This document shows positions 1-64,000 of a DNA stretch of 64,000 bases, in pieces. The first letter of the stretch is position 1. Every line of letters starts with the position of its first letter. The notes beneath the pieces are model-generated. The model was not told where the DNA came from, did no database searches, and saw nothing but the letters and a program-made list of their open reading frames with translations. The DNA is from Sphingobium sp. WTD-1 (GTDB lineage Bacteria; Pseudomonadota; Alphaproteobacteria; Sphingomonadales; Sphingomonadaceae), in NCBI RefSeq assembly GCF_030128825.1, contig NZ_CP119127.1:2790001-2854000 (forward strand), written 5' to 3'. The position numbers and the translations under genes were made by a program.

Positions 1-171
1 GGCCGCCTGAGCGCTCCCCTGTGGGAGTGTTTTAGCGCTTACAGTGGAACGGAGTGGAAGATCTCTTGTCCTCTCCTGTCCACGATACAGGAGAGATCAT
101 GAACTTGCGGCGCGCGGATGGCTAATTGAGCACTCCCGCGCGGAGCCGGCGCTTTACTGCCGGCTCTCTGT
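1..171. other. Gene-free left edge with three hairpins
   Basis: No coding gene is supported here. Three inverted repeats are visible. CTCCC-CTGT-GGGAG at 14-27 is followed by TGTTTT and looks like a plus-strand terminator for a gene left of the window. CTCTCCTGT/ACAGGAGAG lies at 71-95. GAGCCGGC/GCCGGCTC lies at 143-166, just beyond the stop of the DUF4062 gene. The last one may end transcription arriving from either side, though the T-run is weak. Confidence 0.4.
14..33 (+). terminator. Probable rho-independent terminator
   Basis: A 5-bp stem (CTCCC 14-18, GGGAG 23-27) with a 4-base loop is followed by TGTTTT. It is short but has the terminator layout on the plus strand. It would close a transcription unit that starts outside the window. 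Confidence 0.4.
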
Positions 172-1284
172 TTACGAGAACTGCCGACGGAGCGGCACGA
201 GGATGTCTTCGATCAGGGGAGTGCGATCCAGTCGGAGCGCAGCCCGCCGGATGACCATGGAGATTGGTGCCCGATCTACCTGACCCATCCCCATCTGAAG
301 GGAGCCGCCCATGGAAGTTTGCTGTGCGCGTGTCTTCCAGGTGCGGTATTCGCTCCCGGAAACGAACGCCGCGATCCCGAGGTGCGTTAGACGCTGAGTC
401 GAATCGATGCGCTCGAGAGTCGCGGCTCCGTAGCGAAGTGCGGACTGGAGGCGTTCTCGCACGATCTCTTCAATGATCAGCATGCCTCCGAACCCGCTCA
501 TCTGGTCGTTCGTCTCGGTGTCCTCAAGCGAAAGGCGGAACGCGACCGCCCCCTGCTCGGTCAGTCGGATTGATTCGCCCTGTTCCTGCTGGATCAGGAG
601 ATCAGGGCCATCGAGAGCCACGACGCTTCCCTTGGTCCGATCGAGGAGGCGGCTATCGCCGAACAGCGCCTTCTGCTGCAGCTCCTCGCCGAGGTCGGGG
701 TTCTCCATCTCGATTGGGCGCAGTATCTGTTGGAAGGGGCCGCCGACGATTACGAGTTCGAGCATTGTTGCCGAATGCTGGTTATGCCTTTCGACCGGTA
801 TCAGCGCCTTCGCTTTGGCGATCAGAGCCTCCTGATCGACCGGCCCGGTCGCGTTGGATAGAATGTAGTCGTGAAGTGACTGCGTGATGGCCTCATGCAG
901 ATCGGTCGCATCCCTGAAGCCACTACGGAAAAGACCGCCTTCCCACGCCTGCACCTCCTCAATGAAGGCGCTCTGTTCGGGCTGTGCCTCCACGCCCTGC
1001 TGGATGAATGCCAGAATGGGTTTCGTCCCGCGCGCTTCCCGATATTCCTGATGGGTGGCGGAGATCGCCGAGCCAGGGGGAACGAAACCGTAGTCCGGTC
1101 CGAGTATGAGGACGACGAGGTCGGCCGCCCGCACGCCCTGAAGGCAGGCAATCTGCGACGAGTTGGGCTGAGCTGGAAAGTCCTCAGCCATTATGACCTC
1201 GTTGCGCAAGGTCGTGATCGCTTTCCGTGCCGCATCACGGAGTGGTTCATAGCGAGTGATCAGTGAACTGACGAAGACCTTCAC
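172..1284 (-). CDS. DUF4062 domain protein, 370 aa
   Basis: The N-terminus (KVFVSSLITRYEPLRDAARK, then an LVVLILGPDYGF stretch near residues 55-66) matches the DUF4062 family, whose fold is generally compared with TIR/deoxyribosyltransferase-like domains. These often occur in large signalling or defence proteins. The remaining 270 residues show no domain that I recognise. The start is GTG at 1284, with GGAG eight bases upstream. It lies 82 bp downstream of the ubiquitin-like gene in the same direction, so it probably belongs to the same minus-strand unit as the nuclease/helicase. Role inferred: accessory or effector of the locus. The enzymatic activity is unknown. Confidence 0.75.
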   Translation of the reverse strand: MKVFVSSLITRYEPLRDAARKAITTLRNEVIMAEDFPAQPNSSQIACLQGVRAADLVVLILGPDYGFVPPGSAISATHQEYREARGTKPILAFIQQGVEAQPEQSAFIEEVQAWEGGLFRSGFRDATDLHEAITQSLHDYILSNATGPVDQEALIAKAKALIPVERHNQHSATMLELVIVGGPFQQILRPIEMENPDLGEELQQKALFGDSRLLDRTKGSVVALDGPDLLIQQEQGESIRLTEQGAVAFRLSLEDTETNDQMSGFGGMLIIEEIVRERLQSALRYGAATLERIDSTQRLTHLGIAAFVSGSEYRTWKTRAQQTSMGGSLQMGMGQVDRAPISMVIRRAALRLDRTPLIEDILVPLRRQFS

Positions 1285-1323
1285 CTAACGCTCCAATCTG
1301 CCTTTGCGGCGTGTTCGTGAATT

Positions 1324-1346
1324 GCCTCTCGGTCGAACTGAGAGGC
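1324..1346 (-). repeat. Intercistronic hairpin
   Basis: GCCTCTCGGT and ACTGAGAGGC form a 10-bp stem (one G-U pair) with a 3-base loop between the ubiquitin-like gene and the DUF4062 gene. No T-run follows on either strand, so it is more likely an RNA stability or processing element than a simple terminator. Confidence 0.4.
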
Positions 1347-1366
1347 GCCCAGATCGATCCGGTCGA

Positions 1367-1627
1367 CTAGGCCGCCATCAGTTCGAAAGGCGACCAGCTA
1401 CGAGCGGACGAGGTTTCGAAGAAGACCACGTCCTGTTCCGAGAGACGGATGAACTGCTTCGGCTCGATCGCCACGCGCTCGCCGGCGCGCACCATCCATA
1501 TGAGACTGTCTGCAGGGCAGTTCGCCCGTGCCAGAAGGGAGGCGGTGTCGATTACTTCGGCGTCGATGCCGAGAAGCTGACCATCGATGTCGACAATGTG
1601 GCGCAGTCCGATATCCGAGAAACCCAT
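1367..1627 (-). CDS. Small ubiquitin-like (multiubiquitin-type) protein, 86 aa
   Basis: The protein begins MGFSDIGLRHIVDIDGQLLG and ends in the pattern ERVAIEPKQFIRLSEQDVVF-FET. That order of IDG strand, LL helix, ER...I turn and V-FFET strand resembles the bacterial multiubiquitin/ubiquitin-like domain, here as one copy. There is no C-terminal diglycine, and no E1, E2 or deubiquitinase gene is in the window. The start is ATG at 1627 after AAGAAGGAGATC, a strong ribosome site. It sits between the nuclease/helicase (48 bp upstream) and the DUF4062 gene. The family call is from pattern only; a structural prediction could overturn it. Confidence 0.5.
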   Translation of the reverse strand: MGFSDIGLRHIVDIDGQLLGIDAEVIDTASLLARANCPADSLIWMVRAGERVAIEPKQFIRLSEQDVVFFETSSARSWSPFELMAA

Positions 1628-1670
1628 TTCTGATCTCCTTCTTCCGATAAATAGGAGATTCGCACGCGCG

Positions 1671-1689
1671 GGTGTCAGAAGCTGTCACC
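1671..1689 (-). promoter_or_regulatory. Operator-like palindrome A
   Basis: On the minus strand it reads GGTGACAG-CTT-CTGACACC, nearly a perfect palindrome. The same motif occurs at 5046-5064 and 6380-6398. It overlaps the stop codon of the nuclease/helicase gene and lies about 45 bases upstream of the ubiquitin-like gene, so that gene may have its own regulated promoter. The likely binder is the WYL regulator encoded at 5074. Confidence 0.6.
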
Positions 1690-4600
1690 CCCATGTTCTC
1701 GAAGGAGACAAAGTGCATTTACGAGCGTCATCTCTTCGACCGTCCTGCACGGCGTCTCTAGGAGAAGTGGGCTGGCGAATACGACTGCCGAGGCCTGCGC
1801 GCGGGATACGGCGACATTGATGCGGTTCAGAGAGAAGAGGAAGTCGATGTCGCGCGGCAGTTCCTCACCACTCGAGGTTGTCATCGACACCAGGCACACC
1901 GGAGCCTCTTGGCCTTGGAAACGGTCGACAGTGCCCACACGTATTCCTGAGGGCAGTGCTGCGCGCAACGCGTTCACCTGGGCATTGTATGGGGCGACAA
2001 CCAGAATGTCGCTATGTCCGACCACACGATCCGCGCCGTCGCGTCCGCGATAGGTCGAGCCCAGAACCATGGCGATGTGAGCGCTGATAGCGTCGATCTC
2101 CTCAGGGCAGACCTGCGATCGGCCACTGTGGACTACCATCCTGACGCCAGCTCCGACGAGCGAGGTGCCGTCGGCGCTGAAGAGCGCCTGGGTGTCAGCC
2201 GCGTCGTCGGGATGGAGCCGGTCCTCGTAAACCGCGGCGGATATGAAGCTGCAGATCGATGGATGCATGCGGCGGCTTACGGGCATGAATATGCCCCTGT
2301 CTTCGGGCACGACGCGATGCCCATCTATGAGATACTCGAGACAAGATTCCCCGCTGCGTCCGGGATGCGTCCCTTGTAGCGGCTGCGGCAGCTGCATCGG
2401 ATCGCCCACAAGGACGAGATTGCGCGCCGCTCTGGACATCGCCATGATGTTCGCCAGTGAGACCTGCCCGGCCTCGTCCACGAACAGATAGTCGAATGAC
2501 GGCGCATCGTAACGGGCGAAATGCCATGCCGTCGCTCCCATCACATCAGCAGTTCCGATCTCCGGCGAATCGTTCGACTGGACCAGTGTGATGCCGGGAT
2601 GGGAGTCGTCGTCTCCATCGTCGTTTGCCTTCTGAACAACCCGGCACTCAATTCCCTCGTTTGCCGCCCGGTCAGCTATCGCCTCGAGTAGGTTGCCGAT
2701 GGCCTTGTGACTGTTAGAAGAGACGGCAACGCGTTTGCCCACGCGGATGAGATCAACGATCGAAAGCGCGCTTACATAGGTCTTGCCGGTTCCAGGCGGC
2801 CCCTGGATCGCGAGAGTCGTCCCGTTCATGTCCGCGATCGCCGCGCTCGTTTGGGAGGAAAGGTCGCAATTGGGGTCGATGATCCCCGCTGTGCGGGAGC
2901 CGCTGCGAAAGACGGGTGGACTACGTGTCAGGAGCTGCTCGACTGCACTCGCGCGACCCGTGTCCTGGATTATGTGCTCGGTGACTGCAGCTACCGCATT
3001 GCGGAGCGTGGCATTCGCAATGGGCTTGCCTGGAATGAGGTCAAGGCGGTCGGGAAGCGGACCCTTTGCGGTCGAGCGGCGCAGAACCAGCGTTCCAGCG
3101 GTAGCGTCGAGTTCCCGGAGATCGATGTCCTCGGGCATCGCAGCGGGCTTGACGCACGGCTTCTTGCCGGCACGGAGCTTCGTCTCCTGCGCCGGGAAGC
3201 GGTATGTCCGCTCGAACGACTTGGCCGTCACTTTGACCGGGTCGCCAATGGCTTCGAGCCCCTGGATGCATTCGAGGTCGTCGAGGAGATCTTCGCTCTC
3301 CTGAGCGAGTCGATCGAAGATCGCCCACCAGGCAGGCTTGTCTTCGCGCTTGTGGAAGAAGTTTAGGTCGAGAACGAGATCGGCCACTTCGTCACCTAGC
3401 CGGGCTCGGACGGGGACCAATCGCGTCCGAAGCGCGTCGATCTCGGCGTCCTCCTCCGCGACGTTCGACAGCGCACCGGCTTCGGGCACCTCGCCCAACC
3501 TCGGCCACGGCATGTCGGCCGGTCGCACGTCCGCGACCAGCCAATCGCGTAGCAACTGCGTCGAAATGCAGTCGGTCCTGTTGTAGTCGTAGATTTTTTC
3601 TAGAAGCGCGTCGTCACCAGTCTCGCGCCAGTTCTCGTAGAACACCACGCTTGCACCGGCCGTGGCAACGTCCGCATCGCGCTTCGGCATGTAGAATGCC
3701 TCCAAGTCCTTGATTGAATAGCCCTTCTCCGAGGCGATCAGCGATCCCGATACGACCTTGAATAAGTCGACGAAGCGGCGTTCGCGTTGGAGCTGGTCCA
3801 TCGCGGCCTCACCCACTCGATGGGCAGCCGTCAGGCGGCGAAGCGCCGCGATCTCGTAGTTCGCGTAATGGTAGATCCGTGCTTGGGGATGTGCACGAAG
3901 ATGATCGACGAAGAATTCCAGCAGCTCCGCGACAGCTTGGCCTTCGGCCTCGCGATCGTGAGCCCAGAAGGCGCGAAACGTCCATTCGCCTTTATCGCGG
4001 AACCACACGCCGTGCAGATACTCTAGACCGCCCTCGTAGTAGGGGTCACCCTCTATGTCGTAGAACAGGTCCCTGTCGTCGGGCTGGGGCAGGAGACCGA
4101 AGCCTTTGCCCGGCTGAAAGTCGCGAAGTTCAAAACCGGGGGGACCACCAGCGCGGCGTTTCCGCTGTAGCTTCGCTTGCGTTGTCAGCCGCGACTGCAC
4201 CTCAGGCGACAGCTTCGGAACCCTGCCTTCGACATCAGCGAGACCGTTGAGCGTCCCGATGCCGAACGCCTCGAGCTTGCCGCGCTGGGATTTGGTGATG
4301 CCGGCGACGAGCGACAGGCTGTCCGTATCTTCCCATTCGGAGCGGCAGTGATCCTTCCACCTGCAAAGGCCGCATCCGGAAACGGGGTCGGACCTGGTTT
4401 CGGGACGCTCGTGAAGGAACGTCTCGAAGACGTTTCGAGCATTCCGGGCATAAGAGGCTACGTCAGCCAGCCGGACGGAGAACCGCGAGCCATCACCAAG
4501 TTGGAGGTGTGCGGCTTCCGGGCGTAGTTCCTGGACATCCGTCAGCAGGTCGGAATAGAGGGACAGCTGAAGAACATGCTTCGGATCCGGTTTCCGCTTC

Positions 4601-5010
4601 AGCTTCGTGTCGACCACCTCGTAGGACCAGGGACCAATTGCCGACGGCCGGTCGATCCGCTCCAGAAAGTCGGTATAGCCTCCCCAAGCGCCGCCCAGTA
4701 GCGCTCCCTGGAATATCACGTCCGGTCCGTCACGCATCGCATCAATCGTGAGTTCGACCGAGCGCTCGAGTGGAATTCCGTCCTTGGGTATCTCGACGAT
4801 CGAGCGGCCAGTCTCGCGCAGGCCCTCAAGGAACGCGAATTCGTGGGCGTCGCCCTGACGCTGGAGCAGAACCGCCTCATCACCATCTGCTGCGGGCGTG
4901 ACGTCGCCTATTTCCATCAGTCTCAGATCGAGCGTCGTGGCGTGCCTGCACCCCTTGAACCGCATCAGGTCGGAGGCGGAAAGGCGGAGTTTTCCGTCGA
5001 GCATGCGCAT
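1675..5010 (-). CDS. TM0106-type RecB-like nuclease / superfamily 1 helicase
   Basis: This is a multidomain DNA-processing enzyme of about 1111 aa. In order it has a RecB/Cas4-like nuclease (VVDTKLKRK near residue 132, with a QLSLYSDLL helix), an iron-sulphur-type cysteine cluster (CGLCRWKDHC near 213), an RNase H-like region (FYDIEGDPYYEGG near 315) and a superfamily 1 helicase. The helicase has Walker A GPPGTGKT near 735, VDEAGQ near 845, and a C-terminal VGTVDRFQGQE/NVAVSRA motif typical of Upf1/Dna2-like enzymes. An in-frame ATG at 5040 exists, but ATG 5010 follows AAAGGGGAATTATA and is preferred. It is divergent from the WYL gene across a 63-bp gap that holds operator B. Predicted activity: ATP-driven unwinding and cleavage of DNA. 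Confidence 0.88.
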   Translation of the reverse strand: MRMLDGKLRLSASDLMRFKGCRHATTLDLRLMEIGDVTPAADGDEAVLLQRQGDAHEFAFLEGLRETGRSIVEIPKDGIPLERSVELTIDAMRDGPDVIFQGALLGGAWGGYTDFLERIDRPSAIGPWSYEVVDTKLKRKPDPKHVLQLSLYSDLLTDVQELRPEAAHLQLGDGSRFSVRLADVASYARNARNVFETFLHERPETRSDPVSGCGLCRWKDHCRSEWEDTDSLSLVAGITKSQRGKLEAFGIGTLNGLADVEGRVPKLSPEVQSRLTTQAKLQRKRRAGGPPGFELRDFQPGKGFGLLPQPDDRDLFYDIEGDPYYEGGLEYLHGVWFRDKGEWTFRAFWAHDREAEGQAVAELLEFFVDHLRAHPQARIYHYANYEIAALRRLTAAHRVGEAAMDQLQRERRFVDLFKVVSGSLIASEKGYSIKDLEAFYMPKRDADVATAGASVVFYENWRETGDDALLEKIYDYNRTDCISTQLLRDWLVADVRPADMPWPRLGEVPEAGALSNVAEEDAEIDALRTRLVPVRARLGDEVADLVLDLNFFHKREDKPAWWAIFDRLAQESEDLLDDLECIQGLEAIGDPVKVTAKSFERTYRFPAQETKLRAGKKPCVKPAAMPEDIDLRELDATAGTLVLRRSTAKGPLPDRLDLIPGKPIANATLRNAVAAVTEHIIQDTGRASAVEQLLTRSPPVFRSGSRTAGIIDPNCDLSSQTSAAIADMNGTTLAIQGPPGTGKTYVSALSIVDLIRVGKRVAVSSNSHKAIGNLLEAIADRAANEGIECRVVQKANDDGDDDSHPGITLVQSNDSPEIGTADVMGATAWHFARYDAPSFDYLFVDEAGQVSLANIMAMSRAARNLVLVGDPMQLPQPLQGTHPGRSGESCLEYLIDGHRVVPEDRGIFMPVSRRMHPSICSFISAAVYEDRLHPDDAADTQALFSADGTSLVGAGVRMVVHSGRSQVCPEEIDAISAHIAMVLGSTYRGRDGADRVVGHSDILVVAPYNAQVNALRAALPSGIRVGTVDRFQGQEAPVCLVSMTTSSGEELPRDIDFLFSLNRINVAVSRAQASAVVFASPLLLETPCRTVEEMTLVNALCLLREHGGDSF

Positions 5011-5045
5011 TATAATTCCCCTTTGGACTCGGAATAGCATATATG

Positions 5046-5064
5046 GGTGACAAAATCTGTCGGG
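5046..5064. promoter_or_regulatory. Operator-like palindrome B, divergent promoter
   Basis: GGTGACAA-AAT-CTGTCGGG lies in the 63-bp gap between the divergent nuclease/helicase and WYL regulator genes. The left half matches sites A and C in seven consecutive bases; the right half is degenerate. Its position suits autoregulation plus control of the helicase unit. Confidence 0.6.
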
Positions 5065-5073
5065 GTTATCGTC

Positions 5074-6066
5074 ATGGCCTTTTCGAAAGCGCAGGAATTG
5101 CTGAGGCTGGCGATGCTGGCAACGGGACGCCGTGGCGTGACGCTGGAGGACATCCAGGAGGAGTTCTCATGTTCGGAAAGGACAGCGCAGCGTATGACCT
5201 TCGCGCTGCAGGCCGCCTTCCCCCAGACTGATTATGCGATCGGCGATGACCGAAGGGCGAGATGGAACATCCCTGCTCGTGCCATTGCGCCGCTCCTGAC
5301 ACCCTCGTCAGAGGAACTCGTCGCTTTAGCGGAGGCGATCGTCCAGCTGGACCACGCGGGCATGCCGAAAGAGGCCGCACATGCGCGTAGCCTGGAACGG
5401 AAAGTGAGGGCGCTAATACCGCCCGACAAGGGAACGAAGCTCGACGTGGACAAGGAGGCGATCCTGGAGGCGCTCGGCCACGCTGCCCGCCCTGGACCCC
5501 AGCCCGCCGCCGACAAGGACGTAGTCGAGGCGATCTACGAAGCGCTGAAGGGCCCGAACCTCCTTCGCATCAGCTATCGGAAGCGAGACGAAGACGAGCC
5601 AAGCGAGCGCATCGTCGCGCCCCACGGCCTCCTGCTTGGCGTGCGCCGGTATCTTGTTGCGCGGGATACCGGCAAGGGACGGGAAGCTAATCTGCGACAC
5701 TATCGGGTCGAAGAGATCTACGAAGCGGAGATGCTCGCCGGATCTTTCGAGATCGATGCTGGCTTTAATCTGAAGCGGCATGCCGAGAAGGGCTTTGGTT
5801 CGTATGAGAGCGAACGGGAGTTCGGTGAGGTGGTCTGGCGCTTCACGCCGGATGCAGCCGCCCACGCCCGGCGCTTCGTCTTCCACCCCACGCAGTCCAC
5901 GGAGGAGGGGGAGGATGGATCGCTTACCGTGAGCTTCATGGCATCAGGGTTTCTGGAGATGACGTGGCACCTCTACCAGTGGGGGGATGCCGTGGAAGTG
6001 TTGGCGCCGCCAAGGCTCCGCGAGATGGTCCATGAATACCGGCGCGTCTTTCCGGCTCTGCCCTAA
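5074..6066 (+). CDS. WYL-domain transcriptional regulator, 330 aa
   Basis: An N-terminal helix-turn-helix (VTLEDIQEEFSCSERTAQRM) is followed by a WYL-type ligand-sensing domain in the middle (RISYRKRDE, APHGLLLGVRRYLVARD). The C-terminal region ends WGDAVEVLAPPRLREMV, as in PafC/CapW/BrxR-like repressors. A GTG at 5047 would extend it by nine codons, but that start lies inside operator B, so ATG 5074 is chosen. WYL repressors of this kind are known to control CBASS and BREX defence operons, probably sensing nucleic-acid-derived signals. Here it sits at the centre of the locus, with operator-like sites before three transcription units. Confidence 0.85.
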   Translation: MAFSKAQELLRLAMLATGRRGVTLEDIQEEFSCSERTAQRMTFALQAAFPQTDYAIGDDRRARWNIPARAIAPLLTPSSEELVALAEAIVQLDHAGMPKEAAHARSLERKVRALIPPDKGTKLDVDKEAILEALGHAARPGPQPAADKDVVEAIYEALKGPNLLRISYRKRDEDEPSERIVAPHGLLLGVRRYLVARDTGKGREANLRHYRVEEIYEAEMLAGSFEIDAGFNLKRHAEKGFGSYESEREFGEVVWRFTPDAAAHARRFVFHPTQSTEEGEDGSLTVSFMASGFLEMTWHLYQWGDAVEVLAPPRLREMVHEYRRVFPALP

Positions 6067-6108
6067 CGATGACGCCGACTATCGAATATCAAAGTAGGAA
6101 GAGCCTGC

Positions 6109-6345
6109 ATGAGTTACCTTGACGACCTCATCGAAAATGGAACCGGCTTCCGGGTCCGTCGGAGTGAGGGTGGCGCGTCCTTCCGGCCCACGGGCGGGTC
6201 GGACGCAGAGATGGATGCGTTTCAAGCCGTCGCGAGGATCCTGCTTCGCAATGAGGGCGATGGATACCGCGTTGCTAACACCCACAAGACCAGCGACCGC
6301 GCGCAGAACCTTTACGACACCGTCATAGTGACCATCGACGAATAG
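6109..6345 (+). CDS. Small conserved-looking hypothetical protein, 78 aa
   Basis: ATG 6109 follows AGGAAGAG at good spacing and the frame has high-GC codon use. It begins MSYLDDLIENGTGFRVRRSE and ends NLYDTVIVTIDE. It has no signal peptide or membrane segment. It lies 42 bp after the WYL gene in the same direction, so it is probably co-transcribed. I do not recognise the family. A small acidic partner or inhibitor of the locus is possible but unsupported. Confidence 0.7.
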   Translation: MSYLDDLIENGTGFRVRRSEGGASFRPTGGSDAEMDAFQAVARILLRNEGDGYRVANTHKTSDRAQNLYDTVIVTIDE

Positions 6346-6379
6346 CGAACTGCTCTTCCTGTCGCGCACAACGTGGATG

Positions 6380-6398
6380 GGTGACAGTTTCTGTCATC
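6380..6398 (+). promoter_or_regulatory. Operator-like palindrome C
   Basis: GGTGACAG-TTT-CTGTCATC is the cleanest of the three copies, with one mismatch in the 8-bp arms. It lies 43 bases upstream of the SbcD-like start, with a TTGACG hexamer at 6417. It probably governs the SbcD/SbcC/190-aa unit. Confidence 0.65.
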
Positions 6399-6441
6399 CA
6401 CTTGTGAGACTCATTGCTTGACGGAAACGAAGGAGTGATTC

Positions 6442-7569
6442 GTGGGAACGCTCAAGATCATCCATAGCGCCGATTGGCAACTCGGGAAGCCGTTTGGCCG
6501 CTTCTCTCATGAGGTGCGCAACGCGCTGTCCGAAGCACGGCTCGATGCAATCGACGAACTTGGGAAGGCCGCGATGGCGGCCGGCGCAGCACATGTTGTG
6601 GTGGCGGGAGACGTGTTCGACAATGTAGAGCCTGGCGATCGTATCGTCATGCAGGCGCTGTCCCGAATGGAGCGTGCGCCGCTGACGTGGTGGCTCATGC
6701 CGGGTAATCATGACCACGCCCGTGCGGGCGGTCTTTGGAGTAGGATTCGCGCTCGCGCACCGTCATCGGTGCGGATCGTTGACACCGCTGAACCGGTCGA
6801 GATGGAGGAGGGTGCCTGGCTGCTTCCAGCGCCCCTCGAGCATCGCAAGACGACGAACGATCCGACCGCAGCGATGGTTGAAATGGCGACACCCCCTGGA
6901 GCGCTTCGGATCGGGCTGGCACACGGTTCTATCACGGAGTTCGGAGCGTCTGGCGAGAGTTCGAACCTAATCCCTCCCGATCGGGCGAAGTCTGCGGGGT
7001 TGGACTATCTCGCGCTCGGGGACTGGCACGGTTTCCTGACCGTTGGCGATAGGACTGCCTATAGTGGCACGCCGGAGATCGATAGGTTCGGGCGGGATGA
7101 ACCCGGCGCGTGCATCTCCGTGGATCTGCGGTCCGAAGAACCTCCGCAGCTCCAAAGGATCGAGACTGGCCGTTACCGTTGGATCTCACGCCGATGGAAT
7201 GTCGCGAACGAAGAGGAGCTTGAGAGGGAGATCGCTACGCTGAGGACGGAGGCGCGCCTTTCCGATGTGCTGTTGTCACTCGATCTGACGGGGGTGGCGA
7301 GCCTTTCCGACCGTGTCTCTATGTTGACCCTCTTGGAGAACCGACTGGCGCACGAGTTGCGCAACCTCGATCTGGATACTGATGAGCTAATTGCCCAGCC
7401 CACGTCGGACGACATCGCGAGGATCGAAGTTCAGGGGGCCCTTGCCGGTGCCACTGCTGCACTGCAATCCCAAGCGGATACCAACGGCCCGAATGCGCAG
7501 ATTGCGGCGGCGGCTTTGGAGCGTCTCTATGTCGAAGCCCTTCGATTTGACGCGGAGGTGTCGAAATGA
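6442..7569 (+). CDS. SbcD/Mre11-like metallophosphoesterase (YhaO type)
   Basis: This is the nuclease subunit of a predicted SbcCD-like complex, 375 aa. Phosphoesterase motifs are in order: HSADWQLG (D11, with Q13 where the usual DxH has histidine), VVAGDVFD (D57), PGNHDH (N89, H90), AHGS (H161) and GDWHG (H196). The last 150 residues form a capping and partner-binding region. The start is GTG 6442 after AAGGAG at seven bases. It overlaps the SbcC-like gene by four bases (ATGA), so translation is coupled. Predicted action: Mn-dependent nicking or end processing of DNA, gated by the partner ATPase. Confidence 0.85.
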   Translation: MGTLKIIHSADWQLGKPFGRFSHEVRNALSEARLDAIDELGKAAMAAGAAHVVVAGDVFDNVEPGDRIVMQALSRMERAPLTWWLMPGNHDHARAGGLWSRIRARAPSSVRIVDTAEPVEMEEGAWLLPAPLEHRKTTNDPTAAMVEMATPPGALRIGLAHGSITEFGASGESSNLIPPDRAKSAGLDYLALGDWHGFLTVGDRTAYSGTPEIDRFGRDEPGACISVDLRSEEPPQLQRIETGRYRWISRRWNVANEEELEREIATLRTEARLSDVLLSLDLTGVASLSDRVSMLTLLENRLAHELRNLDLDTDELIAQPTSDDIARIEVQGALAGATAALQSQADTNGPNAQIAAAALERLYVEALRFDAEVSK

Positions 7570-10196
7570 TCATCAAAAGTCTAGAGGTTGCGAACTTCCG
7601 CAAGTTCCGCGATCCCCTTCGCGTCGAGGGCTTCACCGACGGTCTCAACGTCGTTGTCGAGCCCAACGAGACGGGTAAATCGACCTTGCTGGAAGCCCTC
7701 CGTGCTGCGTTTTTCGTTCGATACTCTGCCAAAACCGAACTGGTGCGGTCCTATGTTCCGATCGGTGACGACGTCGCGCCAAGAGTGTCGGTTGGCTTCC
7801 ACATCGGAGAGGATGCCTGGACGCTCGAAAAGCAGTTTATGAAGTCGGCGTCCGTCCGCCTCTCCGGGGCCAGCGGCCGCAAGGAGAGCGATGCCGCTGA
7901 GGAGGCGCTGCAAGAGCTGCTGGGGTTCGAGCGGGGTAACAATAGGGGGACTGACCCGGAAACCCGCGGTCCGCTCGGCCTACTTTGGGTGGAGCAGGCC
8001 ACTGCGCTGGCGGTCGAGAATCCGAACCGCATCGTGCGTGACACGGTCAGGGGCGTCCTTGAGGCCGAAGTGGGGGCGGTTACGGGAGGCCGTCGGTTCG
8101 ATGCGATCCGGTCCAACGTTGAGACCGCATATTCCGCACTTAGAACTCCCTCAACCGGGAAGTCGAAGGGCGATCTGGCGGCTGCCGAAACACGGCTCGC
8201 CGACGCGATCGCAGCGCGCCAAGCTGCCGAAGCCGTGTTTCGCGACTATGAGGGCACGCTTGCCGACCTCGAAACTGCGAAGTCACGCTTGAAGATCTTG
8301 GAGCGCGATCTCGTCGATCCCGAGGCGGTCGAGCAGCGTCGCAAACTCGAGGACGATCTGAAGACCGCTGAAACGGCAGCGCTTCGACATTCGGCTGCCG
8401 AGGCGCAGCTCGGTCAGGCTGATGCTATCGTGACAACCGCTTCGGCGGCGATGCGGCGCCTTGACGCTGCTGATGGCCGGCTGAACTCTGCCAGAAAAGC
8501 CCTCGAGACGGCGAAAGGATCGCTGGAAGAGGCTCGCTCCAACGCCGAGAAGTTGAGCGAGGAGGAGAGGGCTCTGCGTCAGGCGCTCGATGATGCCAGA
8601 CAGGAGACGGAAGAGCATGAGTTGGCACTGGCGGGTGCTCGTGATCGTGCCCGTATATTTGCCACGGCTGCTGGAGCACGCAGGGCGATCGATGCTCGGC
8701 GTGCGCTTGACGATCTCGAGGCTCGGGAGAGGGAGCTGAAGCAGGCATCGGCGGATCGGATCGATGCCGATGAGCTCGGGAAGGTTGCTGAATACGAGTT
8801 GGCCGCGATCCAGGCGCGGGCGCGGTTCGAAGCCGGCGCCGTCAAGGTCGAGGTGGAATTGAACGAAGGCTCTGCCCTTCGGATCGACGGTGAAACCGTG
8901 GAGGTAGCCAGCATCGAGGTCTTGAAGGCCACCCGGTTTGAACTGGGGACTGCTGGTAGCGTGACCGTTCGTCCCCCAGAGGGGGCAAGCCTTAGCATCG
9001 AAGCGGACTTGGCTGCAGCGGACGGAGAGCGTGACGCTGCCCTGAGGCGGCTTGGGATCAGATCGCATTCCGAGGGCATCACGCGAAACGAGCGTGCGGC
9101 AGCGGCCGAACGGGAACTCGTGGCTCTGCAAAAGCAGATCGCGTCTGCGTGCCCTGGTGACGCGTCGATCGCGCTGGCGCCTGGTGCTGATGCACTGAAG
9201 GCGTTCGTTGCGTCTCTGGGCGAGGATCTCATCGATGCGGTCGCGCCGGTGGACGACATCGCTGCCCTCGAAGGGGCGGTGACGGAGGCCAAGCTGTCTG
9301 AGGCGACCGCATCTGGCCGACGTGAGGATGCAAGGGAGGCGCTGTCGAAGGCGGAACGCGTCAAGGCGACGGCTGATGCCGATCACGGAAGTGCGCATCG
9401 CGAGATGGAAGCGGCGAGCGAGTACCTCCGGACTGTGACCGATGCTGGCGACCGGGAGAAACTGGCAGCGGACCTTCAGTCCGCGCAGCGCGATCGGACT
9501 GCCAAGTTCGAATCTGCGGAGAAGGCGAAAGCGGGGACCGAGGCATTCGATCCTGAGGCCATCCGTCGGCGCATCGATAACATCGATCGCGCTGCGCGGC
9601 GGGCCGGAGAGGAGCGTCTCGAACTCACCGCATCGATCGCAGCGCTCGAAGCCGCAGTTGCAAGGGAGGGAACAAGCGGGCCTGCAGGAAGGATGGCGGA
9701 GGCGCGTGAGAATGAGGAGGCCGGAGCGACTTCCCTCGAGCGCCTCAGGCGCGAGGCGGATACGCTCGACATGCTGCGGAAAGCCCTGACGCAGGCGGCG
9801 GACGAGGCTTCTAGGACGTTCCTTGCACCCGTGACGGCACGTGCGGGGCGCTACATTCAGCAACTTCTGCCGGGTAGCGATTTGTCGTTCAACGAAGAGC
9901 TCGGGCTCGCTGGGGTGACACGGGCTGGGATCGACGAGGCGTGTGGCGACCTTAGTCGGGGAACACAGGAGCAATTGGCGATCCTGACTCGTCTGGCGTT
10001 CGCAGACCTGCTGTTGGAGGATGGAGCACCGATTTCCCTCATACTGGATGATCCATTGGTCTATTCGGACGACATCCGGCTGGAGACGATGACGGACATC
10101 CTGCAGGAGGCGTCCAAACGGATGCAGGTCATCTTGCTAACTTGCAGGTCCAAGGCATTTCGTCATGTCGAAGCTAACCGGATCGTGCTCAGATGA
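7566..10196 (+). CDS. SbcC/YhaN-like SMC-family ATPase, 876 aa
   Basis: The ATPase head is split between the two ends. The N-terminus has Walker A EPNETGKST (residues 32-40). The C-terminus has an ABC-type signature and Walker B (GDLSRGTQEQLAIL, then SLILDDPLV). About 500 alanine/glutamate/arginine-rich residues between them form long coiled coils. No CxxC zinc hook is visible; only one cysteine falls in the middle. This suits a YhaN-like rather than classical Rad50/SbcC protein. It overlaps the genes on both sides by four bases, forming a tight operon with the phosphoesterase. Confidence 0.87.
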   Translation: MIIKSLEVANFRKFRDPLRVEGFTDGLNVVVEPNETGKSTLLEALRAAFFVRYSAKTELVRSYVPIGDDVAPRVSVGFHIGEDAWTLEKQFMKSASVRLSGASGRKESDAAEEALQELLGFERGNNRGTDPETRGPLGLLWVEQATALAVENPNRIVRDTVRGVLEAEVGAVTGGRRFDAIRSNVETAYSALRTPSTGKSKGDLAAAETRLADAIAARQAAEAVFRDYEGTLADLETAKSRLKILERDLVDPEAVEQRRKLEDDLKTAETAALRHSAAEAQLGQADAIVTTASAAMRRLDAADGRLNSARKALETAKGSLEEARSNAEKLSEEERALRQALDDARQETEEHELALAGARDRARIFATAAGARRAIDARRALDDLEARERELKQASADRIDADELGKVAEYELAAIQARARFEAGAVKVEVELNEGSALRIDGETVEVASIEVLKATRFELGTAGSVTVRPPEGASLSIEADLAAADGERDAALRRLGIRSHSEGITRNERAAAAERELVALQKQIASACPGDASIALAPGADALKAFVASLGEDLIDAVAPVDDIAALEGAVTEAKLSEATASGRREDAREALSKAERVKATADADHGSAHREMEAASEYLRTVTDAGDREKLAADLQSAQRDRTAKFESAEKAKAGTEAFDPEAIRRRIDNIDRAARRAGEERLELTASIAALEAAVAREGTSGPAGRMAEARENEEAGATSLERLRREADTLDMLRKALTQAADEASRTFLAPVTARAGRYIQQLLPGSDLSFNEELGLAGVTRAGIDEACGDLSRGTQEQLAILTRLAFADLLLEDGAPISLILDDPLVYSDDIRLETMTDILQEASKRMQVILLTCRSKAFRHVEANRIVLR

Positions 10197-10765
10197 GCTT
10201 GGGAATGCCGACCCGCAGTCGGTTTGCGATCTCGTTCACCGAAGCTGAAGAGGCCTTAGTCGCGCGGATTGATTTCCGTCGGCACAACCCGACCACTCGG
10301 GAAGCTCGCACCGCGTATGAAGGAAACCTGGAGCCGATACCCCGCCTACTGTCGTCGCTCAGCGAACGGAATGCCATTCCCGCGCAGCGCGTGAGCTACT
10401 GGACCGATCCAGAGTTTCGGACGGGCCGCCTGAAAGGCTCGCGTGAGCAGCTATTCGCTAGGAACGGAACGGTAGGCGAGGAAGCGTTCGTGCATTTTGG
10501 TTTCCTACCGACGCTCCATTACTTCCTCTTCGGGGTGAATCTTCCGGTCGCCGTGATTGCCGCCTTCGAAGCCGAGGTGGGGGATCCCCGATGGGCCTCG
10601 CTCGACGACGCGCTCGAGCATGGGAGGTGCGCCCGGGATCTTGTTAGTCAGTACTGCCTCAATCCGTCCGACGCGGGCGACGAATTTTTCAAGCTGGCGT
10701 TAGATCTCGGATTGTGGGTACAGACGGCCCTCAGGATTGAGCAGATTGTAAGACATAATCGATAG
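10193..10765 (+). CDS. Hypothetical protein at end of SbcCD-like operon, 190 aa
   Basis: The start overlaps the SbcC-like stop (ATGAGC), which supports a real, coupled gene. The protein is soluble-looking, with a charged N-terminus (DFRRHNPTTREARTAYEG), a hydrophobic middle (FLPTLHYFLFGVNLPVAVIAAF) and a C-terminus ending RIEQIVRHNR. I do not recognise the family. Its coupling suggests a specificity or accessory subunit of the ATPase/nuclease pair. Confidence 0.75.
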   Translation: MSLGMPTRSRFAISFTEAEEALVARIDFRRHNPTTREARTAYEGNLEPIPRLLSSLSERNAIPAQRVSYWTDPEFRTGRLKGSREQLFARNGTVGEEAFVHFGFLPTLHYFLFGVNLPVAVIAAFEAEVGDPRWASLDDALEHGRCARDLVSQYCLNPSDAGDEFFKLALDLGLWVQTALRIEQIVRHNR

Positions 10766-11087
10766 GCGATCTTGTGCTTTCATTAGGCCGTTTGGCGTCC
10801 CGCGTCGACGAGCTGGCTCTATATAGCTCGTTGTGGTTGATAGCTTGCCGGAAAGCTGCCTGTCCGCACCAAGGAATCCGGAAATCGGCGCTGAATGGCA
10901 AAGAAGGGTCGGCTGGCGACTGGCAAGTCGTGGGACAGAGCCGCCATTCGAGGTGCCGCAATGGAACGGCAGGTTGTTCCATAACCTGTCGATGGTCTGT
11001 TGACGTTCGATCGGTGGGACGATCGTCCGGTTCCAGGCGAGTGATTTTCGGTTAAGAAAAGGCTGCCATGGGAGGAAACGGGACGCT
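10766..11087. other. Intergenic stretch without a supported gene
   Basis: Short frames exist on both strands but none has a ribosome site together with protein-like composition. A short inverted repeat (GGAAC...GTTCC) lies at 10963-10981. I see nothing else. Confidence 0.5.
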
Positions 11088-11531
11088 CTATGGAAGGGCG
11101 TAACCAACCGTCGACTGAGCAATAAGGCGCTCCTCATTGTCCTGCCATAGCCGCACGTCAACCGTTGCAAGCCGCCTTCCCAACTTGAGCAGACGAGCGT
11201 CGGCAAAGACTGTCTTAAACTCGCAACCTCGAAGGAAAGCTATGGACAGCGAGTTCGTCACTGCCATTGCTTCTGCTCCGTGATGGGCAGCAATAACGGC
11301 GTACGCGGCTACATCCACGAGCCCCATCAAGGTCGGACCCGAAACAAGGTCACCGGGCCTCATCATGGAGTGATCCGGTTCAAGCCGCATCCGCAGATGG
11401 TTCAAATCCAAGCTGACCACCTCGCCGAGATTTGCGCGAGCAGATGTTGGGAAAGCCTCGTCGAGAAACGTCGAAACCTGAGCCTGCGACAGATGTAGCC
11501 GCAGCGAAGCTGAGTGTGATTCTGTTACCAT
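11088..11531 (-). CDS. PaaI-type hotdog thioesterase, 147 aa
   Basis: It has the hotdog-fold thioesterase pattern: RPGDLVSGPTLMGLVDVAAY (residues 58-77, containing the catalytic-helix region), then VTNSLSIAFLRG and DARLLKLGRRLATVDVRLW. The family hydrolyses acyl-CoA thioesters, often of aromatic acids. ATG 11531 follows AAAGGGG. A long upstream in-frame extension to 11993 is arginine-rich and not protein-like, so I exclude it. It is divergent from the DMT transporter at 11923. Confidence 0.85.
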   Translation of the reverse strand: MVTESHSASLRLHLSQAQVSTFLDEAFPTSARANLGEVVSLDLNHLRMRLEPDHSMMRPGDLVSGPTLMGLVDVAAYAVIAAHHGAEAMAVTNSLSIAFLRGCEFKTVFADARLLKLGRRLATVDVRLWQDNEERLIAQSTVGYALP

Positions 11532-11699
11532 GAACCCCTTTAGCGCTTTGTAGTCAGGTCTGCTAATGGGCGTTTCTTGACCTGCTGAAATCCGCGATGA
11601 TCTGGGGAGAAGTTGCCGGTCGGCTAGCGCCAACTCCAACCGTTCGCTGGAATATTTTGTGAGAGTTGAAAATCTCTGCGCAAATGGTAGGGAGGTCTC

Positions 11700-11840
11700 A
11701 TGGTAACGCCCACGACCTCTATCAACGCTGCCACGTGGTATTTCGCGGGCGCGTTCGGCGTGGCGCCTCCAGTAGCACCTCCTGACTTTGTTGGATCGAT
11801 ATTCGGGCGTAAGGCGGCGGCGCCGCCCCCGAGCATCTGA
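11700..11840 (+). CDS. Possible small proline-rich peptide, 46 aa
   Basis: ATG 11700 is preceded by GGGAGG at five bases. The frame runs MVTPTTSINAATWYFAGAFG and then proline/alanine-rich to SI. Composition is biased and no family is recognised. It lies antisense to nothing, in the gap between two divergent genes. It could be a genuine short gene or leader peptide, or chance. Confidence 0.25.
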   Translation: MVTPTTSINAATWYFAGAFGVAPPVAPPDFVGSIFGRKAAAPPPSI

Positions 11841-11922
11841 GCCTGTCGTACTGACGGGCTGAAATTCAGCCTGCATGTCCCCGGCTTGCAGGCAATCGGA
11901 CCTCATTTTCAGGTGTTTTTTC

Positions 11923-12777
11923 ATGTTCAATCGACATGTGTCGGCGCTTCTGCCGACCACGGCGTTCGTCTTGCTTTGGAGCAGCGGTGCCATCGTTTCC
12001 GAAATCGGGCTACAGCATGGCTCGGCCTTCGCATTGCTGATCCTGCGATATGGCCTGGCTCTCGCCGTTCTTGTCGCTGCGGCGATTTACAACCGCAAAC
12101 TTGTGCCGGAGCAAGGAAGCAGGTGGCGCGTGGCATTTATCGGCTTCTCAATCGCGGGCGTCTATTCCGTTTGCTACCTTCTGGCCATGGAGCACGGCGT
12201 TACGCCAGGAGCGCTTGCGACCATCCTTGGCGTCCAACCGATCATCACCGTTCTGTTAACTGAGCGTAAGGCGGGAGTGTTGCGCATACTCGGTCTACTT
12301 CTGGCGCTCGGTGGCTTGGCCACGGTCGTCGGTGATGGTCTGGTCGCCTCAAGGTTCGAGCCGCTTGGGCTCGTATTTGCGTTGCTGGCCCTTCTTGGGA
12401 TTACCTTCGGTTCAATCGCTCAAAAGCGCGAGACGCAAGCGCCTTGGGTGGTCCTTCCCATGCAATATGCCGTCGGCCTGTCGCTTGCATGCAGCGTAGC
12501 ACCGTTTGCCGGCGTCGAAGCCACATGGAATGCGCCGTTCGTGCTGTCAGGCATATGGCTCGGGCTGGTAATATCCGTAGGCACCACCTTCCTGCTTTAT
12601 CGACTGATTGCCCGCGGAAATCTAGTGAACGTGACTAGCCTCTTCTACCTCGTGCCCGGCGTCACGGCCCTGATGGATTGGGTCTTGCTCGGCAACCCTA
12701 TGTCCCATTGGGCGATCGGTGGACTGCTACTGATCATGCTCGGACTCGCGGTGACATTCCGGTCTAAAGCAGTCTGA
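11923..12777 (+). CDS. EamA-family (DMT superfamily) transporter
   Basis: About 284 aa with roughly ten hydrophobic segments in two EamA repeats (for example ALLPTTAFVLLWSSGAIVSE at the start and GGLLLIMLGLAVTF at the end). The family exports small metabolites such as amino acids. ATG 11923 (MFNRHVSALL) is preferred over an upstream in-frame ATG at 11875, which adds a cysteine-rich non-membrane stretch. It stands alone on the plus strand and ends in a hairpin at 12788-12813. The substrate cannot be read from sequence. Confidence 0.85.
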   Translation: MFNRHVSALLPTTAFVLLWSSGAIVSEIGLQHGSAFALLILRYGLALAVLVAAAIYNRKLVPEQGSRWRVAFIGFSIAGVYSVCYLLAMEHGVTPGALATILGVQPIITVLLTERKAGVLRILGLLLALGGLATVVGDGLVASRFEPLGLVFALLALLGITFGSIAQKRETQAPWVVLPMQYAVGLSLACSVAPFAGVEATWNAPFVLSGIWLGLVISVGTTFLLYRLIARGNLVNVTSLFYLVPGVTALMDWVLLGNPMSHWAIGGLLLIMLGLAVTFRSKAV

Positions 12778-12787
12778 GAAAATTTGC

Positions 12788-12817
12788 GGCTCGCTGCCTT
12801 TGGGAAGCGAGCCGTTT
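12788..12817 (+). terminator. Terminator of the EamA transporter
   Basis: GGCTCGCT (12788-12795) and AGCGAGCC (12806-12813) form a perfect 8-bp stem with a 10-base loop, followed by GTTTC. It begins ten bases after the transporter stop codon. Confidence 0.6.
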
Positions 12818-12835
12818 CAGGCACAATTCAAGATT

Positions 12836-12890
12836 GCTGAACGGCGAGTTTTGGCATGCTTGGCCGTTCAGCGGCTGCTCGCTGAACGGC
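12836..12890. repeat. Triple GCTGAACGGC repeat
   Basis: The decamer GCTGAACGGC occurs at 12836-12845, inverted at 12863-12872, and direct again at 12881-12890. It may be a remnant of a mobile-element end or a binding site. The rest of 12818-13144 holds no supported gene. Confidence 0.45.
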
Positions 12891-13144
12891 GTCATTGGTC
12901 GCAAGCCACCATCTGCATTGCGCCCATCCAAGTCACTCGAGTGGAAAAATGCTGTGCCAACGACCGGTCGGTCCGCTTATGACTAGGGCTGGGACAAACC
13001 CGCCCTTCGTGGGCTTGACCTTGAACGACGGGTTTCGGATGAACCTGCCGCTCGAGAGGCTGCCCCCGGATGTTTTCAAGAATATCTACCATTCTCTCGC
13101 GCAATTTTTCTTTTATACTAACCAATATGTAACAGGGTAATTAG

Positions 13145-14062
13145 TCAATTTGCGTTTTGCGAAAGTCTCAGATATTCTGAAGTTCTTAGCTGCTTCTCCT
13201 TCTTGCAGAGTGATGGGTTCCGTTCGGCATTCCAATGCATTGGGCATACTGGATCGTATAGATTCGGATCCTCATTGACGACCTCGACCGCAAACGCCGA
13301 TTGGACATAAGGATCATCTATTCTCCGGCTACTGTCCCTCGTGTTTGCACGAGGAGCACCTAATGCATCCGCTTGAGCAGTATTCAAATGCACAAAATTG
13401 TCATCCGTGTATCCAGGCATACGTGGACTGGCGTAAAGTGTAAGACGGCGGCCTTTATAGATAATGTTCACCGCCCGGTTCGCATAGCCAAAGGATGGAC
13501 TTACATTTACGGTGAACCTTTTTGGCTCTTCCTCACCAGAAGGTACTCCAATTTTGACAGGAATCCCCACGTCGTTAAACGGAGGCTCCCGTTTCTCAGC
13601 ACGCTGCCTAATCTCCATGATGGCTTGATTGCAGGTCTTACTGTTCTTGTTGACGCATATTTTGTCCATGAGTAGGCGATATGCTCCCTCGCCTGGCGGG
13701 CCAAAAGCCGTTTCCTTTGCCAAGGCCTCAACCAAGCGAGGATCACTCTTCTGGAAAAAATTGAAGCGCCCCAAGATTTGACTGGCACTATCTCCATCCT
13801 CCAACAGGGCATCCGAGATCTTTGACTGTGTATCATAAAATATCTTATAATACAGAAATGTTCCTGCGAACGTAATTATGATGACAGAAAAGCTCAAATA
13901 AGCCACAAACTTTAAGTTCGCGACTCGCTTTTTGTCCTTTAATGTTTCGAGTATAAGATTGTAAGTCTGATCAGCTGTCAGCTTGCGCGTGTTTATCCTT
14001 TCAATCTTTAAGAGTCCGTTTGGAAAATCAGGGATGAGCGTTTCGGCGTAGTAGGTTTCCAC
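13145..14062 (-). pseudogene. C-terminal part of IS-interrupted membrane protein gene
   Basis: The open frame has 305 codons, but its first 17 codons come from the end of the IS element. From codon 18 it is the native protein: a short charged stretch (KIERINTRKLTADQTYN), one membrane segment (FVAYLSFSVIIITFAGTFLY) and about 220 mostly soluble residues containing RFTVNVSPSFGYANRAVNII, with four or more cysteines near the end. The N-terminal piece is at 14917-15102. Joining across the IS through one TAA target copy restores one 349-aa frame. The ATG at 14062 inside the IS could still drive a chimeric product. The family is not recognised. Confidence 0.75.
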
Positions 14063-14916
14063 CCATGGCGACGAGGATCATCGCCTGTGAGACGTCGATG
14101 CGCTTTTCGTAGTCGCGGACCAGACGGCGCCATCGGGTCATCCATCCGAAGGTGCGTTCGACGACCCAGCGGCGCGGAAGCACCTTGAAGCCCTGCTGGC
14201 GATCGCTTCGACGGATGACCTGCACGACAAAGTCGAGGTAGCTGGCCTTGTCCATGAGCTTGAGGCGATCATAGGCGCCATCGGCAAAGAGATGCTTCAC
14301 CCACGGCCAGCGCTTGCGGATGCCATCGAGGATCGCCTGAGCGCCTGCACTATCGGAGATATCGGCGGTAGTGAGGTTGACCATCAGCAAGCGTCCATCG
14401 GTGTCGACTGCGATATGCCGCTTGCGACCGACGATCTTCTTGCCTGCGTCAAAACCGCGCTTTTCTGCGGAAGGCGCCTTGACCGACTGGCTGTCGATGA
14501 CCGCCGCACTGGGGCTGGCTTCTCGCCCCTCACGTTCTCGGTCCAACATCAATTCGATGTCGTGGATCGTCTGGAACAGGAACCTGCGTGCCAGCTCCCG
14601 AAACCAGCCATAGACCGTCTGCCAGGCGCCAAAATGGATCGGCAGCATCCGCCAACCACACCCCGATCGCACCAGATAGCGGACCGCGTTGATCACTTCG
14701 CGGAAATCCACCTCGCGGGGACGGCCTCGACGACCCGGCTTGGGCATCAACGGCGCAAGGCGATCCCATTCCTCATCGGTCAGGTCACTGGGATAACGCT
14801 TCGTCTTCTTCGCAATCTGGGCCATCCGCCCCCGGCTCTGCTGCGTCCACATCCAGAGCCTGAATCACGCAGATACGCCTATGACAACCCCTGCCGCCGA
14901 TTTCCCAAACAGCCTC
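14012..14916 (-). mobile_element. Complete IS5-family insertion sequence, 905 bp
   Basis: The terminal inverted repeats are GAGTCCGTTTGGAAAATC (14012-14029) and, at the other end, the complement of GAGGCTGTTTGGGAAATC (14899-14916), matching at 15 of 18 positions. The flanks carry a 3-bp target duplication, TAA, at 14009-14011 and 14917-14919, as expected for the IS1031-type branch of IS5. One intact transposase fills the element. Both ends and both target copies are intact, so the insertion looks recent. Confidence 0.92.
14028..14852 (-). CDS. IS5-family DDE transposase, 274 aa
   Basis: The N-terminal DUF4096-like region (YPSDLTDEEWDRLAPLMP) is followed by the catalytic DDE core: first Asp in AVIDSQSVKAP, second in FADGAYDRLK, and Glu in RWVVERTFGWM with the trailing RDYEKRI. 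The length is normal for the single-frame IS5 group. The stop codon overlaps the left terminal repeat. An internal ATG at 14825 is an alternative start. No frameshift is seen, so it is likely active. Confidence 0.92.
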   Translation of the reverse strand: MWTQQSRGRMAQIAKKTKRYPSDLTDEEWDRLAPLMPKPGRRGRPREVDFREVINAVRYLVRSGCGWRMLPIHFGAWQTVYGWFRELARRFLFQTIHDIELMLDREREGREASPSAAVIDSQSVKAPSAEKRGFDAGKKIVGRKRHIAVDTDGRLLMVNLTTADISDSAGAQAILDGIRKRWPWVKHLFADGAYDRLKLMDKASYLDFVVQVIRRSDRQQGFKVLPRRWVVERTFGWMTRWRRLVRDYEKRIDVSQAMILVAMGGNLLRRNAHP

Positions 14917-15102
14917 TAAGGTGTTTTCGATAATTTCGAGGCCCTCAAGCTTTGCCCTAGCAGGTAGCGCCGACAGGGCCTTGGTTTCGTCTAGCCCTCG
15001 GCCGAAGAAACCGAGGAGGGTGCGCTGCTTGATGGCTGCCAGAGCCAGCAGAAATGCGCCAACAACGCCGACTAGCGGAACCACCAGATTCAAGATGTCC
15101 AT
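14785..15102 (-). pseudogene. N-terminal part of IS-interrupted membrane protein gene
   Basis: ATG 15102 opens MDILNLVVPLVGVVGAFLLA, a membrane segment or signal anchor, followed by a cytoplasmic-looking helix ending EGLEIIENTL at codon 62. There the TAA target site of the IS is reached; the remaining 43 codons to 14785 are IS sequence. Codon 62 (TTA) is the same target copy as codon 18 of the C-terminal piece, and the reading frame is conserved across the junction. It is the third gene of a minus-strand operon after the 124-aa and lipoprotein genes. Confidence 0.7.
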
Positions 15103-15133
15103 GACTTCCTCCGTCTGGCTGCTATGTCGTAGC

Positions 15134-15508
15134 TCATAGGAATGGCAGTCCCGCGATCCCCGTCACAACGCCTGTTATCTTGCTGGCGACGCTCGCGATG
15201 TCATTGATGCTGTGCGCCGCCCTATTGAGCGCATCCGCCTCCTTCTTTGCTTCCTGTGCTCGCGCTGTGAGCTCCGACGCCAGGTTGCTCTCGGCGATCG
15301 CCTCATCAATCTCCTTGAGCATACTCACCGCGAGCGACCGTAGCTGAAGCAGGATGGCGTTGATTACTTCGAGCGCCTTGCGATAGTCGGACGACGGATC
15401 ATAGGAGAAATCGGCGTCCGTGAACGTGCTTTCCGCCAATGATAAGGTGTTCACCAGCGCATCGCGCGTCGCCTTATAGACTGGCAGAGTTTTAACTTGA
15501 ACGGCCAT
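15134..15508 (-). CDS. Hypothetical alpha-helical protein, 124 aa
   Basis: Start ATG 15508 overlaps the TGA of the upstream lipoprotein gene (TGATG), so translation is coupled. A GTG directly before it is a less likely start. The protein is largely helical, with AIAESNLASELTARAQEAKK-like coiled-coil pattern and a C-terminal hydrophobic run (IASVASKITGVVTGIAGLPF). The family is unknown. With the lipoprotein upstream and the membrane protein downstream it suggests an envelope-associated complex. Confidence 0.7.
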   Translation of the reverse strand: MAVQVKTLPVYKATRDALVNTLSLAESTFTDADFSYDPSSDYRKALEVINAILLQLRSLAVSMLKEIDEAIAESNLASELTARAQEAKKEADALNRAAHSINDIASVASKITGVVTGIAGLPFL

Positions 15509-16593
15509 CACTGTTTCTCCGTTTCAAAGGCGCTCTTGGTCTCACCGATAGTGCTCGCAAGATCGACGATGGCGACTATGGCTTCGTGCAACTCCTTGAT
15601 CGTCGCTCCGGCTTTGGCCGCCTCGACGAGCTTGGCGTGAGCCGCGCCGATCGCGGCAAAGCGTGAGCGGTCGATTTGATACGCGTTGAATCGCTCGACT
15701 GCGGTAAACAGCTTGTCCTGCGCGGAACGGATCGCAGTGACATCGCCTCCCGCGCGCACTTCATCCGCATTCTGCTGCGCCTTAACGACCGCTTCGTAGA
15801 GCGGAAGCCGATCATAAAGGTCGAGCTGAGAGTCGGCGTCGCCGAGGATTGCCGCGGAGCGCTGGACCAGTGGGTCGGCTTCAATGATCATATGCTTGAG
15901 GACGCTTTGACGACGCGCGGCAAAGTAGAGATTGCCCAGTTTCGCGACGAGCGTCCCGACCGCGTTGAGCTTAGCCGCAGAATCTTCCTCGCTGGAGCCG
16001 GTGACTTTGCGGATCGCGCCGTCCAGTCCTCCGATCGAAGACGCCAGATTGCTCACCGAAGCGGTGAAGGTTTGTTGATCTTCCGAAGCGTCCGCGGCGA
16101 GCAGCACCAGGCCGCTGGCGTAGTCTACCAAAGCGGAATTGAGAGTCGTGATGTTCTCGAATCGGACGTCGGGAGCGAGTTCCCGAAATTCTCCCTGTGA
16201 TACCCGTTCCGTGAGCCTGCAGCGCGGAAATGGTTTGACGAGCGCGGATTCCGGATCGGGCGGAACATCGGCGAGTGTCCTCGCGCAATCCCGGAACCTG
16301 AGCTCCGTTTTCGTCTCTGCCAAGCTCTGCCGGTATCGCTCAATCTCGTCCGCCGCCACTGCGCCCAGACGCTCATTCTGCTGTTCGGCAGCGCTTCGGG
16401 TCAGCGCGCCGAACTGTCCGGCGGTCTGCGTGAAGCGGGTCGTGCTGCAGCCGGAGGTCGCCAAAAGAAGCATGGCGCCCGTCATGCAGCGAGTTACTGC
16501 GCCAATCGCCCGTTCCCGTAGAAGTGTTGAAAATTGTTTATAGTGAGTTTCGTGCGGCGGTTTAACCGCTGCCGCAAGATTGCTCCTGAACAT
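15508..16593 (-). CDS. Predicted lipoprotein, unknown function, 361 aa
   Basis: A signal sequence ends in a lipobox (LLLATSGC, cysteine near residue 49), after a long N-terminal stretch. The mature part is helical, rich in alanine and glutamate, with RSAAEQQNERLGAVAADEIE and several coiled-coil-like blocks. ATG 16593 is chosen because GGGGGATTACAT precedes it; ATG 16623 lies upstream with no such site. A further internal start before the signal core (MTGAMLLLA) is possible and would give a more usual signal length. First gene of a three-gene operon. The family is not recognised. Confidence 0.7.
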   Translation of the reverse strand: MFRSNLAAAVKPPHETHYKQFSTLLRERAIGAVTRCMTGAMLLLATSGCSTTRFTQTAGQFGALTRSAAEQQNERLGAVAADEIERYRQSLAETKTELRFRDCARTLADVPPDPESALVKPFPRCRLTERVSQGEFRELAPDVRFENITTLNSALVDYASGLVLLAADASEDQQTFTASVSNLASSIGGLDGAIRKVTGSSEEDSAAKLNAVGTLVAKLGNLYFAARRQSVLKHMIIEADPLVQRSAAILGDADSQLDLYDRLPLYEAVVKAQQNADEVRAGGDVTAIRSAQDKLFTAVERFNAYQIDRSRFAAIGAAHAKLVEAAKAGATIKELHEAIVAIVDLASTIGETKSAFETEKQ

Positions 16594-17150
16594 ATGTAAT
16601 CCCCCGTTTTGCGGCAACCGCAAACAACTTTAATCGGCTGCGAGCCCGAGGAATGTCCGCTCATTTTCAATGATCGGCGGAATGTTGAGTTGATAGTAGC
16701 ATTTTCGGTAATGACGGAAAACGATTCTTTGAGACGATATACTTCGCCAGCAAGATCGTAATTTTCTGAAAGTCCATTGATCAAGTTGTGTGGGAGCGCG
16801 ATGCAGAGACACGCCCAATACCTTGAAACATTAGGATTAAGCACTGTTTTCATGTCAAATTTCGATCAATTTTATCTGGGGTCTCGTGACTTGAAGTTTA
16901 AGCGCTCATTTTGGAGTGAGTGCTCAACGAATCCGTCGAGCTTGACTGTGCTCGGAATTCCCTACTGGCATGCCGAATGAACATAATGGCGCACTGCGGA
17001 AGGCAGCTTTGTAACCAGTGAATGGCCAGTTCCGCCGTAAGCCGACCTGCTAACGTCGCATCCGAGCGACTTGAGTTGGTCGCGAGTTGCAAGTCCTTGG
17101 CGGACTGCACCTGAGCATTGGGAATCGTCGGCGGAAAGACCGGTATGGGC
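16594..17150. other. Gene-free, AT-richer stretch
   Basis: About 550 bases without a convincing gene. The part from 16650 to 16960 is clearly AT-richer than its neighbours and probably holds the promoter of the lipoprotein operon. One minus-strand frame (16494-16853) lacks a ribosome site and overlaps the lipoprotein start. Confidence 0.45.
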
Positions 17151-17190
17151 CGCTGGCAGTCAGAAGCACTGCCAGCGAGTGTCGCTTTTT
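17151..17190 (+). terminator. Strong hairpin with downstream T-run
   Basis: CGCTGGCAGT (17151-17160) and ACTGCCAGCG (17168-17177) form a perfect 10-bp stem with a 7-base loop. CGCTTTTT ends at 17190. It abuts the stop of the RcnB-like gene, so it insulates that gene from plus-strand transcription and may also end the minus-strand message. Confidence 0.55.
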
Positions 17191-17687
17191 CACCAACCAC
17201 CGGCAACGGACTGGATGATGACGCCGGTGTGTCGGGAGATCAGCACGAAATTCGTTCCCGCATAGCACCAGATATGGCCGGTCGGTGCTGGGGACAGTCC
17301 ATAGCCGACCGGATTGACGACGACATAATGGCGCATCGACAGGGGGAGGGTGCCACCGACGATCCAAACGCTATGCGCATGTCTGGGCGGGATGGGGTAA
17401 TAGCCGTAGCCGGGCGCGAAATAATGGCCATGGCGCGGCCCGTGATAATGGACAAATCCGGGGTGGCCGCGCCACCAGCCGGGACGGCCGCGATCGACGA
17501 TGACGGTGCGGCTGTGCACGACCCCGGCGCGGGGCGCGACGGTCGTATGCCGGACGACCTGCGCCTCTGCGGCGGGACTGGCCATTATGGCCATGACGGA
17601 CAGGAACAGGGTCACGCTGCCTGCAAAAGCGGCGCTGACGCTGACACCGTGCTTCGTGAGGGATTGGGGATTGAAAAACCGGGGCAT
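17190..17687 (-). CDS. RcnB-family periplasmic protein, 165 aa
   Basis: A signal-peptide-like segment (AAFAGSVTLFLSVMAIMASP, then AEAQ) is followed by a histidine/glycine/tyrosine-rich region (HYHGPRHGHYFAPGYGYY). The RcnB-type C-terminal domain follows, with YGLSPAPTGHIWCYAGTNFV and TGVIIQSV. RcnB proteins are linked to nickel/cobalt homeostasis in enterobacteria; sphingomonads carry many relatives whose roles are unclear. The start is ATG 17687 after AAGGAG. It precedes a two-component system on the same strand. Confidence 0.8.
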   Translation of the reverse strand: MPRFFNPQSLTKHGVSVSAAFAGSVTLFLSVMAIMASPAAEAQVVRHTTVAPRAGVVHSRTVIVDRGRPGWWRGHPGFVHYHGPRHGHYFAPGYGYYPIPPRHAHSVWIVGGTLPLSMRHYVVVNPVGYGLSPAPTGHIWCYAGTNFVLISRHTGVIIQSVAGGW

Positions 17688-17768
17688 GATCGGACTCCTT
17701 GGGTGGGAAGCCTGATATGGATGGCCTTTGCATCATCCGGTCGGGTGCCATGTATCAGTCCGTGTCGG

Positions 17769-19115
17769 TCATGCCGGTCCGGTTCCTCCTGCACTGCGGA
17801 GCAACAGGATGGCGCGAAACCCGCCTTCCGCGCGATTTTCCAGCACCAGGTCGCCCCGGTAGCGCTGGGTCAGTGCCTGGACGATCGACAGGCCAAGGCC
17901 CACGCCCCCCGTCCTGCGCGCGCGCGACGGCTCGAGCCGCTCGAACGGTTCGGTCAGGCGCGGCAGGCTGGGTTCGGGTACGCCGGGGCCGTCATCCTCC
18001 ACCATGATGCGGATGAACGGGCCGTCGGGTTCGACAAGGATACGCGCCTGTCCGCCGCCGTAGCGAACCGCATTGTCCAGCAGGTTGGCCATCATGCGCT
18101 GGAAGGAAATATGGGAGACATGGGCATGGACGGCATGGGGCAGGGGCGCGACGTCCACATGCTGGTTGCGCTGTAGGCGCTCTTCGGCGACCAGCGCCAG
18201 TTCGGCGCGAATGTCGCATGTCGCCATGTCTAGGTCGGTCGCGGCCGATTCCCGTGCGAAGGTAAGCGTGTCGCTCAGCAGGTCGCGCATTTCCTCGATA
18301 TCCTTGCCAGCGAGGGCACGCTGTTCGTCATCCTCAATAAATTCGCTGCGCAGGTCCATGCGGGTCAGATAGGTGCGATAATCATGTGCGATGGCCGCGA
18401 GCATGCGCGTTCGTTCATCAAGCAGCGTCCGCAGATGCTGGCGCAATTGCCGGAACGCTTCGCCCAGTTCCACGATCTCGCGCGGGCCGTCGGGCTTCAG
18501 CGCATCCAGCCTGTCCTCGCGGACAGCGCGGGCCAGCCGTTCGACAGGCCGCGTCGTCTGCGCGGCCAGCCACAGGATGACAGCGATATCGACAATCGCA
18601 ACGGCGGCTAGGAACAGCATCAGATTGTTGACGATCTTGGTCAGCGGCGCTGCGACCATCTGTTCGATCATAATGGCATCGCCGCCGGACAGGGCGACCG
18701 ATATCCGCACGGGGTTCATCGTGACGGCGGGGCGCATGTCGAGGTCTGCGGGGCCGATGTCGCCTGATGTTTCGATGCGGAACGGCCTGCCGCCCAAAGC
18801 CTCCTGATAGCGGGACAGGGTCGTGGGCGTGGCGGAGGATGCCTGGCCCGCAGGCAGTGCCGCCAGCATGGTGACGCGCATGGTCGCATCGGAAAAGGCG
18901 CGGACAAGATCGGGATGCGATCTGGGCGGCGTGCGTTCGAATGCGGTGACGACCAAAGCGACCTTTTCGGGAACGGGCACCCGATATAGCGGGGCCATCT
19001 TGCGCATGTCCGTCTGTTCCAGGAACAGCAGAATGACGGCAATCATGGCCAGCAGATGGAGCAGGACGATGAGGCCTATCCGCTCTCGCAACCGGGGCGG
19101 GCGCAGCTTCAGCAT
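17769..19115 (-). CDS. Sensor histidine kinase, 448 aa
   Basis: Two membrane segments (LIVLLHLLAMIAVILLFL near 14-31 and NNLMLFLAAVAIVDIAVILW near 165) flank a periplasmic sensor of about 130 residues. A HAMP linker (TTRPVERLARAV), an H-box (AAIAHDYRTYLTRM, His near 245), an N-box (MMANLLDNAVRYG), G1 (VEDDGPGVP) and G2 (GGVGLGLSIV) follow. The H-box is unusual in having Tyr after HD. The start overlaps the response-regulator stop by seven bases. Likely an envelope or metal/efflux stress sensor, given its neighbours. Confidence 0.9.
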   Translation of the reverse strand: MLKLRPPRLRERIGLIVLLHLLAMIAVILLFLEQTDMRKMAPLYRVPVPEKVALVVTAFERTPPRSHPDLVRAFSDATMRVTMLAALPAGQASSATPTTLSRYQEALGGRPFRIETSGDIGPADLDMRPAVTMNPVRISVALSGGDAIMIEQMVAAPLTKIVNNLMLFLAAVAIVDIAVILWLAAQTTRPVERLARAVREDRLDALKPDGPREIVELGEAFRQLRQHLRTLLDERTRMLAAIAHDYRTYLTRMDLRSEFIEDDEQRALAGKDIEEMRDLLSDTLTFARESAATDLDMATCDIRAELALVAEERLQRNQHVDVAPLPHAVHAHVSHISFQRMMANLLDNAVRYGGGQARILVEPDGPFIRIMVEDDGPGVPEPSLPRLTEPFERLEPSRARRTGGVGLGLSIVQALTQRYRGDLVLENRAEGGFRAILLLRSAGGTGPA

Positions 19116-19846
19116 CGGGTGACGGCCGGTGCGAACAGATAGCCGTCGCCCCGCACGGTGCGGATCATCACGGGTTCGCGCGGATCGTCGCCCAGCTTGC
19201 GCCGAAGCCGGCTCATCTGCACGTCGATGACGCGATCGACCGGACTGGCATGACCGCCCCGTGTCCAGTCGATCAGCAGTTCGCGCGACAGGATGCGGCG
19301 TGGGTGTAGCACCAGCGCATGGAGCAGGTCGAATTCGCTGGTGGTCAGGCCCACCGGCTCGCCCGCCGGGTTGGTCAGATCGCGCGCGCCCAGGCGCAGC
19401 AGCCAGCCGTCAAACCGGAAACTGTCGCCATTCTCCTCGCTGGCGGCCGTGTCTATGTCACGGGTCCGGCGAATGATGGAGCGCAGCCGCGCCAGCAATT
19501 CCCGCTGGTTGAACGGCTTGGCGAGATAATCGTCGGCGCCGATTTCCAACCCGATGATCCGGTCGATCGGATCGTCTTTCGCCGTGACGATCAGGATCGG
19601 CAGGCGCGGCCAGCGGGCGCGCAGGCGCTGGCATATTTCCAGCCCATCCTCGCCGGGCAACATCAGGTCGAGGATCAGGCAATCGAGCCGTTCCAGCACG
19701 CCATCGACGTCGAGACCGGCCGAATTTTCCATGGCCAGAACTTCAAACCCCTCACGGGTCAGCAACATGCGCACCAGATCTCGAATGCCGGGATCATCCT
19801 CGACAATCGCGACCTTGCCATTTGATGCCTGCGTTTCGGCCACCAT
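19109..19846 (-). CDS. OmpR-family response regulator, 245 aa
   Basis: The receiver domain has acidic pocket VEDDPG, phospho-acceptor Asp in CLILDLMLPGEDG, Thr/Lys in LIVTAKDD and DYLAKPF. A winged-helix DNA-binding domain follows (LTTSEFDLLHALVLHPRRIL, then RVIDVQMSRLRRKLG and IRTVRGDGYLF). ATG 19846 follows AAAGAGG; an upstream in-frame ATG at 19909 lies beyond a hairpin and is rejected. It pairs with the kinase encoded just downstream. The candidate binding motif is CTGTTACA-type (see 20271 and 20852). Confidence 0.9.
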   Translation of the reverse strand: MVAETQASNGKVAIVEDDPGIRDLVRMLLTREGFEVLAMENSAGLDVDGVLERLDCLILDLMLPGEDGLEICQRLRARWPRLPILIVTAKDDPIDRIIGLEIGADDYLAKPFNQRELLARLRSIIRRTRDIDTAASEENGDSFRFDGWLLRLGARDLTNPAGEPVGLTTSEFDLLHALVLHPRRILSRELLIDWTRGGHASPVDRVIDVQMSRLRRKLGDDPREPVMIRTVRGDGYLFAPAVTRC

Positions 19847-19889
19847 GCCATACCTCTTTGTCGTCAGCGCCTGTGCCGATGGTGCAGCG

Positions 19890-19921
19890 CCCCCGGAACC
19901 ATCTAGCATGGTTCCAGGGGG
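19890..19921 (-). terminator. Hairpin between EF-hand and response-regulator genes
   Basis: CCCCC-GGAACCAT and ATGGTTCC-A-GGGGG form an 8-bp plus 5-bp stem with one bulged base and a 5-base loop. There is no T-run. It sits seven bases after the EF-hand gene stop, and could attenuate read-through into the two-component genes. Confidence 0.45.
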
Positions 19922-19927
19922 AATTGA

Positions 19928-20185
19928 TCATTTGCCACGTTTTGCGGCGGCGGCGCGCAGTTCGTCCGGTGTGACCTTGCCGTCCTTGTCGGCGTCGATC
20001 ATCGCGAAACCACGATCGCGGCGACCGGCCGCCTTCCATTCTTCCAGCGACAGCGCGCCATCCTGATTGGTGTCGGCCTTGATGAACATTTCCCTGGCCT
20101 TTGCCGACGCATCCTGCGCCATGGCGGTCGGGCTCTGGGCGATGACCGCGGCGGCCAGCGACAGGGCGCTCGTCAGATATTTCAT
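19928..20185 (-). CDS. Exported EF-hand calcium-binding protein, 85 aa
   Basis: The signal peptide is MKYLTSALSLAAAVIAQS, ending TAMAQ. Two EF-hand loops follow, DTNQDGALSLEE and DADKDGKVTPDE, each with the expected Asp/Asn positions and glutamate at position 12. It is a compact periplasmic calmodulin-like protein of a kind common in sphingomonads. An operator-like motif (20271-20288) lies about 90 bases upstream, shared with the efflux operon. It probably responds to the adjacent two-component system. Confidence 0.88.
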   Translation of the reverse strand: MKYLTSALSLAAAVIAQSPTAMAQDASAKAREMFIKADTNQDGALSLEEWKAAGRRDRGFAMIDADKDGKVTPDELRAAAAKRGK

Positions 20186-20270
20186 GTCATTCTCCTTGTA
20201 TCAGGCCCAAAATGAGCGTGGCCGATATAGCGCGCGCCACCGCAGCATGTTCGACCCCCGGGTGAAGACA

Positions 20271-20288
20271 GATTACGGTTTGTAACAG
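20271..20288 (-). promoter_or_regulatory. Candidate response-regulator site upstream of EF-hand gene
   Basis: On the minus strand it reads CTGTTACAAACCGTAATC. It matches CTGTTACATAGCGTTACA at 20852-20869 in 13 of 18 positions, with the first eight identical. The GTTACA...CGTNA layout has the roughly 10-bp repeat spacing typical of OmpR-family sites. Confidence 0.5.
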
Positions 20289-20409
20289 CGCGATCCGGCG
20301 CCCGATCCCGCTGCAAATATCCGACACATTATGCGGCAAGGCCGTTCACGGCGCGGTGCGACATGTCCCGTCCCGCGCCTTTTGCTGACGCGGAGAAGGA
20401 GTATGCATC

Positions 20410-20820
20410 ATGACATTGCGCCAATTCACCACGATCATCGTTTCGACCCTGGCCATCGCAGCCAGCATATCGACGGCCGAAGCCCGCAACCGTTCCTTTC
20501 AATATAGCCACAGCCGCAACGTGCAGGGGCCGAATGGGCGAGGGCTGCACAGCAGCTACAACGCCTCGCGCGGCGGCGGGCAGGCAGCCATGAGTCGCAA
20601 TGTCCAGACCAATGACGGACGTGGCTTCAGCAGCCAGCGCGGGTATCAGGCGCAGGACGGGCAGTTCCACGGCTCCACCAGTCATGTGACCAACAGCGGA
20701 AAAAGCTGGGGGCGATCGACCAGCGCGACAGCCAATGGCGACGGGACCGCAACCTATCATCGCAACATGACCGGTCCCAATGGCGGGTCGGCCTCATGGT
20801 CCGGCACTATCGGCGACTGA
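20410..20820 (+). CDS. Secreted Gly/Ser/Asn-rich protein, 136 aa
   Basis: The signal peptide (MTLRQFTTIIVSTLAIAASI, cleavage near STAEA) is followed by a low-complexity mature chain of repeated polar blocks (NVQGPNGRGLHSS, NVQTNDGRGFSSQ, NMTGPNGGSASWS). GAAGGAG precedes ATG 20410. Function unknown; the repeats suggest an extracellular or surface protein. It lies between the two candidate regulator sites, upstream of the efflux operon. Confidence 0.78.
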   Translation: MTLRQFTTIIVSTLAIAASISTAEARNRSFQYSHSRNVQGPNGRGLHSSYNASRGGGQAAMSRNVQTNDGRGFSSQRGYQAQDGQFHGSTSHVTNSGKSWGRSTSATANGDGTATYHRNMTGPNGGSASWSGTIGD

Positions 20821-20851
20821 CCAGGCTGAACGCGCGCCTAGCGCCGCCAGC

Positions 20852-20869
20852 CTGTTACATAGCGTTACA
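20852..20869 (+). promoter_or_regulatory. Candidate response-regulator site upstream of RND operon
   Basis: CTGTTACATAGCGTTACA contains GTTACA twice, ten bases apart, followed by AAG. It lies about 90 bases before the membrane fusion protein start and resembles the site ahead of the EF-hand gene. Confidence 0.5.
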
Positions 20870-20959
20870 AAGTGCGTATCAGATGGTTGCAGACCTGCTC
20901 CATTCCCTTGGCCTTGCATGAACCGGCCTGCCTCGGCGGCCTTTTTCCATGGGGATGGA

Positions 20960-22033
20960 ATGGCACGTTTTGCCCATATCGTACCGATCGCGTTGCTGCT
21001 GCTTCCGGCCTGTCGGGATGAGCCGCAGGTCAGGGATGAACGGCGTGCCGTGGCCGTCCAGCGCATCGGCGCCGATGCCGGCATCGGCACAACCTATGCC
21101 GGCGAAATCCGGTCCGCCTTCGAAAGCCAGATCGGTTTCGAAGTGGCGGGCCGGATCGTCGAGCGCAGGATCGACCTTGGCAGCAGCGTCCATGCGGGCC
21201 AGACGTTGCTGCGTCTCGACAACAGCGATTATGCGCGGGCGCTGGACAGCGCGGCGGCGCAGAGCGGTTCGGCCCGGACCGCCGCCGCCGTGCAGCAGGC
21301 TGATCTGGCGCGGTCGCGCGAATTGCTGAAGCAGGGCTTCATTTCCCCCGCAGAGTTCGATCAGCAGAAGGCGGCGGCCGTTCAGGCGCAGGCGCAGTTG
21401 CGTGCCGCCGGCGCCCAGAGCGGAACGGCATCGGCGCAGCTGGGCCGCACCGTCCTCACGGCGCCGCGCGCCGGCGTCGTCACGCAGATTCAGGGTGAGG
21501 TTGGTCAGGTCGTGGGCGCGGGACAGGCGATCGTGACGCTGGCCGACCCGTCCCGGCCGGAAATCGCGGTGGCGCTCCCGGAAGGCAGTCTGGACCGGGT
21601 CCGGTCCGCCTCACGATTGAGCGTGAGCGTGTGGAGCAGCCCGGGCCGGCATTATGCCGCCAGACTGCGCAGCATATCGGGCGCTGCCGATCCCGCGACG
21701 CGGACCTTTGCGGCACGCCTGTCCGTCGATGCGCCGGCACAGGCGCTGCTGATGGGCGAAACCGCCGAATTGCGGGTCGAAGGCGATGCCGGCGATGCCG
21801 CCGTCCGGGTGCCGCTGACCGCCGTGCTGCAATCCAACGGGCGCGCACAGGCATGGGTGCTCGACCAGCGAACGATGGTGGTGCAGCCGCGCGCCGTGCA
21901 GATCGGCGCGGCGCAGGGCGACATGCTGACCATCCGGTCCGGCCTGAAACCGGGCGAGACCATCGTCACGGCCGGGGTGCATCTGCTGCGTGCGGGCGAG
22001 AAGGTTCGTATCGTGCAGGTGCCGCAGTCATGA
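20960..22033 (+). CDS. RND efflux membrane fusion lipoprotein
   Basis: 357 aa. The lipoprotein signal is MARFAHIVPIALLLLPAC. Next come a biotinyl-lipoyl-like half (GSSVHAGQTLLRLDNSDY), a helical hairpin (ADLARSRELLKQGFISPAEF), the second lipoyl half (TAPRAGVVTQIQGEVGQVV) and beta-barrel/membrane-proximal domains (LKPGETIVTAGVHLLRAGEK). ATG 20960 follows GGGGATGGA; upstream in-frame codons overlap the previous gene and are rejected. It bridges the RND pump to the outer-membrane channel and is translationally coupled to the pump by ATGA. Confidence 0.9.
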   Translation: MARFAHIVPIALLLLPACRDEPQVRDERRAVAVQRIGADAGIGTTYAGEIRSAFESQIGFEVAGRIVERRIDLGSSVHAGQTLLRLDNSDYARALDSAAAQSGSARTAAAVQQADLARSRELLKQGFISPAEFDQQKAAAVQAQAQLRAAGAQSGTASAQLGRTVLTAPRAGVVTQIQGEVGQVVGAGQAIVTLADPSRPEIAVALPEGSLDRVRSASRLSVSVWSSPGRHYAARLRSISGAADPATRTFAARLSVDAPAQALLMGETAELRVEGDAGDAAVRVPLTAVLQSNGRAQAWVLDQRTMVVQPRAVQIGAAQGDMLTIRSGLKPGETIVTAGVHLLRAGEKVRIVQVPQS

Positions 22034-25000
22034 GCATCGACATGAAGGGCATGAACCTGTCCCGCTGGGCGCTCACCCATCAGCAGATGGTCGGCTTCCT
22101 GCTGGTGCTGGCGGCCGTTGCGGGCCTGTTTTCCTACATGGCGCTGGGGCGCAAGGAAGACCCCGAATTCACCGTCAAGACGATGATGATTACCGTCGGC
22201 TGGCCCGGCGCGACGGCGCAGCAGATGTCGCAACAGGTGATCAAGCCGATCGAGACGGTGTTGACCGAGAATATCGCCGAGATCGATTATGTGAAGAGCA
22301 AGGCCCGACCGGGTCAGGCGACGCTCAACGTCACGCTCATATCGACGGTCAAGAGCAGCGCCGTCCCCGATATCTGGTATCGCATCCGCAAGACCGTGAC
22401 CGACAATCGCGCGGACCTGCCCGACGGGGTCGTCGGACCGGCCTTCAATGACGAATTCGGCACGACCTACGGCAATATCTATGCCGTCACGGGCGACGGC
22501 TTTTCCTATCCGGTGCTCAAACGCTATGCCGAGACGCTGCGCGACCGTATCCAGGCGCTGCCCGATGTCGCCAAGACGCAGATCATCGGCGCGCAGGATG
22601 AAGCCATCTATGTCACCTATGACAGTGCGCGTCTCGCCATGTCGGGCATCTCTGCGCAGGCGATAGCCGACGCGCTCGACACCACCAACGCGGTCGCTGC
22701 ATCAGGGATCGTAGAGGCCGGCGCGGAACGGGTGCGGATGCAGGTGACGGGCGATTTCGCATCGGTGGAGGCCATTGCCGCAACGCCGATCGTCGCAAAC
22801 GGCAAAAGCGTTCGGCTCGACGCCATAGCCAGGGTCGAACGCAAGCCGGTCGATCCTGCGACGTTCAGGATGCGTTTCGGAGCGAAGGACGCGGTCGGTG
22901 TGGGCATCAGCCTGCGGTCGGACGGTGACGTCGCGCGCCTCGGCGAGGATCTGAAGCGCACGATCGCTGCCCTCCAGTCCGAAATGCCGGTCGGCGTGGG
23001 CATTCATACCGTGTCCGACCAGACCCATGTGGTCGACGAATCCGTCGGCGAATTCACGACATCGCTGATCGAGGCGATCGTCATCGTGCTGGCGGTGAAT
23101 TTCCTGTCGCTGGGCTGGCGGCCGGGCATCGTGGTGGCGCTGTGCATCCCGCTGGTGCTGGCGATGACGTTCCTGTGCATGTTGTATATAGGCATCGACC
23201 TTCAGCGCATTTCGCTGGGCGCACTCATCATTGCGCTGGGTCTGCTGGTTGATGACGCGATCATCGTGGTCGAGGCGGTGGCGACGCATCTGGAGGCGGG
23301 ATGGACCCGGACGCGGGCGGCCGTCAGCGCCTATAGCGTGACGGCGGTGCCGATGCTGGTCGGCACGCTCATCACCGTCGCCGGTTTCCTGCCGATCGCC
23401 ATGTCGAAGGCGACAGCCAGCGAATATGTGATCTCGCTGTTTCAGGTAATCGCCATTTCGCTGGTCCTGTCGTGGATCGTCGCGGTCATTTTCACGCCGT
23501 TCATCGCCTATCATCTGCTGCCCCAGCGCGCGGATGCGCGTGACGACGCGGGAGAGCCCGAAGAACAATATGAAGGCCGCTTCTACGGCTGGTTCCGGCG
23601 CGTGCTCGACCGCTGCCTCGACCGGCGCAAGACGGTGGTGGCGGTCGCGCTCGCCATGTTTCTGGGGTCGATGCTGCTGTTCCAGATCGGCGTGCCCCGT
23701 CAATTCTTTCCCGCGTCCGACCGACCCGAACTGGTGGTCGACCTTCAGCTGTCGCAAAATGCAAGCTTCGCCCAGACGCAGGCCGTCGCCGCCCGCATGG
23801 AAAAGCTGCTGGCGCGCGATGACCGGGTGGTGTCCACCACTGCCTATGTCGGGGGTGGATCGCCGCGCTTCTACCTGCCGCTCAATGTCCAGACGCCCGA
23901 TATCACGCTGGCCGAACTCGTGCTCCAGACCAGGGATGAGGAAGCGCGCGAAGGCGTGATCGCCAGCATCCAGAGCCTGTTCGCCATGCATTTCCCCGAA
24001 GCGCGCGGCCGTGTCAGCCGTCTGGAAAATGGCCCGTCGGTCGGCCAGCCCGTGCAGTATCGTGTGGCGGGACCGGACCTTGCGCAGATCGTGCCGGTCG
24101 CGAAGAAGCTGGAGGAACTGATCCGTGCGGACAGTCACGCGCGCGACGTGAACAGCGATCTGGGCGAACCGCTCAAGGCCATTCGGATCGACCTGGATCA
24201 GGATAAGGTTCGCGCGATCGGCCTGTCGACGCAGGCGGTGCAGCAATCGTTGCAGGCGGCGATTGGCGGGGCGGGTACCACCAGCTTTCGGGATCGCGAT
24301 CTGGCCCTCGACGTGGTGCTTCGCCTGAGTGCGGCGGAGCGGACCGACCTTGGTCGCATCGCCAACCTGCCGATCTCCACCCCCAATGGCGCAGTGCCGC
24401 TGGCCCAGCTTGGCCATGTATCGGCGGGCAGCGAACCGGCCGTCATCTACCAGCGCAACCGTCAGCCGACCATCACCATCTCCGCCGATGTCGAAGGCGA
24501 GCAGGCAAGCGACCTGACGAAGCGGATCGAACCGCAGATCGAGGCGCTGCGCCGCGATCTTCCGTCCGGCGCCTCCATCGTCAAGGGCGGGTCGGAAGAA
24601 CAGAGCAGCATCAACCAGAAGGCGACCATGGCCGCCGTGCCCTTCGCCATCTTCGTGATCGTCATCCTGCTGATGCTCCAGCTCCAGAATGTGAAGCGGA
24701 TGCTGGTGGTGCTGGCGACCGGGCCGCTGGCGCTGATCGGCGTGGCGCTCATCATGGCCCTGTTCCGCATCCCCTTCGGCTTCGTCGCCATGCTGGGATC
24801 GCTGGCGCTGTTCGGCATGGTGCTGCGCAATTCGGTCATCCTGATCGCGCAGATCGACACCTTGTCGGGCCATGGCCTGGCGATGCGGGAGGCCGTGCGC
24901 GAAGCCGCCGTCCATCGTCTGCGCCCGATCCTGCTGACCGCGCTCGCCGCCATCCTCGCCATGATCCCGCTCACCCGGTCGACCTTCTGGGGGCCGATGG

Positions 25001-25125
25001 CCTGGGCGATCATGGGCGGCCTGATGGTCGCCACCATCCTTACCCTCATCGTCCTGCCCGCGCTCTACGAGCTGGTCTTCGACCGCCCGCAGCATCGCGC
25101 CGACAGCCAGGAGATTTCCGCATGA
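22030..25125 (+). CDS. RND-family inner-membrane efflux permease, 1031 aa
   Basis: Typical AcrB/HAE1-type pump: a first membrane helix (MVGFLLVLAAVAGLFSYMAL), a large periplasmic loop, a helix cluster with the proton-relay motif (GLLVDDAIIVVEAV), a second large loop, and a final helix set ending WAIMGGLMVATILTLIVLPA. ATG 22030 overlaps the fusion-protein stop; an open frame extends upstream through that gene but is not used. Energy source: proton motive force. The substrate is unknown; this subgroup is often called a generic efflux RND transporter. Confidence 0.92.
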   Translation: MSIDMKGMNLSRWALTHQQMVGFLLVLAAVAGLFSYMALGRKEDPEFTVKTMMITVGWPGATAQQMSQQVIKPIETVLTENIAEIDYVKSKARPGQATLNVTLISTVKSSAVPDIWYRIRKTVTDNRADLPDGVVGPAFNDEFGTTYGNIYAVTGDGFSYPVLKRYAETLRDRIQALPDVAKTQIIGAQDEAIYVTYDSARLAMSGISAQAIADALDTTNAVAASGIVEAGAERVRMQVTGDFASVEAIAATPIVANGKSVRLDAIARVERKPVDPATFRMRFGAKDAVGVGISLRSDGDVARLGEDLKRTIAALQSEMPVGVGIHTVSDQTHVVDESVGEFTTSLIEAIVIVLAVNFLSLGWRPGIVVALCIPLVLAMTFLCMLYIGIDLQRISLGALIIALGLLVDDAIIVVEAVATHLEAGWTRTRAAVSAYSVTAVPMLVGTLITVAGFLPIAMSKATASEYVISLFQVIAISLVLSWIVAVIFTPFIAYHLLPQRADARDDAGEPEEQYEGRFYGWFRRVLDRCLDRRKTVVAVALAMFLGSMLLFQIGVPRQFFPASDRPELVVDLQLSQNASFAQTQAVAARMEKLLARDDRVVSTTAYVGGGSPRFYLPLNVQTPDITLAELVLQTRDEEAREGVIASIQSLFAMHFPEARGRVSRLENGPSVGQPVQYRVAGPDLAQIVPVAKKLEELIRADSHARDVNSDLGEPLKAIRIDLDQDKVRAIGLSTQAVQQSLQAAIGGAGTTSFRDRDLALDVVLRLSAAERTDLGRIANLPISTPNGAVPLAQLGHVSAGSEPAVIYQRNRQPTITISADVEGEQASDLTKRIEPQIEALRRDLPSGASIVKGGSEEQSSINQKATMAAVPFAIFVIVILLMLQLQNVKRMLVVLATGPLALIGVALIMALFRIPFGFVAMLGSLALFGMVLRNSVILIAQIDTLSGHGLAMREAVREAAVHRLRPILLTALAAILAMIPLTRSTFWGPMAWAIMGGLMVATILTLIVLPALYELVFDRPQHRADSQEISA

Positions 25126-26456
25126 AGCGCCTTTTCCTCTGTACCGCAGCGGCCATGCTCGCGCCGCCCGCCCATGCGACCGACCTCATGGAGGCATGGC
25201 AAGCAGCGGCGGCGCATGATCCCGATCATCTGGGCGCGCAGGCTGAGCGCGACGCGGGGCAGGAGGCCGCCGTTCAGGCGCGGGCGCTCAAGCGGCCCAG
25301 CGTACAGCTTCAGGGCGGATACCAATATAATGTCACAGAAACCAACGCCCGTTTCCCGGAAGAACTGGACCCGGTCTTTACCGGAAGCCGATCGAGCGGC
25401 CGGGCGACCGTTGGCGTGCAGGCGGTTCAGCCTTTGTATGATGCATCTAAACATGCACAGTCGATCCAGCTGCGCGAAAAGGCGGCCGGCGCCGATGTGC
25501 AGTTTGCCGGCGAGCAGCAACAACTCATCCTTCGTGTATCGCAGGCCTATTTCAAGGTGCTGGCGGCCGAGGACAGGCTAAGCTCCTATCAGGCACAGGT
25601 CGATGCGGCAGAACAGCAACGGCGCGCTGCGCAGGCGCGTTTCGATGCCGGGCGCGCGCGCATCACCGACGTGCGCGAGGCGGAGGCCCGCCGCGACGCG
25701 AGTGAAGCACAGCGCATCGGCGCCGAGGCCGAGTTGGCCTATGCCCGTGCCGATTTTTCCGAACTGACGGGCTTGCCGGCGGAAGGGTTGGACCGACCCG
25801 CCGGGAATTTCGCCGCGCCGTTGCCGCTCGTGACGCTGGAAGCATCCATCGAGCAGGCGGAGCGTCAGTCGCCGCTGGTGAAGGCGGCCGAGCATCAGGC
25901 AAAGGCCGCAGGAGCCGATATCGACCGCTACGGCCTTGCGGGACGCCCCGTCGTCGAAGGCGTCGCCGGTTATCAGGGCCAGTATCGGCTGGGCGGGGAA
26001 GGGGGCAATGGCATCATTCCCGACCGCATCCAGTCGGCGTCGGCCGGGCTGCGTATCACCATTCCGCTCTATGCCGGTGGGGCGATTCAGTCGAAGGAAC
26101 GGGAAGCCCGCGCCAACGCCGTCAAGGCCGAGCGCGCCCTGGATGCCGCGCGGCGGGATGCTCGTCTTCAGGCGCAGCAGGCCTGGCATGCCGTATCGAC
26201 CGGCGCGCGCCGCATAGCGGCCCTGAACACCGCGAACCGATCGGCCGGCTTGCAGCAGGATGCCGCCAATACCGGGCGGGAGGTAGGCATCCGCACGCAG
26301 GATGATGTCCTGAATGCGCAGAGCCAGAGCTTTTCGACCGACCGCGACCGGCGTCAGGCCATATATGATTATATGACGGCCCGGCTCCAGCTCGCCGCCG
26401 CGACCGGCGATCTGGGCGATGAGACGCTGACCGGAGTGAATGCGCTGATGAAATGA
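25122..26456 (+). CDS. TolC-family outer-membrane efflux protein, 444 aa
   Basis: The signal peptide is MKRLFLCTAAAMLAPPAHA. Two tandem outer-membrane efflux repeats follow, each with long alpha-helical barrel segments (AAEQQRRAAQARFDAGRARI; TDVREAEARRDASEAQRIGA) and beta-strand segments. It is coupled to the pump gene by ATGA and completes a tripartite efflux system within one operon. It resembles type I/RND TolC proteins of normal length. Confidence 0.9.
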   Translation: MKRLFLCTAAAMLAPPAHATDLMEAWQAAAAHDPDHLGAQAERDAGQEAAVQARALKRPSVQLQGGYQYNVTETNARFPEELDPVFTGSRSSGRATVGVQAVQPLYDASKHAQSIQLREKAAGADVQFAGEQQQLILRVSQAYFKVLAAEDRLSSYQAQVDAAEQQRRAAQARFDAGRARITDVREAEARRDASEAQRIGAEAELAYARADFSELTGLPAEGLDRPAGNFAAPLPLVTLEASIEQAERQSPLVKAAEHQAKAAGADIDRYGLAGRPVVEGVAGYQGQYRLGGEGGNGIIPDRIQSASAGLRITIPLYAGGAIQSKEREARANAVKAERALDAARRDARLQAQQAWHAVSTGARRIAALNTANRSAGLQQDAANTGREVGIRTQDDVLNAQSQSFSTDRDRRQAIYDYMTARLQLAAATGDLGDETLTGVNALMK

Positions 26457-26469
26457 TCGTGTCTGGCGA

Positions 26470-26889
26470 TCAGGCGGCGATCAGGCCGGTCGAAGCGACG
26501 GTACGCTTCACCGGCTCGCCGCTGTCGATGTTAAAGGCCATGTCTATCATGATGTGCAGCGACCTGATGGCATGGCGGAAAGCGCTCGCCAGCGCGACGC
26601 TGCATTCGTGGACCAATTGGCGCTCGCGCCCTTCGATCATGTCGAGCAGTCGCCATTCATCCTCCGACAGGGCCAGGCCGGCACCGCAGCGAAACGGATG
26701 CCCCAGCACGAGTTCGGATAGCCTCATCAGGCTGTCGCAGGCGGGAGCCAGCTGTCCGCAACCGTGGCGGGCGAGCTTGCGGTAGAGATGCGGCTGGGCA
26801 GGGATGTGCAGGTGCCGCGCCCGACACCACTGACGGGCGGCGGTCAGCACCAGCTGCTGTTGAATGCTGAAGGAAAATGTCGCAGCCAT
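26470..26889 (-). CDS. Hypothetical protein, 139 aa
   Basis: Soluble, histidine- and cysteine-containing protein (SFSIQQQLVLTAARQWCRAR at the start, RQLVHECSVALASAFRHAIR later). No domain is recognised. It is the last gene of a minus-strand set beginning at 28645, 22 bases after the 65-aa gene. The ribosome site (CCGAAAGGACAGCCC) is acceptable. Confidence 0.6.
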   Translation of the reverse strand: MAATFSFSIQQQLVLTAARQWCRARHLHIPAQPHLYRKLARHGCGQLAPACDSLMRLSELVLGHPFRCGAGLALSEDEWRLLDMIEGRERQLVHECSVALASAFRHAIRSLHIMIDMAFNIDSGEPVKRTVASTGLIAA

Positions 26890-26911
26890 GGGCTGTCCTT
26901 TCGGGGCAAGA

Positions 26912-27109
26912 TCATCTTATCGGGGCAACACGTTCCAGGCCGGGATCGGGGCGGCCATGGTCGGCCCTTGGATTTTCCAGCGTGACCGTCACGATGCCGT
27001 TGAGCAGTGACAGGCCGGTCAGGCCGCCAGCTAATATTTCTGGTGCGAACATATTGTCGACCAGCGGAATTTCAGGAAGCGGCGGCTGGATGGGGGGATG
27101 CATCTTCAT
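26912..27109 (-). CDS. Small hypothetical protein, 65 aa
   Basis: Frame from ATG 27109 (MKMHPPIQPPLPEIPLVDNM), then FAPEILAGGLTGLSLLNGIV and a strand-like TVTLENPRADHG. It overlaps the end of the DUF4410-like gene by 38 bases; a start at 27052 would avoid the overlap but lacks a ribosome site. Similar short sphingomonad proteins occur beside envelope genes. Function unknown. Confidence 0.55.
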   Translation of the reverse strand: MKMHPPIQPPLPEIPLVDNMFAPEILAGGLTGLSLLNGIVTVTLENPRADHGRPDPGLERVAPIR

Positions 27110-27806
27110 TGCGGGAACCTTGCTGGCAAGAGGGGGAGGGGCAGCCCTTGTCGGATGGCCAGGGCCAGCCGGACGCGCGGTACAATTGCCGCGTTTGCTT
27201 GACGATGAGAGCGGCGGATCGCTTGGCGCCTCCGTCCAGCCCGCTGCGGCGTCCCACCAGCAGGCTGACGCCACCACCGATGGCAAGGCGCGACAATTCG
27301 CCGGTGGCGGCCGCCACAGCGCCCGGCACGATCAGGCCGGGCTTGCGCCCATCCTTGGCGGTGGCGGAAAAGGACATGGCCGGGCCGGCTTGTCCGGCGA
27401 TGTCGAACGAGGCTTTGGTGAGCAGGGCTGATCGACCCGCGCCGAAGCCGATCAGCAACCGTTCGGTGCTGTTGCCGGGGTCCGCCCGGACGATCTGGAC
27501 TCTTACCGTGGCTTCGCCGGGAGAGGGCTGCCCGTCCGGCGTGACGGAGGCGGGGAGGCCAGCCTTGCGATAGGCCTTGACCAGTTCGGCCTGCAGACGA
27601 TGCGCGGCCTTGCCCGCATCGGGATCGGACCGGATGTCCGGCGCCAGCGTCACCCGCACCCCAATGGCGCCGGGTATCTGCTGCGACCGCGCGGGCGCCA
27701 TGCTGAGGTCATGGACGGCTGTGCCGGCGCACGCTGGCAACAACAGCAGGGCGCCGACCAGCGGTATCGCCGCTGCGCACATCCGGCCCCTTTCCGCCAT
27801 GGTCAT
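27072..27806 (-). CDS. DUF4410-like lipoprotein, 244 aa
   Basis: The signal ends in lipobox LLLLPACAG. The central region (RLQAELVKAYRKAGLPASVT, then ATVRVQIVRADPGN, and RLLIGFGAGRSALLTKASFD) fits the DUF4410-type pattern of a small periplasmic domain with a glycine-rich FGAGRS turn. The start overlaps the upstream gene by ATGA, so it is co-translated. The C-terminal 30 residues are low-complexity. Function unknown; envelope-attached. Confidence 0.7.
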   Translation of the reverse strand: MTMAERGRMCAAAIPLVGALLLLPACAGTAVHDLSMAPARSQQIPGAIGVRVTLAPDIRSDPDAGKAAHRLQAELVKAYRKAGLPASVTPDGQPSPGEATVRVQIVRADPGNSTERLLIGFGAGRSALLTKASFDIAGQAGPAMSFSATAKDGRKPGLIVPGAVAAATGELSRLAIGGGVSLLVGRRSGLDGGAKRSAALIVKQTRQLYRASGWPWPSDKGCPSPSCQQGSRNEDASPHPAAAS

Positions 27807-28645
27807 TCGCCGCCACCTTCGCCGGCAAGGTCGACAGGCAATGCCTGGACGCCGGGCGCGTCCGCCCTTGCCGCCGCGGGCACGGGCGCAGGCACGCCGA
27901 TGCCCGAGCGCGTCAGGCGAAATCCGAAGGCATAGACCCTGCCGTCAAAGGCGACATTGACCCTGATATCGGCCGGATGGCCGGCGTCCCGATCGATCGG
28001 CAGGATGACCATGCCGCCAAAGCTGCTGCCGGGGTCGATCGTGGTCGTCTGTAAGATCTGGGTTCCCAACTGGTCCAGCGTGTAGTCGAGCTTGCGGTCG
28101 ATGCCGCCGATCACCATCGCGCCGCCTGCGACCGCGGCCGTCGCGCCGATCACGCCAGGCGTATCGTCCTGCCAGTGAATGGCCTGGGTAAAGCCGCCGC
28201 GCGGGCCACGGACATGGCGATAATAGCTGCCCTGGTTCGATGCGGTGGATGCGACGCCTGCCAGCACGCCGGCGAACAGCGCAGTACCGATCTTCGCCTG
28301 GCGTGCCTTCCGCTCGGCTGCTTCCGCCAGTTGCGCATAGGTGGGAACGGGTGTCGGAATGCCGTTCACGACAGCGGTGATATTTTCCATCCCCAGATTG
28401 GCGGGGCGGCCGTCATGGTTGAAGATGGCAATGGAAAAGGCGGCGCGTCCGTCTTCCACCGGCAGGGGCCGAATTTCGACGGTGGCCGTCGGTGATTTCA
28501 GGGAAATGGTCGCGCTGCCATGCTGATAGCGCGCCGTTTCCGCGCCAATCTGCTGTGGATAGAGCGTCATGGCCGGGGCAGCATTGGCGATAGTCGACAC
28601 GCTGGCGAGCAATGCGGTCGCGACCGCGATCGGATAATGGTTCAT
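27803..28645 (-). CDS. Exported hypothetical protein, 280 aa
   Basis: The signal peptide is MNHYPIAVATALLASVSTIA, ending NAAPA. The mature part has immunoglobulin-like strands (TVEIRPLPVEDGRAAFSIAI), a glycine/alanine hydrophobic stretch (IGTALFAGVLAGVASTA) and a C-terminal strand-rich domain (IRVNVAFDGRVYAFGFRL). ATG 28645 follows AAAGG; the longer frame to 28780 runs through strong hairpins and is rejected. It leads a four-gene operon. No family is recognised. Confidence 0.7.
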   Translation of the reverse strand: MNHYPIAVATALLASVSTIANAAPAMTLYPQQIGAETARYQHGSATISLKSPTATVEIRPLPVEDGRAAFSIAIFNHDGRPANLGMENITAVVNGIPTPVPTYAQLAEAAERKARQAKIGTALFAGVLAGVASTASNQGSYYRHVRGPRGGFTQAIHWQDDTPGVIGATAAVAGGAMVIGGIDRKLDYTLDQLGTQILQTTTIDPGSSFGGMVILPIDRDAGHPADIRVNVAFDGRVYAFGFRLTRSGIGVPAPVPAAARADAPGVQALPVDLAGEGGGE

Positions 28646-28668
28646 GGTGAAGCCTTTCGAACAAGAAG

Positions 28669-28707
28669 ACGCGGTGCGGATCCGGGGGGCGAGGATCCGC
28701 ACCGCGT
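28669..28707 (-). promoter_or_regulatory. 15-bp perfect leader hairpin
   Basis: ACGCGGTGCGGATCC (28669-28683) and its exact complement (28693-28707) are separated by 9 bases. On the minus strand it is followed by TTCTTGTT, 24 bases ahead of the start codon at 28645. It looks like an attenuator or a stabilising 5' leader structure. Confidence 0.6.
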
Positions 28708-28709
28708 CG

Positions 28710-28753
28710 GCGCTGGCCGTCCAGGGGGAGGAGCAAGGGACAACAGCCAGCGC
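28710..28753 (-). repeat. Second leader inverted repeat
   Basis: GCGCTGGC (28710-28717) and GCCAGCGC (28746-28753) flank a purine-rich loop of 28 bases, directly upstream of the 15-bp hairpin. The two structures are adjacent in the same leader. Confidence 0.45.
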
Positions 28754-28789
28754 AAAGGGGAAATTGCGGTATGCAATCAAGGGGACGGA

Positions 28790-29890
28790 TCGGGCCGCAG
28801 GATGATCCGTGTCCAGTGTCGATCGTCCTGCCGCATAACCGCCTCCTTGATGTCTGAGGCTGTTATCGGCCCTTCAGGCAACAGGAGTTGGCGACGATTG
28901 TAAATCTTTGTGACGCCCGGTCGGCTTTGGGGATGCGCAGCGTGCTGGCCGAGTTGGGTATCGCCATCTCGGTCGGGATCTTGATGGCACTTCAGATGGC
29001 AGGCGAGATCGTTGATGGGGAGTCCATGCTCGACTTACCGGACGTAGTGAACATCGTTGTCGTGCTGGGAGGGCATGGGTGCGCGTGCCGTCCGCATCGA
29101 CGACCGTGACATAGAACTGAGTGATCCAGGTGAACCGGTCGTTCCAGTTGTTCTTTAAAAGCAGAACCTCATTGCCGCTGCTCGCCGCATCGAAGGTGCT
29201 GGCGACCTGGAACATTCAATGGGCGGCCGTGACGGTCAATCCGTGGCAGAGAAGCCCTTGCTTCAGGCGTAGGGACATATCTTCGATTTCACGATCCATC
29301 GACGGCGGAGGCCCTTTCTTGCCGATCATCTAGTAACAGTCTGAGTTGAGGCAATCATCTTGGTGAAGGTCTATCCTGGAGATCTGCACCGGATCCTCCA
29401 TCGCGACTCATCGACCAAAAGCCATACCGGTGTCGCAGCGATTGTAATCCCTTGTTGGGCGGCCACGAAGGTTCGCAACGAGCAAACGGCAGGTTCCGAA
29501 ACAAGCTGCCGTTAGAAGCCCGAGCGGTGAACGACGCATTTTGGTCGGTTGCCGACTCCGAACGACCGTCAGCTATCCACGCATCCCGGCTCCGAACCGG
29601 ACAGTCGCCTACCGGCCAATCGCGGTCATTTACATGCGAGATACCCATTCAAGCTGCTGGTCGCAGGCGGGCCGTTGATTGAGGGAATTCTTCGTCGAGT
29701 GATGGGCCCAACCAAAATCCATCAAGCGTTGTGCAGGGGAGGATCAGTGCTGCGCAAGCGGGGAGGGTTTTACACTGAACCTGCCTTCAATGCGTAGCCC
29801 GCCCGTGGCGGTCTCGCGTCGCCATGTAGCGTAGAGCGAATTGAGCGTGCAACGTGGCGTCGATTGTAATGTCCTCAGGACTTGCTCGCA
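28790..29890. other. 1.1-kb stretch with no intact gene
   Basis: Short frames only. A minus-strand piece at 29065-29215 (FTWITQFYVTVVDADGT) has protein-like composition and may be a fragment of a decayed gene, but it has no context to name it. A hairpin AACGGCAG/CTGCCGTT lies at 29485-29513. The region probably marks a junction made by past insertion or deletion beside the recombinase module. Confidence 0.4.
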
Positions 29891-30259
29891 TCATGAGTCG
29901 GCCGGCCGTGGTTTTGGCAGCATTGAGCGCAATTGCCGGAGTTCCGCGTCTTTGGCTTCCAACGCAGCCTCCAGCATGATGATACGATTGAGCAACTGGT
30001 TGATCACGTTTCGCAGCTCGGCCTTGCCGCTCGTGCTTTGTGGTTTAGCCTTCGGCGGCTTCGGAGCTTCATCGAACAAAGCGAGAAGTTTGGAGCATCG
30101 ATAGGCCGTCGCTCGACTGACCCCCGCCTCGCGCGCAACATTGGTTATGCTCAGCTTGCCATTCGTCGCGGTGCCTTTGCCGTCGCGCAAGCGGTTATAG
30201 GCGTCAAGCAGCGCGACGGTGGCTTGCGATTTCCGGGGAGGGTTCGCTTTCGTCGTCAT
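29891..30259 (-). CDS. TnpC-like small HTH/coiled-coil protein, 122 aa
   Basis: A basic N-terminus is followed by a helix-turn-helix (SITNVAREAGVSRATAYRCS) and a coiled coil (LNRIIMLEAALEAKDAELRQ). Size and layout match TnpC-type accessory proteins of Tn554-like transposons, which influence transposition frequency. It overlaps the 702-aa recombinase by four bases (ATGA), forming the tail of a four-gene unit. Confidence 0.65.
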   Translation of the reverse strand: MTTKANPPRKSQATVALLDAYNRLRDGKGTATNGKLSITNVAREAGVSRATAYRCSKLLALFDEAPKPPKAKPQSTSGKAELRNVINQLLNRIIMLEAALEAKDAELRQLRSMLPKPRPADS

Positions 30260-32364
30260 CGTTCGACCTGTTCCAGCAACTGCCTGTAAATATCGATCTG
30301 TGCCTCAATGGCGTGTTTCTGGATCGGGCTGATGTTCTTGCCATTTTTCATGGTCTCGGCATCTGCGATGCATGATTGCAGAGCCAGCACATGCCGCCTC
30401 GCCACCACGCTGTTCGGACAACGAGCAGGCTGGCACCTCGTAAATGCCGGCTGCGCCTCAGCTCCTTTCACCTTCAAGCAGAGGGCGTGGTCGGCATAGA
30501 AGAAGCAGTCGTTGATATAACCCGGATGAAGCGTGACGGCGGTGTTCGAGAGCATTTTTGCGCGGCGCCGATCATCAACGACCGTGCCGGGCAGATCTCC
30601 GATCTTGTTTCTGATGCTTGTAAATTCGGCGACGAGTTTCGATCGCATGGGGCCGCCTGGATTGATCCCTGCCTTCCAGTCCTCGTACATCTCGACGATA
30701 TCGCTGAGCTGAGCGAGGCGACGTTCCTCTTCGATCTCCGAACGGAAGCCGGATTGGGAAGTGCCCGCATAGCCTTCGAACATCATGGCGCTCGCGTGCC
30801 CATATTGTATCATGCCCGCGATCACGCCGAAGGGCTGACTGGCGATGTACCATGCAAGGGTGCGGCGGAGCTGACGCGTGCGCCACCGCCAGGGTTCATC
30901 ACCCTCGTCCGGGATATGATAAAGTGCCAGTATGCGGTCGGCTTCGGCGGGCGCCGCCGCTGCCATTTCTTCGGCGAGCCGGCGACACTCTTTGGCAAAG
31001 TAATTCAGGTATACGGTCGATTGATGCGCCGTAAGCTGGACATTGCCCACCCCCCGAATCAAGGCCGGTTTGAACAGGGGCTCATCATCTCGCGGCGCTT
31101 CCGTTCGATCGGCGCTGTTGTGTAGATAGTCCTGCAACCGTATTGCTGCCAATACGGCCCTGGCAACAGGCTCTATCACGGTCCAGCGATGTTCAGCGCC
31201 GTCGACGTTTTTACGGGTTTTGAAGATTCTTCCGACGAGTTCGTAGCCCTTAACCTTCCCATGTTCGTCGCGCATGAGTCTGAGGCAACCACGCTTGAGC
31301 GCGGCCGCTTCCTCGCCGCGCATTCCTGATAATAGGCCGATTACGAGATAGCACGCGGCTATCGCCGGTATGAAGGTATAACGGCTGCTGAAGCTGGGAA
31401 GATGCGACCGCCACGCAATGTTTGTTCCTGGCATGCTGGCCCAACCACTGCTTGCGCCTGGGCGCTCGGTTCCGAGTTGCGAGATTGCCTTCTCGAGCAT
31501 AGCTGAGCGTGCCTTCAGCACTGCCACGCCGAGGCCGCTGGCCTTGCAGATTTCTGGCCACGCGGGTCGACCATCTTGGGTCGCCGGTACTCCAGAGCCC
31601 GATGCTTCAAGCGCATCCAAATAAGCGCGCAGGCGCTGGTCGCTTAGTTTCGGTGACACTCTCTGCCGACGCGCGGCGATGTTGATGCCAGCTATACGAT
31701 GTCGGGCGATAAGATCGTCGATCCCATGATGGACGTAGAACATGGCCCACCGCAACGCCGGCGCGCTAATGGCTTCCGGTATTCGCGGTGTGACATTTTC
31801 TCGGCCACCCCGGTATCCCGCGATCCTAGTCGCTGAACGGTTACCCCAAGGAGCTATCTCGATTCCCCGGAACGACAGGGAGGGCGTATAGAGCGCAAGT
31901 CGCCGTACGCAGAGGATCTTGTAGACAAGAGTTGCCGGTGCGAGGTGCCGCTTCGCGGACAGCCACTGATCCAGCCAAGGCTGATCGATCTCGTGGAGTC
32001 GAAGTCCGGCTTCCCGCACTTCTTGTAGAAAATGCCGGATTATATTGCCGACCTGCATCAGCGAACCAGGTTTCAGGACGCCGAGGCGGCCGCGCACATT
32101 GTCTCGGGAGTCGTAGTTTAAAGACAGGAACAGGTATTCTCGTATGAGCTCCCGCTCATCAGCATCGGCGATCCGACCGAAGCAGATACAGGCTTCATGG
32201 GCCTTTGTCGGCCGCGCGATGGCACATTCGAGCAGCCACTTATCGTCCCCGACCAGAGAGATATTCTGCTGCTCACGGCCACTCACGACCATCTGGGGCG
32301 GAATCACCAATGCCGAACGGTCAATCCGCCAAGATGCTTCGGCACGTTCCAGAACCCGACGCAT
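30256..32364 (-). CDS. Large tyrosine-recombinase-like protein, 702 aa
   Basis: Third recombinase of the set. The catalytic region shows arginine in LLSGMRGEEAAALKRG, the HxxR-equivalent box as RTRQLRRTLAWYIA (first histidine replaced), GHASAMM and tyrosine in FEGYAG. The C-terminus has a cysteine group (HALCLK...FTRCQPARCPN) that could bind zinc. The N-terminal 250 residues resemble a core-binding domain. It lies two bases after the 590-aa gene. It probably works with its two partners in cutting and joining element ends. Confidence 0.72.
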   Translation of the reverse strand: MRRVLERAEASWRIDRSALVIPPQMVVSGREQQNISLVGDDKWLLECAIARPTKAHEACICFGRIADADERELIREYLFLSLNYDSRDNVRGRLGVLKPGSLMQVGNIIRHFLQEVREAGLRLHEIDQPWLDQWLSAKRHLAPATLVYKILCVRRLALYTPSLSFRGIEIAPWGNRSATRIAGYRGGRENVTPRIPEAISAPALRWAMFYVHHGIDDLIARHRIAGINIAARRQRVSPKLSDQRLRAYLDALEASGSGVPATQDGRPAWPEICKASGLGVAVLKARSAMLEKAISQLGTERPGASSGWASMPGTNIAWRSHLPSFSSRYTFIPAIAACYLVIGLLSGMRGEEAAALKRGCLRLMRDEHGKVKGYELVGRIFKTRKNVDGAEHRWTVIEPVARAVLAAIRLQDYLHNSADRTEAPRDDEPLFKPALIRGVGNVQLTAHQSTVYLNYFAKECRRLAEEMAAAAPAEADRILALYHIPDEGDEPWRWRTRQLRRTLAWYIASQPFGVIAGMIQYGHASAMMFEGYAGTSQSGFRSEIEEERRLAQLSDIVEMYEDWKAGINPGGPMRSKLVAEFTSIRNKIGDLPGTVVDDRRRAKMLSNTAVTLHPGYINDCFFYADHALCLKVKGAEAQPAFTRCQPARCPNSVVARRHVLALQSCIADAETMKNGKNISPIQKHAIEAQIDIYRQLLEQVER

Positions 32365-32366
32365 GT

Positions 32367-34139
32367 TCAGCCCCGCTGAAGATGTGGCGGCAGCGCTGGC
32401 GCCACAGCGGCATTTTCCGCCGTGGACCGAGCCTGTTCGATATCGCCAGCGTCGAACACGGGGAGTATCTGTACCATAATTCGATTATGGTCGGCGCTGT
32501 AGCGCTCGTGCCACTCCGCTTCCGTCATGACGGCGCGCCGTTCAGCTAGCCATGTCAGATAGGTCAGCAATGCAGGCAGTTTTCGTGCGGTGAACACTGC
32601 ATTCGAGCAATGGAGGCAGCCGGTGAACGCGGTGGCGCAGGAGCCGTTGTCGTTCCGCCCAAGAGGGCTCGACCAAAAGCCGGAACACATGCCAAGGAAC
32701 GTATCGGCATCGCCTGAGACCAACGACGCGACCGCGCCTGCGTCGAGCTTTTGGTTTCCGATCGAGAGGCCGGATGCGAGCGCGCTGACTTCCTCCTTCG
32801 GTGGCAGGACCAACGGCATCATCGCCATGTCGAACAGTTGACCTTCAGCGACCGCTACCGAGCGTGCATGCTCTTCTCGAAGCCCGTCCACCGCGGCATA
32901 ATGCCGAGCGGCAACTGGCTTCGAGTGATCGCTCGCGAAGCGCCGAAGGTGGCCTGTGTGGCGCAAGTAATTGTCCCGCTTCACCGTCTTCCTTAGCCGG
33001 GCGGGAACGATCTTGGTTATCGGCTTGCCCGCTTCGTCGACGAGCCCAAGGCTCCTGATCGCGGCATAGAAGTTGTGGGTAGAAAGGCTGAACCGCCGCC
33101 AGCTCGGCAGTCCGGCTGCAACGAAGCCCACCCACAGGTAATCCGCATTCGGGTCCCCTCGATCGGCCATTCGCTCGGCGGCGGGTCGGGATAGTTCGAG
33201 GGCAAGGCGAACGAGTCCGCCGGGCGTATTAATTCCACCATCACGCACGCGTTCGCGCTTGATCTTCGCGCGGGGGCCGCCTCGTCCCTTTGTGTATTCA
33301 ATGGAGACGTACCCTCTCGCGGGGTTCTTCAGGCAGTCGCGCCGCAGGGTCCGCAGGCATTCTATCGGCATTTCGACCCGGAGCGCGATGGCGATGATGA
33401 AGCAGATCGCATCAGGCAGGGTCAGAACGAGAAGATCGCTGGCCGCGGCGATGGCAACCTTGCGATATTTGAACATGTCGAACTCGCTTCGAGCGGGGCG
33501 CGTGCCGTCGGCGACCCTCAGGAACACATTCTCAAAGCGGCTCCTCTCCGGCTTGTTTCGCAAAGCTTCGATCTGCTCGCGGCCCGACAAGATCCTTTCG
33601 CGTGTAGCTACCACGCTGCGATCAGCGGCGTCTTTCAGGACGCGAGCGACGAACGGTGTCAACGGTTCGCGGGGCCGTAATGCCGTTCCGTTGTGCCGGC
33701 TCGTGAAGTTGATCCGCGCCTTCAGATCCGGACGAAGCAGATCAGGGTTTCGTTCGTCTATCGCGCGAAGGCCGTGAACAAGGCAACGGAACCGGGAGTA
33801 TTGACCCCGAACGTCGCAGGCATCGATGTCAGCGGCCGTGATCACGCGAAGCCCCCCGTTGAGGCGCCCGCTGGAGGACAGATGTTTCCCGAGCGGGATC
33901 CAGCTCTGTCGATACTGTTCGACACTCGGGACGGCCAGGCCGGCGAACAGCTCGTTCATCATCGGCCCAAGGTACAAGGCAAGATCGCGACCCAGGCCTT
34001 CGTTCCCCACCTCGTGCAGCAACCAGGTCATTTCGCGCCCGACACCGTCACGATGATGATAGGCTACGATCGCGTCGGCTCGCGGCTCCTCATCCTGCTG
34101 CGGAGGTAAATCGCGGAACGAGAGGCGAGGGCGACCCAC
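32367..34139 (-). CDS. Divergent tyrosine-recombinase-like protein, 590 aa
   Basis: Middle protein of the module. It has an N-terminal SAM-like region (VEQYRQSWIPLGKHLSSSGR), a catalytic-like middle (LRVEMPIECLRTLRRDCLKN), LRKTVKRDNYLRHTGHLRRF and a likely tyrosine in AARHYAAVDG. A cysteine cluster (CATAFTGCLHCSNAV) is near the C-terminus. The standard recombinase boxes are weak, as in Tn554 TnpB-type partners. It is packed two bases from both neighbours. Confidence 0.65.
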   Translation of the reverse strand: MGRPRLSFRDLPPQQDEEPRADAIVAYHHRDGVGREMTWLLHEVGNEGLGRDLALYLGPMMNELFAGLAVPSVEQYRQSWIPLGKHLSSSGRLNGGLRVITAADIDACDVRGQYSRFRCLVHGLRAIDERNPDLLRPDLKARINFTSRHNGTALRPREPLTPFVARVLKDAADRSVVATRERILSGREQIEALRNKPERSRFENVFLRVADGTRPARSEFDMFKYRKVAIAAASDLLVLTLPDAICFIIAIALRVEMPIECLRTLRRDCLKNPARGYVSIEYTKGRGGPRAKIKRERVRDGGINTPGGLVRLALELSRPAAERMADRGDPNADYLWVGFVAAGLPSWRRFSLSTHNFYAAIRSLGLVDEAGKPITKIVPARLRKTVKRDNYLRHTGHLRRFASDHSKPVAARHYAAVDGLREEHARSVAVAEGQLFDMAMMPLVLPPKEEVSALASGLSIGNQKLDAGAVASLVSGDADTFLGMCSGFWSSPLGRNDNGSCATAFTGCLHCSNAVFTARKLPALLTYLTWLAERRAVMTEAEWHERYSADHNRIMVQILPVFDAGDIEQARSTAENAAVAPALPPHLQRG

Positions 34140-34141
34140 TG

Positions 34142-35554
34142 CTAGAAGAAGCCCATCAGACGAGAGTCCAGCGCCTCGGCCGCCTGATCTACGATTTCGA
34201 AGGCTTCATCGAGGTAGGTGAGATATTTTTCAGTGGTCAGGACGCTGGCGTGACCCAGCCATCGCTGGACCCGGCGCAAGGGGTCGCTGACAACCTTCAT
34301 GTAGATTTCCTCGGTTCGATCCGGGACAGATCGATCGTCGAGCCTCATCACTTCCGCTTTGACGAGGTGTGTAAGCCAGTAGACGGCAAAGGTATGCCGG
34401 AGGGTATGGGGCGATACGTGTAGGTCCCAGCCCATGTCCTCCGACAACTTCTTGCTGGTACGCCGGAATATCGACTGCCATGCCGCGGGGGTGAGGGCTT
34501 GGCCGTCCTGCGCCAGCCACAATGCTGCCGGCTGCGCACTTTCCAATGGTGCGCCCGATCCGGGCAGCAATAGGAGGTTGCGTCGTTCGTCGATGCGCAG
34601 AGTCGCCAGTGATCGAGGGCGCCGCTCGCCCTTGATCAAAACGCGTTGCCCGCCTGCAAGCGTGCCGATGAGCGGCTGCCGCATGGTCCGGACCCCACCC
34701 GCGCGTCGCCAGCGATCGACCAACTGGCTCCGCTCCTCGCGAATATAAGCGTCGATGAAGTTACTGGCTACCCGCCTCGGGAACGGCACTGATCGAGGTT
34801 TGCGCCCTTTGGTGATTCTGGCGGGCAGGTCGATCATGGTGCTGCGACAGCCGTGAAAGACGCGGGCGTTCGTCGTCGGAAGCTCACCGATCAGAAGGCT
34901 TGCGCCTTCTTCGAGCCTAACCCCTGTCGTCACAAGCAGCTCGGCGAACGCGGCATCGCGCATCGGATTCCGCCGGTGAGTGATGCCGTTCGCGTAACCC
35001 CCACCGAGCAGGCCTTGGTCTCGGAACAGAACGTAATCCTCGAGCGGGATCATGCGGATCGTATCTTCGGCAACCGCGCCATCACGGCGGAATCTGGTTT
35101 TCGGCGCAACTGATATCAGTCCTGCGTCCTCGCTGGCGGCCCATTGATAGAACCGCGTTAGCGCCGCAGAGGTGCGCTTCCAAGACGATCCCGATAGTCG
35201 GAGCTCGCCCGGCCCTTCGAGCCGAAGGCTGCGATATTTCCCTACGTCGGCACTCGATGCGTCGAGTAACGACTTTGAACGCGCATCCCGCAGGTAACGG
35301 GCAAAGACCTGAAGATCTCGAGCATAGTGGCCTGCGCTGGCAAGGGACACGCCATCGGATCGCAGGAACGTGATGAACGAATTGACTTCTACAACGGGGC
35401 TTCCGTCGGAATGAAGGAGAGAAGGGAGATTTGTTTCGGGTAAGTATTTGATTGCGTCCTGCTTTATGGAGTCATCAAGCGCAGGCCGGATCATCGTCCC
35501 ATCAAGAAGTATAGGCTCGACGCCGAGCCAAGGATCGAACGGGAAAAGATGCAC
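34142..35554 (-). CDS. Tyrosine recombinase/integrase, 470 aa
   Basis: This is the canonical member. It has an N-terminal SAM-like core-binding domain ([20 protein letters not shown]) and a catalytic domain with Arg I (TTGVRLEEG), Lys ([13 protein letters not shown]), HTLRHTFA (HxxR), LGHAS and tyrosine in TTEKYLTY. It is the first gene of the four-gene module and the likely main strand-exchange enzyme. An upstream promoter may lie near 35590-35620. Confidence 0.88.
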
Positions 35555-35681
35555 TGAACCCTCGACATGACACTGGGCGTTTCCATTTTATTGCCCCGAC
35601 CCGATCGATAATGGGACAATATCCTTATCCCGTCAAAGGGAATGGATCGTCTCAATGGCGACATAATTCTTCTGCGCGGCC

Positions 35682-36020
35682 ATGAAGCCGGACGAGGTCC
35701 GCAGCCTGCCGGAGGATTATCTCCGGCTTATCATTCTCATCGAGGCACGGGCGGCACCGCGTCTTCGAGAGGTTGATGGATTGTGGCGCAAGCCTGTATT
35801 GGGGCGGCGCGGCGCCGAGGCGCGGCCTGGTTCGATGACCGCCTTCATTCGGCAGGAGGGATTGCTTTCTGACGACGCGATCGCCGAGATTATAGCGAAT
35901 GCCCCACCAGACCTGATTTCGTTTCAGGAGGGGGCTGCGCGAGTGTCACTCGATGCCCGGCCTCCCATCAGGCAATGGATCGATCGATTCCTCGATGGCA
36001 TCGATCAGAAGGCCGCATGA
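35682..36020 (+). CDS. Hypothetical protein, 112 aa
   Basis: Frame with protein-like composition (SLPEDYLRLIILIEARAAPR near the start, ISFQEGAARVSLDARPPIRQ near the end). The ribosome site before ATG 35682 is weak. It lies between the recombinase module and the HU gene, divergent from the integrase. Unknown function; possibly cargo of the element. Confidence 0.5.
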   Translation: MKPDEVRSLPEDYLRLIILIEARAAPRLREVDGLWRKPVLGRRGAEARPGSMTAFIRQEGLLSDDAIAEIIANAPPDLISFQEGAARVSLDARPPIRQWIDRFLDGIDQKAA

Positions 36021-36117
36021 GGGAAATGACCTGAATATGGGCGACTCATGGAGCATATCTGCTCGAGACGATGGTTTTAGGTGGAGGCGTCCCGCGTCCG
36101 TGACGCCTCCAGGAATA

Positions 36118-36393
36118 TCAGCCGTTAAGCTGATCCTTCACCGCCTTGGCGGGCGTGAAGGTGAGCTTCTTTGACGCGGCGATCTGAATGGTCGCGCCAG
36201 TCGAAGGATTGCGACCTTCGCGCGCCGGGCTGTCCTTGACCTTGAACTTGCCGAAGCCGTTCAGCGAGACTTCGTCGCCCTTGGCAGCGGCACCGGTGAT
36301 CTGCGCGAAGACGGCATCGACGTACTTGCGGGCATCCGCCTTGGTCAGGCCATGTTCGCCGGCAAGGGCTTCGGCCAGATCGCTATTGTTCAT
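36118..36393 (-). CDS. HU-family DNA-binding protein, 91 aa
   Basis: The classic HU/IHF layout is present: N-terminal helices (NNSDLAEALAGEHGLTKADA), a GDEVSLNGFGKFKVKD strand, and the DNA-arm motif with ARxGRNPxTG as AREGRNPSTGATIQI. ATG 36393 follows AAGGATGCGAC. It probably bends DNA for nucleoid structure, and in this setting possibly for recombination or relaxosome assembly by the neighbouring element genes. Confidence 0.93.
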   Translation of the reverse strand: MNNSDLAEALAGEHGLTKADARKYVDAVFAQITGAAAKGDEVSLNGFGKFKVKDSPAREGRNPSTGATIQIAASKKLTFTPAKAVKDQLNG

Positions 36394-36532
36394 GTCGCAT
36401 CCTTATAGATTGAGAGGCGCTCGGTTTAGTGGCTGCGATCCCAGGTTTGAAGCCTGATTGTTGGGAGGATGGTGCATTAGGTTGCTCATCGTGCGGCGTG
36501 TCTTCCTCCTGGAGAAGGCGCTTCCCGGCAGG

Positions 36533-36760
36533 TCAGTGCTGATTACCGTCTTCAAGATCCTCGCCGTCGCGCCCACGACCGGTCATCATGTACCATTGCT
36601 CCATCGTCGTGGGTGCGCCGATCAGGCACTCATATCCTATGCCGACATGCATCGCCGCTAAATGCTCGCCATACCGATCGAGAACATCCAGACATTTGAC
36701 CAGCGTATCCCGGACCCCTGCAAGCTCGTTGGGCAGTTCGCGCTCGGGTGAATGATCCAT
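36533..36760 (-). CDS. Small hypothetical protein of mobilisation region, 75 aa
   Basis: ATG 36760 follows GGAGG at seven bases; an upstream extension to 36835 is rejected. The protein starts MDHSPERELPNELAGVRDTL, is acidic and helical, and ends GEDLEDGNQH. It is divergent from the DUF736 gene. No domain recognised. Confidence 0.6.
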   Translation of the reverse strand: MDHSPERELPNELAGVRDTLVKCLDVLDRYGEHLAAMHVGIGYECLIGAPTTMEQWYMMTGRGRDGEDLEDGNQH

Positions 36761-37044
36761 ATTGGTACCTCCACATTGGTGGATATCGGACGCGCGGAGG
36801 GTATGCACGGACAACCTTCGCCAGATCGGCGGCAATTTTCTGGCCGGCCAATCAGAATGGCGAGGGTCATGCGGGATCTGTCTGGCTCTTTGGATCGACG
36901 GCCGGGCGGGAGTTCGGGGCGAGGAGGGCTCCTCCGGGAACGGCGGTCGCGCCGGACGGATGCGCCGCGTGTGAGAGGGGAGAAGGATCTTGGAGAGTGT
37001 CGCTTTCGGATGGTCGAGAGCGGCTTTTCCAAGGAGTTGAGGTT

Positions 37045-37503
37045 ATGAATATCGGTGAAATCAAGCCCGTGAACGGTCGTCTTATCGGTCATATCGCGAC
37101 CCGTTCGATTGACCTGCCGCGCCTGGGGCTCCGGCCGGTCGAAAGCACCAATGAGCGCGCGCCGGTCTTCGAGATCGTCGCACTCAATGTTGGGCAGCGC
37201 TGGGTGCAGATCGGTGCGCTGTGGGAGGCGACTGCCAACAAGACCGGGGAATGCTTCCTCCAGGGATCGCTCGATGATCCGAGCCTGGCCGAACCGCTGC
37301 CGATCGCTCTCTTCGGCAGCGACGCTGAAGGCTACCGGGTCGCATGGCGGCGTCGGGATGCGCTGAGCGGCTTTGGCGGCGGCCAGCGTTCGGAACGTCC
37401 GGCGATGGGCGGCGAGGCCATGGGCGGGTTCGGTGCGAGCACCGCCGGCATGGATGGCAGCTACATGGGCGGAAGCGATTTCGACGACGAAGTGCCTCAC
37501 TGA
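37045..37503 (+). CDS. DUF736 family protein, 152 aa
   Basis: The DUF736 pattern is clear: IGEIKPVNGRLIGHIATRSI at the start, then GQRWVQIGALWEA and the YRVAWRR strand, followed by a glycine-rich tail (GGQRSERPAMGGEAMGGFG). ATG 37045 follows AAGGAGTTGAGGTT. The family is characteristic of conjugative/integrative elements in alphaproteobacteria, with unknown biochemical role. First gene of the plus-strand accessory run. Confidence 0.85.
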   Translation: MNIGEIKPVNGRLIGHIATRSIDLPRLGLRPVESTNERAPVFEIVALNVGQRWVQIGALWEATANKTGECFLQGSLDDPSLAEPLPIALFGSDAEGYRVAWRRRDALSGFGGGQRSERPAMGGEAMGGFGASTAGMDGSYMGGSDFDDEVPH

Positions 37504-37586
37504 GGTTTTTGTGCGTCATGGGCCGGGGGAGCACAGCCTCCTCCGGCCTTTCTTTTTGTCCGTTGATTTTGGAAAGGATGCGCACC

Positions 37587-38597
37587 ATGGCTACCGCCCT
37601 GCGCCAGAGCATCGATCGATTTGCTGACTTGCCCACCCTCTACGCAAAAATGGTTGCGACGCCGGAATATCAGGCGGCCTTTGGCGACCCAATGCCGCTT
37701 ACAATCGCCGAGCCCGGAGACGCGCCCGCGGAACATGAGATGCCGGAGCCGATCGCGGCCCAGGCAGAGTGCGGTGGGATCATCGCTGCGATCTTCGACC
37801 TCTTTACCGGTACCCGTCTGGAGCCTTTGGCACCCGATATCGCGTGGGGGTTCGTCAACAGCTTCCACTTTCTCGCCGGGAAACTCGAAAAGCGTGAAGA
37901 CGGCTATGCGAGGGAACTGGGGGAACTGGCGCGAGACCCCGAAGGGAGCGAGATCTATGCGCGCTCGCTCGAAGAAAAGCAGCTTCAGTGTCAATCGGTC
38001 GCCGAGCAGCGGCAGGCCATTGAATGCATGCGCGACTATGCCGCAGAAATGTACCGGGCGCAGTCAGGCTGGCCTTGGTCACCGGCCAAAGGCACGCGAG
38101 CCTCTTCTGCATCGAGCGCCAGCCAGATCGCTGCGGTCGACTTCCTACGTGCCCGCCAGCTGGAACAGCGAGAACGTCACCTGCCGCAGGGGCCGATCGT
38201 GGTTGTCACCGGTCCTTCCGACTGGCACGACTGGCAGGCGATATGGTCGCGGCTTGACGCGATCCATGCGCGGGTTTCCCATATGACTTTGGTTACGACC
38301 GGGCAGCGTCGCGGCGTGGACCAGATTGCGGCCGCCTGGGCTGCTCGCGCCGGCGTTGAAGTGCCCGTCGTGCGCTATGGCCTATATGGAACCGGGCGAA
38401 AGACCGCCTTCACTCGTAATCGCAAGATCCTTGATTTGAAGCCGGTCGAGGCAGTGCTCTGCGAGGGCTCGGGCGTACAGGCCAATCTCTACCAGCTGCT
38501 CCGCCAGGCCAATGTTCCGATCCACGCGTTGCGCAAGGCGGACCAGGCGGCTGATGCCGTGAAGATCCCAACGCGCGCTTTCCGCCGCAGCCATTGA
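37587..38597 (+). CDS. DUF2493 domain protein, 336 aa (paralogue 1)
   Basis: The C-terminal third has the DUF2493 Rossmann-like domain: GPIVVVTGPSDWHDWQAIWS, TTGQRRGVDQIAAAWAARAG, and VLCEGSGVQANLY. The N-terminal part is a helical region unique to element-borne versions. ATG 37587 follows GGAAAGGATGCGCACC. It is clearly related to the protein encoded at 39236. Function unknown; the fold suggests nucleotide or nucleic-acid binding (DprA/SLOG-like). Confidence 0.85.
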   Translation: MATALRQSIDRFADLPTLYAKMVATPEYQAAFGDPMPLTIAEPGDAPAEHEMPEPIAAQAECGGIIAAIFDLFTGTRLEPLAPDIAWGFVNSFHFLAGKLEKREDGYARELGELARDPEGSEIYARSLEEKQLQCQSVAEQRQAIECMRDYAAEMYRAQSGWPWSPAKGTRASSASSASQIAAVDFLRARQLEQRERHLPQGPIVVVTGPSDWHDWQAIWSRLDAIHARVSHMTLVTTGQRRGVDQIAAAWAARAGVEVPVVRYGLYGTGRKTAFTRNRKILDLKPVEAVLCEGSGVQANLYQLLRQANVPIHALRKADQAADAVKIPTRAFRRSH

Positions 38598-38608
38598 GGG
38601 AGGACAGC

Positions 38609-39019
38609 ATGGCGATACCGGACTATCTCAGCGCCAACTTCCAGACGCTCCTTCGGGCTGCGGAAGATGGAAATCTTGCCCTTATGGAATGCCAGGACGC
38701 AGCATCCGGGGAACCGCGTTACGTGATATGCGCAGTCGGGCGGGAGGAGGGGGCCTATCTCATGACCCCGTTCGGCCATCTCGCGGAAGGCAACCCTTAC
38801 GACGCCTACCGGTCGCCGATCGGACGGCGAACGACGGAGTTCAAATCGACCCCTGGGACGGCAGCTATTCGGGCGCGCGGTCCCATTTTTTTGGCGGCGC
38901 GCGTGCCCCGGGGCGATGTCAGACGGGCGCTTGGACACATGTCGCGCGAGGATCATAGCGCCCCAGGGGGCGTCGAGCCCCCTGGGGCGCAGCCACACTT
39001 CTTCTCTCAAGTCGTTTAA
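38609..39019 (+). CDS. DUF6117-like small protein with odd C-terminal extension
   Basis: The first 75 residues (MAIPDYLSANFQTLLRAAED; then ALMECQDAASGEPRYVICAV; FGHLAEGNPYDAY) match a short family of about 70-75 aa found in alphaproteobacterial mobile elements. The frame then runs on for about 60 codons of non-family sequence that includes a 14-bp palindrome at 38958-38990. This suggests a lost stop or frameshift near 38830. ATG 38609 follows GGGAGGACAGC. Confidence 0.65.
   Translation: MAIPDYLSANFQTLLRAAEDGNLALMECQDAASGEPRYVICAVGREEGAYLMTPFGHLAEGNPYDAYRSPIGRRTTEFKSTPGTAAIRARGPIFLAARVPRGDVRRALGHMSREDHSAPGGVEPPGAQPHFFSQVV
38958..38990. repeat. 14-bp perfect palindromic hairpin
   Basis: GCGCCCCAGGGGGC (38958-38971) and its exact complement (38977-38990) are separated by GTCGA. 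It lies inside the C-terminal extension of the DUF6117-like frame, which argues that the extension is not truly coding. No T-run follows; it may be a transcription roadblock or a protein site. Confidence 0.55.
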
Positions 39020-39067
39020 TCGTGGCACGGGGACAGCGCCGGCCTCAAGGACGACGGGGCCCCACCA

Positions 39068-39127
39068 TTTTTTTTGGCAGGCAGGCGGCAGTCCGCTCAT
39101 TCCGGGAGGGGCGCGTGCCAAAAAAAA
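39068..39127. repeat. Inverted TTTTTTTTGGCA repeat
   Basis: TTTTTTTTGGCA at 39068-39079 is matched by TGCCAAAAAAAA at 39116-39127. A related CATTTTTTTGGC copy lies at 38884-38894. The arrangement stands out in this GC-rich sequence. It sits in the gap before the second DUF2493 gene. Confidence 0.5.
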
Positions 39128-39235
39128 TCGTGACCCCCATCGCCGCTTCGCGGTCGGGGCTGCGCCCCGATCCTTGACCCCGTCACTCGGAGCCCGTGCA
39201 GGGGGAAGAACCTCTTTCAATTAAAGGAGGTTCTC

Positions 39236-40219
39236 ATGACCAAGACATTCCGTTCCGTCCGCAGTTTCACCGAGATTGCAGCCCTCATTGCCGAGGAAAG
39301 CGCGGTCACGTCCGACAGCTTTCGTGAAGCATTCGAGACGGAACTCGATGGCGTCCGGGTCAGCAGCGACGACGAAGAACGCACCGGTCAAATGCCTGAC
39401 GCGACCCAAGTACAGTTCGCGGTCGAGTTGATCGTCACGACGCTCTTCGATGTTCTGCGGGACAGCAGGCTGGAGAAAGTAGCGGGACGCATCGCATGGG
39501 GCATCGTCCACAGTTTCCACCGAGTGAGCGATCAGGCAGCGGGTCAAGCCGACGGGGCAGCAAGACAGATGCGCGACCTTCTCCGGCAGGCTGATGGCAG
39601 CGAAATCCACGCCGTAGAGCTGGAGCGCGCGCACGAGGAGCTGGCATTTCTCGACGAGGCCGCGGACGCACTGGCCTGTATGCGGGACCATGCGGCGGCG
39701 GTGTATCACAACGAGACCGGCAAGCCTTGGTCAGCGCCCAGGGCGACGCTGGTGTCCTCCAAGCGGACAGCGAGCGTCATCAGCGGGACGGATTATCTGG
39801 CCGCGCGGCGCCAGCGCCGGATCGGGCAGCATCATCCTGAAGGGCCGCTGGTCGTCTTTTCGGGCGGCAGCCAGTGGGCGGACCCTGAGCCGATCTGGAA
39901 GGCGCTCACGAGGGCAAAGGCGACCCGGCCGCAGATGGTGCTGCTCACCACCGCGCAGAATAGCGGCGGCGACGCGATTGCAGAGGCATGGGCGGCAAAG
40001 ACGAAGACGCCGGTGGTGAAACTCGGCATCGACAAGGGACGGTGGGGGAACCGTGCCGGGTTCGTGCGCAACGACCAGATTGCGCGGCTGCGGCCCGTCG
40101 AGGCAATCGTCGCTGAAGGGAGCGGGGTTCAGGCTCAACTGGTAAGGGTGATGCGTTCCATCGGTGTCGCGCCGGTACTACTCTCGCTCTATGGCGGCCC
40201 TGCGCACTGGGCGTCCTGA
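39236..40219 (+). CDS. DUF2493 domain protein, 327 aa (paralogue 2)
   Basis: Same architecture as the gene at 37587: a helical N-terminal half (AGRIAWGIVHSFHRVSDQAA) and a C-terminal DUF2493 domain (EGPLVVFSGGSQWADPEPIW, NSGGDAIAEAWAAKTKTPVV, IVAEGSGVQAQLVRV). ATG 39236 follows AAAGGAGG at six bases. It ends in a strong terminator at 40234. Two diverged copies in tandem imply duplication followed by specialisation. Confidence 0.85.
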   Translation: MTKTFRSVRSFTEIAALIAEESAVTSDSFREAFETELDGVRVSSDDEERTGQMPDATQVQFAVELIVTTLFDVLRDSRLEKVAGRIAWGIVHSFHRVSDQAAGQADGAARQMRDLLRQADGSEIHAVELERAHEELAFLDEAADALACMRDHAAAVYHNETGKPWSAPRATLVSSKRTASVISGTDYLAARRQRRIGQHHPEGPLVVFSGGSQWADPEPIWKALTRAKATRPQMVLLTTAQNSGGDAIAEAWAAKTKTPVVKLGIDKGRWGNRAGFVRNDQIARLRPVEAIVAEGSGVQAQLVRVMRSIGVAPVLLSLYGGPAHWAS

Positions 40220-40233
40220 AGTCACGAATGATA

Positions 40234-40278
40234 TGCGGGAGCGGTCGGGTTCAGGCCCGATAGCTCCCGCATTTTTTT
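40234..40278 (+). terminator. Strong rho-independent terminator
   Basis: TGCGGGAGC (40234-40242) pairs with GCTCCCGCA (40263-40271) and is followed by TTTTTTT. It closes the DUF736/DUF2493 run. Confidence 0.8.
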
Positions 40279-40407
40279 GTCTGTCGCTCTATGTCGTTGC
40301 CCTCAAGGACAGGCGCTGCGCGCCCGTCCCGTCGGGCAACGATGCCGCGCTCTTGAGGAACGCGGGCCTCCTGCGCGCGGCTTCGCCGTGCTCGTCGCAG
40401 GGACGCC

Positions 40408-40668
40408 CTATGGGCGCTTTTCCGGTGGAGATTTTGCGGTCGGTGCAATGTCCTTCAGTGCCGTGATAGAGGCTGGCCCACCCACTCGGATCGCGTGCTG
40501 GACAAGGGCGCGAAAGTCCTTTTCGGTCAGCTTCTCCACCTCCATGTCGCTCAGGATGGAGGCATATTTGCCGCGCAAAGCGCGGCGGGCTTCGACAATC
40601 TCTTGCGCTATTTTCGTATGGCGCGCTTCGAGGTCGGCAAGCCGGTCACGATCATTCAACTTGGGCAT
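40408..40668 (-). CDS. Small coiled-coil mobilisation-region protein, 86 aa
   Basis: ATG 40668 follows AAAGGATGATCA. The N-terminal half is a charged coiled coil (RLADLEARHTKIAQEIVEAR) followed by LTEKDFRALVQHAIRVGG. Short proteins of this layout are common beside relaxosome genes in alphaproteobacteria. It is divergent from the RHH/TraD/relaxase operon across the candidate oriT, which suggests a relaxosome accessory role. Confidence 0.6.
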   Translation of the reverse strand: MPKLNDRDRLADLEARHTKIAQEIVEARRALRGKYASILSDMEVEKLTEKDFRALVQHAIRVGGPASITALKDIAPTAKSPPEKRP

Positions 40669-41150
40669 TGATCATCCTTTCAAGTCGGATGGTCTGCCCG
40701 CCAATTCCATTATCGAGGATCATTCCCATGAACGCAACTCGTTGTGACAATCGGGAAATCGGCCGGCGTGCCGCCGGGGAGAGTGACCCCTTCGGGGAAG
40801 CCCCGCGCCTTCCGGCACGAGGCTGGCGCAGCGGCGGGGCGCTGCGGAAGGGGTACTCACGCCCAAGGCGTTTTGTAATGCACCGTACGCACGGGTGCTG
40901 CGGGTGCGAATCGCGAGGTTTTCTGCGGGTTTCAGCTAGGTGCCAGCCGGTGCCAATGTCGCTTTCTTCATTGGGACTTGGCACCAGATGGTCACCATAT
41001 GAAGGCAATTCAGGGCTAAGTGCCTGATAAGCTTTGGCACCATGCCGGTGCCATGTATGCCCATCGTAAGGCGTTGAGATCTCCTGAAAATCGGCGTATA
41101 ACGGCCGGGCTTCACCCCATCTGGACAGGCAACGAACAGGAGTTCGGCGC
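40669..41150. other. 480-bp gene-free gap containing the candidate oriT
   Basis: No gene is supported. The right half carries five copies of GGTGCCA, two of them inverted: 40939, 40949, 40979 (inverted), 41035 (inverted) and 41047. The gap lies between divergent small relaxosome-type genes and directly upstream of the coupling-protein and relaxase genes, where MobF elements usually keep oriT. The nick site cannot be assigned by eye. Confidence 0.5.
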
Positions 41151-41453
41151 TTGCCCAGGATCAATATCAGACTGAAGGATGCTCTTCACGAGCGCCTTGT
41201 CGTCGGCGCCCGTTCGGCGCGGCTCAGCCTCCCCGAATATGTCCGCGATATCCTTGATCGCTTCGAAGGCGTCGATGCCGGCGGTTATCATGGTCGCTTC
41301 GACGAGGTGCAGGCGACCCTCATTCAGGTGTTCGCCATTTTGGCCGCCTCGGTCGGAACGCGGCGCCCCGACATCCTCCAGAAGGGCATGGACGATGCCC
41401 GCGCCCTACTCCTCGAACGGGGGCTGCTCGCGCCCGAGGATGGTGCGCTATGA
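41151..41453 (+). CDS. Ribbon-helix-helix-type mobilisation protein, 100 aa
   Basis: The N-terminus reads PRINIRLKDALHERLVVGAR then LSLPEYVRDILDRF, a ribbon-helix-helix (CopG/MobC-like) pattern. The start is TTG at 41151, with CAGGAG nine bases upstream, since no ATG/GTG gives the full strand. It overlaps the coupling-protein gene by ATGA. It probably binds the adjacent oriT and assists the relaxase. Confidence 0.72.
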   Translation: MPRINIRLKDALHERLVVGARSARLSLPEYVRDILDRFEGVDAGGYHGRFDEVQATLIQVFAILAASVGTRRPDILQKGMDDARALLLERGLLAPEDGAL

Positions 41454-43453
41454 GCATCTTCCGCAACGACACTTTGGGCTCCTGGACCCGGGGTGGTCAG
41501 GCCATCGTCCACAATGTGAGGATGACTACCCAGGTCTTCTTCCAGACTTCGATTGCGGGTCTCGCGATCTGGGTCGGTGGCATCATCTGGTATGTGCTCG
41601 AAAAATCCAGCGACTATCAGCGCTTCGTCGCGATGAAGATCGCCGAAGCTACGCTGAAAAGCGACGTGCCGGGTGGGGCGCCGATCCTGTTCAGGACTCC
41701 AGCTGGCCGCCAATATTGGACGAACTCGGATGCGCTGCTGGCGTCTCCTATCGCGAAGAAGACCATGCAAGCTATGGAGCAGCATCTGATTTATGGTGCT
41801 GCCCTGTCAGGAGCGTTCGCTGCGCTTATGCTTCTGTGGGCCTGGTTCTATTTCACGCGAACGGGGAAGGGGCTCGGCTCCAATCAGTTCATCCGCGGCG
41901 CCCGGTTCGGGACAGCCCGGCAGCTCCGCCGCCTGCTGTGGAGATCGAAGCGCGGAAGCTTCGCCATTGGCGGCGTGCCGGTCCCTGAAGAGTTTGAGCC
42001 TGAGCACATCTTGATCTGCGGCGCGCCGGGGACGGGCAAGACCAACATCATCGTCAAGATGCTAGCTGGGATGCGTAGGAAGGGCCGTCGGGCCATTGTG
42101 TTCGATACGGCCGGTACCTTCGTCGAGAAATTCTACCGGCCTGGGCACGACATATTGCTCAACCCGCTCGATGCGCGGGCGGATAGCTGGTCCCCCTGGG
42201 TCGATGTCCCGCGCGACTATCATTATGATCAGATCGCGGAATCCACGATCCCCGACAAGGGCGGTGATCCTTTCTGGGCGAAAGCGGCGAGGGGAACGCT
42301 GGTCGCCGTCTTCCGCAAGCTTGCGAAGAACAAGCAGATGCTTATCTCGGTCTTGCTCGATACCCTTCTGCGGAGCCCCTTGAAGACGCTGGCCGCGTTC
42401 GCGGAAGGGACGGACGCAGCGGCGTTCATCTCGATGGAAGGGGACCGAACGTCCGCGGGCATTCGCGCCGAGCTGGCATCTGTCATGCGCAGCTTCTCCT
42501 ATCTGGACGACACGCTGGATGGCTTCTCCGTACGCGACTGGGTGGCCAATGAAGAGGATGACAGCTGGCTTTTCATCACGGTGAAAGCCGATCAGCTTCC
42601 CTCTCTGCGGCCGCTCGTCACCGTCTGGCTCGACATCGCGATCAGCGCGATCATGAGCCTTCCGCCGGACCAGAAGCGCCGCCTCTATTGCGTCATCGAC
42701 GAGCTGCCGACGCTCCAACGGCTGCCCTCGCTGAGCGACTTCCTGGCGCGCGCCCGCAAATATGGCGGATGCGGCATATTGGGGTTCCAGTCCTATCCGC
42801 AGCTGGAAGCAACCTATGGCATTCAGGATGCGGCAGCGATCACTGGCTACTGTTCGACCTGGGTGGCGCTACGGGCGAACGATACCCCCACCGCCAAGCA
42901 TGTTTCGGAAAATTTGGGCCAGGTCGAGCAGGTCGAGGCCAATGAGGGCATGTCCTATGGGGTCAACGACATGCGGGACGGCGTCAATCTGTCCCGCATG
43001 CAGGTCACCCGACCGTTGGTTATGCATACCGAGGTTACCAACCTTCCCAACCTGTCTGGATTTCTCCGGTTCGGAAGAAATCTGCCCGTTGTCCATTTCC
43101 GGGATCGATACAATGGACTGCCAACGATCGAGGCGGCGTTCGTCGAGCGAACGGAACCTGCCAAGCGTTTCGAGGAGAGCAATGATCCAGCTACCCCAGA
43201 AAAGGCGCCGCAGAAAAAGCGCGGTCGCACTCGGAAGGAAGCGCCGCCCGAGCCGCAGCTGCCCTTGGACGGCAGCTCACCCGAAGGAGCAACTGCGGGT
43301 GAACCGCCTGCGCACAAGGGCGCCGAAGTTCCGAAGCAGAAAGGGGACTCGCCGAACGCCGAACCGCCCAAGCTCCTTGGGCCGAGGAGTGGCTTCAACC
43401 TCCACAAGCATAGCCGCTCCAACGGTGAGCGTGACGATGCGAGGCCGGCATGA
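41450..43453 (+). CDS. traD: VirD4/TraD-type type IV coupling protein, 667 aa
   Basis: Two N-terminal membrane segments (TSIAGLAIWVGGIIWYVL; YGAALSGAFAALMLLWAW) anchor a cytoplasmic ATPase. Walker A is GAPGTGKT near residue 190, and the TrwB/TraD core follows with YCVIDELPTLQRLPSLSDF (Walker B DE) and FQSYPQLEATYG. The C-terminal tail is charged and proline-rich (residues about 580-667). It hands the relaxase-DNA complex to a secretion channel. It is coupled to the relaxase gene by an ATGATG overlap. Confidence 0.92.
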   Translation: MSIFRNDTLGSWTRGGQAIVHNVRMTTQVFFQTSIAGLAIWVGGIIWYVLEKSSDYQRFVAMKIAEATLKSDVPGGAPILFRTPAGRQYWTNSDALLASPIAKKTMQAMEQHLIYGAALSGAFAALMLLWAWFYFTRTGKGLGSNQFIRGARFGTARQLRRLLWRSKRGSFAIGGVPVPEEFEPEHILICGAPGTGKTNIIVKMLAGMRRKGRRAIVFDTAGTFVEKFYRPGHDILLNPLDARADSWSPWVDVPRDYHYDQIAESTIPDKGGDPFWAKAARGTLVAVFRKLAKNKQMLISVLLDTLLRSPLKTLAAFAEGTDAAAFISMEGDRTSAGIRAELASVMRSFSYLDDTLDGFSVRDWVANEEDDSWLFITVKADQLPSLRPLVTVWLDIAISAIMSLPPDQKRRLYCVIDELPTLQRLPSLSDFLARARKYGGCGILGFQSYPQLEATYGIQDAAAITGYCSTWVALRANDTPTAKHVSENLGQVEQVEANEGMSYGVNDMRDGVNLSRMQVTRPLVMHTEVTNLPNLSGFLRFGRNLPVVHFRDRYNGLPTIEAAFVERTEPAKRFEESNDPATPEKAPQKKRGRTRKEAPPEPQLPLDGSSPEGATAGEPPAHKGAEVPKQKGDSPNAEPPKLLGPRSGFNLHKHSRSNGERDDARPA

Positions 43454-46383
43454 TGCATCCGCGCCGCCTCAAGGGCTCCCCGGGCAACATCGCCCGCTAT
43501 TACACTGTCGGGGACTATTATACGAAGGGAGACGCTGAGACATCCTCTTGGGGCGGCACACTCGCCGGCGAGCTTGGGCTGAACGGTGAGGTAGACCCGG
43601 CACAGTTCAGAGCGCTGCTTAGCGGGGCTGTCGGGGACCAGCAACTGGGGCGACGTCGGGCCGACGGTGTCGATCATCATCCCGGTTGGGATTTTGCGAT
43701 CAGCGCACCGAAGTCGGTATCGATCATGGCGCTTGCCCTTCGCGATGAGAGAATAGTTGCGGCGCATGAGAAGGCCGTCGACGCAGCGCTTTCCTATCTT
43801 GAAGAACATGCCCAGCTGCGCCGACGGGAAGAAGGGAAACTCGTCCATGAGACGACGGGGCGACTCCTGTGGGCACGCTTTACCGAGCATGCCAGCCGCG
43901 AACTCGACCCCCATCTCCATACCCATATCGTGATCCTCAACACGACGAACCGCGATCCGGGCAACCCGATGGCCAGTCTCGAAACGCGGGCCATGTATGC
44001 CGAGCAGATGGCCAGCGGCCAGATCTACCGCAACGCCCTTGCCCACCATTTGCGGGAATATGGATTTGAGATCGACTTCGATCCGCGCCGCGGATTGTTC
44101 GAGATCAGGGGCGTGCCCAAGGCGCTGATCAACGAGATGTCGCAGCGCGCAGAGCAGATCAACGCCCACGCCGCTGAACATGGCCTATCGGGGCAGGCTG
44201 CGCGTAGGCAGAGCTTTTACGAATCGCGCGGTCCAAAGGTGAAAGTCGGCCTGAACGAGCTGCACGATCGCTGGCATGCGCGGCTCATCCCCTATGAGCC
44301 CAAACTTGCAGCTGTCCTCGCCCAGGCCATGGAGACGGGCGAACGCCCCGTTCCGGTGGAGGCCGCCGACGCAGCGCGGGCGGCTCTGTTCGGGATCAGG
44401 CAATCGGAAGGGCGCGAAGCGGTCAATCCTCTTGGTCGTGTCATTGCCGTAGGCCTTGCCTCCCATGTGGGAGAGGTTCGGTTCGAAGACCTGAGACCGC
44501 TCCTGATCGATCATGAAAGCCGCCGCAAACTGCTCGCTACTCGGGGGCAGACCGGCGACGCAATCCTCACGCGAGGGCGAACCAGCCGCAGGACGATGAG
44601 GCTGGAACAGGCGCTGACCCAGCATCTCGCGCTTTCCCTCGGAGACGGCAGACAGGTCGCCAGCGCAGACCGGCTGCTGCCCGTACTGGAAAACGCTGGT
44701 CTATCCCCTGCGCAGGAGCAGGCTCTCGTGCACATGGCATTGTCAGGAGACCGGATAACGGCCGTGCATGGTGTGGCCGGGGCGGGGAAATCGATGCTGG
44801 TTCGCTCCCTAAAGGAAGCGGCGCATCCGGGGATGGCGCTGACGGCGCTTGCGCCGACGTCATCTGCCGCAGCTGAACTGGGTGATCGAGCGGAGATTGC
44901 GTCCCGAACCGTTGCCAGCCTGTTGGCGAGCGGCGGGCATGGCCTGAGCAGCAAGGATGTCCTGATCCTTGATGAGGCCGGGCAACTTGGAAACCGACAG
45001 GCTCTGAGAGTGCTGGAGATCAGCCGGGCGACCGGCGCGAGGCTTATCCTGCTCGGCGACAATCGGCAGACCGGCGCGATCGAACAGGGAAAGGCATTCT
45101 GGCTGATGCAGAAACTGGGCATGGCGACCGCCGAGCTGGTCGAATCGCGGCGGCAAGAAACCAGGGCGATGAAGCTTGCCGTCACCCAGGCCCGCGCCGG
45201 CGACTATGCCGGATCGCTGGACCATCTCGATAAGGTGGTCAGTGGCGGCGATGCGGAAGAACTGGCCAACGGGTTGGTGAGCGAATGGACGCGCCTCAAA
45301 CCTGAAAGCCGGGCAACTACGAATATCCTCGTTCTGGAGAATGCGACGCGCCTCATCGTCAACAGTCAGATCCGCGAGACATTGCAGCGCGAGGGTGTCG
45401 TCGCAGCCGAGGATACCCGGCTTGCGGTGCTGACGCCGGCCGGCCTCAGCGACCAAGAGAAGCAGATGGCCCGCTTCTATTCCGGCTGCCAGGTTCTGAA
45501 ATTCAACCGCGATCAGGTCGGTGCTGGCCTGGCGCGTGACGGCGAATATAGGGTCGTCTCCGTGGTGCGTGATGCGAAGGGCCGACAGCTTGTTCGATTG
45601 GCTGACGAGCAGGGGCGCATCCACAATTGGGATCCCCGCACGAGCAAGGCGGCGCAGGTCAATGTATTCCACTCCGAGCATCGCAACCTTGCCGCTGGTG
45701 ATCGTATCCAATGGCGGCTCGCGACCAAGGAGCTCGATCTCAAAAACGCCGAACGCGGGACGGTGGAGCGGCTCGACGGCATGGTGGCGACGGTTCGCTG
45801 GGATCGAGGCGATCGGGTCCAGCAGATTGATCTTGGACGCCATTCGACCTGGGACCATGGCTATGCCGAGACCGTCTATTCCGCCCAGTCGAAGACCTAT
45901 GACCGCGTTTATGTGCTGGCCCCCGTGGCGTCCCCGCTGGTCAATGGGCAGAATTTTTACACCGCCATCACGCGCGCCCGGTACGGTGTCAAACTCTGGA
46001 CGGAAGACCCTAGAAAGCTCGTCGCGAAACTCGAAGAGCGGTCGGGCGAGAAGACATCAGCGCTCGAAGGTTTGGGGCGGCTGCAGCGCGATCACAGCAG
46101 GCACTTTGCCGCACGGAACGATGCCCGGCTGAAGGGTCTAAGGCTGGAACAGGTTGAGGAGCGGCGGAAGGCAGAGGGTCGGGCGCTCGCGCGCAAACTG
46201 GATCAGCTAGAGCCGGACCGCGGAATTGCCGGACGTCTTGCTGGCAATGCCCGATCGCTGTTCGAGACGCTCGATCGTCATTTGCAGGCACTTGCGGAGA
46301 ATCGGCAAGCCGATGCGCCCAAGGCGGAGGACCGTACCACAGACAGGAACATCGAGGAGCGATCACATGGTCACGATCGGTAA
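43450..46383 (+). CDS. MobF-family relaxase-helicase (TrwC/TraI-like), 977 aa
   Basis: The N-terminal relaxase domain has catalytic tyrosines in GNIARYYTVGDYYTKGD and the histidine triad in DPHLHTHIV near residue 155, plus FAISAPKSVSIMAL. The middle has an SF1 helicase with Walker A HGVAGAGKSM near 441 and DEAGQ near 510. The C-terminal motifs are YSAQSKTYDRVYVLAP and FYTAITRARYGVKLWT. The tail is a coiled coil rich in arginine. It nicks oriT, attaches covalently to DNA and unwinds it for transfer. Confidence 0.93.
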   Translation: MMHPRRLKGSPGNIARYYTVGDYYTKGDAETSSWGGTLAGELGLNGEVDPAQFRALLSGAVGDQQLGRRRADGVDHHPGWDFAISAPKSVSIMALALRDERIVAAHEKAVDAALSYLEEHAQLRRREEGKLVHETTGRLLWARFTEHASRELDPHLHTHIVILNTTNRDPGNPMASLETRAMYAEQMASGQIYRNALAHHLREYGFEIDFDPRRGLFEIRGVPKALINEMSQRAEQINAHAAEHGLSGQAARRQSFYESRGPKVKVGLNELHDRWHARLIPYEPKLAAVLAQAMETGERPVPVEAADAARAALFGIRQSEGREAVNPLGRVIAVGLASHVGEVRFEDLRPLLIDHESRRKLLATRGQTGDAILTRGRTSRRTMRLEQALTQHLALSLGDGRQVASADRLLPVLENAGLSPAQEQALVHMALSGDRITAVHGVAGAGKSMLVRSLKEAAHPGMALTALAPTSSAAAELGDRAEIASRTVASLLASGGHGLSSKDVLILDEAGQLGNRQALRVLEISRATGARLILLGDNRQTGAIEQGKAFWLMQKLGMATAELVESRRQETRAMKLAVTQARAGDYAGSLDHLDKVVSGGDAEELANGLVSEWTRLKPESRATTNILVLENATRLIVNSQIRETLQREGVVAAEDTRLAVLTPAGLSDQEKQMARFYSGCQVLKFNRDQVGAGLARDGEYRVVSVVRDAKGRQLVRLADEQGRIHNWDPRTSKAAQVNVFHSEHRNLAAGDRIQWRLATKELDLKNAERGTVERLDGMVATVRWDRGDRVQQIDLGRHSTWDHGYAETVYSAQSKTYDRVYVLAPVASPLVNGQNFYTAITRARYGVKLWTEDPRKLVAKLEERSGEKTSALEGLGRLQRDHSRHFAARNDARLKGLRLEQVEERRKAEGRALARKLDQLEPDRGIAGRLAGNARSLFETLDRHLQALAENRQADAPKAEDRTTDRNIEERSHGHDR

Positions 46384-46906
46384 GCGGATAGCCGCCCTGA
46401 TGGTGCTGATCCTCTGGCAATCGGAGGGCCTTGCGGCAACGTCCGGTCATGATGCGGCTGATGAACGGAGGGTCGCCAATTGCATCAGGCAGGCGGCTGG
46501 AGGGCAGAAATGGCTCGAAGTGACCCTGTGGGGACTACGCGACCAGGAAGGAGGATGGATCGGCGCGGCGGTGCCGAACCGCAACGGTAGCCATGACCTT
46601 GGACCTCTCCAGATCAACAGCTGGTGGGTGCCCAAAATCGCAGTAACGCTTGACCGTTCACCCGAGGACGTTCGTAATTGGTTGCGTTACGATCCGTGCT
46701 TCAATGCCAACGCAGCCCGGTGGATTTTCGTCGCTGCCCTAATGTCGACAGGTAGCTATTGGAAGGCGGTGGGTGTCTATCACAGTCCGACTTCCGATCG
46801 ACAGAAGCGATATGCCCACAGCGTCGCACAACATCTGAAGCGCCGGTTTGGCGAGGCGATTTTCTCGCCTTCCGGCGCGGGGGGCATTGGAGGAAAAGTT
46901 CGCTGA
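46367..46906 (+). CDS. VirB1-like lytic transglycosylase, 179 aa
   Basis: The signal peptide is MVTIGKRIAALMVLILWQSE, ending AA. An SLT-like fold follows: a catalytic glutamate in LRDQEGGWIGA, then NGSHDLGPLQINSWW and NANAARWIF, with YHSPTSDRQKRYAHSV at the end. It overlaps the relaxase by 17 bases. GAGGAGCGATCAC precedes ATG 46367. It opens peptidoglycan for DNA transfer. It is the only cell-envelope transfer gene seen. Confidence 0.85.
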   Translation: MVTIGKRIAALMVLILWQSEGLAATSGHDAADERRVANCIRQAAGGQKWLEVTLWGLRDQEGGWIGAAVPNRNGSHDLGPLQINSWWVPKIAVTLDRSPEDVRNWLRYDPCFNANAARWIFVAALMSTGSYWKAVGVYHSPTSDRQKRYAHSVAQHLKRRFGEAIFSPSGAGGIGGKVR

Positions 46907-47250
46907 GCGAACAAAATGATCGGCGCCCTCTGGCATCTGAGCCTGCCGCAACGTTATTCAGGAAAAGCGAATGTGACGTGCGCAATGCACATGTTCGATT
47001 CGAAGTTCATTCGACCAGCCCATTTTCGGGTACCTTGCCGGCGTGCCGCGCTGGCGACACCGTGAGGCGTCAGGGTCTGGACCTGCGGCTCTTTCAGCAG
47101 GTTTAAGATTCTCGCAAACGATGAGCCCTCGCCGCGCGCGCATTTCGCCGCCCCATACCTGTCAGCTTTGGACTTCCAATTCCGCATAGTTCCGATAGAT
47201 TGAGAAAGCTTCATCCCATCTGGCAGACTCCAACTAGGAGACGTTCTGCC
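46907..47250. other. Gap without a supported gene
   Basis: About 340 bases between the transglycosylase and the AlpA-like gene. No frame has a ribosome site with plausible composition, and no repeats stand out. Confidence 0.5.
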
Positions 47251-47490
47251 GTGCGTAAGAGCCTGCCAAGATTTAACGCGCCACTCCCCGTCGAGAAGTC
47301 AAAGCCACCTACACTCATTGATCCCATCAGCGTAAGGATAGCGGTAGCGGTGACAATGACGGGGTTAAGCCGGTCCCGCCTCTATGAGCTGATCAAATCC
47401 GGCGAGCTGGAGATCGTAAAAGATCGAAGTTCGACTTTGATCATGGTTGCAAGTTTGCGTGAGGCGATCGAGCGACGGCGATCACGCTGA
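47251..47490 (+). CDS. AlpA/excisionase-like DNA-binding protein, 79 aa
   Basis: The C-terminal half is a MerR/AlpA-type helix-turn-helix (AVTMTGLSRSRLYELIKSGE, then LEIVKDRSSTLIMVASLREA). GTG 47251 follows AGGAG at ten bases; a TTG at 47200 gives a longer unlikely form. It sits 212 bases from the tRNA-Glu 3' end, the classic position for an excision or regulatory factor of an integrated element. Confidence 0.7.
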   Translation: MRKSLPRFNAPLPVEKSKPPTLIDPISVRIAVAVTMTGLSRSRLYELIKSGELEIVKDRSSTLIMVASLREAIERRRSR

Positions 47491-47701
47491 AGCCCAGACA
47501 AGAATGCGGAGCGGGGCTCAGGCAGGTGGAGCCTCGCGCTGCGCAACGCTGGCCAGCTGTGCCGGCGTGGAGGCACTAGGCCGCAGCTCATCAAAAAATT
47601 TTTCCGAGCGCGTCCTACGCAATCCCACAAGGTCAAAAGGACAAGAAATAGGCAAAATGGTATTTTTGGGCCAACCTCAAGAGCTAAGTCATTGAAAAGA
47701 T

Positions 47702-47776
47702 TGGTGACCCCTACGGGAATCGAACCCGTGTTTCAGCCGTGAGAGGGCCGCGTCCTAACCGCTAGACGAAGGGGCC
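47702..47776 (-). tRNA. tRNA-Glu (anticodon CTC)
   Basis: The minus strand reads GGCCCCTTCGTCTAGCGGTT then an anticodon arm with CCCTCTCAC (anticodon CTC), the T-arm GGTTCGATTCC and acceptor AGGGGTCA followed by an encoded CCA. The 7-bp acceptor pairs with one G-U. The 3' end faces the mobilisation element, so this is the probable integration target of the island. Confidence 0.95.
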
Positions 47777-47886
47777 ATATGTCGCATGGGCGACAGGCAG
47801 GGGCGTGCCTTTAGGCAGGGTAGGCGATGGCGTCAAGCGAAAGCGGTGAAAAGTTCTTGCAGCCACCTGTGTCGACTGCGGCCCAT

Positions 47887-47917
47887 AAAAAACCACCCCA
47901 TGCGATGCACGGGGTGG
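47887..47917 (-). terminator. Terminator of the SapC gene
   Basis: On the minus strand CCACCCC (complement of 47911-47917) pairs with GGGGTGG (complement of 47893-47899) and is followed by TTTTTT. A second hairpin (ACGCCTCC/GGAGGCG) lies at about 47935-47956. Both fall between the SapC stop and the tRNA. Confidence 0.7.
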
Positions 47918-48085
47918 CCAGGTTCAGGGAGGAGACGCCTCCAAGGGGGAGGCGCCCTACACGATACACCCGAAAGGGGGGCAGGTGCATCGCATACAAC
48001 AGAAATAGGACAGGGCGAGGCTGCTTTCAAGAGCAAGCCCCACCCTGATCCGATATATTTGCGATTAACGGAGTTAATCGGGCTT

Positions 48086-48874
48086 TCAGGCTTCCACGGC
48101 CACCGGCGCGGCCGGCGCGGCGATCGGGCCCTTGCCCTGACCGATCTGCGCTTCGAAAATCTCGCGCATCAGTTGCAGCGAGAACAGATGGGCGTGGATC
48201 AGCGGCAGCAGGCCGTTCTGGTTGATCTTGCGCAGCTGGTCACCACGCAGGTCGCGCAGCTTTTCCTCGTTCACCATGCGGAAGCCGCGATAGACGAAGG
48301 GCTGTTCGTTGTTCGGGGTCTGGATCGCGACTTCGCCGTCCATCAGCAGGTCCATTTCGGCGAGATCCTTCATGAACTGGCCGGTGCGGGCGGCTGCCTG
48401 CTCGAAATCTTCGCAGAACTTCAGGATGCCCTTGGTCACGTCGGTCGGCTGGCCATTTTCGAACAGGACCGGGCCGTCGCCTTCGGTGCCGATTGCCTTG
48501 CTGGTCGGATCGAAGCAGAGCGAGAGTTCGTCGCTGTCGGAGCGCAGCTTGGCCAGCATCCAGGGATAGCGGCGGACATAGGCCGGGACATAGGCCGGGC
48601 CGCGCAGCTTGCCTTCGTCGTCGACGAAGACGTTCACGCCCTCATTGAGGCCCATCAGCGCGAGCGGCACCGAATCCTGGCCGGCCGAGAAGATGATCGG
48701 CACGAAGCGCTGGGCCGAGACGAATTCGTCGATCGTCAGCGGCACGGCATGCTGGGTCACCAGGAACGGAGCGGCATCGACCGGCTGAGTGCGATAATCA
48801 GCGTGATCCACGGTGCTGAGCGGGATCAGGTCGTTGTAGAAGATGGGAAGGCTGTTCGCGGGCGCGCTGGCCAT
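48086..48874 (-). CDS. SapC family protein, 262 aa
   Basis: The protein matches the SapC family: MASAPANSLPIFYNDLIPLS at the start, the AQRFVPIIFSAGQDSVPLAL strand, and PFVYRGFRMVNEEKLRDLRG near the end, followed by an Ala/Pro-rich tail. The longer frame to 48994 lacks a ribosome site. SapC was named for an S-layer secretion role in Campylobacter, but in alphaproteobacteria it is often near TonB-dependent receptors and its function is uncertain. Confidence 0.87.
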   Translation of the reverse strand: MASAPANSLPIFYNDLIPLSTVDHADYRTQPVDAAPFLVTQHAVPLTIDEFVSAQRFVPIIFSAGQDSVPLALMGLNEGVNVFVDDEGKLRGPAYVPAYVRRYPWMLAKLRSDSDELSLCFDPTSKAIGTEGDGPVLFENGQPTDVTKGILKFCEDFEQAAARTGQFMKDLAEMDLLMDGEVAIQTPNNEQPFVYRGFRMVNEEKLRDLRGDQLRKINQNGLLPLIHAHLFSLQLMREIFEAQIGQGKGPIAAPAAPVAVEA

Positions 48875-48990
48875 GATGTTGTTCCGTCCTGTTAGAAAGC
48901 GCGCAAGGCTTGCGTCGCTGATCCGAATATGGGTGTGACGGGATAATCGGAGCCATCCCGCTAGGCAATCGCTTTGTGGACGTGCTGCGC

Positions 48991-50445
48991 TCAACCCTCG
49001 TCGGGGCGAGGGATGAGCTTGTCGGGATTCATGATTCCGCCCGGATCGAAGGCTGCCTTGATCGCGCGCAGGGCATGGATGCGGGCCGGGCTGGCGAGGC
49101 GTCCGAGTTCGGCCCGCTTCATCTGGCCGATGCCATGTTCGGCCGAGATGGAGCCGCCCGCGGCGACCACCGCGTCATGGACGAAGGCGTTGATCGCCTG
49201 GCCCTGTGCGGCGATCCAGGCCGGGCCGTCGCTGGTGCCCCTGGGCGCGCGGACATGGAAATGGACATTGCCGTCGCCCAGATGGCCGAAGGAAGAGGCG
49301 GTCGTGCCGGGGAAGGCGGCTTCGGTGGCGGCGGAAGTCTCCAGCATGAAGGCCGGCATGCGCGGCACCGGCACGCTAATATCATATTGCAGCGCCGGCC
49401 CCTGTGCCTTTTCGGATTCCGACAGGGATTCGCGGATGCGCCAGAAGGCCTCTGCCTGGGCTTCACTGGCGGCAATGGCGGCGTCGATCGCGATACCGCG
49501 TTCCAGCGCCAGGCCGAGCGCGCCTTCCAGCCGTTCGGTCGGGCCGGGCTCGCGCATGTCGCCATGGTCGACTTCGATCAGCACATGCCAGGGCGTGCGG
49601 GTCTCGATCGGGCAGCGCGTGCCGGGAATATGGGAGAGGACATGGCCAAGGCCATCGTCGGCAATCACCTCGAACCCTTCGACGCTGTCGCCCAGTTCGC
49701 CTTCGACCAGGCGCAGCAGGGCGAGGGCATCGGTGGGCGTCTGCACGCCGACCCAGCCAACGGCACGGGCGGCGATGGCCGGGACGAGCCGGAGGGTGGC
49801 TGCGGTGATGACGCCCAGCGTGCCCTCCGCGCCGATCAGCAACTGCTTGATGTCATAGCCGCGATTATCCTTCTTGAGCGCGTCCAGCCCGTCGAAGATG
49901 CTGCCGTCGGGCAGTACCGCCTCGATCCCCTCGACCAGCGCGCGCATCGTGCCGTGGCGCAGCACCTGGGTGCCGCCGGCATTGGTCGAGACGAGGCCGC
50001 CGATCGTGGCCGATCCCTTGGCGCCCAGGCTGAGCGGAAAACGACGGCCGGCCGCTTCCGCGGCGTCGTGCAGGTTGGAAAGGATGACGCCGGCCTCGCA
50101 CACCGCCAGATTGTCGTCGGCTGACAGGCTGCGAATATGGTTCATGCGGCGGAGTGAAAGGATCAAGGCCGATCCATCGGCGGGCGGCGTGGCGCCACCG
50201 ACCATTGAGGTGTTTCCGCCTTGGGGCACCAGCGCAACGCCCAGTTCCGCGGCCAACGCCACGCAGTCGGCCACTTCGCGCGTCGAGGCAGGGGACAGGA
50301 TCGCGCGGGCCGTTCCATGATAGCGGCCGCGCCAGTCGCTGACCCAGGGGGCGATATCATCGGCATCGGTGATGACGCCCTTGGGACCGAGCAGGGCGAC
50401 GAAGCGATCGATGGCATCCTGTGCGATTATGGCTTGTTCTGTCAT
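48991..50445 (-). CDS. FAD-binding oxidoreductase (GlcD/D-2-hydroxyglutarate type)
   Basis: 484 aa of the PCMH-type FAD-binding family. N-terminal FAD domain: LSPASTREVADCVALAAELG, VPQGGNTSMVGGATP and LGAKGSATIGGLVSTNAGGT. C-terminal FAD-oxidase domain: HLGDGNVHFHVRAP and SAEHGIGQMKRAELG, with the conserved histidines. It oxidises D-2-hydroxyacids (D-2-hydroxyglutarate or D-lactate are the usual substrates; the exact one is not readable). Stand-alone on the minus strand. Confidence 0.9.
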   Translation of the reverse strand: MTEQAIIAQDAIDRFVALLGPKGVITDADDIAPWVSDWRGRYHGTARAILSPASTREVADCVALAAELGVALVPQGGNTSMVGGATPPADGSALILSLRRMNHIRSLSADDNLAVCEAGVILSNLHDAAEAAGRRFPLSLGAKGSATIGGLVSTNAGGTQVLRHGTMRALVEGIEAVLPDGSIFDGLDALKKDNRGYDIKQLLIGAEGTLGVITAATLRLVPAIAARAVGWVGVQTPTDALALLRLVEGELGDSVEGFEVIADDGLGHVLSHIPGTRCPIETRTPWHVLIEVDHGDMREPGPTERLEGALGLALERGIAIDAAIAASEAQAEAFWRIRESLSESEKAQGPALQYDISVPVPRMPAFMLETSAATEAAFPGTTASSFGHLGDGNVHFHVRAPRGTSDGPAWIAAQGQAINAFVHDAVVAAGGSISAEHGIGQMKRAELGRLASPARIHALRAIKAAFDPGGIMNPDKLIPRPDEG

Positions 50446-50522
50446 GGGACATGCTATGCCCCGGAATTCATCGACGGTTCAACCGTTGGCCGATAGCTTG
50501 CCACTCCCAAAAGGGGTTCCGC

Positions 50523-50954
50523 TTGGTTCATACCATCCTGATGCTGCTTGCAGTGCCTGCTGCCGACCCGGTGCAATGGGCGCAACTGACGATCGAGCAG
50601 CGCGTGATCATTCGTGTTCCGATGGCCAAGGGGCGGGCGCCAATGCGAGTCGTGCCCAAGAGCGATGAGCGGTGGGAAGAGAAAAAGGGGCCGCGCTGCG
50701 TGGCGCTGCGATCGATTCGCGGGGCTAGCATCGTGGTGTCCAACGGGGTGGACCTGATCCTGGCGGACAAGCATCGCTATCGCGCGCGGCTGGAGCGAGG
50801 ATGTGATTCCGCCAGCTTCTATTCGGGTTTCTATGTCGAGCCGGACGAGGATGGGTCGCTCTGTTCGGGGCGGGATGAATTGCAGGCGCGCAGTGGCGCG
50901 AGTTGCGGGATCGACAGCTTCAGGCGGCTGGTGGAGGCCGAACCTGAAGATTGA
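50523..50954 (+). CDS. Hypothetical exported-looking protein, 143 aa
   Basis: The likely start is TTG 50523, preceded by AAAAGGGG; an upstream ATG frame to 50421 overlaps the FAD gene start region. A short hydrophobic beginning (LVHTILMLLAVPAADPV) is followed by a soluble domain (TIEQRVIIRVPMAKGRAPMR, then ASIVVSNGVDLILADKHRYR) with four cysteines. A common sphingomonad hypothetical layout; function unknown. Confidence 0.65.
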   Translation: MVHTILMLLAVPAADPVQWAQLTIEQRVIIRVPMAKGRAPMRVVPKSDERWEEKKGPRCVALRSIRGASIVVSNGVDLILADKHRYRARLERGCDSASFYSGFYVEPDEDGSLCSGRDELQARSGASCGIDSFRRLVEAEPED

Positions 50955-51088
50955 GCGGATAAAAAGCATCTTCCGAACGAGCGAAAATGCGCGATTTCCT
51001 TGACAAGGTGCTGATATTTCCGCAAGGCGCGCGCGATTTCTGTCTCGTCTTCGTGGCGAGCGGAGTACCTCCTGTCCCGGACATTTGA

Positions 51089-52480
51089 ATGACTTTTGCC
51101 GATCTCGGCCTTTCCGACGAATTGCTCAAGGCCGTAACCGAGGCCGGTTACGACACGCCTACGCCGATCCAGGCGCAGGCGATCCCGCCGGTGTTGATGA
51201 TGAAGGATATCATCGGCATCGCGCAGACGGGCACCGGCAAGACGGCGAGCTTCGTGCTGCCGATGATCGACATCCTCGCGCATGGCCGCGCCCGCGCGCT
51301 GATGCCGCGCAGTCTGATCCTGGAGCCGACCCGCGAGCTCGCTGCCCAGGTGGCCGAGAATTTCGAGAAATACGGCAAATATCACAAGCTCTCCATGGCG
51401 CTGCTGATCGGCGGCGTGCAGATGGGCGACCAGATCAAGGCGCTGGAAAAGGGCGTCGACGTGTTGATTGCAACGCCTGGCCGCCTGATGGACCTGTTCC
51501 AGCGCGGCAAGATTTTGCTCAATGGCTGCAACATGCTGGTGATCGACGAAGCCGACCGCATGCTCGATATGGGTTTCATCCCGGATATCGAGGAAATCTG
51601 CACCAAGTTGCCAGCGCAGCGCCAGACACTTCTCTTCTCTGCCACCATGCCGCCGGTCATCAAGAAGCTGGCCGATCGTTTCCTGGACAATCCCAAGTCG
51701 ATCGAGGTCGCCCGCCCGGCAACGGCGTCGACCAACATCACCCAGCGACTGGTGAAGGTCGATTCGCGCAAGAAGCGTGAAGCGCTGCGCGCGATGCTGG
51801 AAGCAGAAGATGTGCAGAGCGCGGTGATCTTCTGCAACCGCAAGACCACGGTGCGAGAACTGAACAAGAGCCTGCAGCGTCACGGCTTCAAGTCGGGCGA
51901 GATCCATGGCGATATCGACCAGGCATCGCGCATCGCCGAACTGGAGCGGTTCCGCGATGGCAGCGTCAACATCCTGGTGGCGTCGGACGTCGCGGCGCGC
52001 GGCCTCGATATCAAGGGCGTCAGCCACGTCTTCAATTTCGACGCGCCCTGGCATCCCGATGACTATGTCCACCGCATCGGCCGTACCGGTCGCGCGGGGG
52101 CCAAGGGCGTTGCCTATACCTTCGTCGCGGCGGAGGATGCCGAGGCGATCGACAATATCCAGAAGCTGATCGGCACCAAGATCGACTATGTCGAAACGCC
52201 GGTAGCGGCGGCGCCTGCGCCGCGCACCAAGGAAGAGCCGCGCAACGCCGATCGCGAGGAGCGCGACAATGAGCGGTCCGGTGGCCGCGACGCGCGCCGC
52301 AAGCCCGAGCGCAAAGATGACCGGCGCAGCGACAAGCGGGATGATCGTCGTGACGATCGCCGCGACGCGCCGGCTGCACGGCCAGCGCCGCATAGCCGCC
52401 GTCAGGAACCCGATGATGGTCCGGATGATGGCTGGAACGGTCCGGTGCCCGAATTCCTCAACTTCGGTTTTGGCGGCTGA
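51089..52480 (+). CDS. DEAD-box RNA helicase (RhlE-like), 463 aa
   Basis: All DEAD-box motifs are in order: Q-motif (YDTPTPIQAQAIP), AQTGTGKT near residue 44, PTRELA, TPGR, DEADRMLD, SAT, VASDVAARGLD and HRIGRTGR. A C-terminal tail of about 90 residues is Arg/Asp-rich (KDDRRSDKRDDRRDDRRDA), a disordered RNA-binding extension. It unwinds structured RNA in ribosome assembly or mRNA decay. It is followed by a strong terminator. Confidence 0.95.
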   Translation: MTFADLGLSDELLKAVTEAGYDTPTPIQAQAIPPVLMMKDIIGIAQTGTGKTASFVLPMIDILAHGRARALMPRSLILEPTRELAAQVAENFEKYGKYHKLSMALLIGGVQMGDQIKALEKGVDVLIATPGRLMDLFQRGKILLNGCNMLVIDEADRMLDMGFIPDIEEICTKLPAQRQTLLFSATMPPVIKKLADRFLDNPKSIEVARPATASTNITQRLVKVDSRKKREALRAMLEAEDVQSAVIFCNRKTTVRELNKSLQRHGFKSGEIHGDIDQASRIAELERFRDGSVNILVASDVAARGLDIKGVSHVFNFDAPWHPDDYVHRIGRTGRAGAKGVAYTFVAAEDAEAIDNIQKLIGTKIDYVETPVAAAPAPRTKEEPRNADREERDNERSGGRDARRKPERKDDRRSDKRDDRRDDRRDAPAARPAPHSRRQEPDDGPDDGWNGPVPEFLNFGFGG

Positions 52481-52498
52481 ACGGCGCCACGCTGATTG

Positions 52499-52539
52499 AA
52501 AAGGCCCCCGTCACGCGCAGGCATGGCGGGGGCCTTTTT
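52499..52539 (+). terminator. Terminator of the DEAD-box helicase gene
   Basis: AAGGCCCCCG (52501-52510) pairs with CGGGGGCCTT (52527-52536) and runs into TTTTT. The A-run on the other side makes it potentially bidirectional. Confidence 0.8.
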
Positions 52540-52577
52540 GTTATGTGGCCATGACGACGCAACGGGAGGGTAAGGCC

Positions 52578-52958
52578 ATGTCCGCAATTCCAGGTGTTGG
52601 CGCTTTCGCGATCGTGCCCAGCAATGACGTCGCGGTCGCGCTGGCCTTCTGGGAAAGACTGGGCTTCGCGCGGATCGGCGGCGATCACCATTATCATATC
52701 ATGGAGGGATGGGGCTGCGAGGTGCATCTGACCCAGGCCGGCGCGCCGCCCTGGGATGTGCCGGCGCATAATCCCTTTGGCGTCTATCTGCGCACGCCGG
52801 ATGTGGCGGCGATCGCGGCGCGGGTCGATGACCTGGTCATCCGGCCGGGCGGCATTTTGCGCCATCGCGAATGGGGGCTGTATGAGGTCGGGATCAACGG
52901 GCCGGATGGACTGCTGGTGCGCATCGGCTGGCCGTCCGAACTGATCGAGGGCGCCTGA
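52578..52958 (+). CDS. VOC/glyoxalase-fold protein (bleomycin-resistance type), 126 aa
   Basis: It shows one vicinal-oxygen-chelate layout: AFAIVPSNDVAVALAFWERL, HYHIMEGWGCEVHLTQ, PFGVYLRTPDVAAIAARVDD and WGLYEVGINGPDGLLVRIGW. ATG 52578 follows GGAGGGTAAGGCC. Related proteins bind bleomycin-like drugs or act as small dioxygenases or isomerases; the ligand is not readable. It converges on radC, whose stop is two bases away. Confidence 0.85.
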   Translation: MSAIPGVGAFAIVPSNDVAVALAFWERLGFARIGGDHHYHIMEGWGCEVHLTQAGAPPWDVPAHNPFGVYLRTPDVAAIAARVDDLVIRPGGILRHREWGLYEVGINGPDGLLVRIGWPSELIEGA

Positions 52959-52960
52959 CG

Positions 52961-53653
52961 CTATAATAGTCCCTGCGCGCGCAGGCTGCTATGCCCCTGC
53001 GCGCCAATGATGATATGGTCATGGACGCCGATGCCCAGCCGCTTGCCGGCCTCGACGATCTGGCGGGTGATCTCGATATCCTGCTTGCTGGGCGATGGAT
53101 CGCCCGACGGGTGATTATGCACCAGGATCAGGGCTGCCGATCCCAGTTCCATGGCCCGCTTGATAACCTCACGCGTATATATGGCCGCCTGGTCGATCGA
53201 TCCGTCGCCCATATTCTCGTCGCGGATCAGCATGTTGCGGCTGTTGAGGTGCAGCACCCGCACGCGTTCGACATGGAGATAGGCCATGTCGGCGCGCAGA
53301 TAGTCGAGCAGCGCCTGCCAACTGCCCAGCACAGGTCGTTCCGCCACATCGTTGCGCAGCATGCGCAGCGCCGTTGCCTGGACGATCTTGATCGCGGCGA
53401 CGCTGGTGTCGCCCATGCCGGGCACCCGTGCGATCGCCTGCCAGTCGGCCGCCATCAATCCGCCGATCCCGCCAAATTCGCGCAGCAGCAGCCGGGCCAG
53501 CGGTTTGGTGTCGCGGCGGGGGATGGCGAGGGCGAGCAGATATTCGATCAGTTCATGGTCGAGCAGCCCGTCGCCGCCTTCGGCCAGGCGCTGGCGCAGG
53601 CGGGCGCGATGACCGGCGCCATCCTGGCTCGCGCGTTCGTCCTTTTCGGTCAT
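52961..53653 (-). CDS. radC: RadC family JAB/MPN-domain protein, 230 aa
   Basis: An N-terminal helix-hairpin-helix region (LLLREFGGIGGLMAADWQAI, RVPGMGD) is followed by the JAB metalloprotease-like core with LILVHNHPSGDPSPSKQDIE (HxH...SxxD). Although named for DNA repair, the biochemical role is unproven. It is intact. radC is the classic Tn554 target, but this copy carries no insertion. Confidence 0.93.
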   Translation of the reverse strand: MTEKDERASQDGAGHRARLRQRLAEGGDGLLDHELIEYLLALAIPRRDTKPLARLLLREFGGIGGLMAADWQAIARVPGMGDTSVAAIKIVQATALRMLRNDVAERPVLGSWQALLDYLRADMAYLHVERVRVLHLNSRNMLIRDENMGDGSIDQAAIYTREVIKRAMELGSAALILVHNHPSGDPSPSKQDIEITRQIVEAGKRLGIGVHDHIIIGAQGHSSLRAQGLL

Positions 53654-53805
53654 GCTGGCGATCCCCCATTCCCCGGCAAATGAAGGCTAGGCTTTGCGGA
53701 TTTCGTGGGCAAGGCTATTTCAGGGGTGGATATTTCCAATGGGTCGGACGTTATGGATGCGTTACGGACCTGAAGTGCGAGCGAAAGTCGGGGTTGGCCA
53801 GGCAG

Positions 53806-56800
53806 ATGGAAGACGAGAACGGCGAAGCCGAAATTCGCCGGGGCTGGCTGCGCTGGCTGGGTGTCGGGACGGGTTCGCTCGGCCTGGTGCTGGTTGCGCT
53901 GTGGACGCAACGCGCGCCGATCGCGGAGAATTTCGTCAATCGCGAACTGAACCGGCGCGGGGTCCAGGCCAATTATGACCTGACGCAGGTGGGCCTGCGC
54001 ACCCAGCGGATCGAGAATGTCGTGCTGGGCGATCCGGCGCGGCCGGACCTGACCGCCCGCTGGGTGGAGGTCGACATCGCCTTTTCCGGGGTGACGCCAC
54101 AGGTGGCAGCGGTTCGCGCCGGTGGCGTGCGGATGCGCGGCGCCTATCGCGAAGGCGTGCTGACGCTAGGCGAGCTGGACAAGTTTCGCGATCCCGATTC
54201 GACCGCCCCCTTCGCCATGCCCGACCTGCTGCTTCATCTGCGCGACGCGCAGTTGCGGCTGGATACCGATGCGGGGGCAGTCGGCATGCAGATCGATGGT
54301 AACGGCAATCTGAAATCGGGTTTCCGCGGCAAGTTGGCCGCTGCCATGCCCGGGGCACGGATGGCCGGCTGTGGCGTGGCCAAGGCCAGTGCCTGGCTGG
54401 ATGTGGCGATGGTGGACGGCCGGCCGCACCTGCGCGGGCCGATCAAGGGCGATGCGCTCGCCTGCGCGGATATGGCGATGGCTGCGCCGACGGCCGAGAT
54501 CGATCTGTGGCTGGGGCAGGGGCTGGACCGCTGGAACGGATCGGCCAAGCTGGCGGGCGAGGCGCTCAAGGCGCAGGGCATGTTGCTGGCCGCCCCCGTC
54601 GGTCGGATCGAGTTCGACGGTTCGGCCATGGCCATGGCGGGACGAGCGCGGATCGGCGCGCGCGCCTTTTCCGGTGCCGGGGTGCTGGCGGGGCCAACCG
54701 AACTGGCCGGTGACTGGACGCTGCGCGGCGGTGATGCGACCTTCAGTGGCGATCTGACCGCCCGGAACGGGCGGATGGCCGGGCGCGATCCGCTGGCGGC
54801 ATTGCGGACCTCGACGGCGGGCACGCCGGTGGCGCCTTTGGCCCTGCGGTTGGCGGATGCGGCACGGCGGGCCGGGGAGGATAATCTGCTGCGGGCGCGG
54901 GTGGCACTGGCGCAGAAGGGCGATGCCGGCAGTCTGGTGCTGACCGATACCGAATTTGCAGCGCGCAGCGGCGCGCAGGTGGCCGTGGCGCGGGACGGCC
55001 GGGTGACGCTGGCCTGGCCGGGCAAGGGCGGCGCGGCGATCGACTGGGCGCTGGACGGTGCGATCACGTCGCAGGGCGGCGGCTTGCCCAAGGCGGCGCT
55101 CCGGCTGGCCCGCCGCGCCGGCGGCGGTTTTGGCGGGCAGTTGTTCATCGATCCCTATACGGCCGACGGCGCCCGACTGGCGTTCGAGCCCGTCCGATTC
55201 GTTGCCGGGCCGAAGGGCGATACGCGCTTCACGACCGCGTTGCGGCTGGATGGGCCGCTGCCTGATGGGGCTGTTCGCGGTCTTGGCCTACCGATCGATG
55301 GCCGGCTGGCGTCTAATGGCGCGATCGCGATCAACGAACATTGCGCGCCACTGACATTGCTGGAAGCGCGCTATGGCAGCTTCGCGCTGGGGCAGACCCG
55401 GCAGACGCTCTGCCCCCTGCCCAATTCGGCGCTCTTCGCGATGGGGCCGGGCGGCATGAAGGGCGGTGCGGAGCTTCGCAATGTCGCGCTGAACGGGCGA
55501 AGCGGTGACAGCCCGATGCGGCTCAAGGCGGACAATGCCCGGCTGATATTGGGCCAGACCGGCTTCACCCTGGGCAACGCCGATTTCGCCATTGGCCCGG
55601 AGGATGCGCCGGTGCGCCTGTCGGCGACGAGCGTCACCGGTGCGGCGACGAAGGATGGCTTTGCCGGCGACATCAAGGGCGCGGGCGGACGGATCGGCAC
55701 CGTGCCGCTGATCGTTGAGCAGGGGGCGGGCGGCTGGGCCTTTGCCAAGGGGGCACTGTCGCTCAAGGCGGGGATGCAGGTGCGCGATGCGCAGCCTTCG
55801 GTGCGCTTCAACCCGCTGACTGTGCCTGACTTCGCCTTGTCGATGAAGGATGGCCGAATCACCGCGACCGGCACGCTGCAGGTGCCGGGCAAGGGGGCCA
55901 CGGTGGCGCGCGCCGATATTGCGCATGACCTGGGCAGCGGGAAGGGACGTGCCGACCTGACCGTGCCGGACCTTGGCTTCGGGCCTGGATTGCAGCCGGA
56001 AGAACTGACGCCGTTGACGCTTGGCGTGATCGCCAATGTCGCTGGCCGCGTGACCGGCGAGGGGCATATCCGCTGGACCGGTTCCGATGTCAGCAGCGAT
56101 GGCGTCTTCCGGACCGATCGGCTGGATCTGGCGGCGGCCTTCGGCCCGGTCGAGGGACTGTCTGGCGAGATCCGCTTCTCCGACCTGCTCAACATGGTGA
56201 CGCCGACCGGACAGGAGGCGCGAATCGCGCTGGTCAATCCGGGCGTCGAGGCACGCAATGGTACGGTGCGTTATCGCCTGGGTGCCGGCCAGGAGGTGCA
56301 TATAGAGGGTGGCGGCTTTCCCTTTTCGGGCGGTGAACTGGTGCTTCTGCCCACGACCATGGACTTTGGTGCCGATGTCGACCGCTATCTGACCTTCCGG
56401 GTCATCGGCCTCGACGCTGGTGCCTTCATCCAGGCGATGGACCTCAAGAACGTGTCGGCCACCGGCACGTTTGACGGCATCATGCCGCTAATCTTCAATG
56501 CGCAGGGCGGGCGGGTTGCCGGCGGCGTACTGGTCGCGCGACAGCAGGGCATGGCGCCGCTGATCATGCCCGAGGGCGTGCTGCCGAGCATCCCCTGCGA
56601 TCCCACGCGCCAGTCCGGCGTGCTGTCCTATGTGGGGCCGGTGTCGAACGAACAAGTCGGAGTTATGGGCAAGGTCGCCTTCGATGCGCTGAAGGATCTG
56701 CAATATAAATGCCTCACCATCCTGATGGATGGCGCGCTGGATGGAGAGATGGTGACCAATGTGGTGTTCAACGGCGTCAACCGGGGGCAATTGGGCGGTG

Positions 56801-57045
56801 CGCCGCAGGGGATAGCGAAAAGCTTCGTCGGCCTGCCCTTCATCTTCAACGTGCGGATTTCCGCGCCGTTCCGCGGCCTGATGAAATCCGCCCAATCCTA
56901 TGTCGACCCGTCGCAGGTGATCCGCGACCAGATTGGCGAGGATGCCCAGCAGAAGATGCGCGCACAAAGCGCGGCCGATCTGCAATCTGGTCTTGCGGTT
57001 CAGCCTGCGGCAAGCGAGACTGTGTCAAATACGGAGCCGAAATGA
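53806..57045 (+). CDS. ydbH: YdbH-family (AsmA-like) intermembrane lipid transport protein
   Basis: About 1079 aa. One N-terminal membrane anchor (WLGVGTGSLGLVLVALW) is followed by a very long strand-rich periplasmic part, with repeated beta segments typical of bridge-like phospholipid transport proteins and a YdbH-type C-terminus (VLVARQQGMAPLIMPEGVLP, FIFNVRISAPFRGLMKSA). ATG 53806 is chosen; upstream in-frame codons cover the radC promoter side. With ynbE and ydbL it forms the known ydbH-ynbE-ydbL set that bridges inner and outer membranes. Confidence 0.88.
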   Translation: MEDENGEAEIRRGWLRWLGVGTGSLGLVLVALWTQRAPIAENFVNRELNRRGVQANYDLTQVGLRTQRIENVVLGDPARPDLTARWVEVDIAFSGVTPQVAAVRAGGVRMRGAYREGVLTLGELDKFRDPDSTAPFAMPDLLLHLRDAQLRLDTDAGAVGMQIDGNGNLKSGFRGKLAAAMPGARMAGCGVAKASAWLDVAMVDGRPHLRGPIKGDALACADMAMAAPTAEIDLWLGQGLDRWNGSAKLAGEALKAQGMLLAAPVGRIEFDGSAMAMAGRARIGARAFSGAGVLAGPTELAGDWTLRGGDATFSGDLTARNGRMAGRDPLAALRTSTAGTPVAPLALRLADAARRAGEDNLLRARVALAQKGDAGSLVLTDTEFAARSGAQVAVARDGRVTLAWPGKGGAAIDWALDGAITSQGGGLPKAALRLARRAGGGFGGQLFIDPYTADGARLAFEPVRFVAGPKGDTRFTTALRLDGPLPDGAVRGLGLPIDGRLASNGAIAINEHCAPLTLLEARYGSFALGQTRQTLCPLPNSALFAMGPGGMKGGAELRNVALNGRSGDSPMRLKADNARLILGQTGFTLGNADFAIGPEDAPVRLSATSVTGAATKDGFAGDIKGAGGRIGTVPLIVEQGAGGWAFAKGALSLKAGMQVRDAQPSVRFNPLTVPDFALSMKDGRITATGTLQVPGKGATVARADIAHDLGSGKGRADLTVPDLGFGPGLQPEELTPLTLGVIANVAGRVTGEGHIRWTGSDVSSDGVFRTDRLDLAAAFGPVEGLSGEIRFSDLLNMVTPTGQEARIALVNPGVEARNGTVRYRLGAGQEVHIEGGGFPFSGGELVLLPTTMDFGADVDRYLTFRVIGLDAGAFIQAMDLKNVSATGTFDGIMPLIFNAQGGRVAGGVLVARQQGMAPLIMPEGVLPSIPCDPTRQSGVLSYVGPVSNEQVGVMGKVAFDALKDLQYKCLTILMDGALDGEMVTNVVFNGVNRGQLGGAPQGIAKSFVGLPFIFNVRISAPFRGLMKSAQSYVDPSQVIRDQIGEDAQQKMRAQSAADLQSGLAVQPAASETVSNTEPK

Positions 57046-57230
57046 AGATAGCAGCAATCATGATGGCCGGTCTGGCCGCTTCGGCCCTGGGGGGCTGCAT
57101 CCAGGTCAAGGCCCCGGACAAGCCGATCGAGATCAACCTGAACGTGAAGGTCCAGCAGGAGGTCGTCGTCCGTCTGGAGAAGGACGCCAAGGATCTGATC
57201 AACAATAACCCGGAGTTGTTCCCGCAATGA
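57042..57230 (+). CDS. ynbE: YnbE-family outer-membrane lipoprotein, 62 aa
   Basis: The lipobox is LAASALGGC, and the conserved IQVKAPDKPIEINLNVKVQQ segment follows. It overlaps ydbH by ATGA and ydbL by four bases. In E. coli YnbE joins YdbH at the outer membrane to form the lipid bridge, and the same role is inferred here. Confidence 0.9.
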   Translation: MKIAAIMMAGLAASALGGCIQVKAPDKPIEINLNVKVQQEVVVRLEKDAKDLINNNPELFPQ

Positions 57231-57613
57231 CACGCAAGTTCATGCTGGCCGCCGCTGTGCTGGGCGGCCTGGTTCTGGCCGGTGCCGCGCAGGCCCAGGG
57301 TGGTGCGGCCGCCGCGATCGCCGCCGGCACGGTGGGCGAGCAGGCCGATGGCTATCTGGGCATCGCCGGCACGGTGGGCGCGGATGTGCGGGCCGAGGTC
57401 GAATCGATCAACATCAAGCGTCGGGCCGTCTATACCGATCTGGCCGGCAAGCGCGGCGTGACGGTGCAGGATGTGGCGGCCGCAACCGGCTGCCAGACGC
57501 TCAGCAGCCGGGTGAAGCCGGGGCAGGTCTATCGCGTCGGCGGTGGTGCCTGGCAGACCAAGGGCGCCGGGGCGATCTCTTTGCCGGCCTATTGCGCAAC
57601 CGCAGGCCAGTAA
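57227..57613 (+). CDS. ydbL: YdbL-family (DUF1318) periplasmic protein, 128 aa
   Basis: The signal peptide is MTRKFMLAAAVLGGLVLAGA, ending AQAQ. The DUF1318 core has AAAIAAGTVGEQADGYLGIA and NIKRRAVYTDLAGKRGVTVQ, with two cysteines. It modulates YdbH-YnbE assembly in enterobacteria. Third gene of the coupled operon. Confidence 0.9.
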   Translation: MTRKFMLAAAVLGGLVLAGAAQAQGGAAAAIAAGTVGEQADGYLGIAGTVGADVRAEVESINIKRRAVYTDLAGKRGVTVQDVAAATGCQTLSSRVKPGQVYRVGGGAWQTKGAGAISLPAYCATAGQ

Positions 57614-57786
57614 AACGCGCGTGGCTGGCGGACTTTGACCGCCAGTTCGTCTGGGCAGGATAATCTCCTGCCCAAGTATAGTTGACTATCCGTCATCCCC
57701 TTTCTAAACGGGCCGCGCCTTGACGGGTGCAGCCGCAAGCGCCATGCCGCCTGCCATTGGGTTTCAGCCTGATGGAAGGATTGGCA

Positions 57787-58110
57787 ATGGTTGCGGGTGA
57801 ATCCGGGCAGGACCCGGCGGGGGAAGATGCGCGGATCGCTTCACTGGAAGCGAGAATTGCGCAGGCGGAACATGCCGAGCAGGTCAGACAGGGGACGAAG
57901 GTGCAGCAGGCGGACGATGGTTCGCGTCTGGGCAACAGGGTTCTCGCAGAGCTGATCGGTGGTCTTGTCGGTGGTGCGTTGATCGGCTGGGTTCTCGACC
58001 GGCTGCTTGGCACATCCCCATGGCTCCTGCTTGTCTTCCTCGGTCTCGGGATCGTGGCGGCGTTCAGGAACATCATCAGATTGACGAAGACGAAGCGTTC
58101 CGATCAATAG
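57787..58110 (+). CDS. atpI: ATP synthase assembly protein I (AtpI), 107 aa
   Basis: A soluble N-terminus with a coiled-coil segment (RIASLEARIAQAEHAEQVRQ) leads into two membrane helices (LIGGLVGGALIGWVLDRLLG and PWLLLVFLGLGIVAAFRNII) characteristic of AtpI. ATG 57787 follows GGAAGGATTGGCA. It heads the F0 gene cluster and assists c-ring assembly. Confidence 0.88.
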   Translation: MVAGESGQDPAGEDARIASLEARIAQAEHAEQVRQGTKVQQADDGSRLGNRVLAELIGGLVGGALIGWVLDRLLGTSPWLLLVFLGLGIVAAFRNIIRLTKTKRSDQ

Positions 58111-58156
58111 GGGCGCTTTTGTCTTAGTCCGAATATTAGACGGTACAGGGGTCCAA

Positions 58157-58942
58157 GTGGCAGAATCCGGCAAAATCGATCCGATGCATCAGTTTGCGAT
58201 CGAACCGCTGTTCGGTACCGATCACCTGTCCATCGGCGGCTTCAACATCGCCTTCACCAACAGTGCGCTCTATATGGTCGCTGCTGCGGTGGTGCTGTGG
58301 ATCTTCGTGATCGGCGGCATGAAGCGTGAACTGGTGCCCGGTCGTTGGCAGATGGCGGTCGAATATTTCACCGGCTTCATCAAGAACCTGCTGATCTCGA
58401 ACGTGGGCGAGGGCGGCAAGAAGTACATTCCCTATGTCTTCTCGCTCTTCATGTTCATCCTGATGGCCAACCTTCTGGGTCTGCTGCCGCTGGGTCTGGT
58501 CGGGGTCCACCCCTTCACCTTCACCAGCCACTTCACCGCCACCGGCGTGCTGGCGATCATGAGCTTCTCGATCGTGCTGATCGTGGGCTTCTGGAAGCAT
58601 GGGCTGCACTTCTTCTCCCTGTTCGTGCCGCACGGCACGCCCCTGCCGATGATCCCGGTCATTTTCCCGATCGAGCTGATCTCGTTCATGGTGCGTCCGT
58701 TCAGCCTGGGCCTGCGACTGTTCGTGGCGATGACCGCCGGACACGTGCTGCTCAAGGTGCTGGCCGGCTTCGTCATCAACAGCTCGAATGCTGGCCCCGG
58801 TTTCGGTCTGACCGTCGGTGCCGCCAGCTTCGTGCTGATGGTCGGTATCAGCGCACTCGAAGTGCTGGTCGCCGTGATCCAGGCCTATGTGTTTGCGCTG
58901 CTGACCTCGGTCTACATCAACGACGCCGAAAACCTGCACTGA
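58157..58942 (+). CDS. atpB: F0F1 ATP synthase subunit a (AtpB), 261 aa
   Basis: Membrane protein with five or six helices and the essential arginine in RPFSLGLRLFVAMTAGH. It begins AESGKIDPMHQFAIEPLFGT, typical of alphaproteobacterial AtpB. The start is GTG 58157; an ATG at 58184 would drop conserved residues. With the c ring it forms the proton channel. Confidence 0.95.
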   Translation: MAESGKIDPMHQFAIEPLFGTDHLSIGGFNIAFTNSALYMVAAAVVLWIFVIGGMKRELVPGRWQMAVEYFTGFIKNLLISNVGEGGKKYIPYVFSLFMFILMANLLGLLPLGLVGVHPFTFTSHFTATGVLAIMSFSIVLIVGFWKHGLHFFSLFVPHGTPLPMIPVIFPIELISFMVRPFSLGLRLFVAMTAGHVLLKVLAGFVINSSNAGPGFGLTVGAASFVLMVGISALEVLVAVIQAYVFALLTSVYINDAENLH

Positions 58943-58994
58943 GTTTTCGTACATTCTTCAACGCTTAATTGGTTTAGAAAAAGGAGTTTAGAAC

Positions 58995-59222
58995 ATGGAC
59001 GCAGAAGCCGCAAAGCTGCTCGGTGCTGGCCTGGCCGCGATCGGTGCGGGCATTGCCGCCCTCGGTGTGGGCAACGTCTTCAGCTCGTTCCTCGAAGGCG
59101 CGCTGCGCAATCCGGGTGCCGCTGACGGCCAGCAGGGTCGCCTGTTCATCGGCTTCGCCGCCGCCGAACTTCTGGGTCTGCTGGCGTTCGTTATCGCCAT
59201 GATCCTGGTCTTCGTGGCCTAA
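58995..59222 (+). CDS. atpE: F0F1 ATP synthase subunit c (AtpE), 75 aa
   Basis: Two-helix hairpin. Helix 1 has GAGLAAIGAGIAALGVGNVF, the polar loop LRNPGA, and helix 2 the proton-binding glutamate in FAAAELLGLLAFV. ATG 58995 has the strong AAAAAGGAG site expected for a subunit needed in 10-15 copies. Confidence 0.97.
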   Translation: MDAEAAKLLGAGLAAIGAGIAALGVGNVFSSFLEGALRNPGAADGQQGRLFIGFAAAELLGLLAFVIAMILVFVA

Positions 59223-59230
59223 AGATCGAC

Positions 59231-59260
59231 GGGGCGGGCAGCCTGGCTGCCTGCCCCTTG
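59231..59260 (+). promoter_or_regulatory. Hairpin between atpE and the b' gene
   Basis: GGGGCGGGCAG (59231-59241) and CTGCCTGCCCC (59247-59257) form an 11-bp stem with one G-U pair and a 5-base loop. It is followed by TTG rather than a T-run. It may protect the upstream atpE message or reduce read-through, helping set c-subunit excess. Confidence 0.45.
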
Positions 59261-59289
59261 ACGACCGCCCCCTTTTCGGACGGAAAAAA

Positions 59290-59784
59290 ATGCCTCAAAT
59301 CGCGCAAATCGCCGATACCTATGCTTCCCAGATCTTCTGGCTGCTGCTGACGTTCGGCTTCGTCTTCTTCGTCATCGGCCGCGGCATGGTGCCCAAGGTG
59401 CAGGCGACGGCCGACGCGCGCGACGCGAAGATTTCGGGTGATCTCGATGCTGCCAAGGCAGCCTTCGCCCGCGCCGATGAAGCGGAAGCGGACTATCGCG
59501 TCCGTGATGCCGAAAGCCGTACCGCCGCCCAGGCGACGCTGGCCAAGGCGAAGGCGGATGCCGCCAAGGCTTCGGAAGCGAAGCTGGCCGCCGCCGATGC
59601 GGAGATCCAGGACAAGATCGGCGCTGCCGAAGCCCGGATCAAGACCGCCACGGATGCCGCCATGGCACAGATTGAAACCGTCGCCGCCGATGCGGCGCGC
59701 GACATGGTCGTCCGGATTTCCGGCGTGGAAGCGTCGGACGAAGCGGCCCGCAACGCAGTAAAGGCGGCACTGGCTCATGGCTGA
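59290..59784 (+). CDS. atpF': F0F1 ATP synthase subunit b' , 164 aa
   Basis: An N-terminal membrane helix (QIFWLLLTFGFVFFVIGRGM) and a long Ala/Lys/Glu coiled coil make up the peripheral stalk. Alphaproteobacteria carry two stalk subunits (b and b'). It overlaps the b gene by eight bases. Confidence 0.92.
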   Translation: MPQIAQIADTYASQIFWLLLTFGFVFFVIGRGMVPKVQATADARDAKISGDLDAAKAAFARADEAEADYRVRDAESRTAAQATLAKAKADAAKASEAKLAAADAEIQDKIGAAEARIKTATDAAMAQIETVAADAARDMVVRISGVEASDEAARNAVKAALAHG

Positions 59785-60391
59785 GGCAGCAGTAGAGCAT
59801 AGCGAGGCGCAGGCCCCGCACCTCAATCAGGCAATCCACGCCGAAGGCATGGAGCCGGTTGGCACCGTGGCGCATGAAGGCGTCGCGCCGCATACCGATC
59901 CCAAGGCGGTCGGCATGGACGCGACTGCCTGGGTCAGCCTGGCGATGGCGGTGTTCATCGTCATTCTGCTGATCAAGAAGGTGCCCAGCCTGATCGGCGG
60001 CGTGCTGGATGGCCGGATTGCCCAGATCAAGGAACAGCTGGCCGAAGCATCGAAGCTTCGTGCCGAAGCCGAAGCGCTCAAGGGCGAATATGAAGCCAAG
60101 CTGGCCGCTGCGGCCGGCGAAGCCGACGCCATGCGCAAGTCGGCCGAGCATGAAGCCGAAACGCTTCTGTCCGATGCCAAGGTGCAGGCTGCCGATCTGG
60201 TCGCCCGTCGCCAGAAGATGGCGGAAGACAAGATCGGTGCGGCTGAGCGCAGCGCACTGGCCGACATTCGTGCCAAGGCGGTGAAGGCCGCTACCGGCGC
60301 TGCCGTCGCCCTGATTGCCGAAGGCCATGATGCCAAGGCGGACAAGGCGCTGGTCGATGATGCGATCAAGGGTCTTGGCCCGGTCGCCTGA
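59777..60391 (+). CDS. atpF: F0F1 ATP synthase subunit b, 204 aa
   Basis: An N-terminal extension (about 50 residues) precedes the membrane helix (AWVSLAMAVFIVILLIKKVP) and a long coiled-coil stalk (AEASKLRAEAEALKGEYEAK). It pairs with b' to form the peripheral stator. Last gene of the F0 cluster. Confidence 0.93.
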   Translation: MAEAAVEHSEAQAPHLNQAIHAEGMEPVGTVAHEGVAPHTDPKAVGMDATAWVSLAMAVFIVILLIKKVPSLIGGVLDGRIAQIKEQLAEASKLRAEAEALKGEYEAKLAAAAGEADAMRKSAEHEAETLLSDAKVQAADLVARRQKMAEDKIGAAERSALADIRAKAVKAATGAAVALIAEGHDAKADKALVDDAIKGLGPVA

Positions 60392-60412
60392 TCGAAACAG
60401 GCAGAATTAGCA

Positions 60413-60446
60413 AAAGGGTCGGCACCGCAAGGCGCCGGCCCTTTTT
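60413..60446 (+). terminator. Terminator of the F0 operon
   Basis: AAAGGGTCGGC and GCCGGCCCTTT pair (one T-G) around a 10-base loop and end in TTTTT. It lies between atpF and the convergent GNAT gene. Confidence 0.75.
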
Positions 60447-60454
60447 GTTTGGTT

Positions 60455-60979
60455 TCAGGCTGGCGTGCCGTCGGTCCATTCGGATCGCAGCATCCGCATG
60501 ATCGCGGTATCCCATCGCGCATCGCCGACCCGGACGGAGGACAGGCGGATGCCTTCGGTCACGAAGCCCAGCCGCTCATAGCTGCGGATGGCGGGCCGGT
60601 TCCAGGCATAGACATTGAGTTCCAGCCGCTCGATCGCATCGAAGGCAAAGGCGCTGGCGAGCGCAAGGCGCAACATCGGCACCGCTAGGCCCCGGCCCCT
60701 CGCATCGGGCGCAATCGCGACCCGGCCCAGCGTGGCATTGCCGTTGCGCCAGTCGAAGGCGATCTGGACATGGCCGACCAGTCGATCGCCGTCCTGCGCC
60801 ATCCAGCACAGGCGCGCGGGCGGATCGCTGCGTCCTTCGTCCAGCATCCCAGCCATCTGTTCGTCGGACAGTGGGAAATGGACATAGGGCCCGCCCCACT
60901 GAACGACGTCCGCGTCGCTGCCGAACCAGCCGGACAGGGTGGAGTAATGATCGGGGGTGAAGGGAAGGAGATGGAGCAT
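60455..60979 (-). CDS. GNAT acetyltransferase (RimJ/RimL type), 174 aa
   Basis: The acetyl-CoA binding motif is RVAIAPDARGRGLAVPMLRL (Q/RxxGxG/A variant). LELNVYAWNRPAIRSYERLG follows and VTEGIRLSSVRVGDARW closes it. ATG 60979 opens MLHLLPFTPDHYSTLSGWFG. It transfers an acetyl group to an amine on an unknown small molecule or protein. It converges on the F0 operon. Confidence 0.88.
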   Translation of the reverse strand: MLHLLPFTPDHYSTLSGWFGSDADVVQWGGPYVHFPLSDEQMAGMLDEGRSDPPARLCWMAQDGDRLVGHVQIAFDWRNGNATLGRVAIAPDARGRGLAVPMLRLALASAFAFDAIERLELNVYAWNRPAIRSYERLGFVTEGIRLSSVRVGDARWDTAIMRMLRSEWTDGTPA

Positions 60980-61049
60980 GGGGCGGTCATAGGCGCGCCA
61001 GCCTGGGGAGCGCCACGGCCGGTTGTTTGAAGGTGGCGCGGTCCGCGGA

Positions 61050-61964
61050 TCAGACGAAGATGCTGTTCCAGTCCTGTTTCATGCTGACCAGGGTAAGGCC
61101 ATAATCCACGGCCTTGTCCAGCGCCTCGGCTAGGGGGCTCAGGAAGAAATCCCGATCATAGGCAAATTCCCGAACGGCATCGTCATGATGCAGCAGCAGA
61201 GCCAGTCGTGGCCCCGGTCCGGTCTTCACATAGCGGAGCATGGCCAGGTCGCCGTCCGAATTGCCGAAGGCAAGGATCGGGCGACGGCCGATGTGAAGGG
61301 CGATATTCTGCGGTTTGGCCTCGCGGTCGTCGAAACAGTGGAGTTCGGGCAGCTTGACAAGCTGCGCGACGCCATCACCGTCGATTTCGAACCGCGTGCG
61401 AAGGCTGGAGCCGATCACCTGTTCGGGCGGAATGCCATAAACCTCTTCGGCGAAGGCGCGCATCAGGTCGAGCCCGCCGCCCGAGACGATATAGGTCTTG
61501 AAATCATGGGCGCGTAGAAAATCGAGCAATTCGATCTGCGGGCGATAGACGCATCGGGTGAAGAGGCGGTCGAGCAGGGGGTGATGTGCGGTGGCGAGCC
61601 AGTCGCGTGCGATCCTGTCAAATTCGTCTTCGGTCGCACCCGCATGCTCACGGGCGGCAACCTCCAGCAGCCCTAGCTTCCCGAATGCCTTCATCGCCGG
61701 CATGTTCTGCTCGACATAGGCCTTGAAAGGCTGTTGCTGCGCCAGTTCCGGTTCCTGTGCGATCAGCTTTGCGCGCAGCATGCGGCTGAACAGGAACTGG
61801 GTCTGAAGTGGCTGTTCGGCCCAGAGCGTGCCGTCATTGTCGAAGGTGGCGATGCGCTGCGGGGCGGGGACGTGCTCCGGTCCCGAGCCGGTCACGCGGG
61901 CGACGAAATCCAGGATCGCAGCCTTGGCAGGTCCGTCATTCCAGGACGGCAGGGGATCGGGCAT
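61050..61964 (-). CDS. HAD-family phosphatase, 304 aa
   Basis: HAD motif I is TFDNDGTLWAEQ, motif II is TYIVSGGG, motif III lysine is in DREAKPQN, and motif IV is FGNSDGDLAML. A large cap lies between motifs I and II. ATG 61964 follows AAGGAGCCAGTC; the frame to 62087 overlaps a gene-free stretch and is not used. Substrate unknown. Confidence 0.88.
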   Translation of the reverse strand: MPDPLPSWNDGPAKAAILDFVARVTGSGPEHVPAPQRIATFDNDGTLWAEQPLQTQFLFSRMLRAKLIAQEPELAQQQPFKAYVEQNMPAMKAFGKLGLLEVAAREHAGATEDEFDRIARDWLATAHHPLLDRLFTRCVYRPQIELLDFLRAHDFKTYIVSGGGLDLMRAFAEEVYGIPPEQVIGSSLRTRFEIDGDGVAQLVKLPELHCFDDREAKPQNIALHIGRRPILAFGNSDGDLAMLRYVKTGPGPRLALLLHHDDAVREFAYDRDFFLSPLAEALDKAVDYGLTLVSMKQDWNSIFV

Positions 61965-62106
61965 GACTGGCTCCTTCGCGCTTGGACGTCCGGTGATTGG
62001 ACCGGGACGGCAGAGCGGGAGCAATCGGGGTTTCCCCCGGAAAGAGACGGGCATGGCCCGCAGTCGGGGCGAATGGCGGCTGGCCATTCGCCCCTTTGCC
62101 TGACGA

Positions 62107-63159
62107 TCAGGCGGCCAGCGTGGCGTTGTCGATCACGAAACGATATTTGACGTCGCTCTTCTGCATGCGAGCGTAGGCGTCTTCGATGTCCTGGATGCGG
62201 ATCATCTCGATATCGGCGACGATGCCCTTTTCAGCACAGAAGTCGAGCATCTCCTGCGTTTCGGCGATACCACCGATCAGCGAGCCGGCAATGCTGCGGC
62301 GCTTGAAGATCAGCGCGCCGACATTGGGCGAGGGGTGGGCATGCTCGGGCACGCCGACCAGCGTCATCGTCCCGTTGCGCTTCAGCAGGGTGGTGAAGGC
62401 GTCGAGATTATGGCTTGCCGCGACCGTATTCAGGATGAAGTCGAAGCTGTTGGCATGGGCCTGCATCTCTTCGGCATTGCGCGAGACGACGACTTCGTCG
62501 GCGCCCAGGTCCAGCGCATCCTGGCGCTTGGATTCCGAGGTGGTGAAGGCGACCACCTTGGCGCCCATGGCATGGGCCAGCTTGATGCCCATATGGCCCA
62601 GGCCGCCAATGCCGACGATGCCGACCTTCTGGCCTGGCCCGACCTTCCAGTGGCGCAGCGGTGAGTAGGTAGTGATGCCGGCGCACAGCAGCGGCGCCAC
62701 GGCGGCGAGTTGATCGGCGGGGTGGCTGATCTTCAGGACGAACTTGTCCTTCACCACGATATTCTGCGAATAGCCGCCCAGCGTGTGGCCCGGCGCATCA
62801 TCAGTCTTGCCGTTATAGGTGCCGACAAAGCCGCTCTCGCAATATTGCTCCAGCCCCTCGTCGCAGGAGGCGCAGCCCTGGCAGCTATCGACCATGCAGC
62901 CGACGCCGACCGTGTCGCCTACCTTGAAGGCGCTGACATGATCGCCGACCGCAGTCACATGGCCGACGATCTCATGGCCGGGAACGCAGGGATAGAGGGT
63001 GCCGTCCCATTCGGAACGGACCTGGTGCAGGTCCGAATGGCAGACGCCGCAATAGGCGATATCGATCGCGACATCATGCGGGCCGACGGCGCGGCGTTCG
63101 ATGTCGAGGGCTTCGAGCGGCTTGTCGGCGGCGTTGGCGCCATAGGCTTTGGTGGCCAT
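62107..63159 (-). CDS. Zinc-dependent NAD(P) alcohol dehydrogenase, 350 aa
   Basis: Catalytic zinc ligands: CGVCHSD and GHE. Structural zinc cysteines: VDSCQGCASCDEGLEQYC. The nucleotide-binding glycines are GIGGLGHMG. This layout belongs to the cinnamyl-alcohol/YahK-like branch, which reduces diverse aldehydes with NADPH. It begins MATKAYGANAADKPLEALDI. Divergent from uvrC. Confidence 0.92.
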   Translation of the reverse strand: MATKAYGANAADKPLEALDIERRAVGPHDVAIDIAYCGVCHSDLHQVRSEWDGTLYPCVPGHEIVGHVTAVGDHVSAFKVGDTVGVGCMVDSCQGCASCDEGLEQYCESGFVGTYNGKTDDAPGHTLGGYSQNIVVKDKFVLKISHPADQLAAVAPLLCAGITTYSPLRHWKVGPGQKVGIVGIGGLGHMGIKLAHAMGAKVVAFTTSESKRQDALDLGADEVVVSRNAEEMQAHANSFDFILNTVAASHNLDAFTTLLKRNGTMTLVGVPEHAHPSPNVGALIFKRRSIAGSLIGGIAETQEMLDFCAEKGIVADIEMIRIQDIEDAYARMQKSDVKYRFVIDNATLAA

Positions 63160-63401
63160 GGGGATGTCCCTTTGCTTGAGGTTCGCGGTGTGCAGGGCAG
63201 ATATGCCCCTCCGCTGCTATTCTTGGATGGGCGCGAGCCAGGGGATGACCTGCGCCTGTCCCATGTAGGAAGTCGACAGGCTGTTGATTAGGCCGGCTTT
63301 CGGTAACACAGCCATGAATGGCAATCATGAATGGCGATGTTGGCCGCCCTTTGTTCCACACCGCCATTGCGATCCGCGCCGGTGCCGCTATCTCTGCGGC
63401 C

Positions 63402-64000
63402 ATGTCGCAGCCGCAATCCCCCGACCGTTTCAACGAAGACAAGGCGACCTATACCGTCACCGGTAGCCAGCCCGACATCGATGCGGGCGTGGAGGCGATC
63501 CGCACGACGCTGAAGACGCTGCCGACCCGGCCCGGCGTCTATCGGATGCAGGATGCGCGCGGCGATGTTCTTTATGTCGGCAAGGCGCGGGCGCTGAAGA
63601 ACCGGGTGGCCAACTATACCCAGGTCGACCGGCTGCCGAACCGGCTGCGGCGCATGGTGGCGCAGACGCGCAGCATGACGATCGTCACCACCAACAGCGA
63701 GGCCGAAGCGCTGCTGCTGGAGGCGCAGCTCATCAAGCGCTACCGCCCGCCCTATAATGTCCTGCTGCGCGACGACAAAAGCTTCCCCTTCATCCTGTTG
63801 CGCGAGGATCATGATTTTCCCCGCGTGCAGAAGCATCGCGGCGCGCGCAAATATAAGGGGCGCTATTATGGCCCCTTCGCCAGCGCCGGATCGGTGACGC
63901 GGACGATCAACGCACTCCAGAAGCTGTTCCTGCTGCGGTCCTGTACCGACAGCTTCTTCGCCAATCGTTCGCGGCCCTGCCTGTTGTATCAGATCAAGCG
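63402..64000 (+). CDS. uvrC: Excinuclease ABC subunit C (UvrC), N-terminal part
   Basis: The reading frame from ATG 63402 begins [20 protein letters not shown] and contains the GIY-YIG nuclease pattern: [20 protein letters not shown], then [12 protein letters not shown], and [20 protein letters not shown] with [15 protein letters not shown]. The gene runs off the right edge, so only about 200 of roughly 640 residues are present. UvrC makes the dual incisions in nucleotide excision repair. Confidence 0.93.

Follow-up and report, generated by a model that had tools for sequence, protein, structure and literature searches.

A mobile nuclease locus of Sphingobium sp. WTD-1 with a DriD-like WYL regulator: a candidate damage-inducible DNA-end-processing regulon

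The WYL-domain regulators BrxR and CapW are repressors. A WYL protein of another kind, DriD of Caulobacter crescentus, is described as an activator triggered by single-stranded DNA (ssDNA) (PMC12340889), and the targets given for it, didA, bapE, recJ and dnaG, are scattered genes (PMC12340889, PMC4211646). Among nuclease-associated defence systems, a UPF1-like helicase, CnuH, is reported to accompany McrB-like proteins in CoCoNuT types II and III, and the passages of that paper on CnuH do not include a RecB-like nuclease in its description (PMC11090510).

The locus considered here lies within a 64,000-nucleotide stretch of Sphingobium sp. WTD-1 DNA, the whole of which we call the window. It resembles the DriD regulon in having a regulator of wHTH-WYL-WCX architecture, alike throughout residues 3–323, a divergent promoter at which the regulator is directed away from the gene that encodes it, an operator over the −35 region with G at −14 and A at −11 at an equal offset, and nucleases among the targets. 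It differs in that the DriD targets are scattered, whereas those of the locus form a compact mobile nuclease set. The operator half-sites also differ, and ssDNA binding by the WYL protein of the locus is a property that we infer. On balance we lean, though not strongly, towards reading the locus as a mobile, damage-inducible DNA-end-processing regulon, directed most likely against invading DNA; its role would probably be in phage defence.

Genes of the locus and their relatives

The first-pass annotation had described eight genes in two divergent arms, and a check of the open reading frames in the window confirmed frames at all of the claimed positions, the 78-aa ORF being the eighth (Table 1). 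The WYL gene is present, but its start has been corrected from 5047 to 5074 because an operator occupies 5045–5065. The translational coupling claimed for the SbcD-like, SbcC-like and 190-aa genes is borne out by 4-base overlaps at both junctions (SbcD/SbcC and SbcC/190-aa), and of 93 loci, among which some genomes are counted twice, 87 have an NTGA overlap at the end of SbcD. Codon bias indicates that the 78-aa ORF is coding: 46 of the 65 differences from the copy in the related locus L012 fall on third positions (9/10/46 by codon position).

Table 1. Genes and presumed operators of the locus (window coordinates)
Feature	Position	Strand	Remarks
DUF4062 protein	172..1284	-	370 aa, GTG start; second gene of UbL operon; Pfam PF13271 1.2e-17
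UbL	1367..1627	-	86 aa; single beta-grasp, multi-ubiquitin-like (predicted)
TM0106-type nuclease-helicase	1675..5010	-	1111 aa; TIGR03491 4.2e-88
WYL regulator (wHTH-WYL-WCX, DriD-like)	5074..6066	+	330 aa; WYL 1.7e-10, WCX 6e-14
78-aa ORF	6109..6345	+	78% identity to L012 copy; function unassigned
SbcD/Mre11-like metallophosphoesterase	6442..7569	+	375 aa; Metallophos 1e-4, sbcd 1.6e-14
SbcC/Rad50-like ABC ATPase	7566..10196	+	876 aa; SMC_N 5e-11
190-aa all-helical protein	10193..10765	+	14 relatives found
Operator before UbL	1670..1690	-	GGGTGACAGCTTCTGACACCC in UbL direction; overlaps TM0106 stop codon; TGCGA '-10' 1664-1660
Operator between TM0106 and WYL	5045..5065	.	TGCTA '-10' 5039-5035 faces TM0106; ends 8 bp before WYL start
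Operator before SbcD	6379..6399	+	GGGTGACAGTTTCTGTCATCC; 42 bp before start; TGAGA '-10' 6405-6409

Like SbcCD and Mre11-Rad50, the locus pair consists of a metallophosphoesterase and a Rad50-like ATPase in a coupled operon that adjoins a helicase-nuclease, and the gene order can be likened to that of the archaeal Mre11-Rad50-HerA-NurA operons. Unlike them, it has no zinc hook, a Walker B motif of the form LDDP, a DxQ/GDWH nuclease, and a patchy, mobile occurrence. SbcD scores 54 bits against the sbcd model, below the cut-off of 77.65. Alignment to the solved SbcD 2q8u reveals D-x-Q in place of D-x-H and G-D-W-H in place of G-H-x-H, and both altered metal-ligand motifs are invariant in 28 aligned sequences, all at least 70% identical. 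In SbcC, no CxxC occurs between residues 200 and 700 in any of 16 sequences, which rules out identity as a zinc-hook Rad50; Walker B is LDDP (LDDA in one) in all 16. The motif alignment holds 15 of these sequences, that of L029 being left out with one in-frame stop in the stretch. The 190-aa protein was modelled with a pLDDT of 87, and a fold search of the PDB gave nothing for it at E ≤ 0.001. PHROGs contributed only phage families of SbcD-like and SbcC-like proteins, one family labelled 'DNA repair exonuclease' and others to which no function is assigned.

The TM0106-type enzyme scores 296 bits against TIGR03491, for which the cut-off is 97. It combines a RecB-like PD-(D/E)XK nuclease, a DnaQ-like RNase_H_2 exonuclease (3e-30) and a UPF1/DNA2-like SF1 helicase (AAA_12, 1.7e-23), and its PDB matches include SMUBP-2, UPF1 and DNA2 chains. 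The catalytic motifs are intact and invariant in 17 of 17 sequences: E131/D134/K136/Q148/Y152, D318/E320/D480, GPPGxGKT at 737–744 and DEAGQ at 845–849. Iron-sulphur cysteines were considered but are not claimed, only C481 being invariant among the 17. A search of the full-text literature, mostly open-access, for 'TM0106' returned, by title, only papers on pipeline or microbial corrosion.

The designation of UbL as ubiquitin-like is supported by fold and not by sequence. With its predicted structure (pLDDT 67) as query, the first nine Foldseek hits are all multi-ubiquitin/BubA chains of bacteria (best E 7.5e-4), whereas the sequence match to Multi_ubiq, at 0.11, is below the cut-off. The predicted beta-grasp fold is shared with those proteins; UbL differs in being a single domain without a GG end. 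Instead its C-terminus is an ssrA-like -MAA, the last alanine of which is invariant in 41 aligned sequences, and among the matches listed 118 of 120 relatives end in AA, 77 of them in LAA. LAA ends follow the rule for recognition of ssrA tags by ClpXP, and the ssrA tag of the host itself ends in ...IAA, like the AA ends of the UbL relatives. A domain scan of the eight locus proteins found no match to E1, E2 or DUB proteins; the nearest Prok-JAB match above the cut-off is about 213 kb away, and one below the cut-off is about 51 kb away. The DUF4062 protein, for which tblastn gave no match in 80 loci, is presumably an accessory part of the UbL operon.

Recurrence and defence setting

TM0106 is present in 31 and SbcD in 15 of 396 genomes of the host order. 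The two occur together in five genomes against 1.2 expected (p 0.004), within 5 kb of each other in four of the five (p ~1e-10). When the genome of the window is excluded, four remain against 1.1 expected (p 0.016), with three of the four within 5 kb (p ~4e-8); all of these p-values are optimistic, since relatives share descent. In the same 396 genomes, own genome included, a WYL gene lies divergent from TM0106 at all eight loci with at least 53% identity, and a UbL gene follows at four of them. In the Fisher test on these neighbours, 2 of the 23 genomes with a low-identity TM0106 are entered as having a strong WYL gene nearby; the comparison covers 22 loci, two further ones gave weak WYL matches, and G134 is without a locus.

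The exact eight-gene unit proposed in the first-pass annotation does not recur in any other locus compared. L012 holds six of the eight genes and is the only other locus with the 78-aa gene; the 190-aa gene has partial matches only (L009–L011 and L089). Rare co-occurrence, which had been named as grounds for abandoning the proposal, is thus half true of the full set and clearly untrue of the WYL-TM0106 core. Nor is SbcCD a regular partner of that core: WYL and TM0106 are both present at 9 of 80 SbcCD loci, and the other 71 lack the pair, although 22 of all 80 span less than 19 kb. SbcCD joins the WYL-TM0106 pair in three gene orders, represented by L012/L022, by L064/L066-68/L070 and by L133, and simple hitch-hiking is therefore argued against. 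TM0106 relatives also adjoin McrB/McrC genes at all three loci tested (L139, L142 and L177), which recalls the pairing of a UPF1-like helicase with McrB-like proteins in CoCoNuT, and in L177 the WYL-TM0106 pair is joined to McrBC in place of SbcCD; the window locus, by contrast, is without McrB/McrC.

Plasmid records with an SbcD relative number 111, of which 66 are from Rhizobium. When the DNA of positions 172–10765 was compared with 72,556 plasmid records, a single one matched, through the TM0106 gene at 73%. A near SbcD relative, P0002 of Sphingobium sp. YG1, is 96% identical to that of the locus, and the genomes behind SbcD P0002, SbcD P0003 and UbL P0121, which were compared at the protein level, may carry more of the set.

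The locus is adjoined by Shango SngA/B/C genes and a ZorA fragment. Its SbcCD relatives adjoin an OLD+UvrD pair (L147), AbiE, a DUF4011 helicase and DUF4297-like/HerA genes; the OLD+UvrD pair and the DUF4297-like/HerA genes recall Gabija and DUF4297-HerA. Five of 15 genomes have an AAA_12 helicase no more than 10 kb from SbcD, against 0.05 expected, and four of the five are the TM0106+SbcD genomes; in G205 the distance, by domain position, is 6.6 kb. HerA near SbcD (2 of 15 genomes) is weak as a general rule. NurA was first considered as the neighbour of HerA in the SbcCD relatives and has been replaced by DUF4297, on the match of a seven-sequence profile, whose members fall to 16% identity with the first, to 8ziq (1.3e-118).

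Comparison with PADLOC 2.0.0 and NCBIfam gave no match for the gene set, and no description of it was found in the full-text literature, mostly open-access, in agreement with the earlier view that this is not a named system. The PADLOC matches to Lamassu, Gabija, PARIS, Mokosh and BREX are confined to shared ATPase or helicase parts. SbcC is Rad50-like, as is LmuB of Lamassu (2.5e-12 to LmuB, PADLOC 2.0.0), and the similarity stops at this ATPase, no LmuA being found among the best 25 of 55 families for SbcC. The MkoA/MkoC architecture of Mokosh was rejected, the best stretch (residues 824–1083) covering the helicase part only, and McrBC likewise, since the scanned proteins of the window match neither AAA_5 nor McrBC. 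None of the partner genes of DUF4297-HerA, Gabija or Lamassu was found among those proteins. What does hold of the earlier proposal is that the nuclease genes share an operator, look inducible as a module and are set in a defence island.

The main alternative, possible but in our judgement unlikely, is a mobile DNA-repair or damage-tolerance regulon, an extra DriD-type, SOS-independent response in which SbcCD and TM0106 would resect host breaks and have no anti-phage function. Mre11-Rad50 and Dna2-like enzymes are indeed the classic tools of resection, DriD, which has recJ, dnaG and bapE among its known targets, is the closest match of the regulator, and the rest of the genome offers one further sbcd match, a weak one of 21.6 bits. 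An SbcCD relative also lies beside ordinary genes in Rhizobium, where the SbcD relative in the one plasmid record examined has plain metabolic neighbours. Such a repair role is harder to reconcile with the patchy presence of both enzymes in the order, with carriage on plasmids and with the repeated company of defence genes.

Operators and the WYL regulator

A 21-bp palindrome lies upstream of TM0106, SbcD and UbL, both here and in relatives. With up to three mismatches, the operator pattern has six matches in the window against 0.38 expected, a number reached by none of 100 shuffles, and five of the six fall at three places within the locus. With at most one mismatch the whole genome has four matches, three of them in the locus; the reversed control has none. 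The arms thus share an operator, as had been proposed, but in three copies rather than one.

The palindrome before SbcD, 36–42 bp from the start, is kept in L012, L013, L014, L022 and L024 (14–18 of 18 positions, shuffle p ≤ 0.01), and in L014, where SbcCD and WYL are more than 5 kb apart, it is present at both. The L133 and L064 types have no operator before SbcD, and in the latter SbcD directly follows TM0106. The survey comprised 99 rows, including repeated or very near loci (L022/L129, L064/L135, L030/L145, L032/L146, L075/L149, L011/L089). Of its 86 rows without WYL only L018 has the palindrome before SbcD; L037 and L038 show a 13/18 match at another distance. Several loci also hold matches of at least 14/18 at dispersed positions unrelated to these genes. 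The position of the UbL operator is kept in L012, L022, L024, L130 and L174 (UbL was not found in L024), a conservation that may be partly coding, owing to overlap with TM0106 codons. L018 is a locus of a draft genome of Sphingomonas aquatilis in which the WYL-TM0106-UbL genes lie on another contig. Judged by sequence, the arrangement is one WYL gene with three copies of a presumed operator, which relatives retain in cis and, in the one case of L018, in trans, and this is the mark of a regulon rather than of chance neighbours.

A '-10' element lies at one fixed distance from the operator; of 25 sites, 19 carry G at −14 and 23 carry A at −11. The profile takes in 25 of 27 candidate sites; the two left out, L012_TM and L064_TM (11/18), both have A at −11. 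The −35 element is poor in all 25, none having more than three of the six bases of TTGACA at spacers of 16–18. The three published DriD promoters all carry G-14/A-11 at the same offsets. This likeness is one of spacing only and not of operator sequence, which agrees with the DriD promoters at 10, 12 and 10 of 20 positions (p 0.77, 0.09 and 0.76 against shuffles).

The WYL protein matches the solved DriD chains 9pfq/8tp8 at E 5e-45 (4.6e-45) over residues 3–323, with wHTH, linker, WYL and WCX aligned over nearly the full length; a second WYL gene of the same genome is nearer to DriD (205 against 158 bits). The match to CapW has an E of only 0.077, and no chain named BrxR appears at E ≤ 10. The first-pass label of a repressor as in CBASS or BREX is doubtful, because the nearest solved regulator is an activator and the spacing from operator to '-10' equals that of DriD. 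Repression, with operators that block the promoters until ssDNA or nucleotides release them, nevertheless has a minor share of our confidence. BrxR-family WYL regulators are described as adjoining diverse defence systems (PMC9122601), the closeness of one operator to the WYL start fits autorepression, and a fixed distance from operator to '-10' would suit a repressor too; the poor −35 elements, the weak CapW match, the absence of BrxR from the matches and the DriD-like spacing speak against it. Quite improbable is a chance stacking of separate defence genes without joint function: islands do collect unrelated systems, the full set has not been seen again and its DUF4062, 190-aa and 78-aa genes are not widely shared, but the operator recurs at three promoters and in relatives, TM0106 and SbcD are adjacent above chance, and the operator in trans in L018 contradicts such stacking for the core.

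A possible ssDNA-triggered nuclease circuit

In the damage-inducible regulon that we favour, the WYL protein would work like DriD. A build-up of ssDNA, from phage replication, cut plasmid or phage DNA, or broken forks, would be bound by the WYL domain. The ssDNA-bound protein would then occupy the palindromes over the −35 region and recruit RNA polymerase to promoters without a usable −35. SbcCD, once switched on, would open blocked or hairpin DNA ends in the manner of Mre11-Rad50, and TM0106 would unwind and degrade from the opened ends, as Dna2 does; UbL and the DUF4062 protein would be induced by the same switch. The loop would be self-feeding, since ssDNA is itself a product of the nucleases. 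The WYL-TM0106 core may be a plug-in pair, joined to McrBC instead of SbcCD in L177.

A more speculative and rather doubtful extension is that UbL is a free-standing ubiquitin-like adaptor with an ssrA-type degron, which, once induced, would hand a docked partner, conceivably a phage protein or the nuclease complex, to ClpXP through its near-invariant ...AA end and without E1 or E2. The ssDNA-triggered regulon would then couple shredding of DNA to targeted proteolysis.

If the regulon reading is correct, the locus would bring a further ubiquitin-like protein, one whose tail resembles a degron and beside which no conjugation genes are known, and a testable rule (palindrome, 5 bp, TGCnA) would locate targets of this group of WYL proteins in other genomes, in cis and in trans alike. 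An ssDNA alarm of the DriD type, familiar from the damage response of a host, would then be seen to arm a mobile set of Mre11-Rad50-like and Dna2-like nucleases.

A recurring regulon under a shared operator

The locus is a real, recurring regulon. Its eight genes lie in two arms, as the first-pass annotation had it, and the proposed coupling of the SbcD-like, SbcC-like and 190-aa genes is borne out by a 4-base overlap at each of the two junctions; the SbcD/SbcC type of overlap is retained in 87 of 93 loci. The claim of a shared operator also stands. The palindrome GGGTGACAG-N3-CTGTCACCC, presumed target of the WYL regulator, has six matches in the window against 0.38 expected (at most three mismatches), and three of the four genome-wide matches with at most one mismatch fall at this locus.

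Features of the locus (window positions) and of L004, the locus just outside the window; arms in gene order
Feature	Coordinates	Strand	Remark
TM0106 nuclease-helicase	1675-5010	-	minus arm
UbL, ubiquitin-like	1367-1627	-	86 aa
DUF4062	172-1284	-	
WYL regulator	5074-6066	+	plus arm
78-aa gene	6109-6345	+	
SbcD-like	6442-7569	+	
SbcC-like	7566-10196	+	
190-aa gene	10193-10765	+	
Operator	5045-5065		13/18, weakest of three
Operator	6379-6399		17/18
Operator	1670-1690		17/18
Shango set	L004:5986-11865 (C1:2780986-2786865)		complete-looking, adjoining transposase; PADLOC
ZorA N-terminal fragment and element interrupting it	L004:12016-12528 and 12565-14893 (C1:2787016-2789893)		

At five other loci (L012, L013, L014, L022, L024) the operator stands 36-42 bp before the SbcD start and scores 14-18/18. 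It precedes SbcD in 6 of 13 rows with a WYL gene (L129 repeats L022) versus 1 of 86 without; that one is L018 (Sphingomonas aquatilis), a draft genome with WYL (66%), TM0106 (70%) and UbL (40%) on a separate contig, L174. In L014 the SbcCD and WYL parts are about 5 kb apart and the site is present at both. The operator is absent before SbcD in L133 and in six rows of the L064 type, and matches of at least 14/18 also occur at scattered unrelated positions in several loci. The constant positions of the operator, once in trans, are the strongest evidence that WYL, TM0106, SbcCD and UbL act together.

Recurrence of the set, raised in the first-pass annotation, is partial: L012 (Novosphingobium sp. 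BW1) shares six of its eight members, with identities of 75-88%, and TM0106 and SbcD co-occur above expectation, but TM0106 and WYL are found at only 9 of the best 80 SbcD loci (L012, L014, L022, L024, L064, L066, L067, L068, L070). Those 80 come from a profile scan of 84,980 genomes, one per species; 22 are shorter than 19 kb, so that some neighbours fall outside view. An SbcC-like match follows SbcD in all 80, partial in the most distant, and L013 has WYL and UbL with TM0106 absent. Among 396 evenly sampled genomes of the order, own included, TM0106 (E≤1e-60) occurs in 31, SbcD in 15 and both in 5 (1.2 expected, p 0.004), within 5 kb of each other in 4 of the 5; leaving out the own genome gives 4 versus 1.1 (p 0.016) and 3 of 4. 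All eight TM0106 genes of at least 53% identity have an adjacent divergent WYL gene and four have UbL downstream, while among 22 loci at 45% or less WYL is strong in two and weak in two. Seven of 289 evenly sampled genomes of the class, own included, carry TM0106 (E≤1e-100); of the six others, two loci (76% and 54%) have WYL next to TM0106, one (44%) has a weak WYL match and three have none. The genes come in three orders: divergent (window, L012, L022, L024), TM0106-SbcD-SbcC in line (the L064 type), and SbcCD on the opposite side of WYL (L133). The sole plasmid record recovered by DNA search, Rhizobium leguminosarum CP090551.1, has a stretch of 73% identity to window:1489-3939, the TM0106 part.

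The WYL regulator as a putative activator

The distinct PDB sequences matched by the WYL regulator below 1e-3 number five. Among them is 9pfq (4.6e-45, residues 3-323), which with 7tzv is the Caulobacter activator DriD according to PMC12340889; in the alignment 8tp8 proves to be that sequence too, and 9cu3 and 7u02 are labelled just WYL domain-containing. Because a second WYL protein of the own genome is nearer to DriD (205 bits), the regulator looks by sequence like a DriD-like paralogue.

Promoter architecture points the same way. When 25 sites are aligned toward their genes, a "-10"-like TGCnA stands at one fixed spacing, with the G kept at 19 sites and the A at 23, and the -35 at spacers of 16-18 shares one of six bases with TTGACA at 14 sites, two at nine and three at two. 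According to PMC12340889, the sites of DriD cover the -35 with one and the same distance to the -10, the signal is ssDNA, and the operon divergent from DriD's own gene is activated. Best consensus placement on the three DriD promoters given there puts G and A at identical offsets in 3/3; the match of the palindrome itself does not exceed that of shuffles (p 0.77, 0.09, 0.76). Here too the strong -10 points to TM0106, divergent from WYL; 8 bp are left between the operator and the start of WYL.

The repressor of the first-pass annotation is the less preferred reading: CapW matches at E 0.077, and no chain named BrxR appears among the PDB matches up to E 10. We prefer a regulator that would act as an ssDNA-triggered activator because of the DriD match, the fixed -10 distance, the poor -35 and the divergent layout.

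At L176:2026-9987 an operator lies 54 bp before a DUF2779 gene (495 aa), with WYL (56%) present and no match to SbcCD; at L163:2414 one precedes a similar-looking 495-aa gene. Other genes may also be under the control of this group of WYL regulators.

Enzymes and the ubiquitin-like protein

The nuclease, exonuclease and helicase motifs of TM0106 are retained in 17/17 sequences. SbcD, the putative nuclease of the SbcCD pair, differs from the solved SbcD 2q8u in two metal-ligand motifs, DxQ and GDWH, constant in 28 aligned sequences. The zinc hook is absent in 16/16 SbcC sequences, and all 16 carry LDDP (one as LDDA) where Rad50 has a glutamate. We take these deviations to be features of the YhaN/YhaO branch. 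The 190-aa protein, with 14 relatives, has a confident all-helical model that matches no PDB fold at E≤0.001.

UbL scores 0.11 against Multi_ubiq, below cut-off; 5/41 members match that family at E≤1, and 7/41 match DUF7443 (best 0.0022). The first nine PDB matches of its medium-confidence model (pLDDT 67) are bacterial multi-ubiquitin and BubA chains, at E 7.5e-4 to 1.1e-2 with two below 0.001. No Prok-JAB above cut-off lies within 200 kb. An AA end follows a variable tail in 118 of 120 listed relatives (124 found), 77 being LAA, compared with 41/989 crude ORFs in the loci and 10/120 SbcD relatives; the host tmRNA tag is ANDNEALAIAA. Such an end resembles a degron, or else a tail that another factor would recognise.

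Changing partners, surroundings and likely use

Among the neighbours of SbcCD pairs lacking WYL and TM0106 are OLD-type ATPases (L023; at L147 UvrD makes this a pair resembling Gabija), a DUF4011-MTES_1575 helicase-nuclease (L152), AbiE (L090) and DUF4297-like genes with HerA. Tests for HerA covered L029, L133 (G205, WYL and TM0106 present) and L150 (G138), with L020, L058 and L063 grouped by similarity; the DUF4297-like partner was tested as one profile from seven loci only. At L133 (G205:C1:22000-41900) the DUF4297-like gene, HerA, SbcD, SbcC, WYL and TM0106 form one cluster. Of 15 SbcD genomes, five have an AAA_12 helicase no more than 10 kb from SbcD (0.05 expected, p 3e-9), four being TM0106 genomes already counted and the fifth G299 (L152). 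All three loci tested for McrB and McrC (L139, L142, L177) have both genes beside a TM0106 relative, in the line WYL-TM0106-McrB-McrC at L177. Since partners differ between loci, the SbcCD and TM0106 halves both give the impression of plug-in modules. A point to the contrary is that Rhizobium accounts for 66 of the 111 plasmid records with an SbcD relative, and in the single Rhizobium record inspected ordinary metabolic genes surround it. In L014 a gene for a 2404-aa Sacsin-domain protein (13875-21089) starts about 120 bp past SbcC.

The surroundings are a defence island, a Zorya fragment next to an intact-looking Shango. L004 reads transposase (presumably IS256-like), SngC, SngB and SngA (PADLOC 3e-231, 2e-174, 9e-81), ZorA fragment (8.6e-51, covering positions 5-155 of a profile of 663), an element we take to be IS21, then DUF4062; no further Zorya genes were recognised among the ORFs between fragment and locus. 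The window begins about 39 kb downstream of the host tmRNA gene (G000:C1:2750869-2751223), a kind of gene into which islands frequently insert.

PADLOC 2.0.0, NCBIfam and the literature searched gave no name for the regulon. It belongs with known kinds, a WYL-controlled defence or damage module and a Mre11-Rad50-like pair with a helicase-nuclease. Of the inducible nuclease system on foreign or damaged DNA first proposed, the regulon with its shared operator stands; between the two targets, DNA repair is a serious rival, but the patchy, partly plasmid-borne and island-bound distribution makes defence the likelier role.
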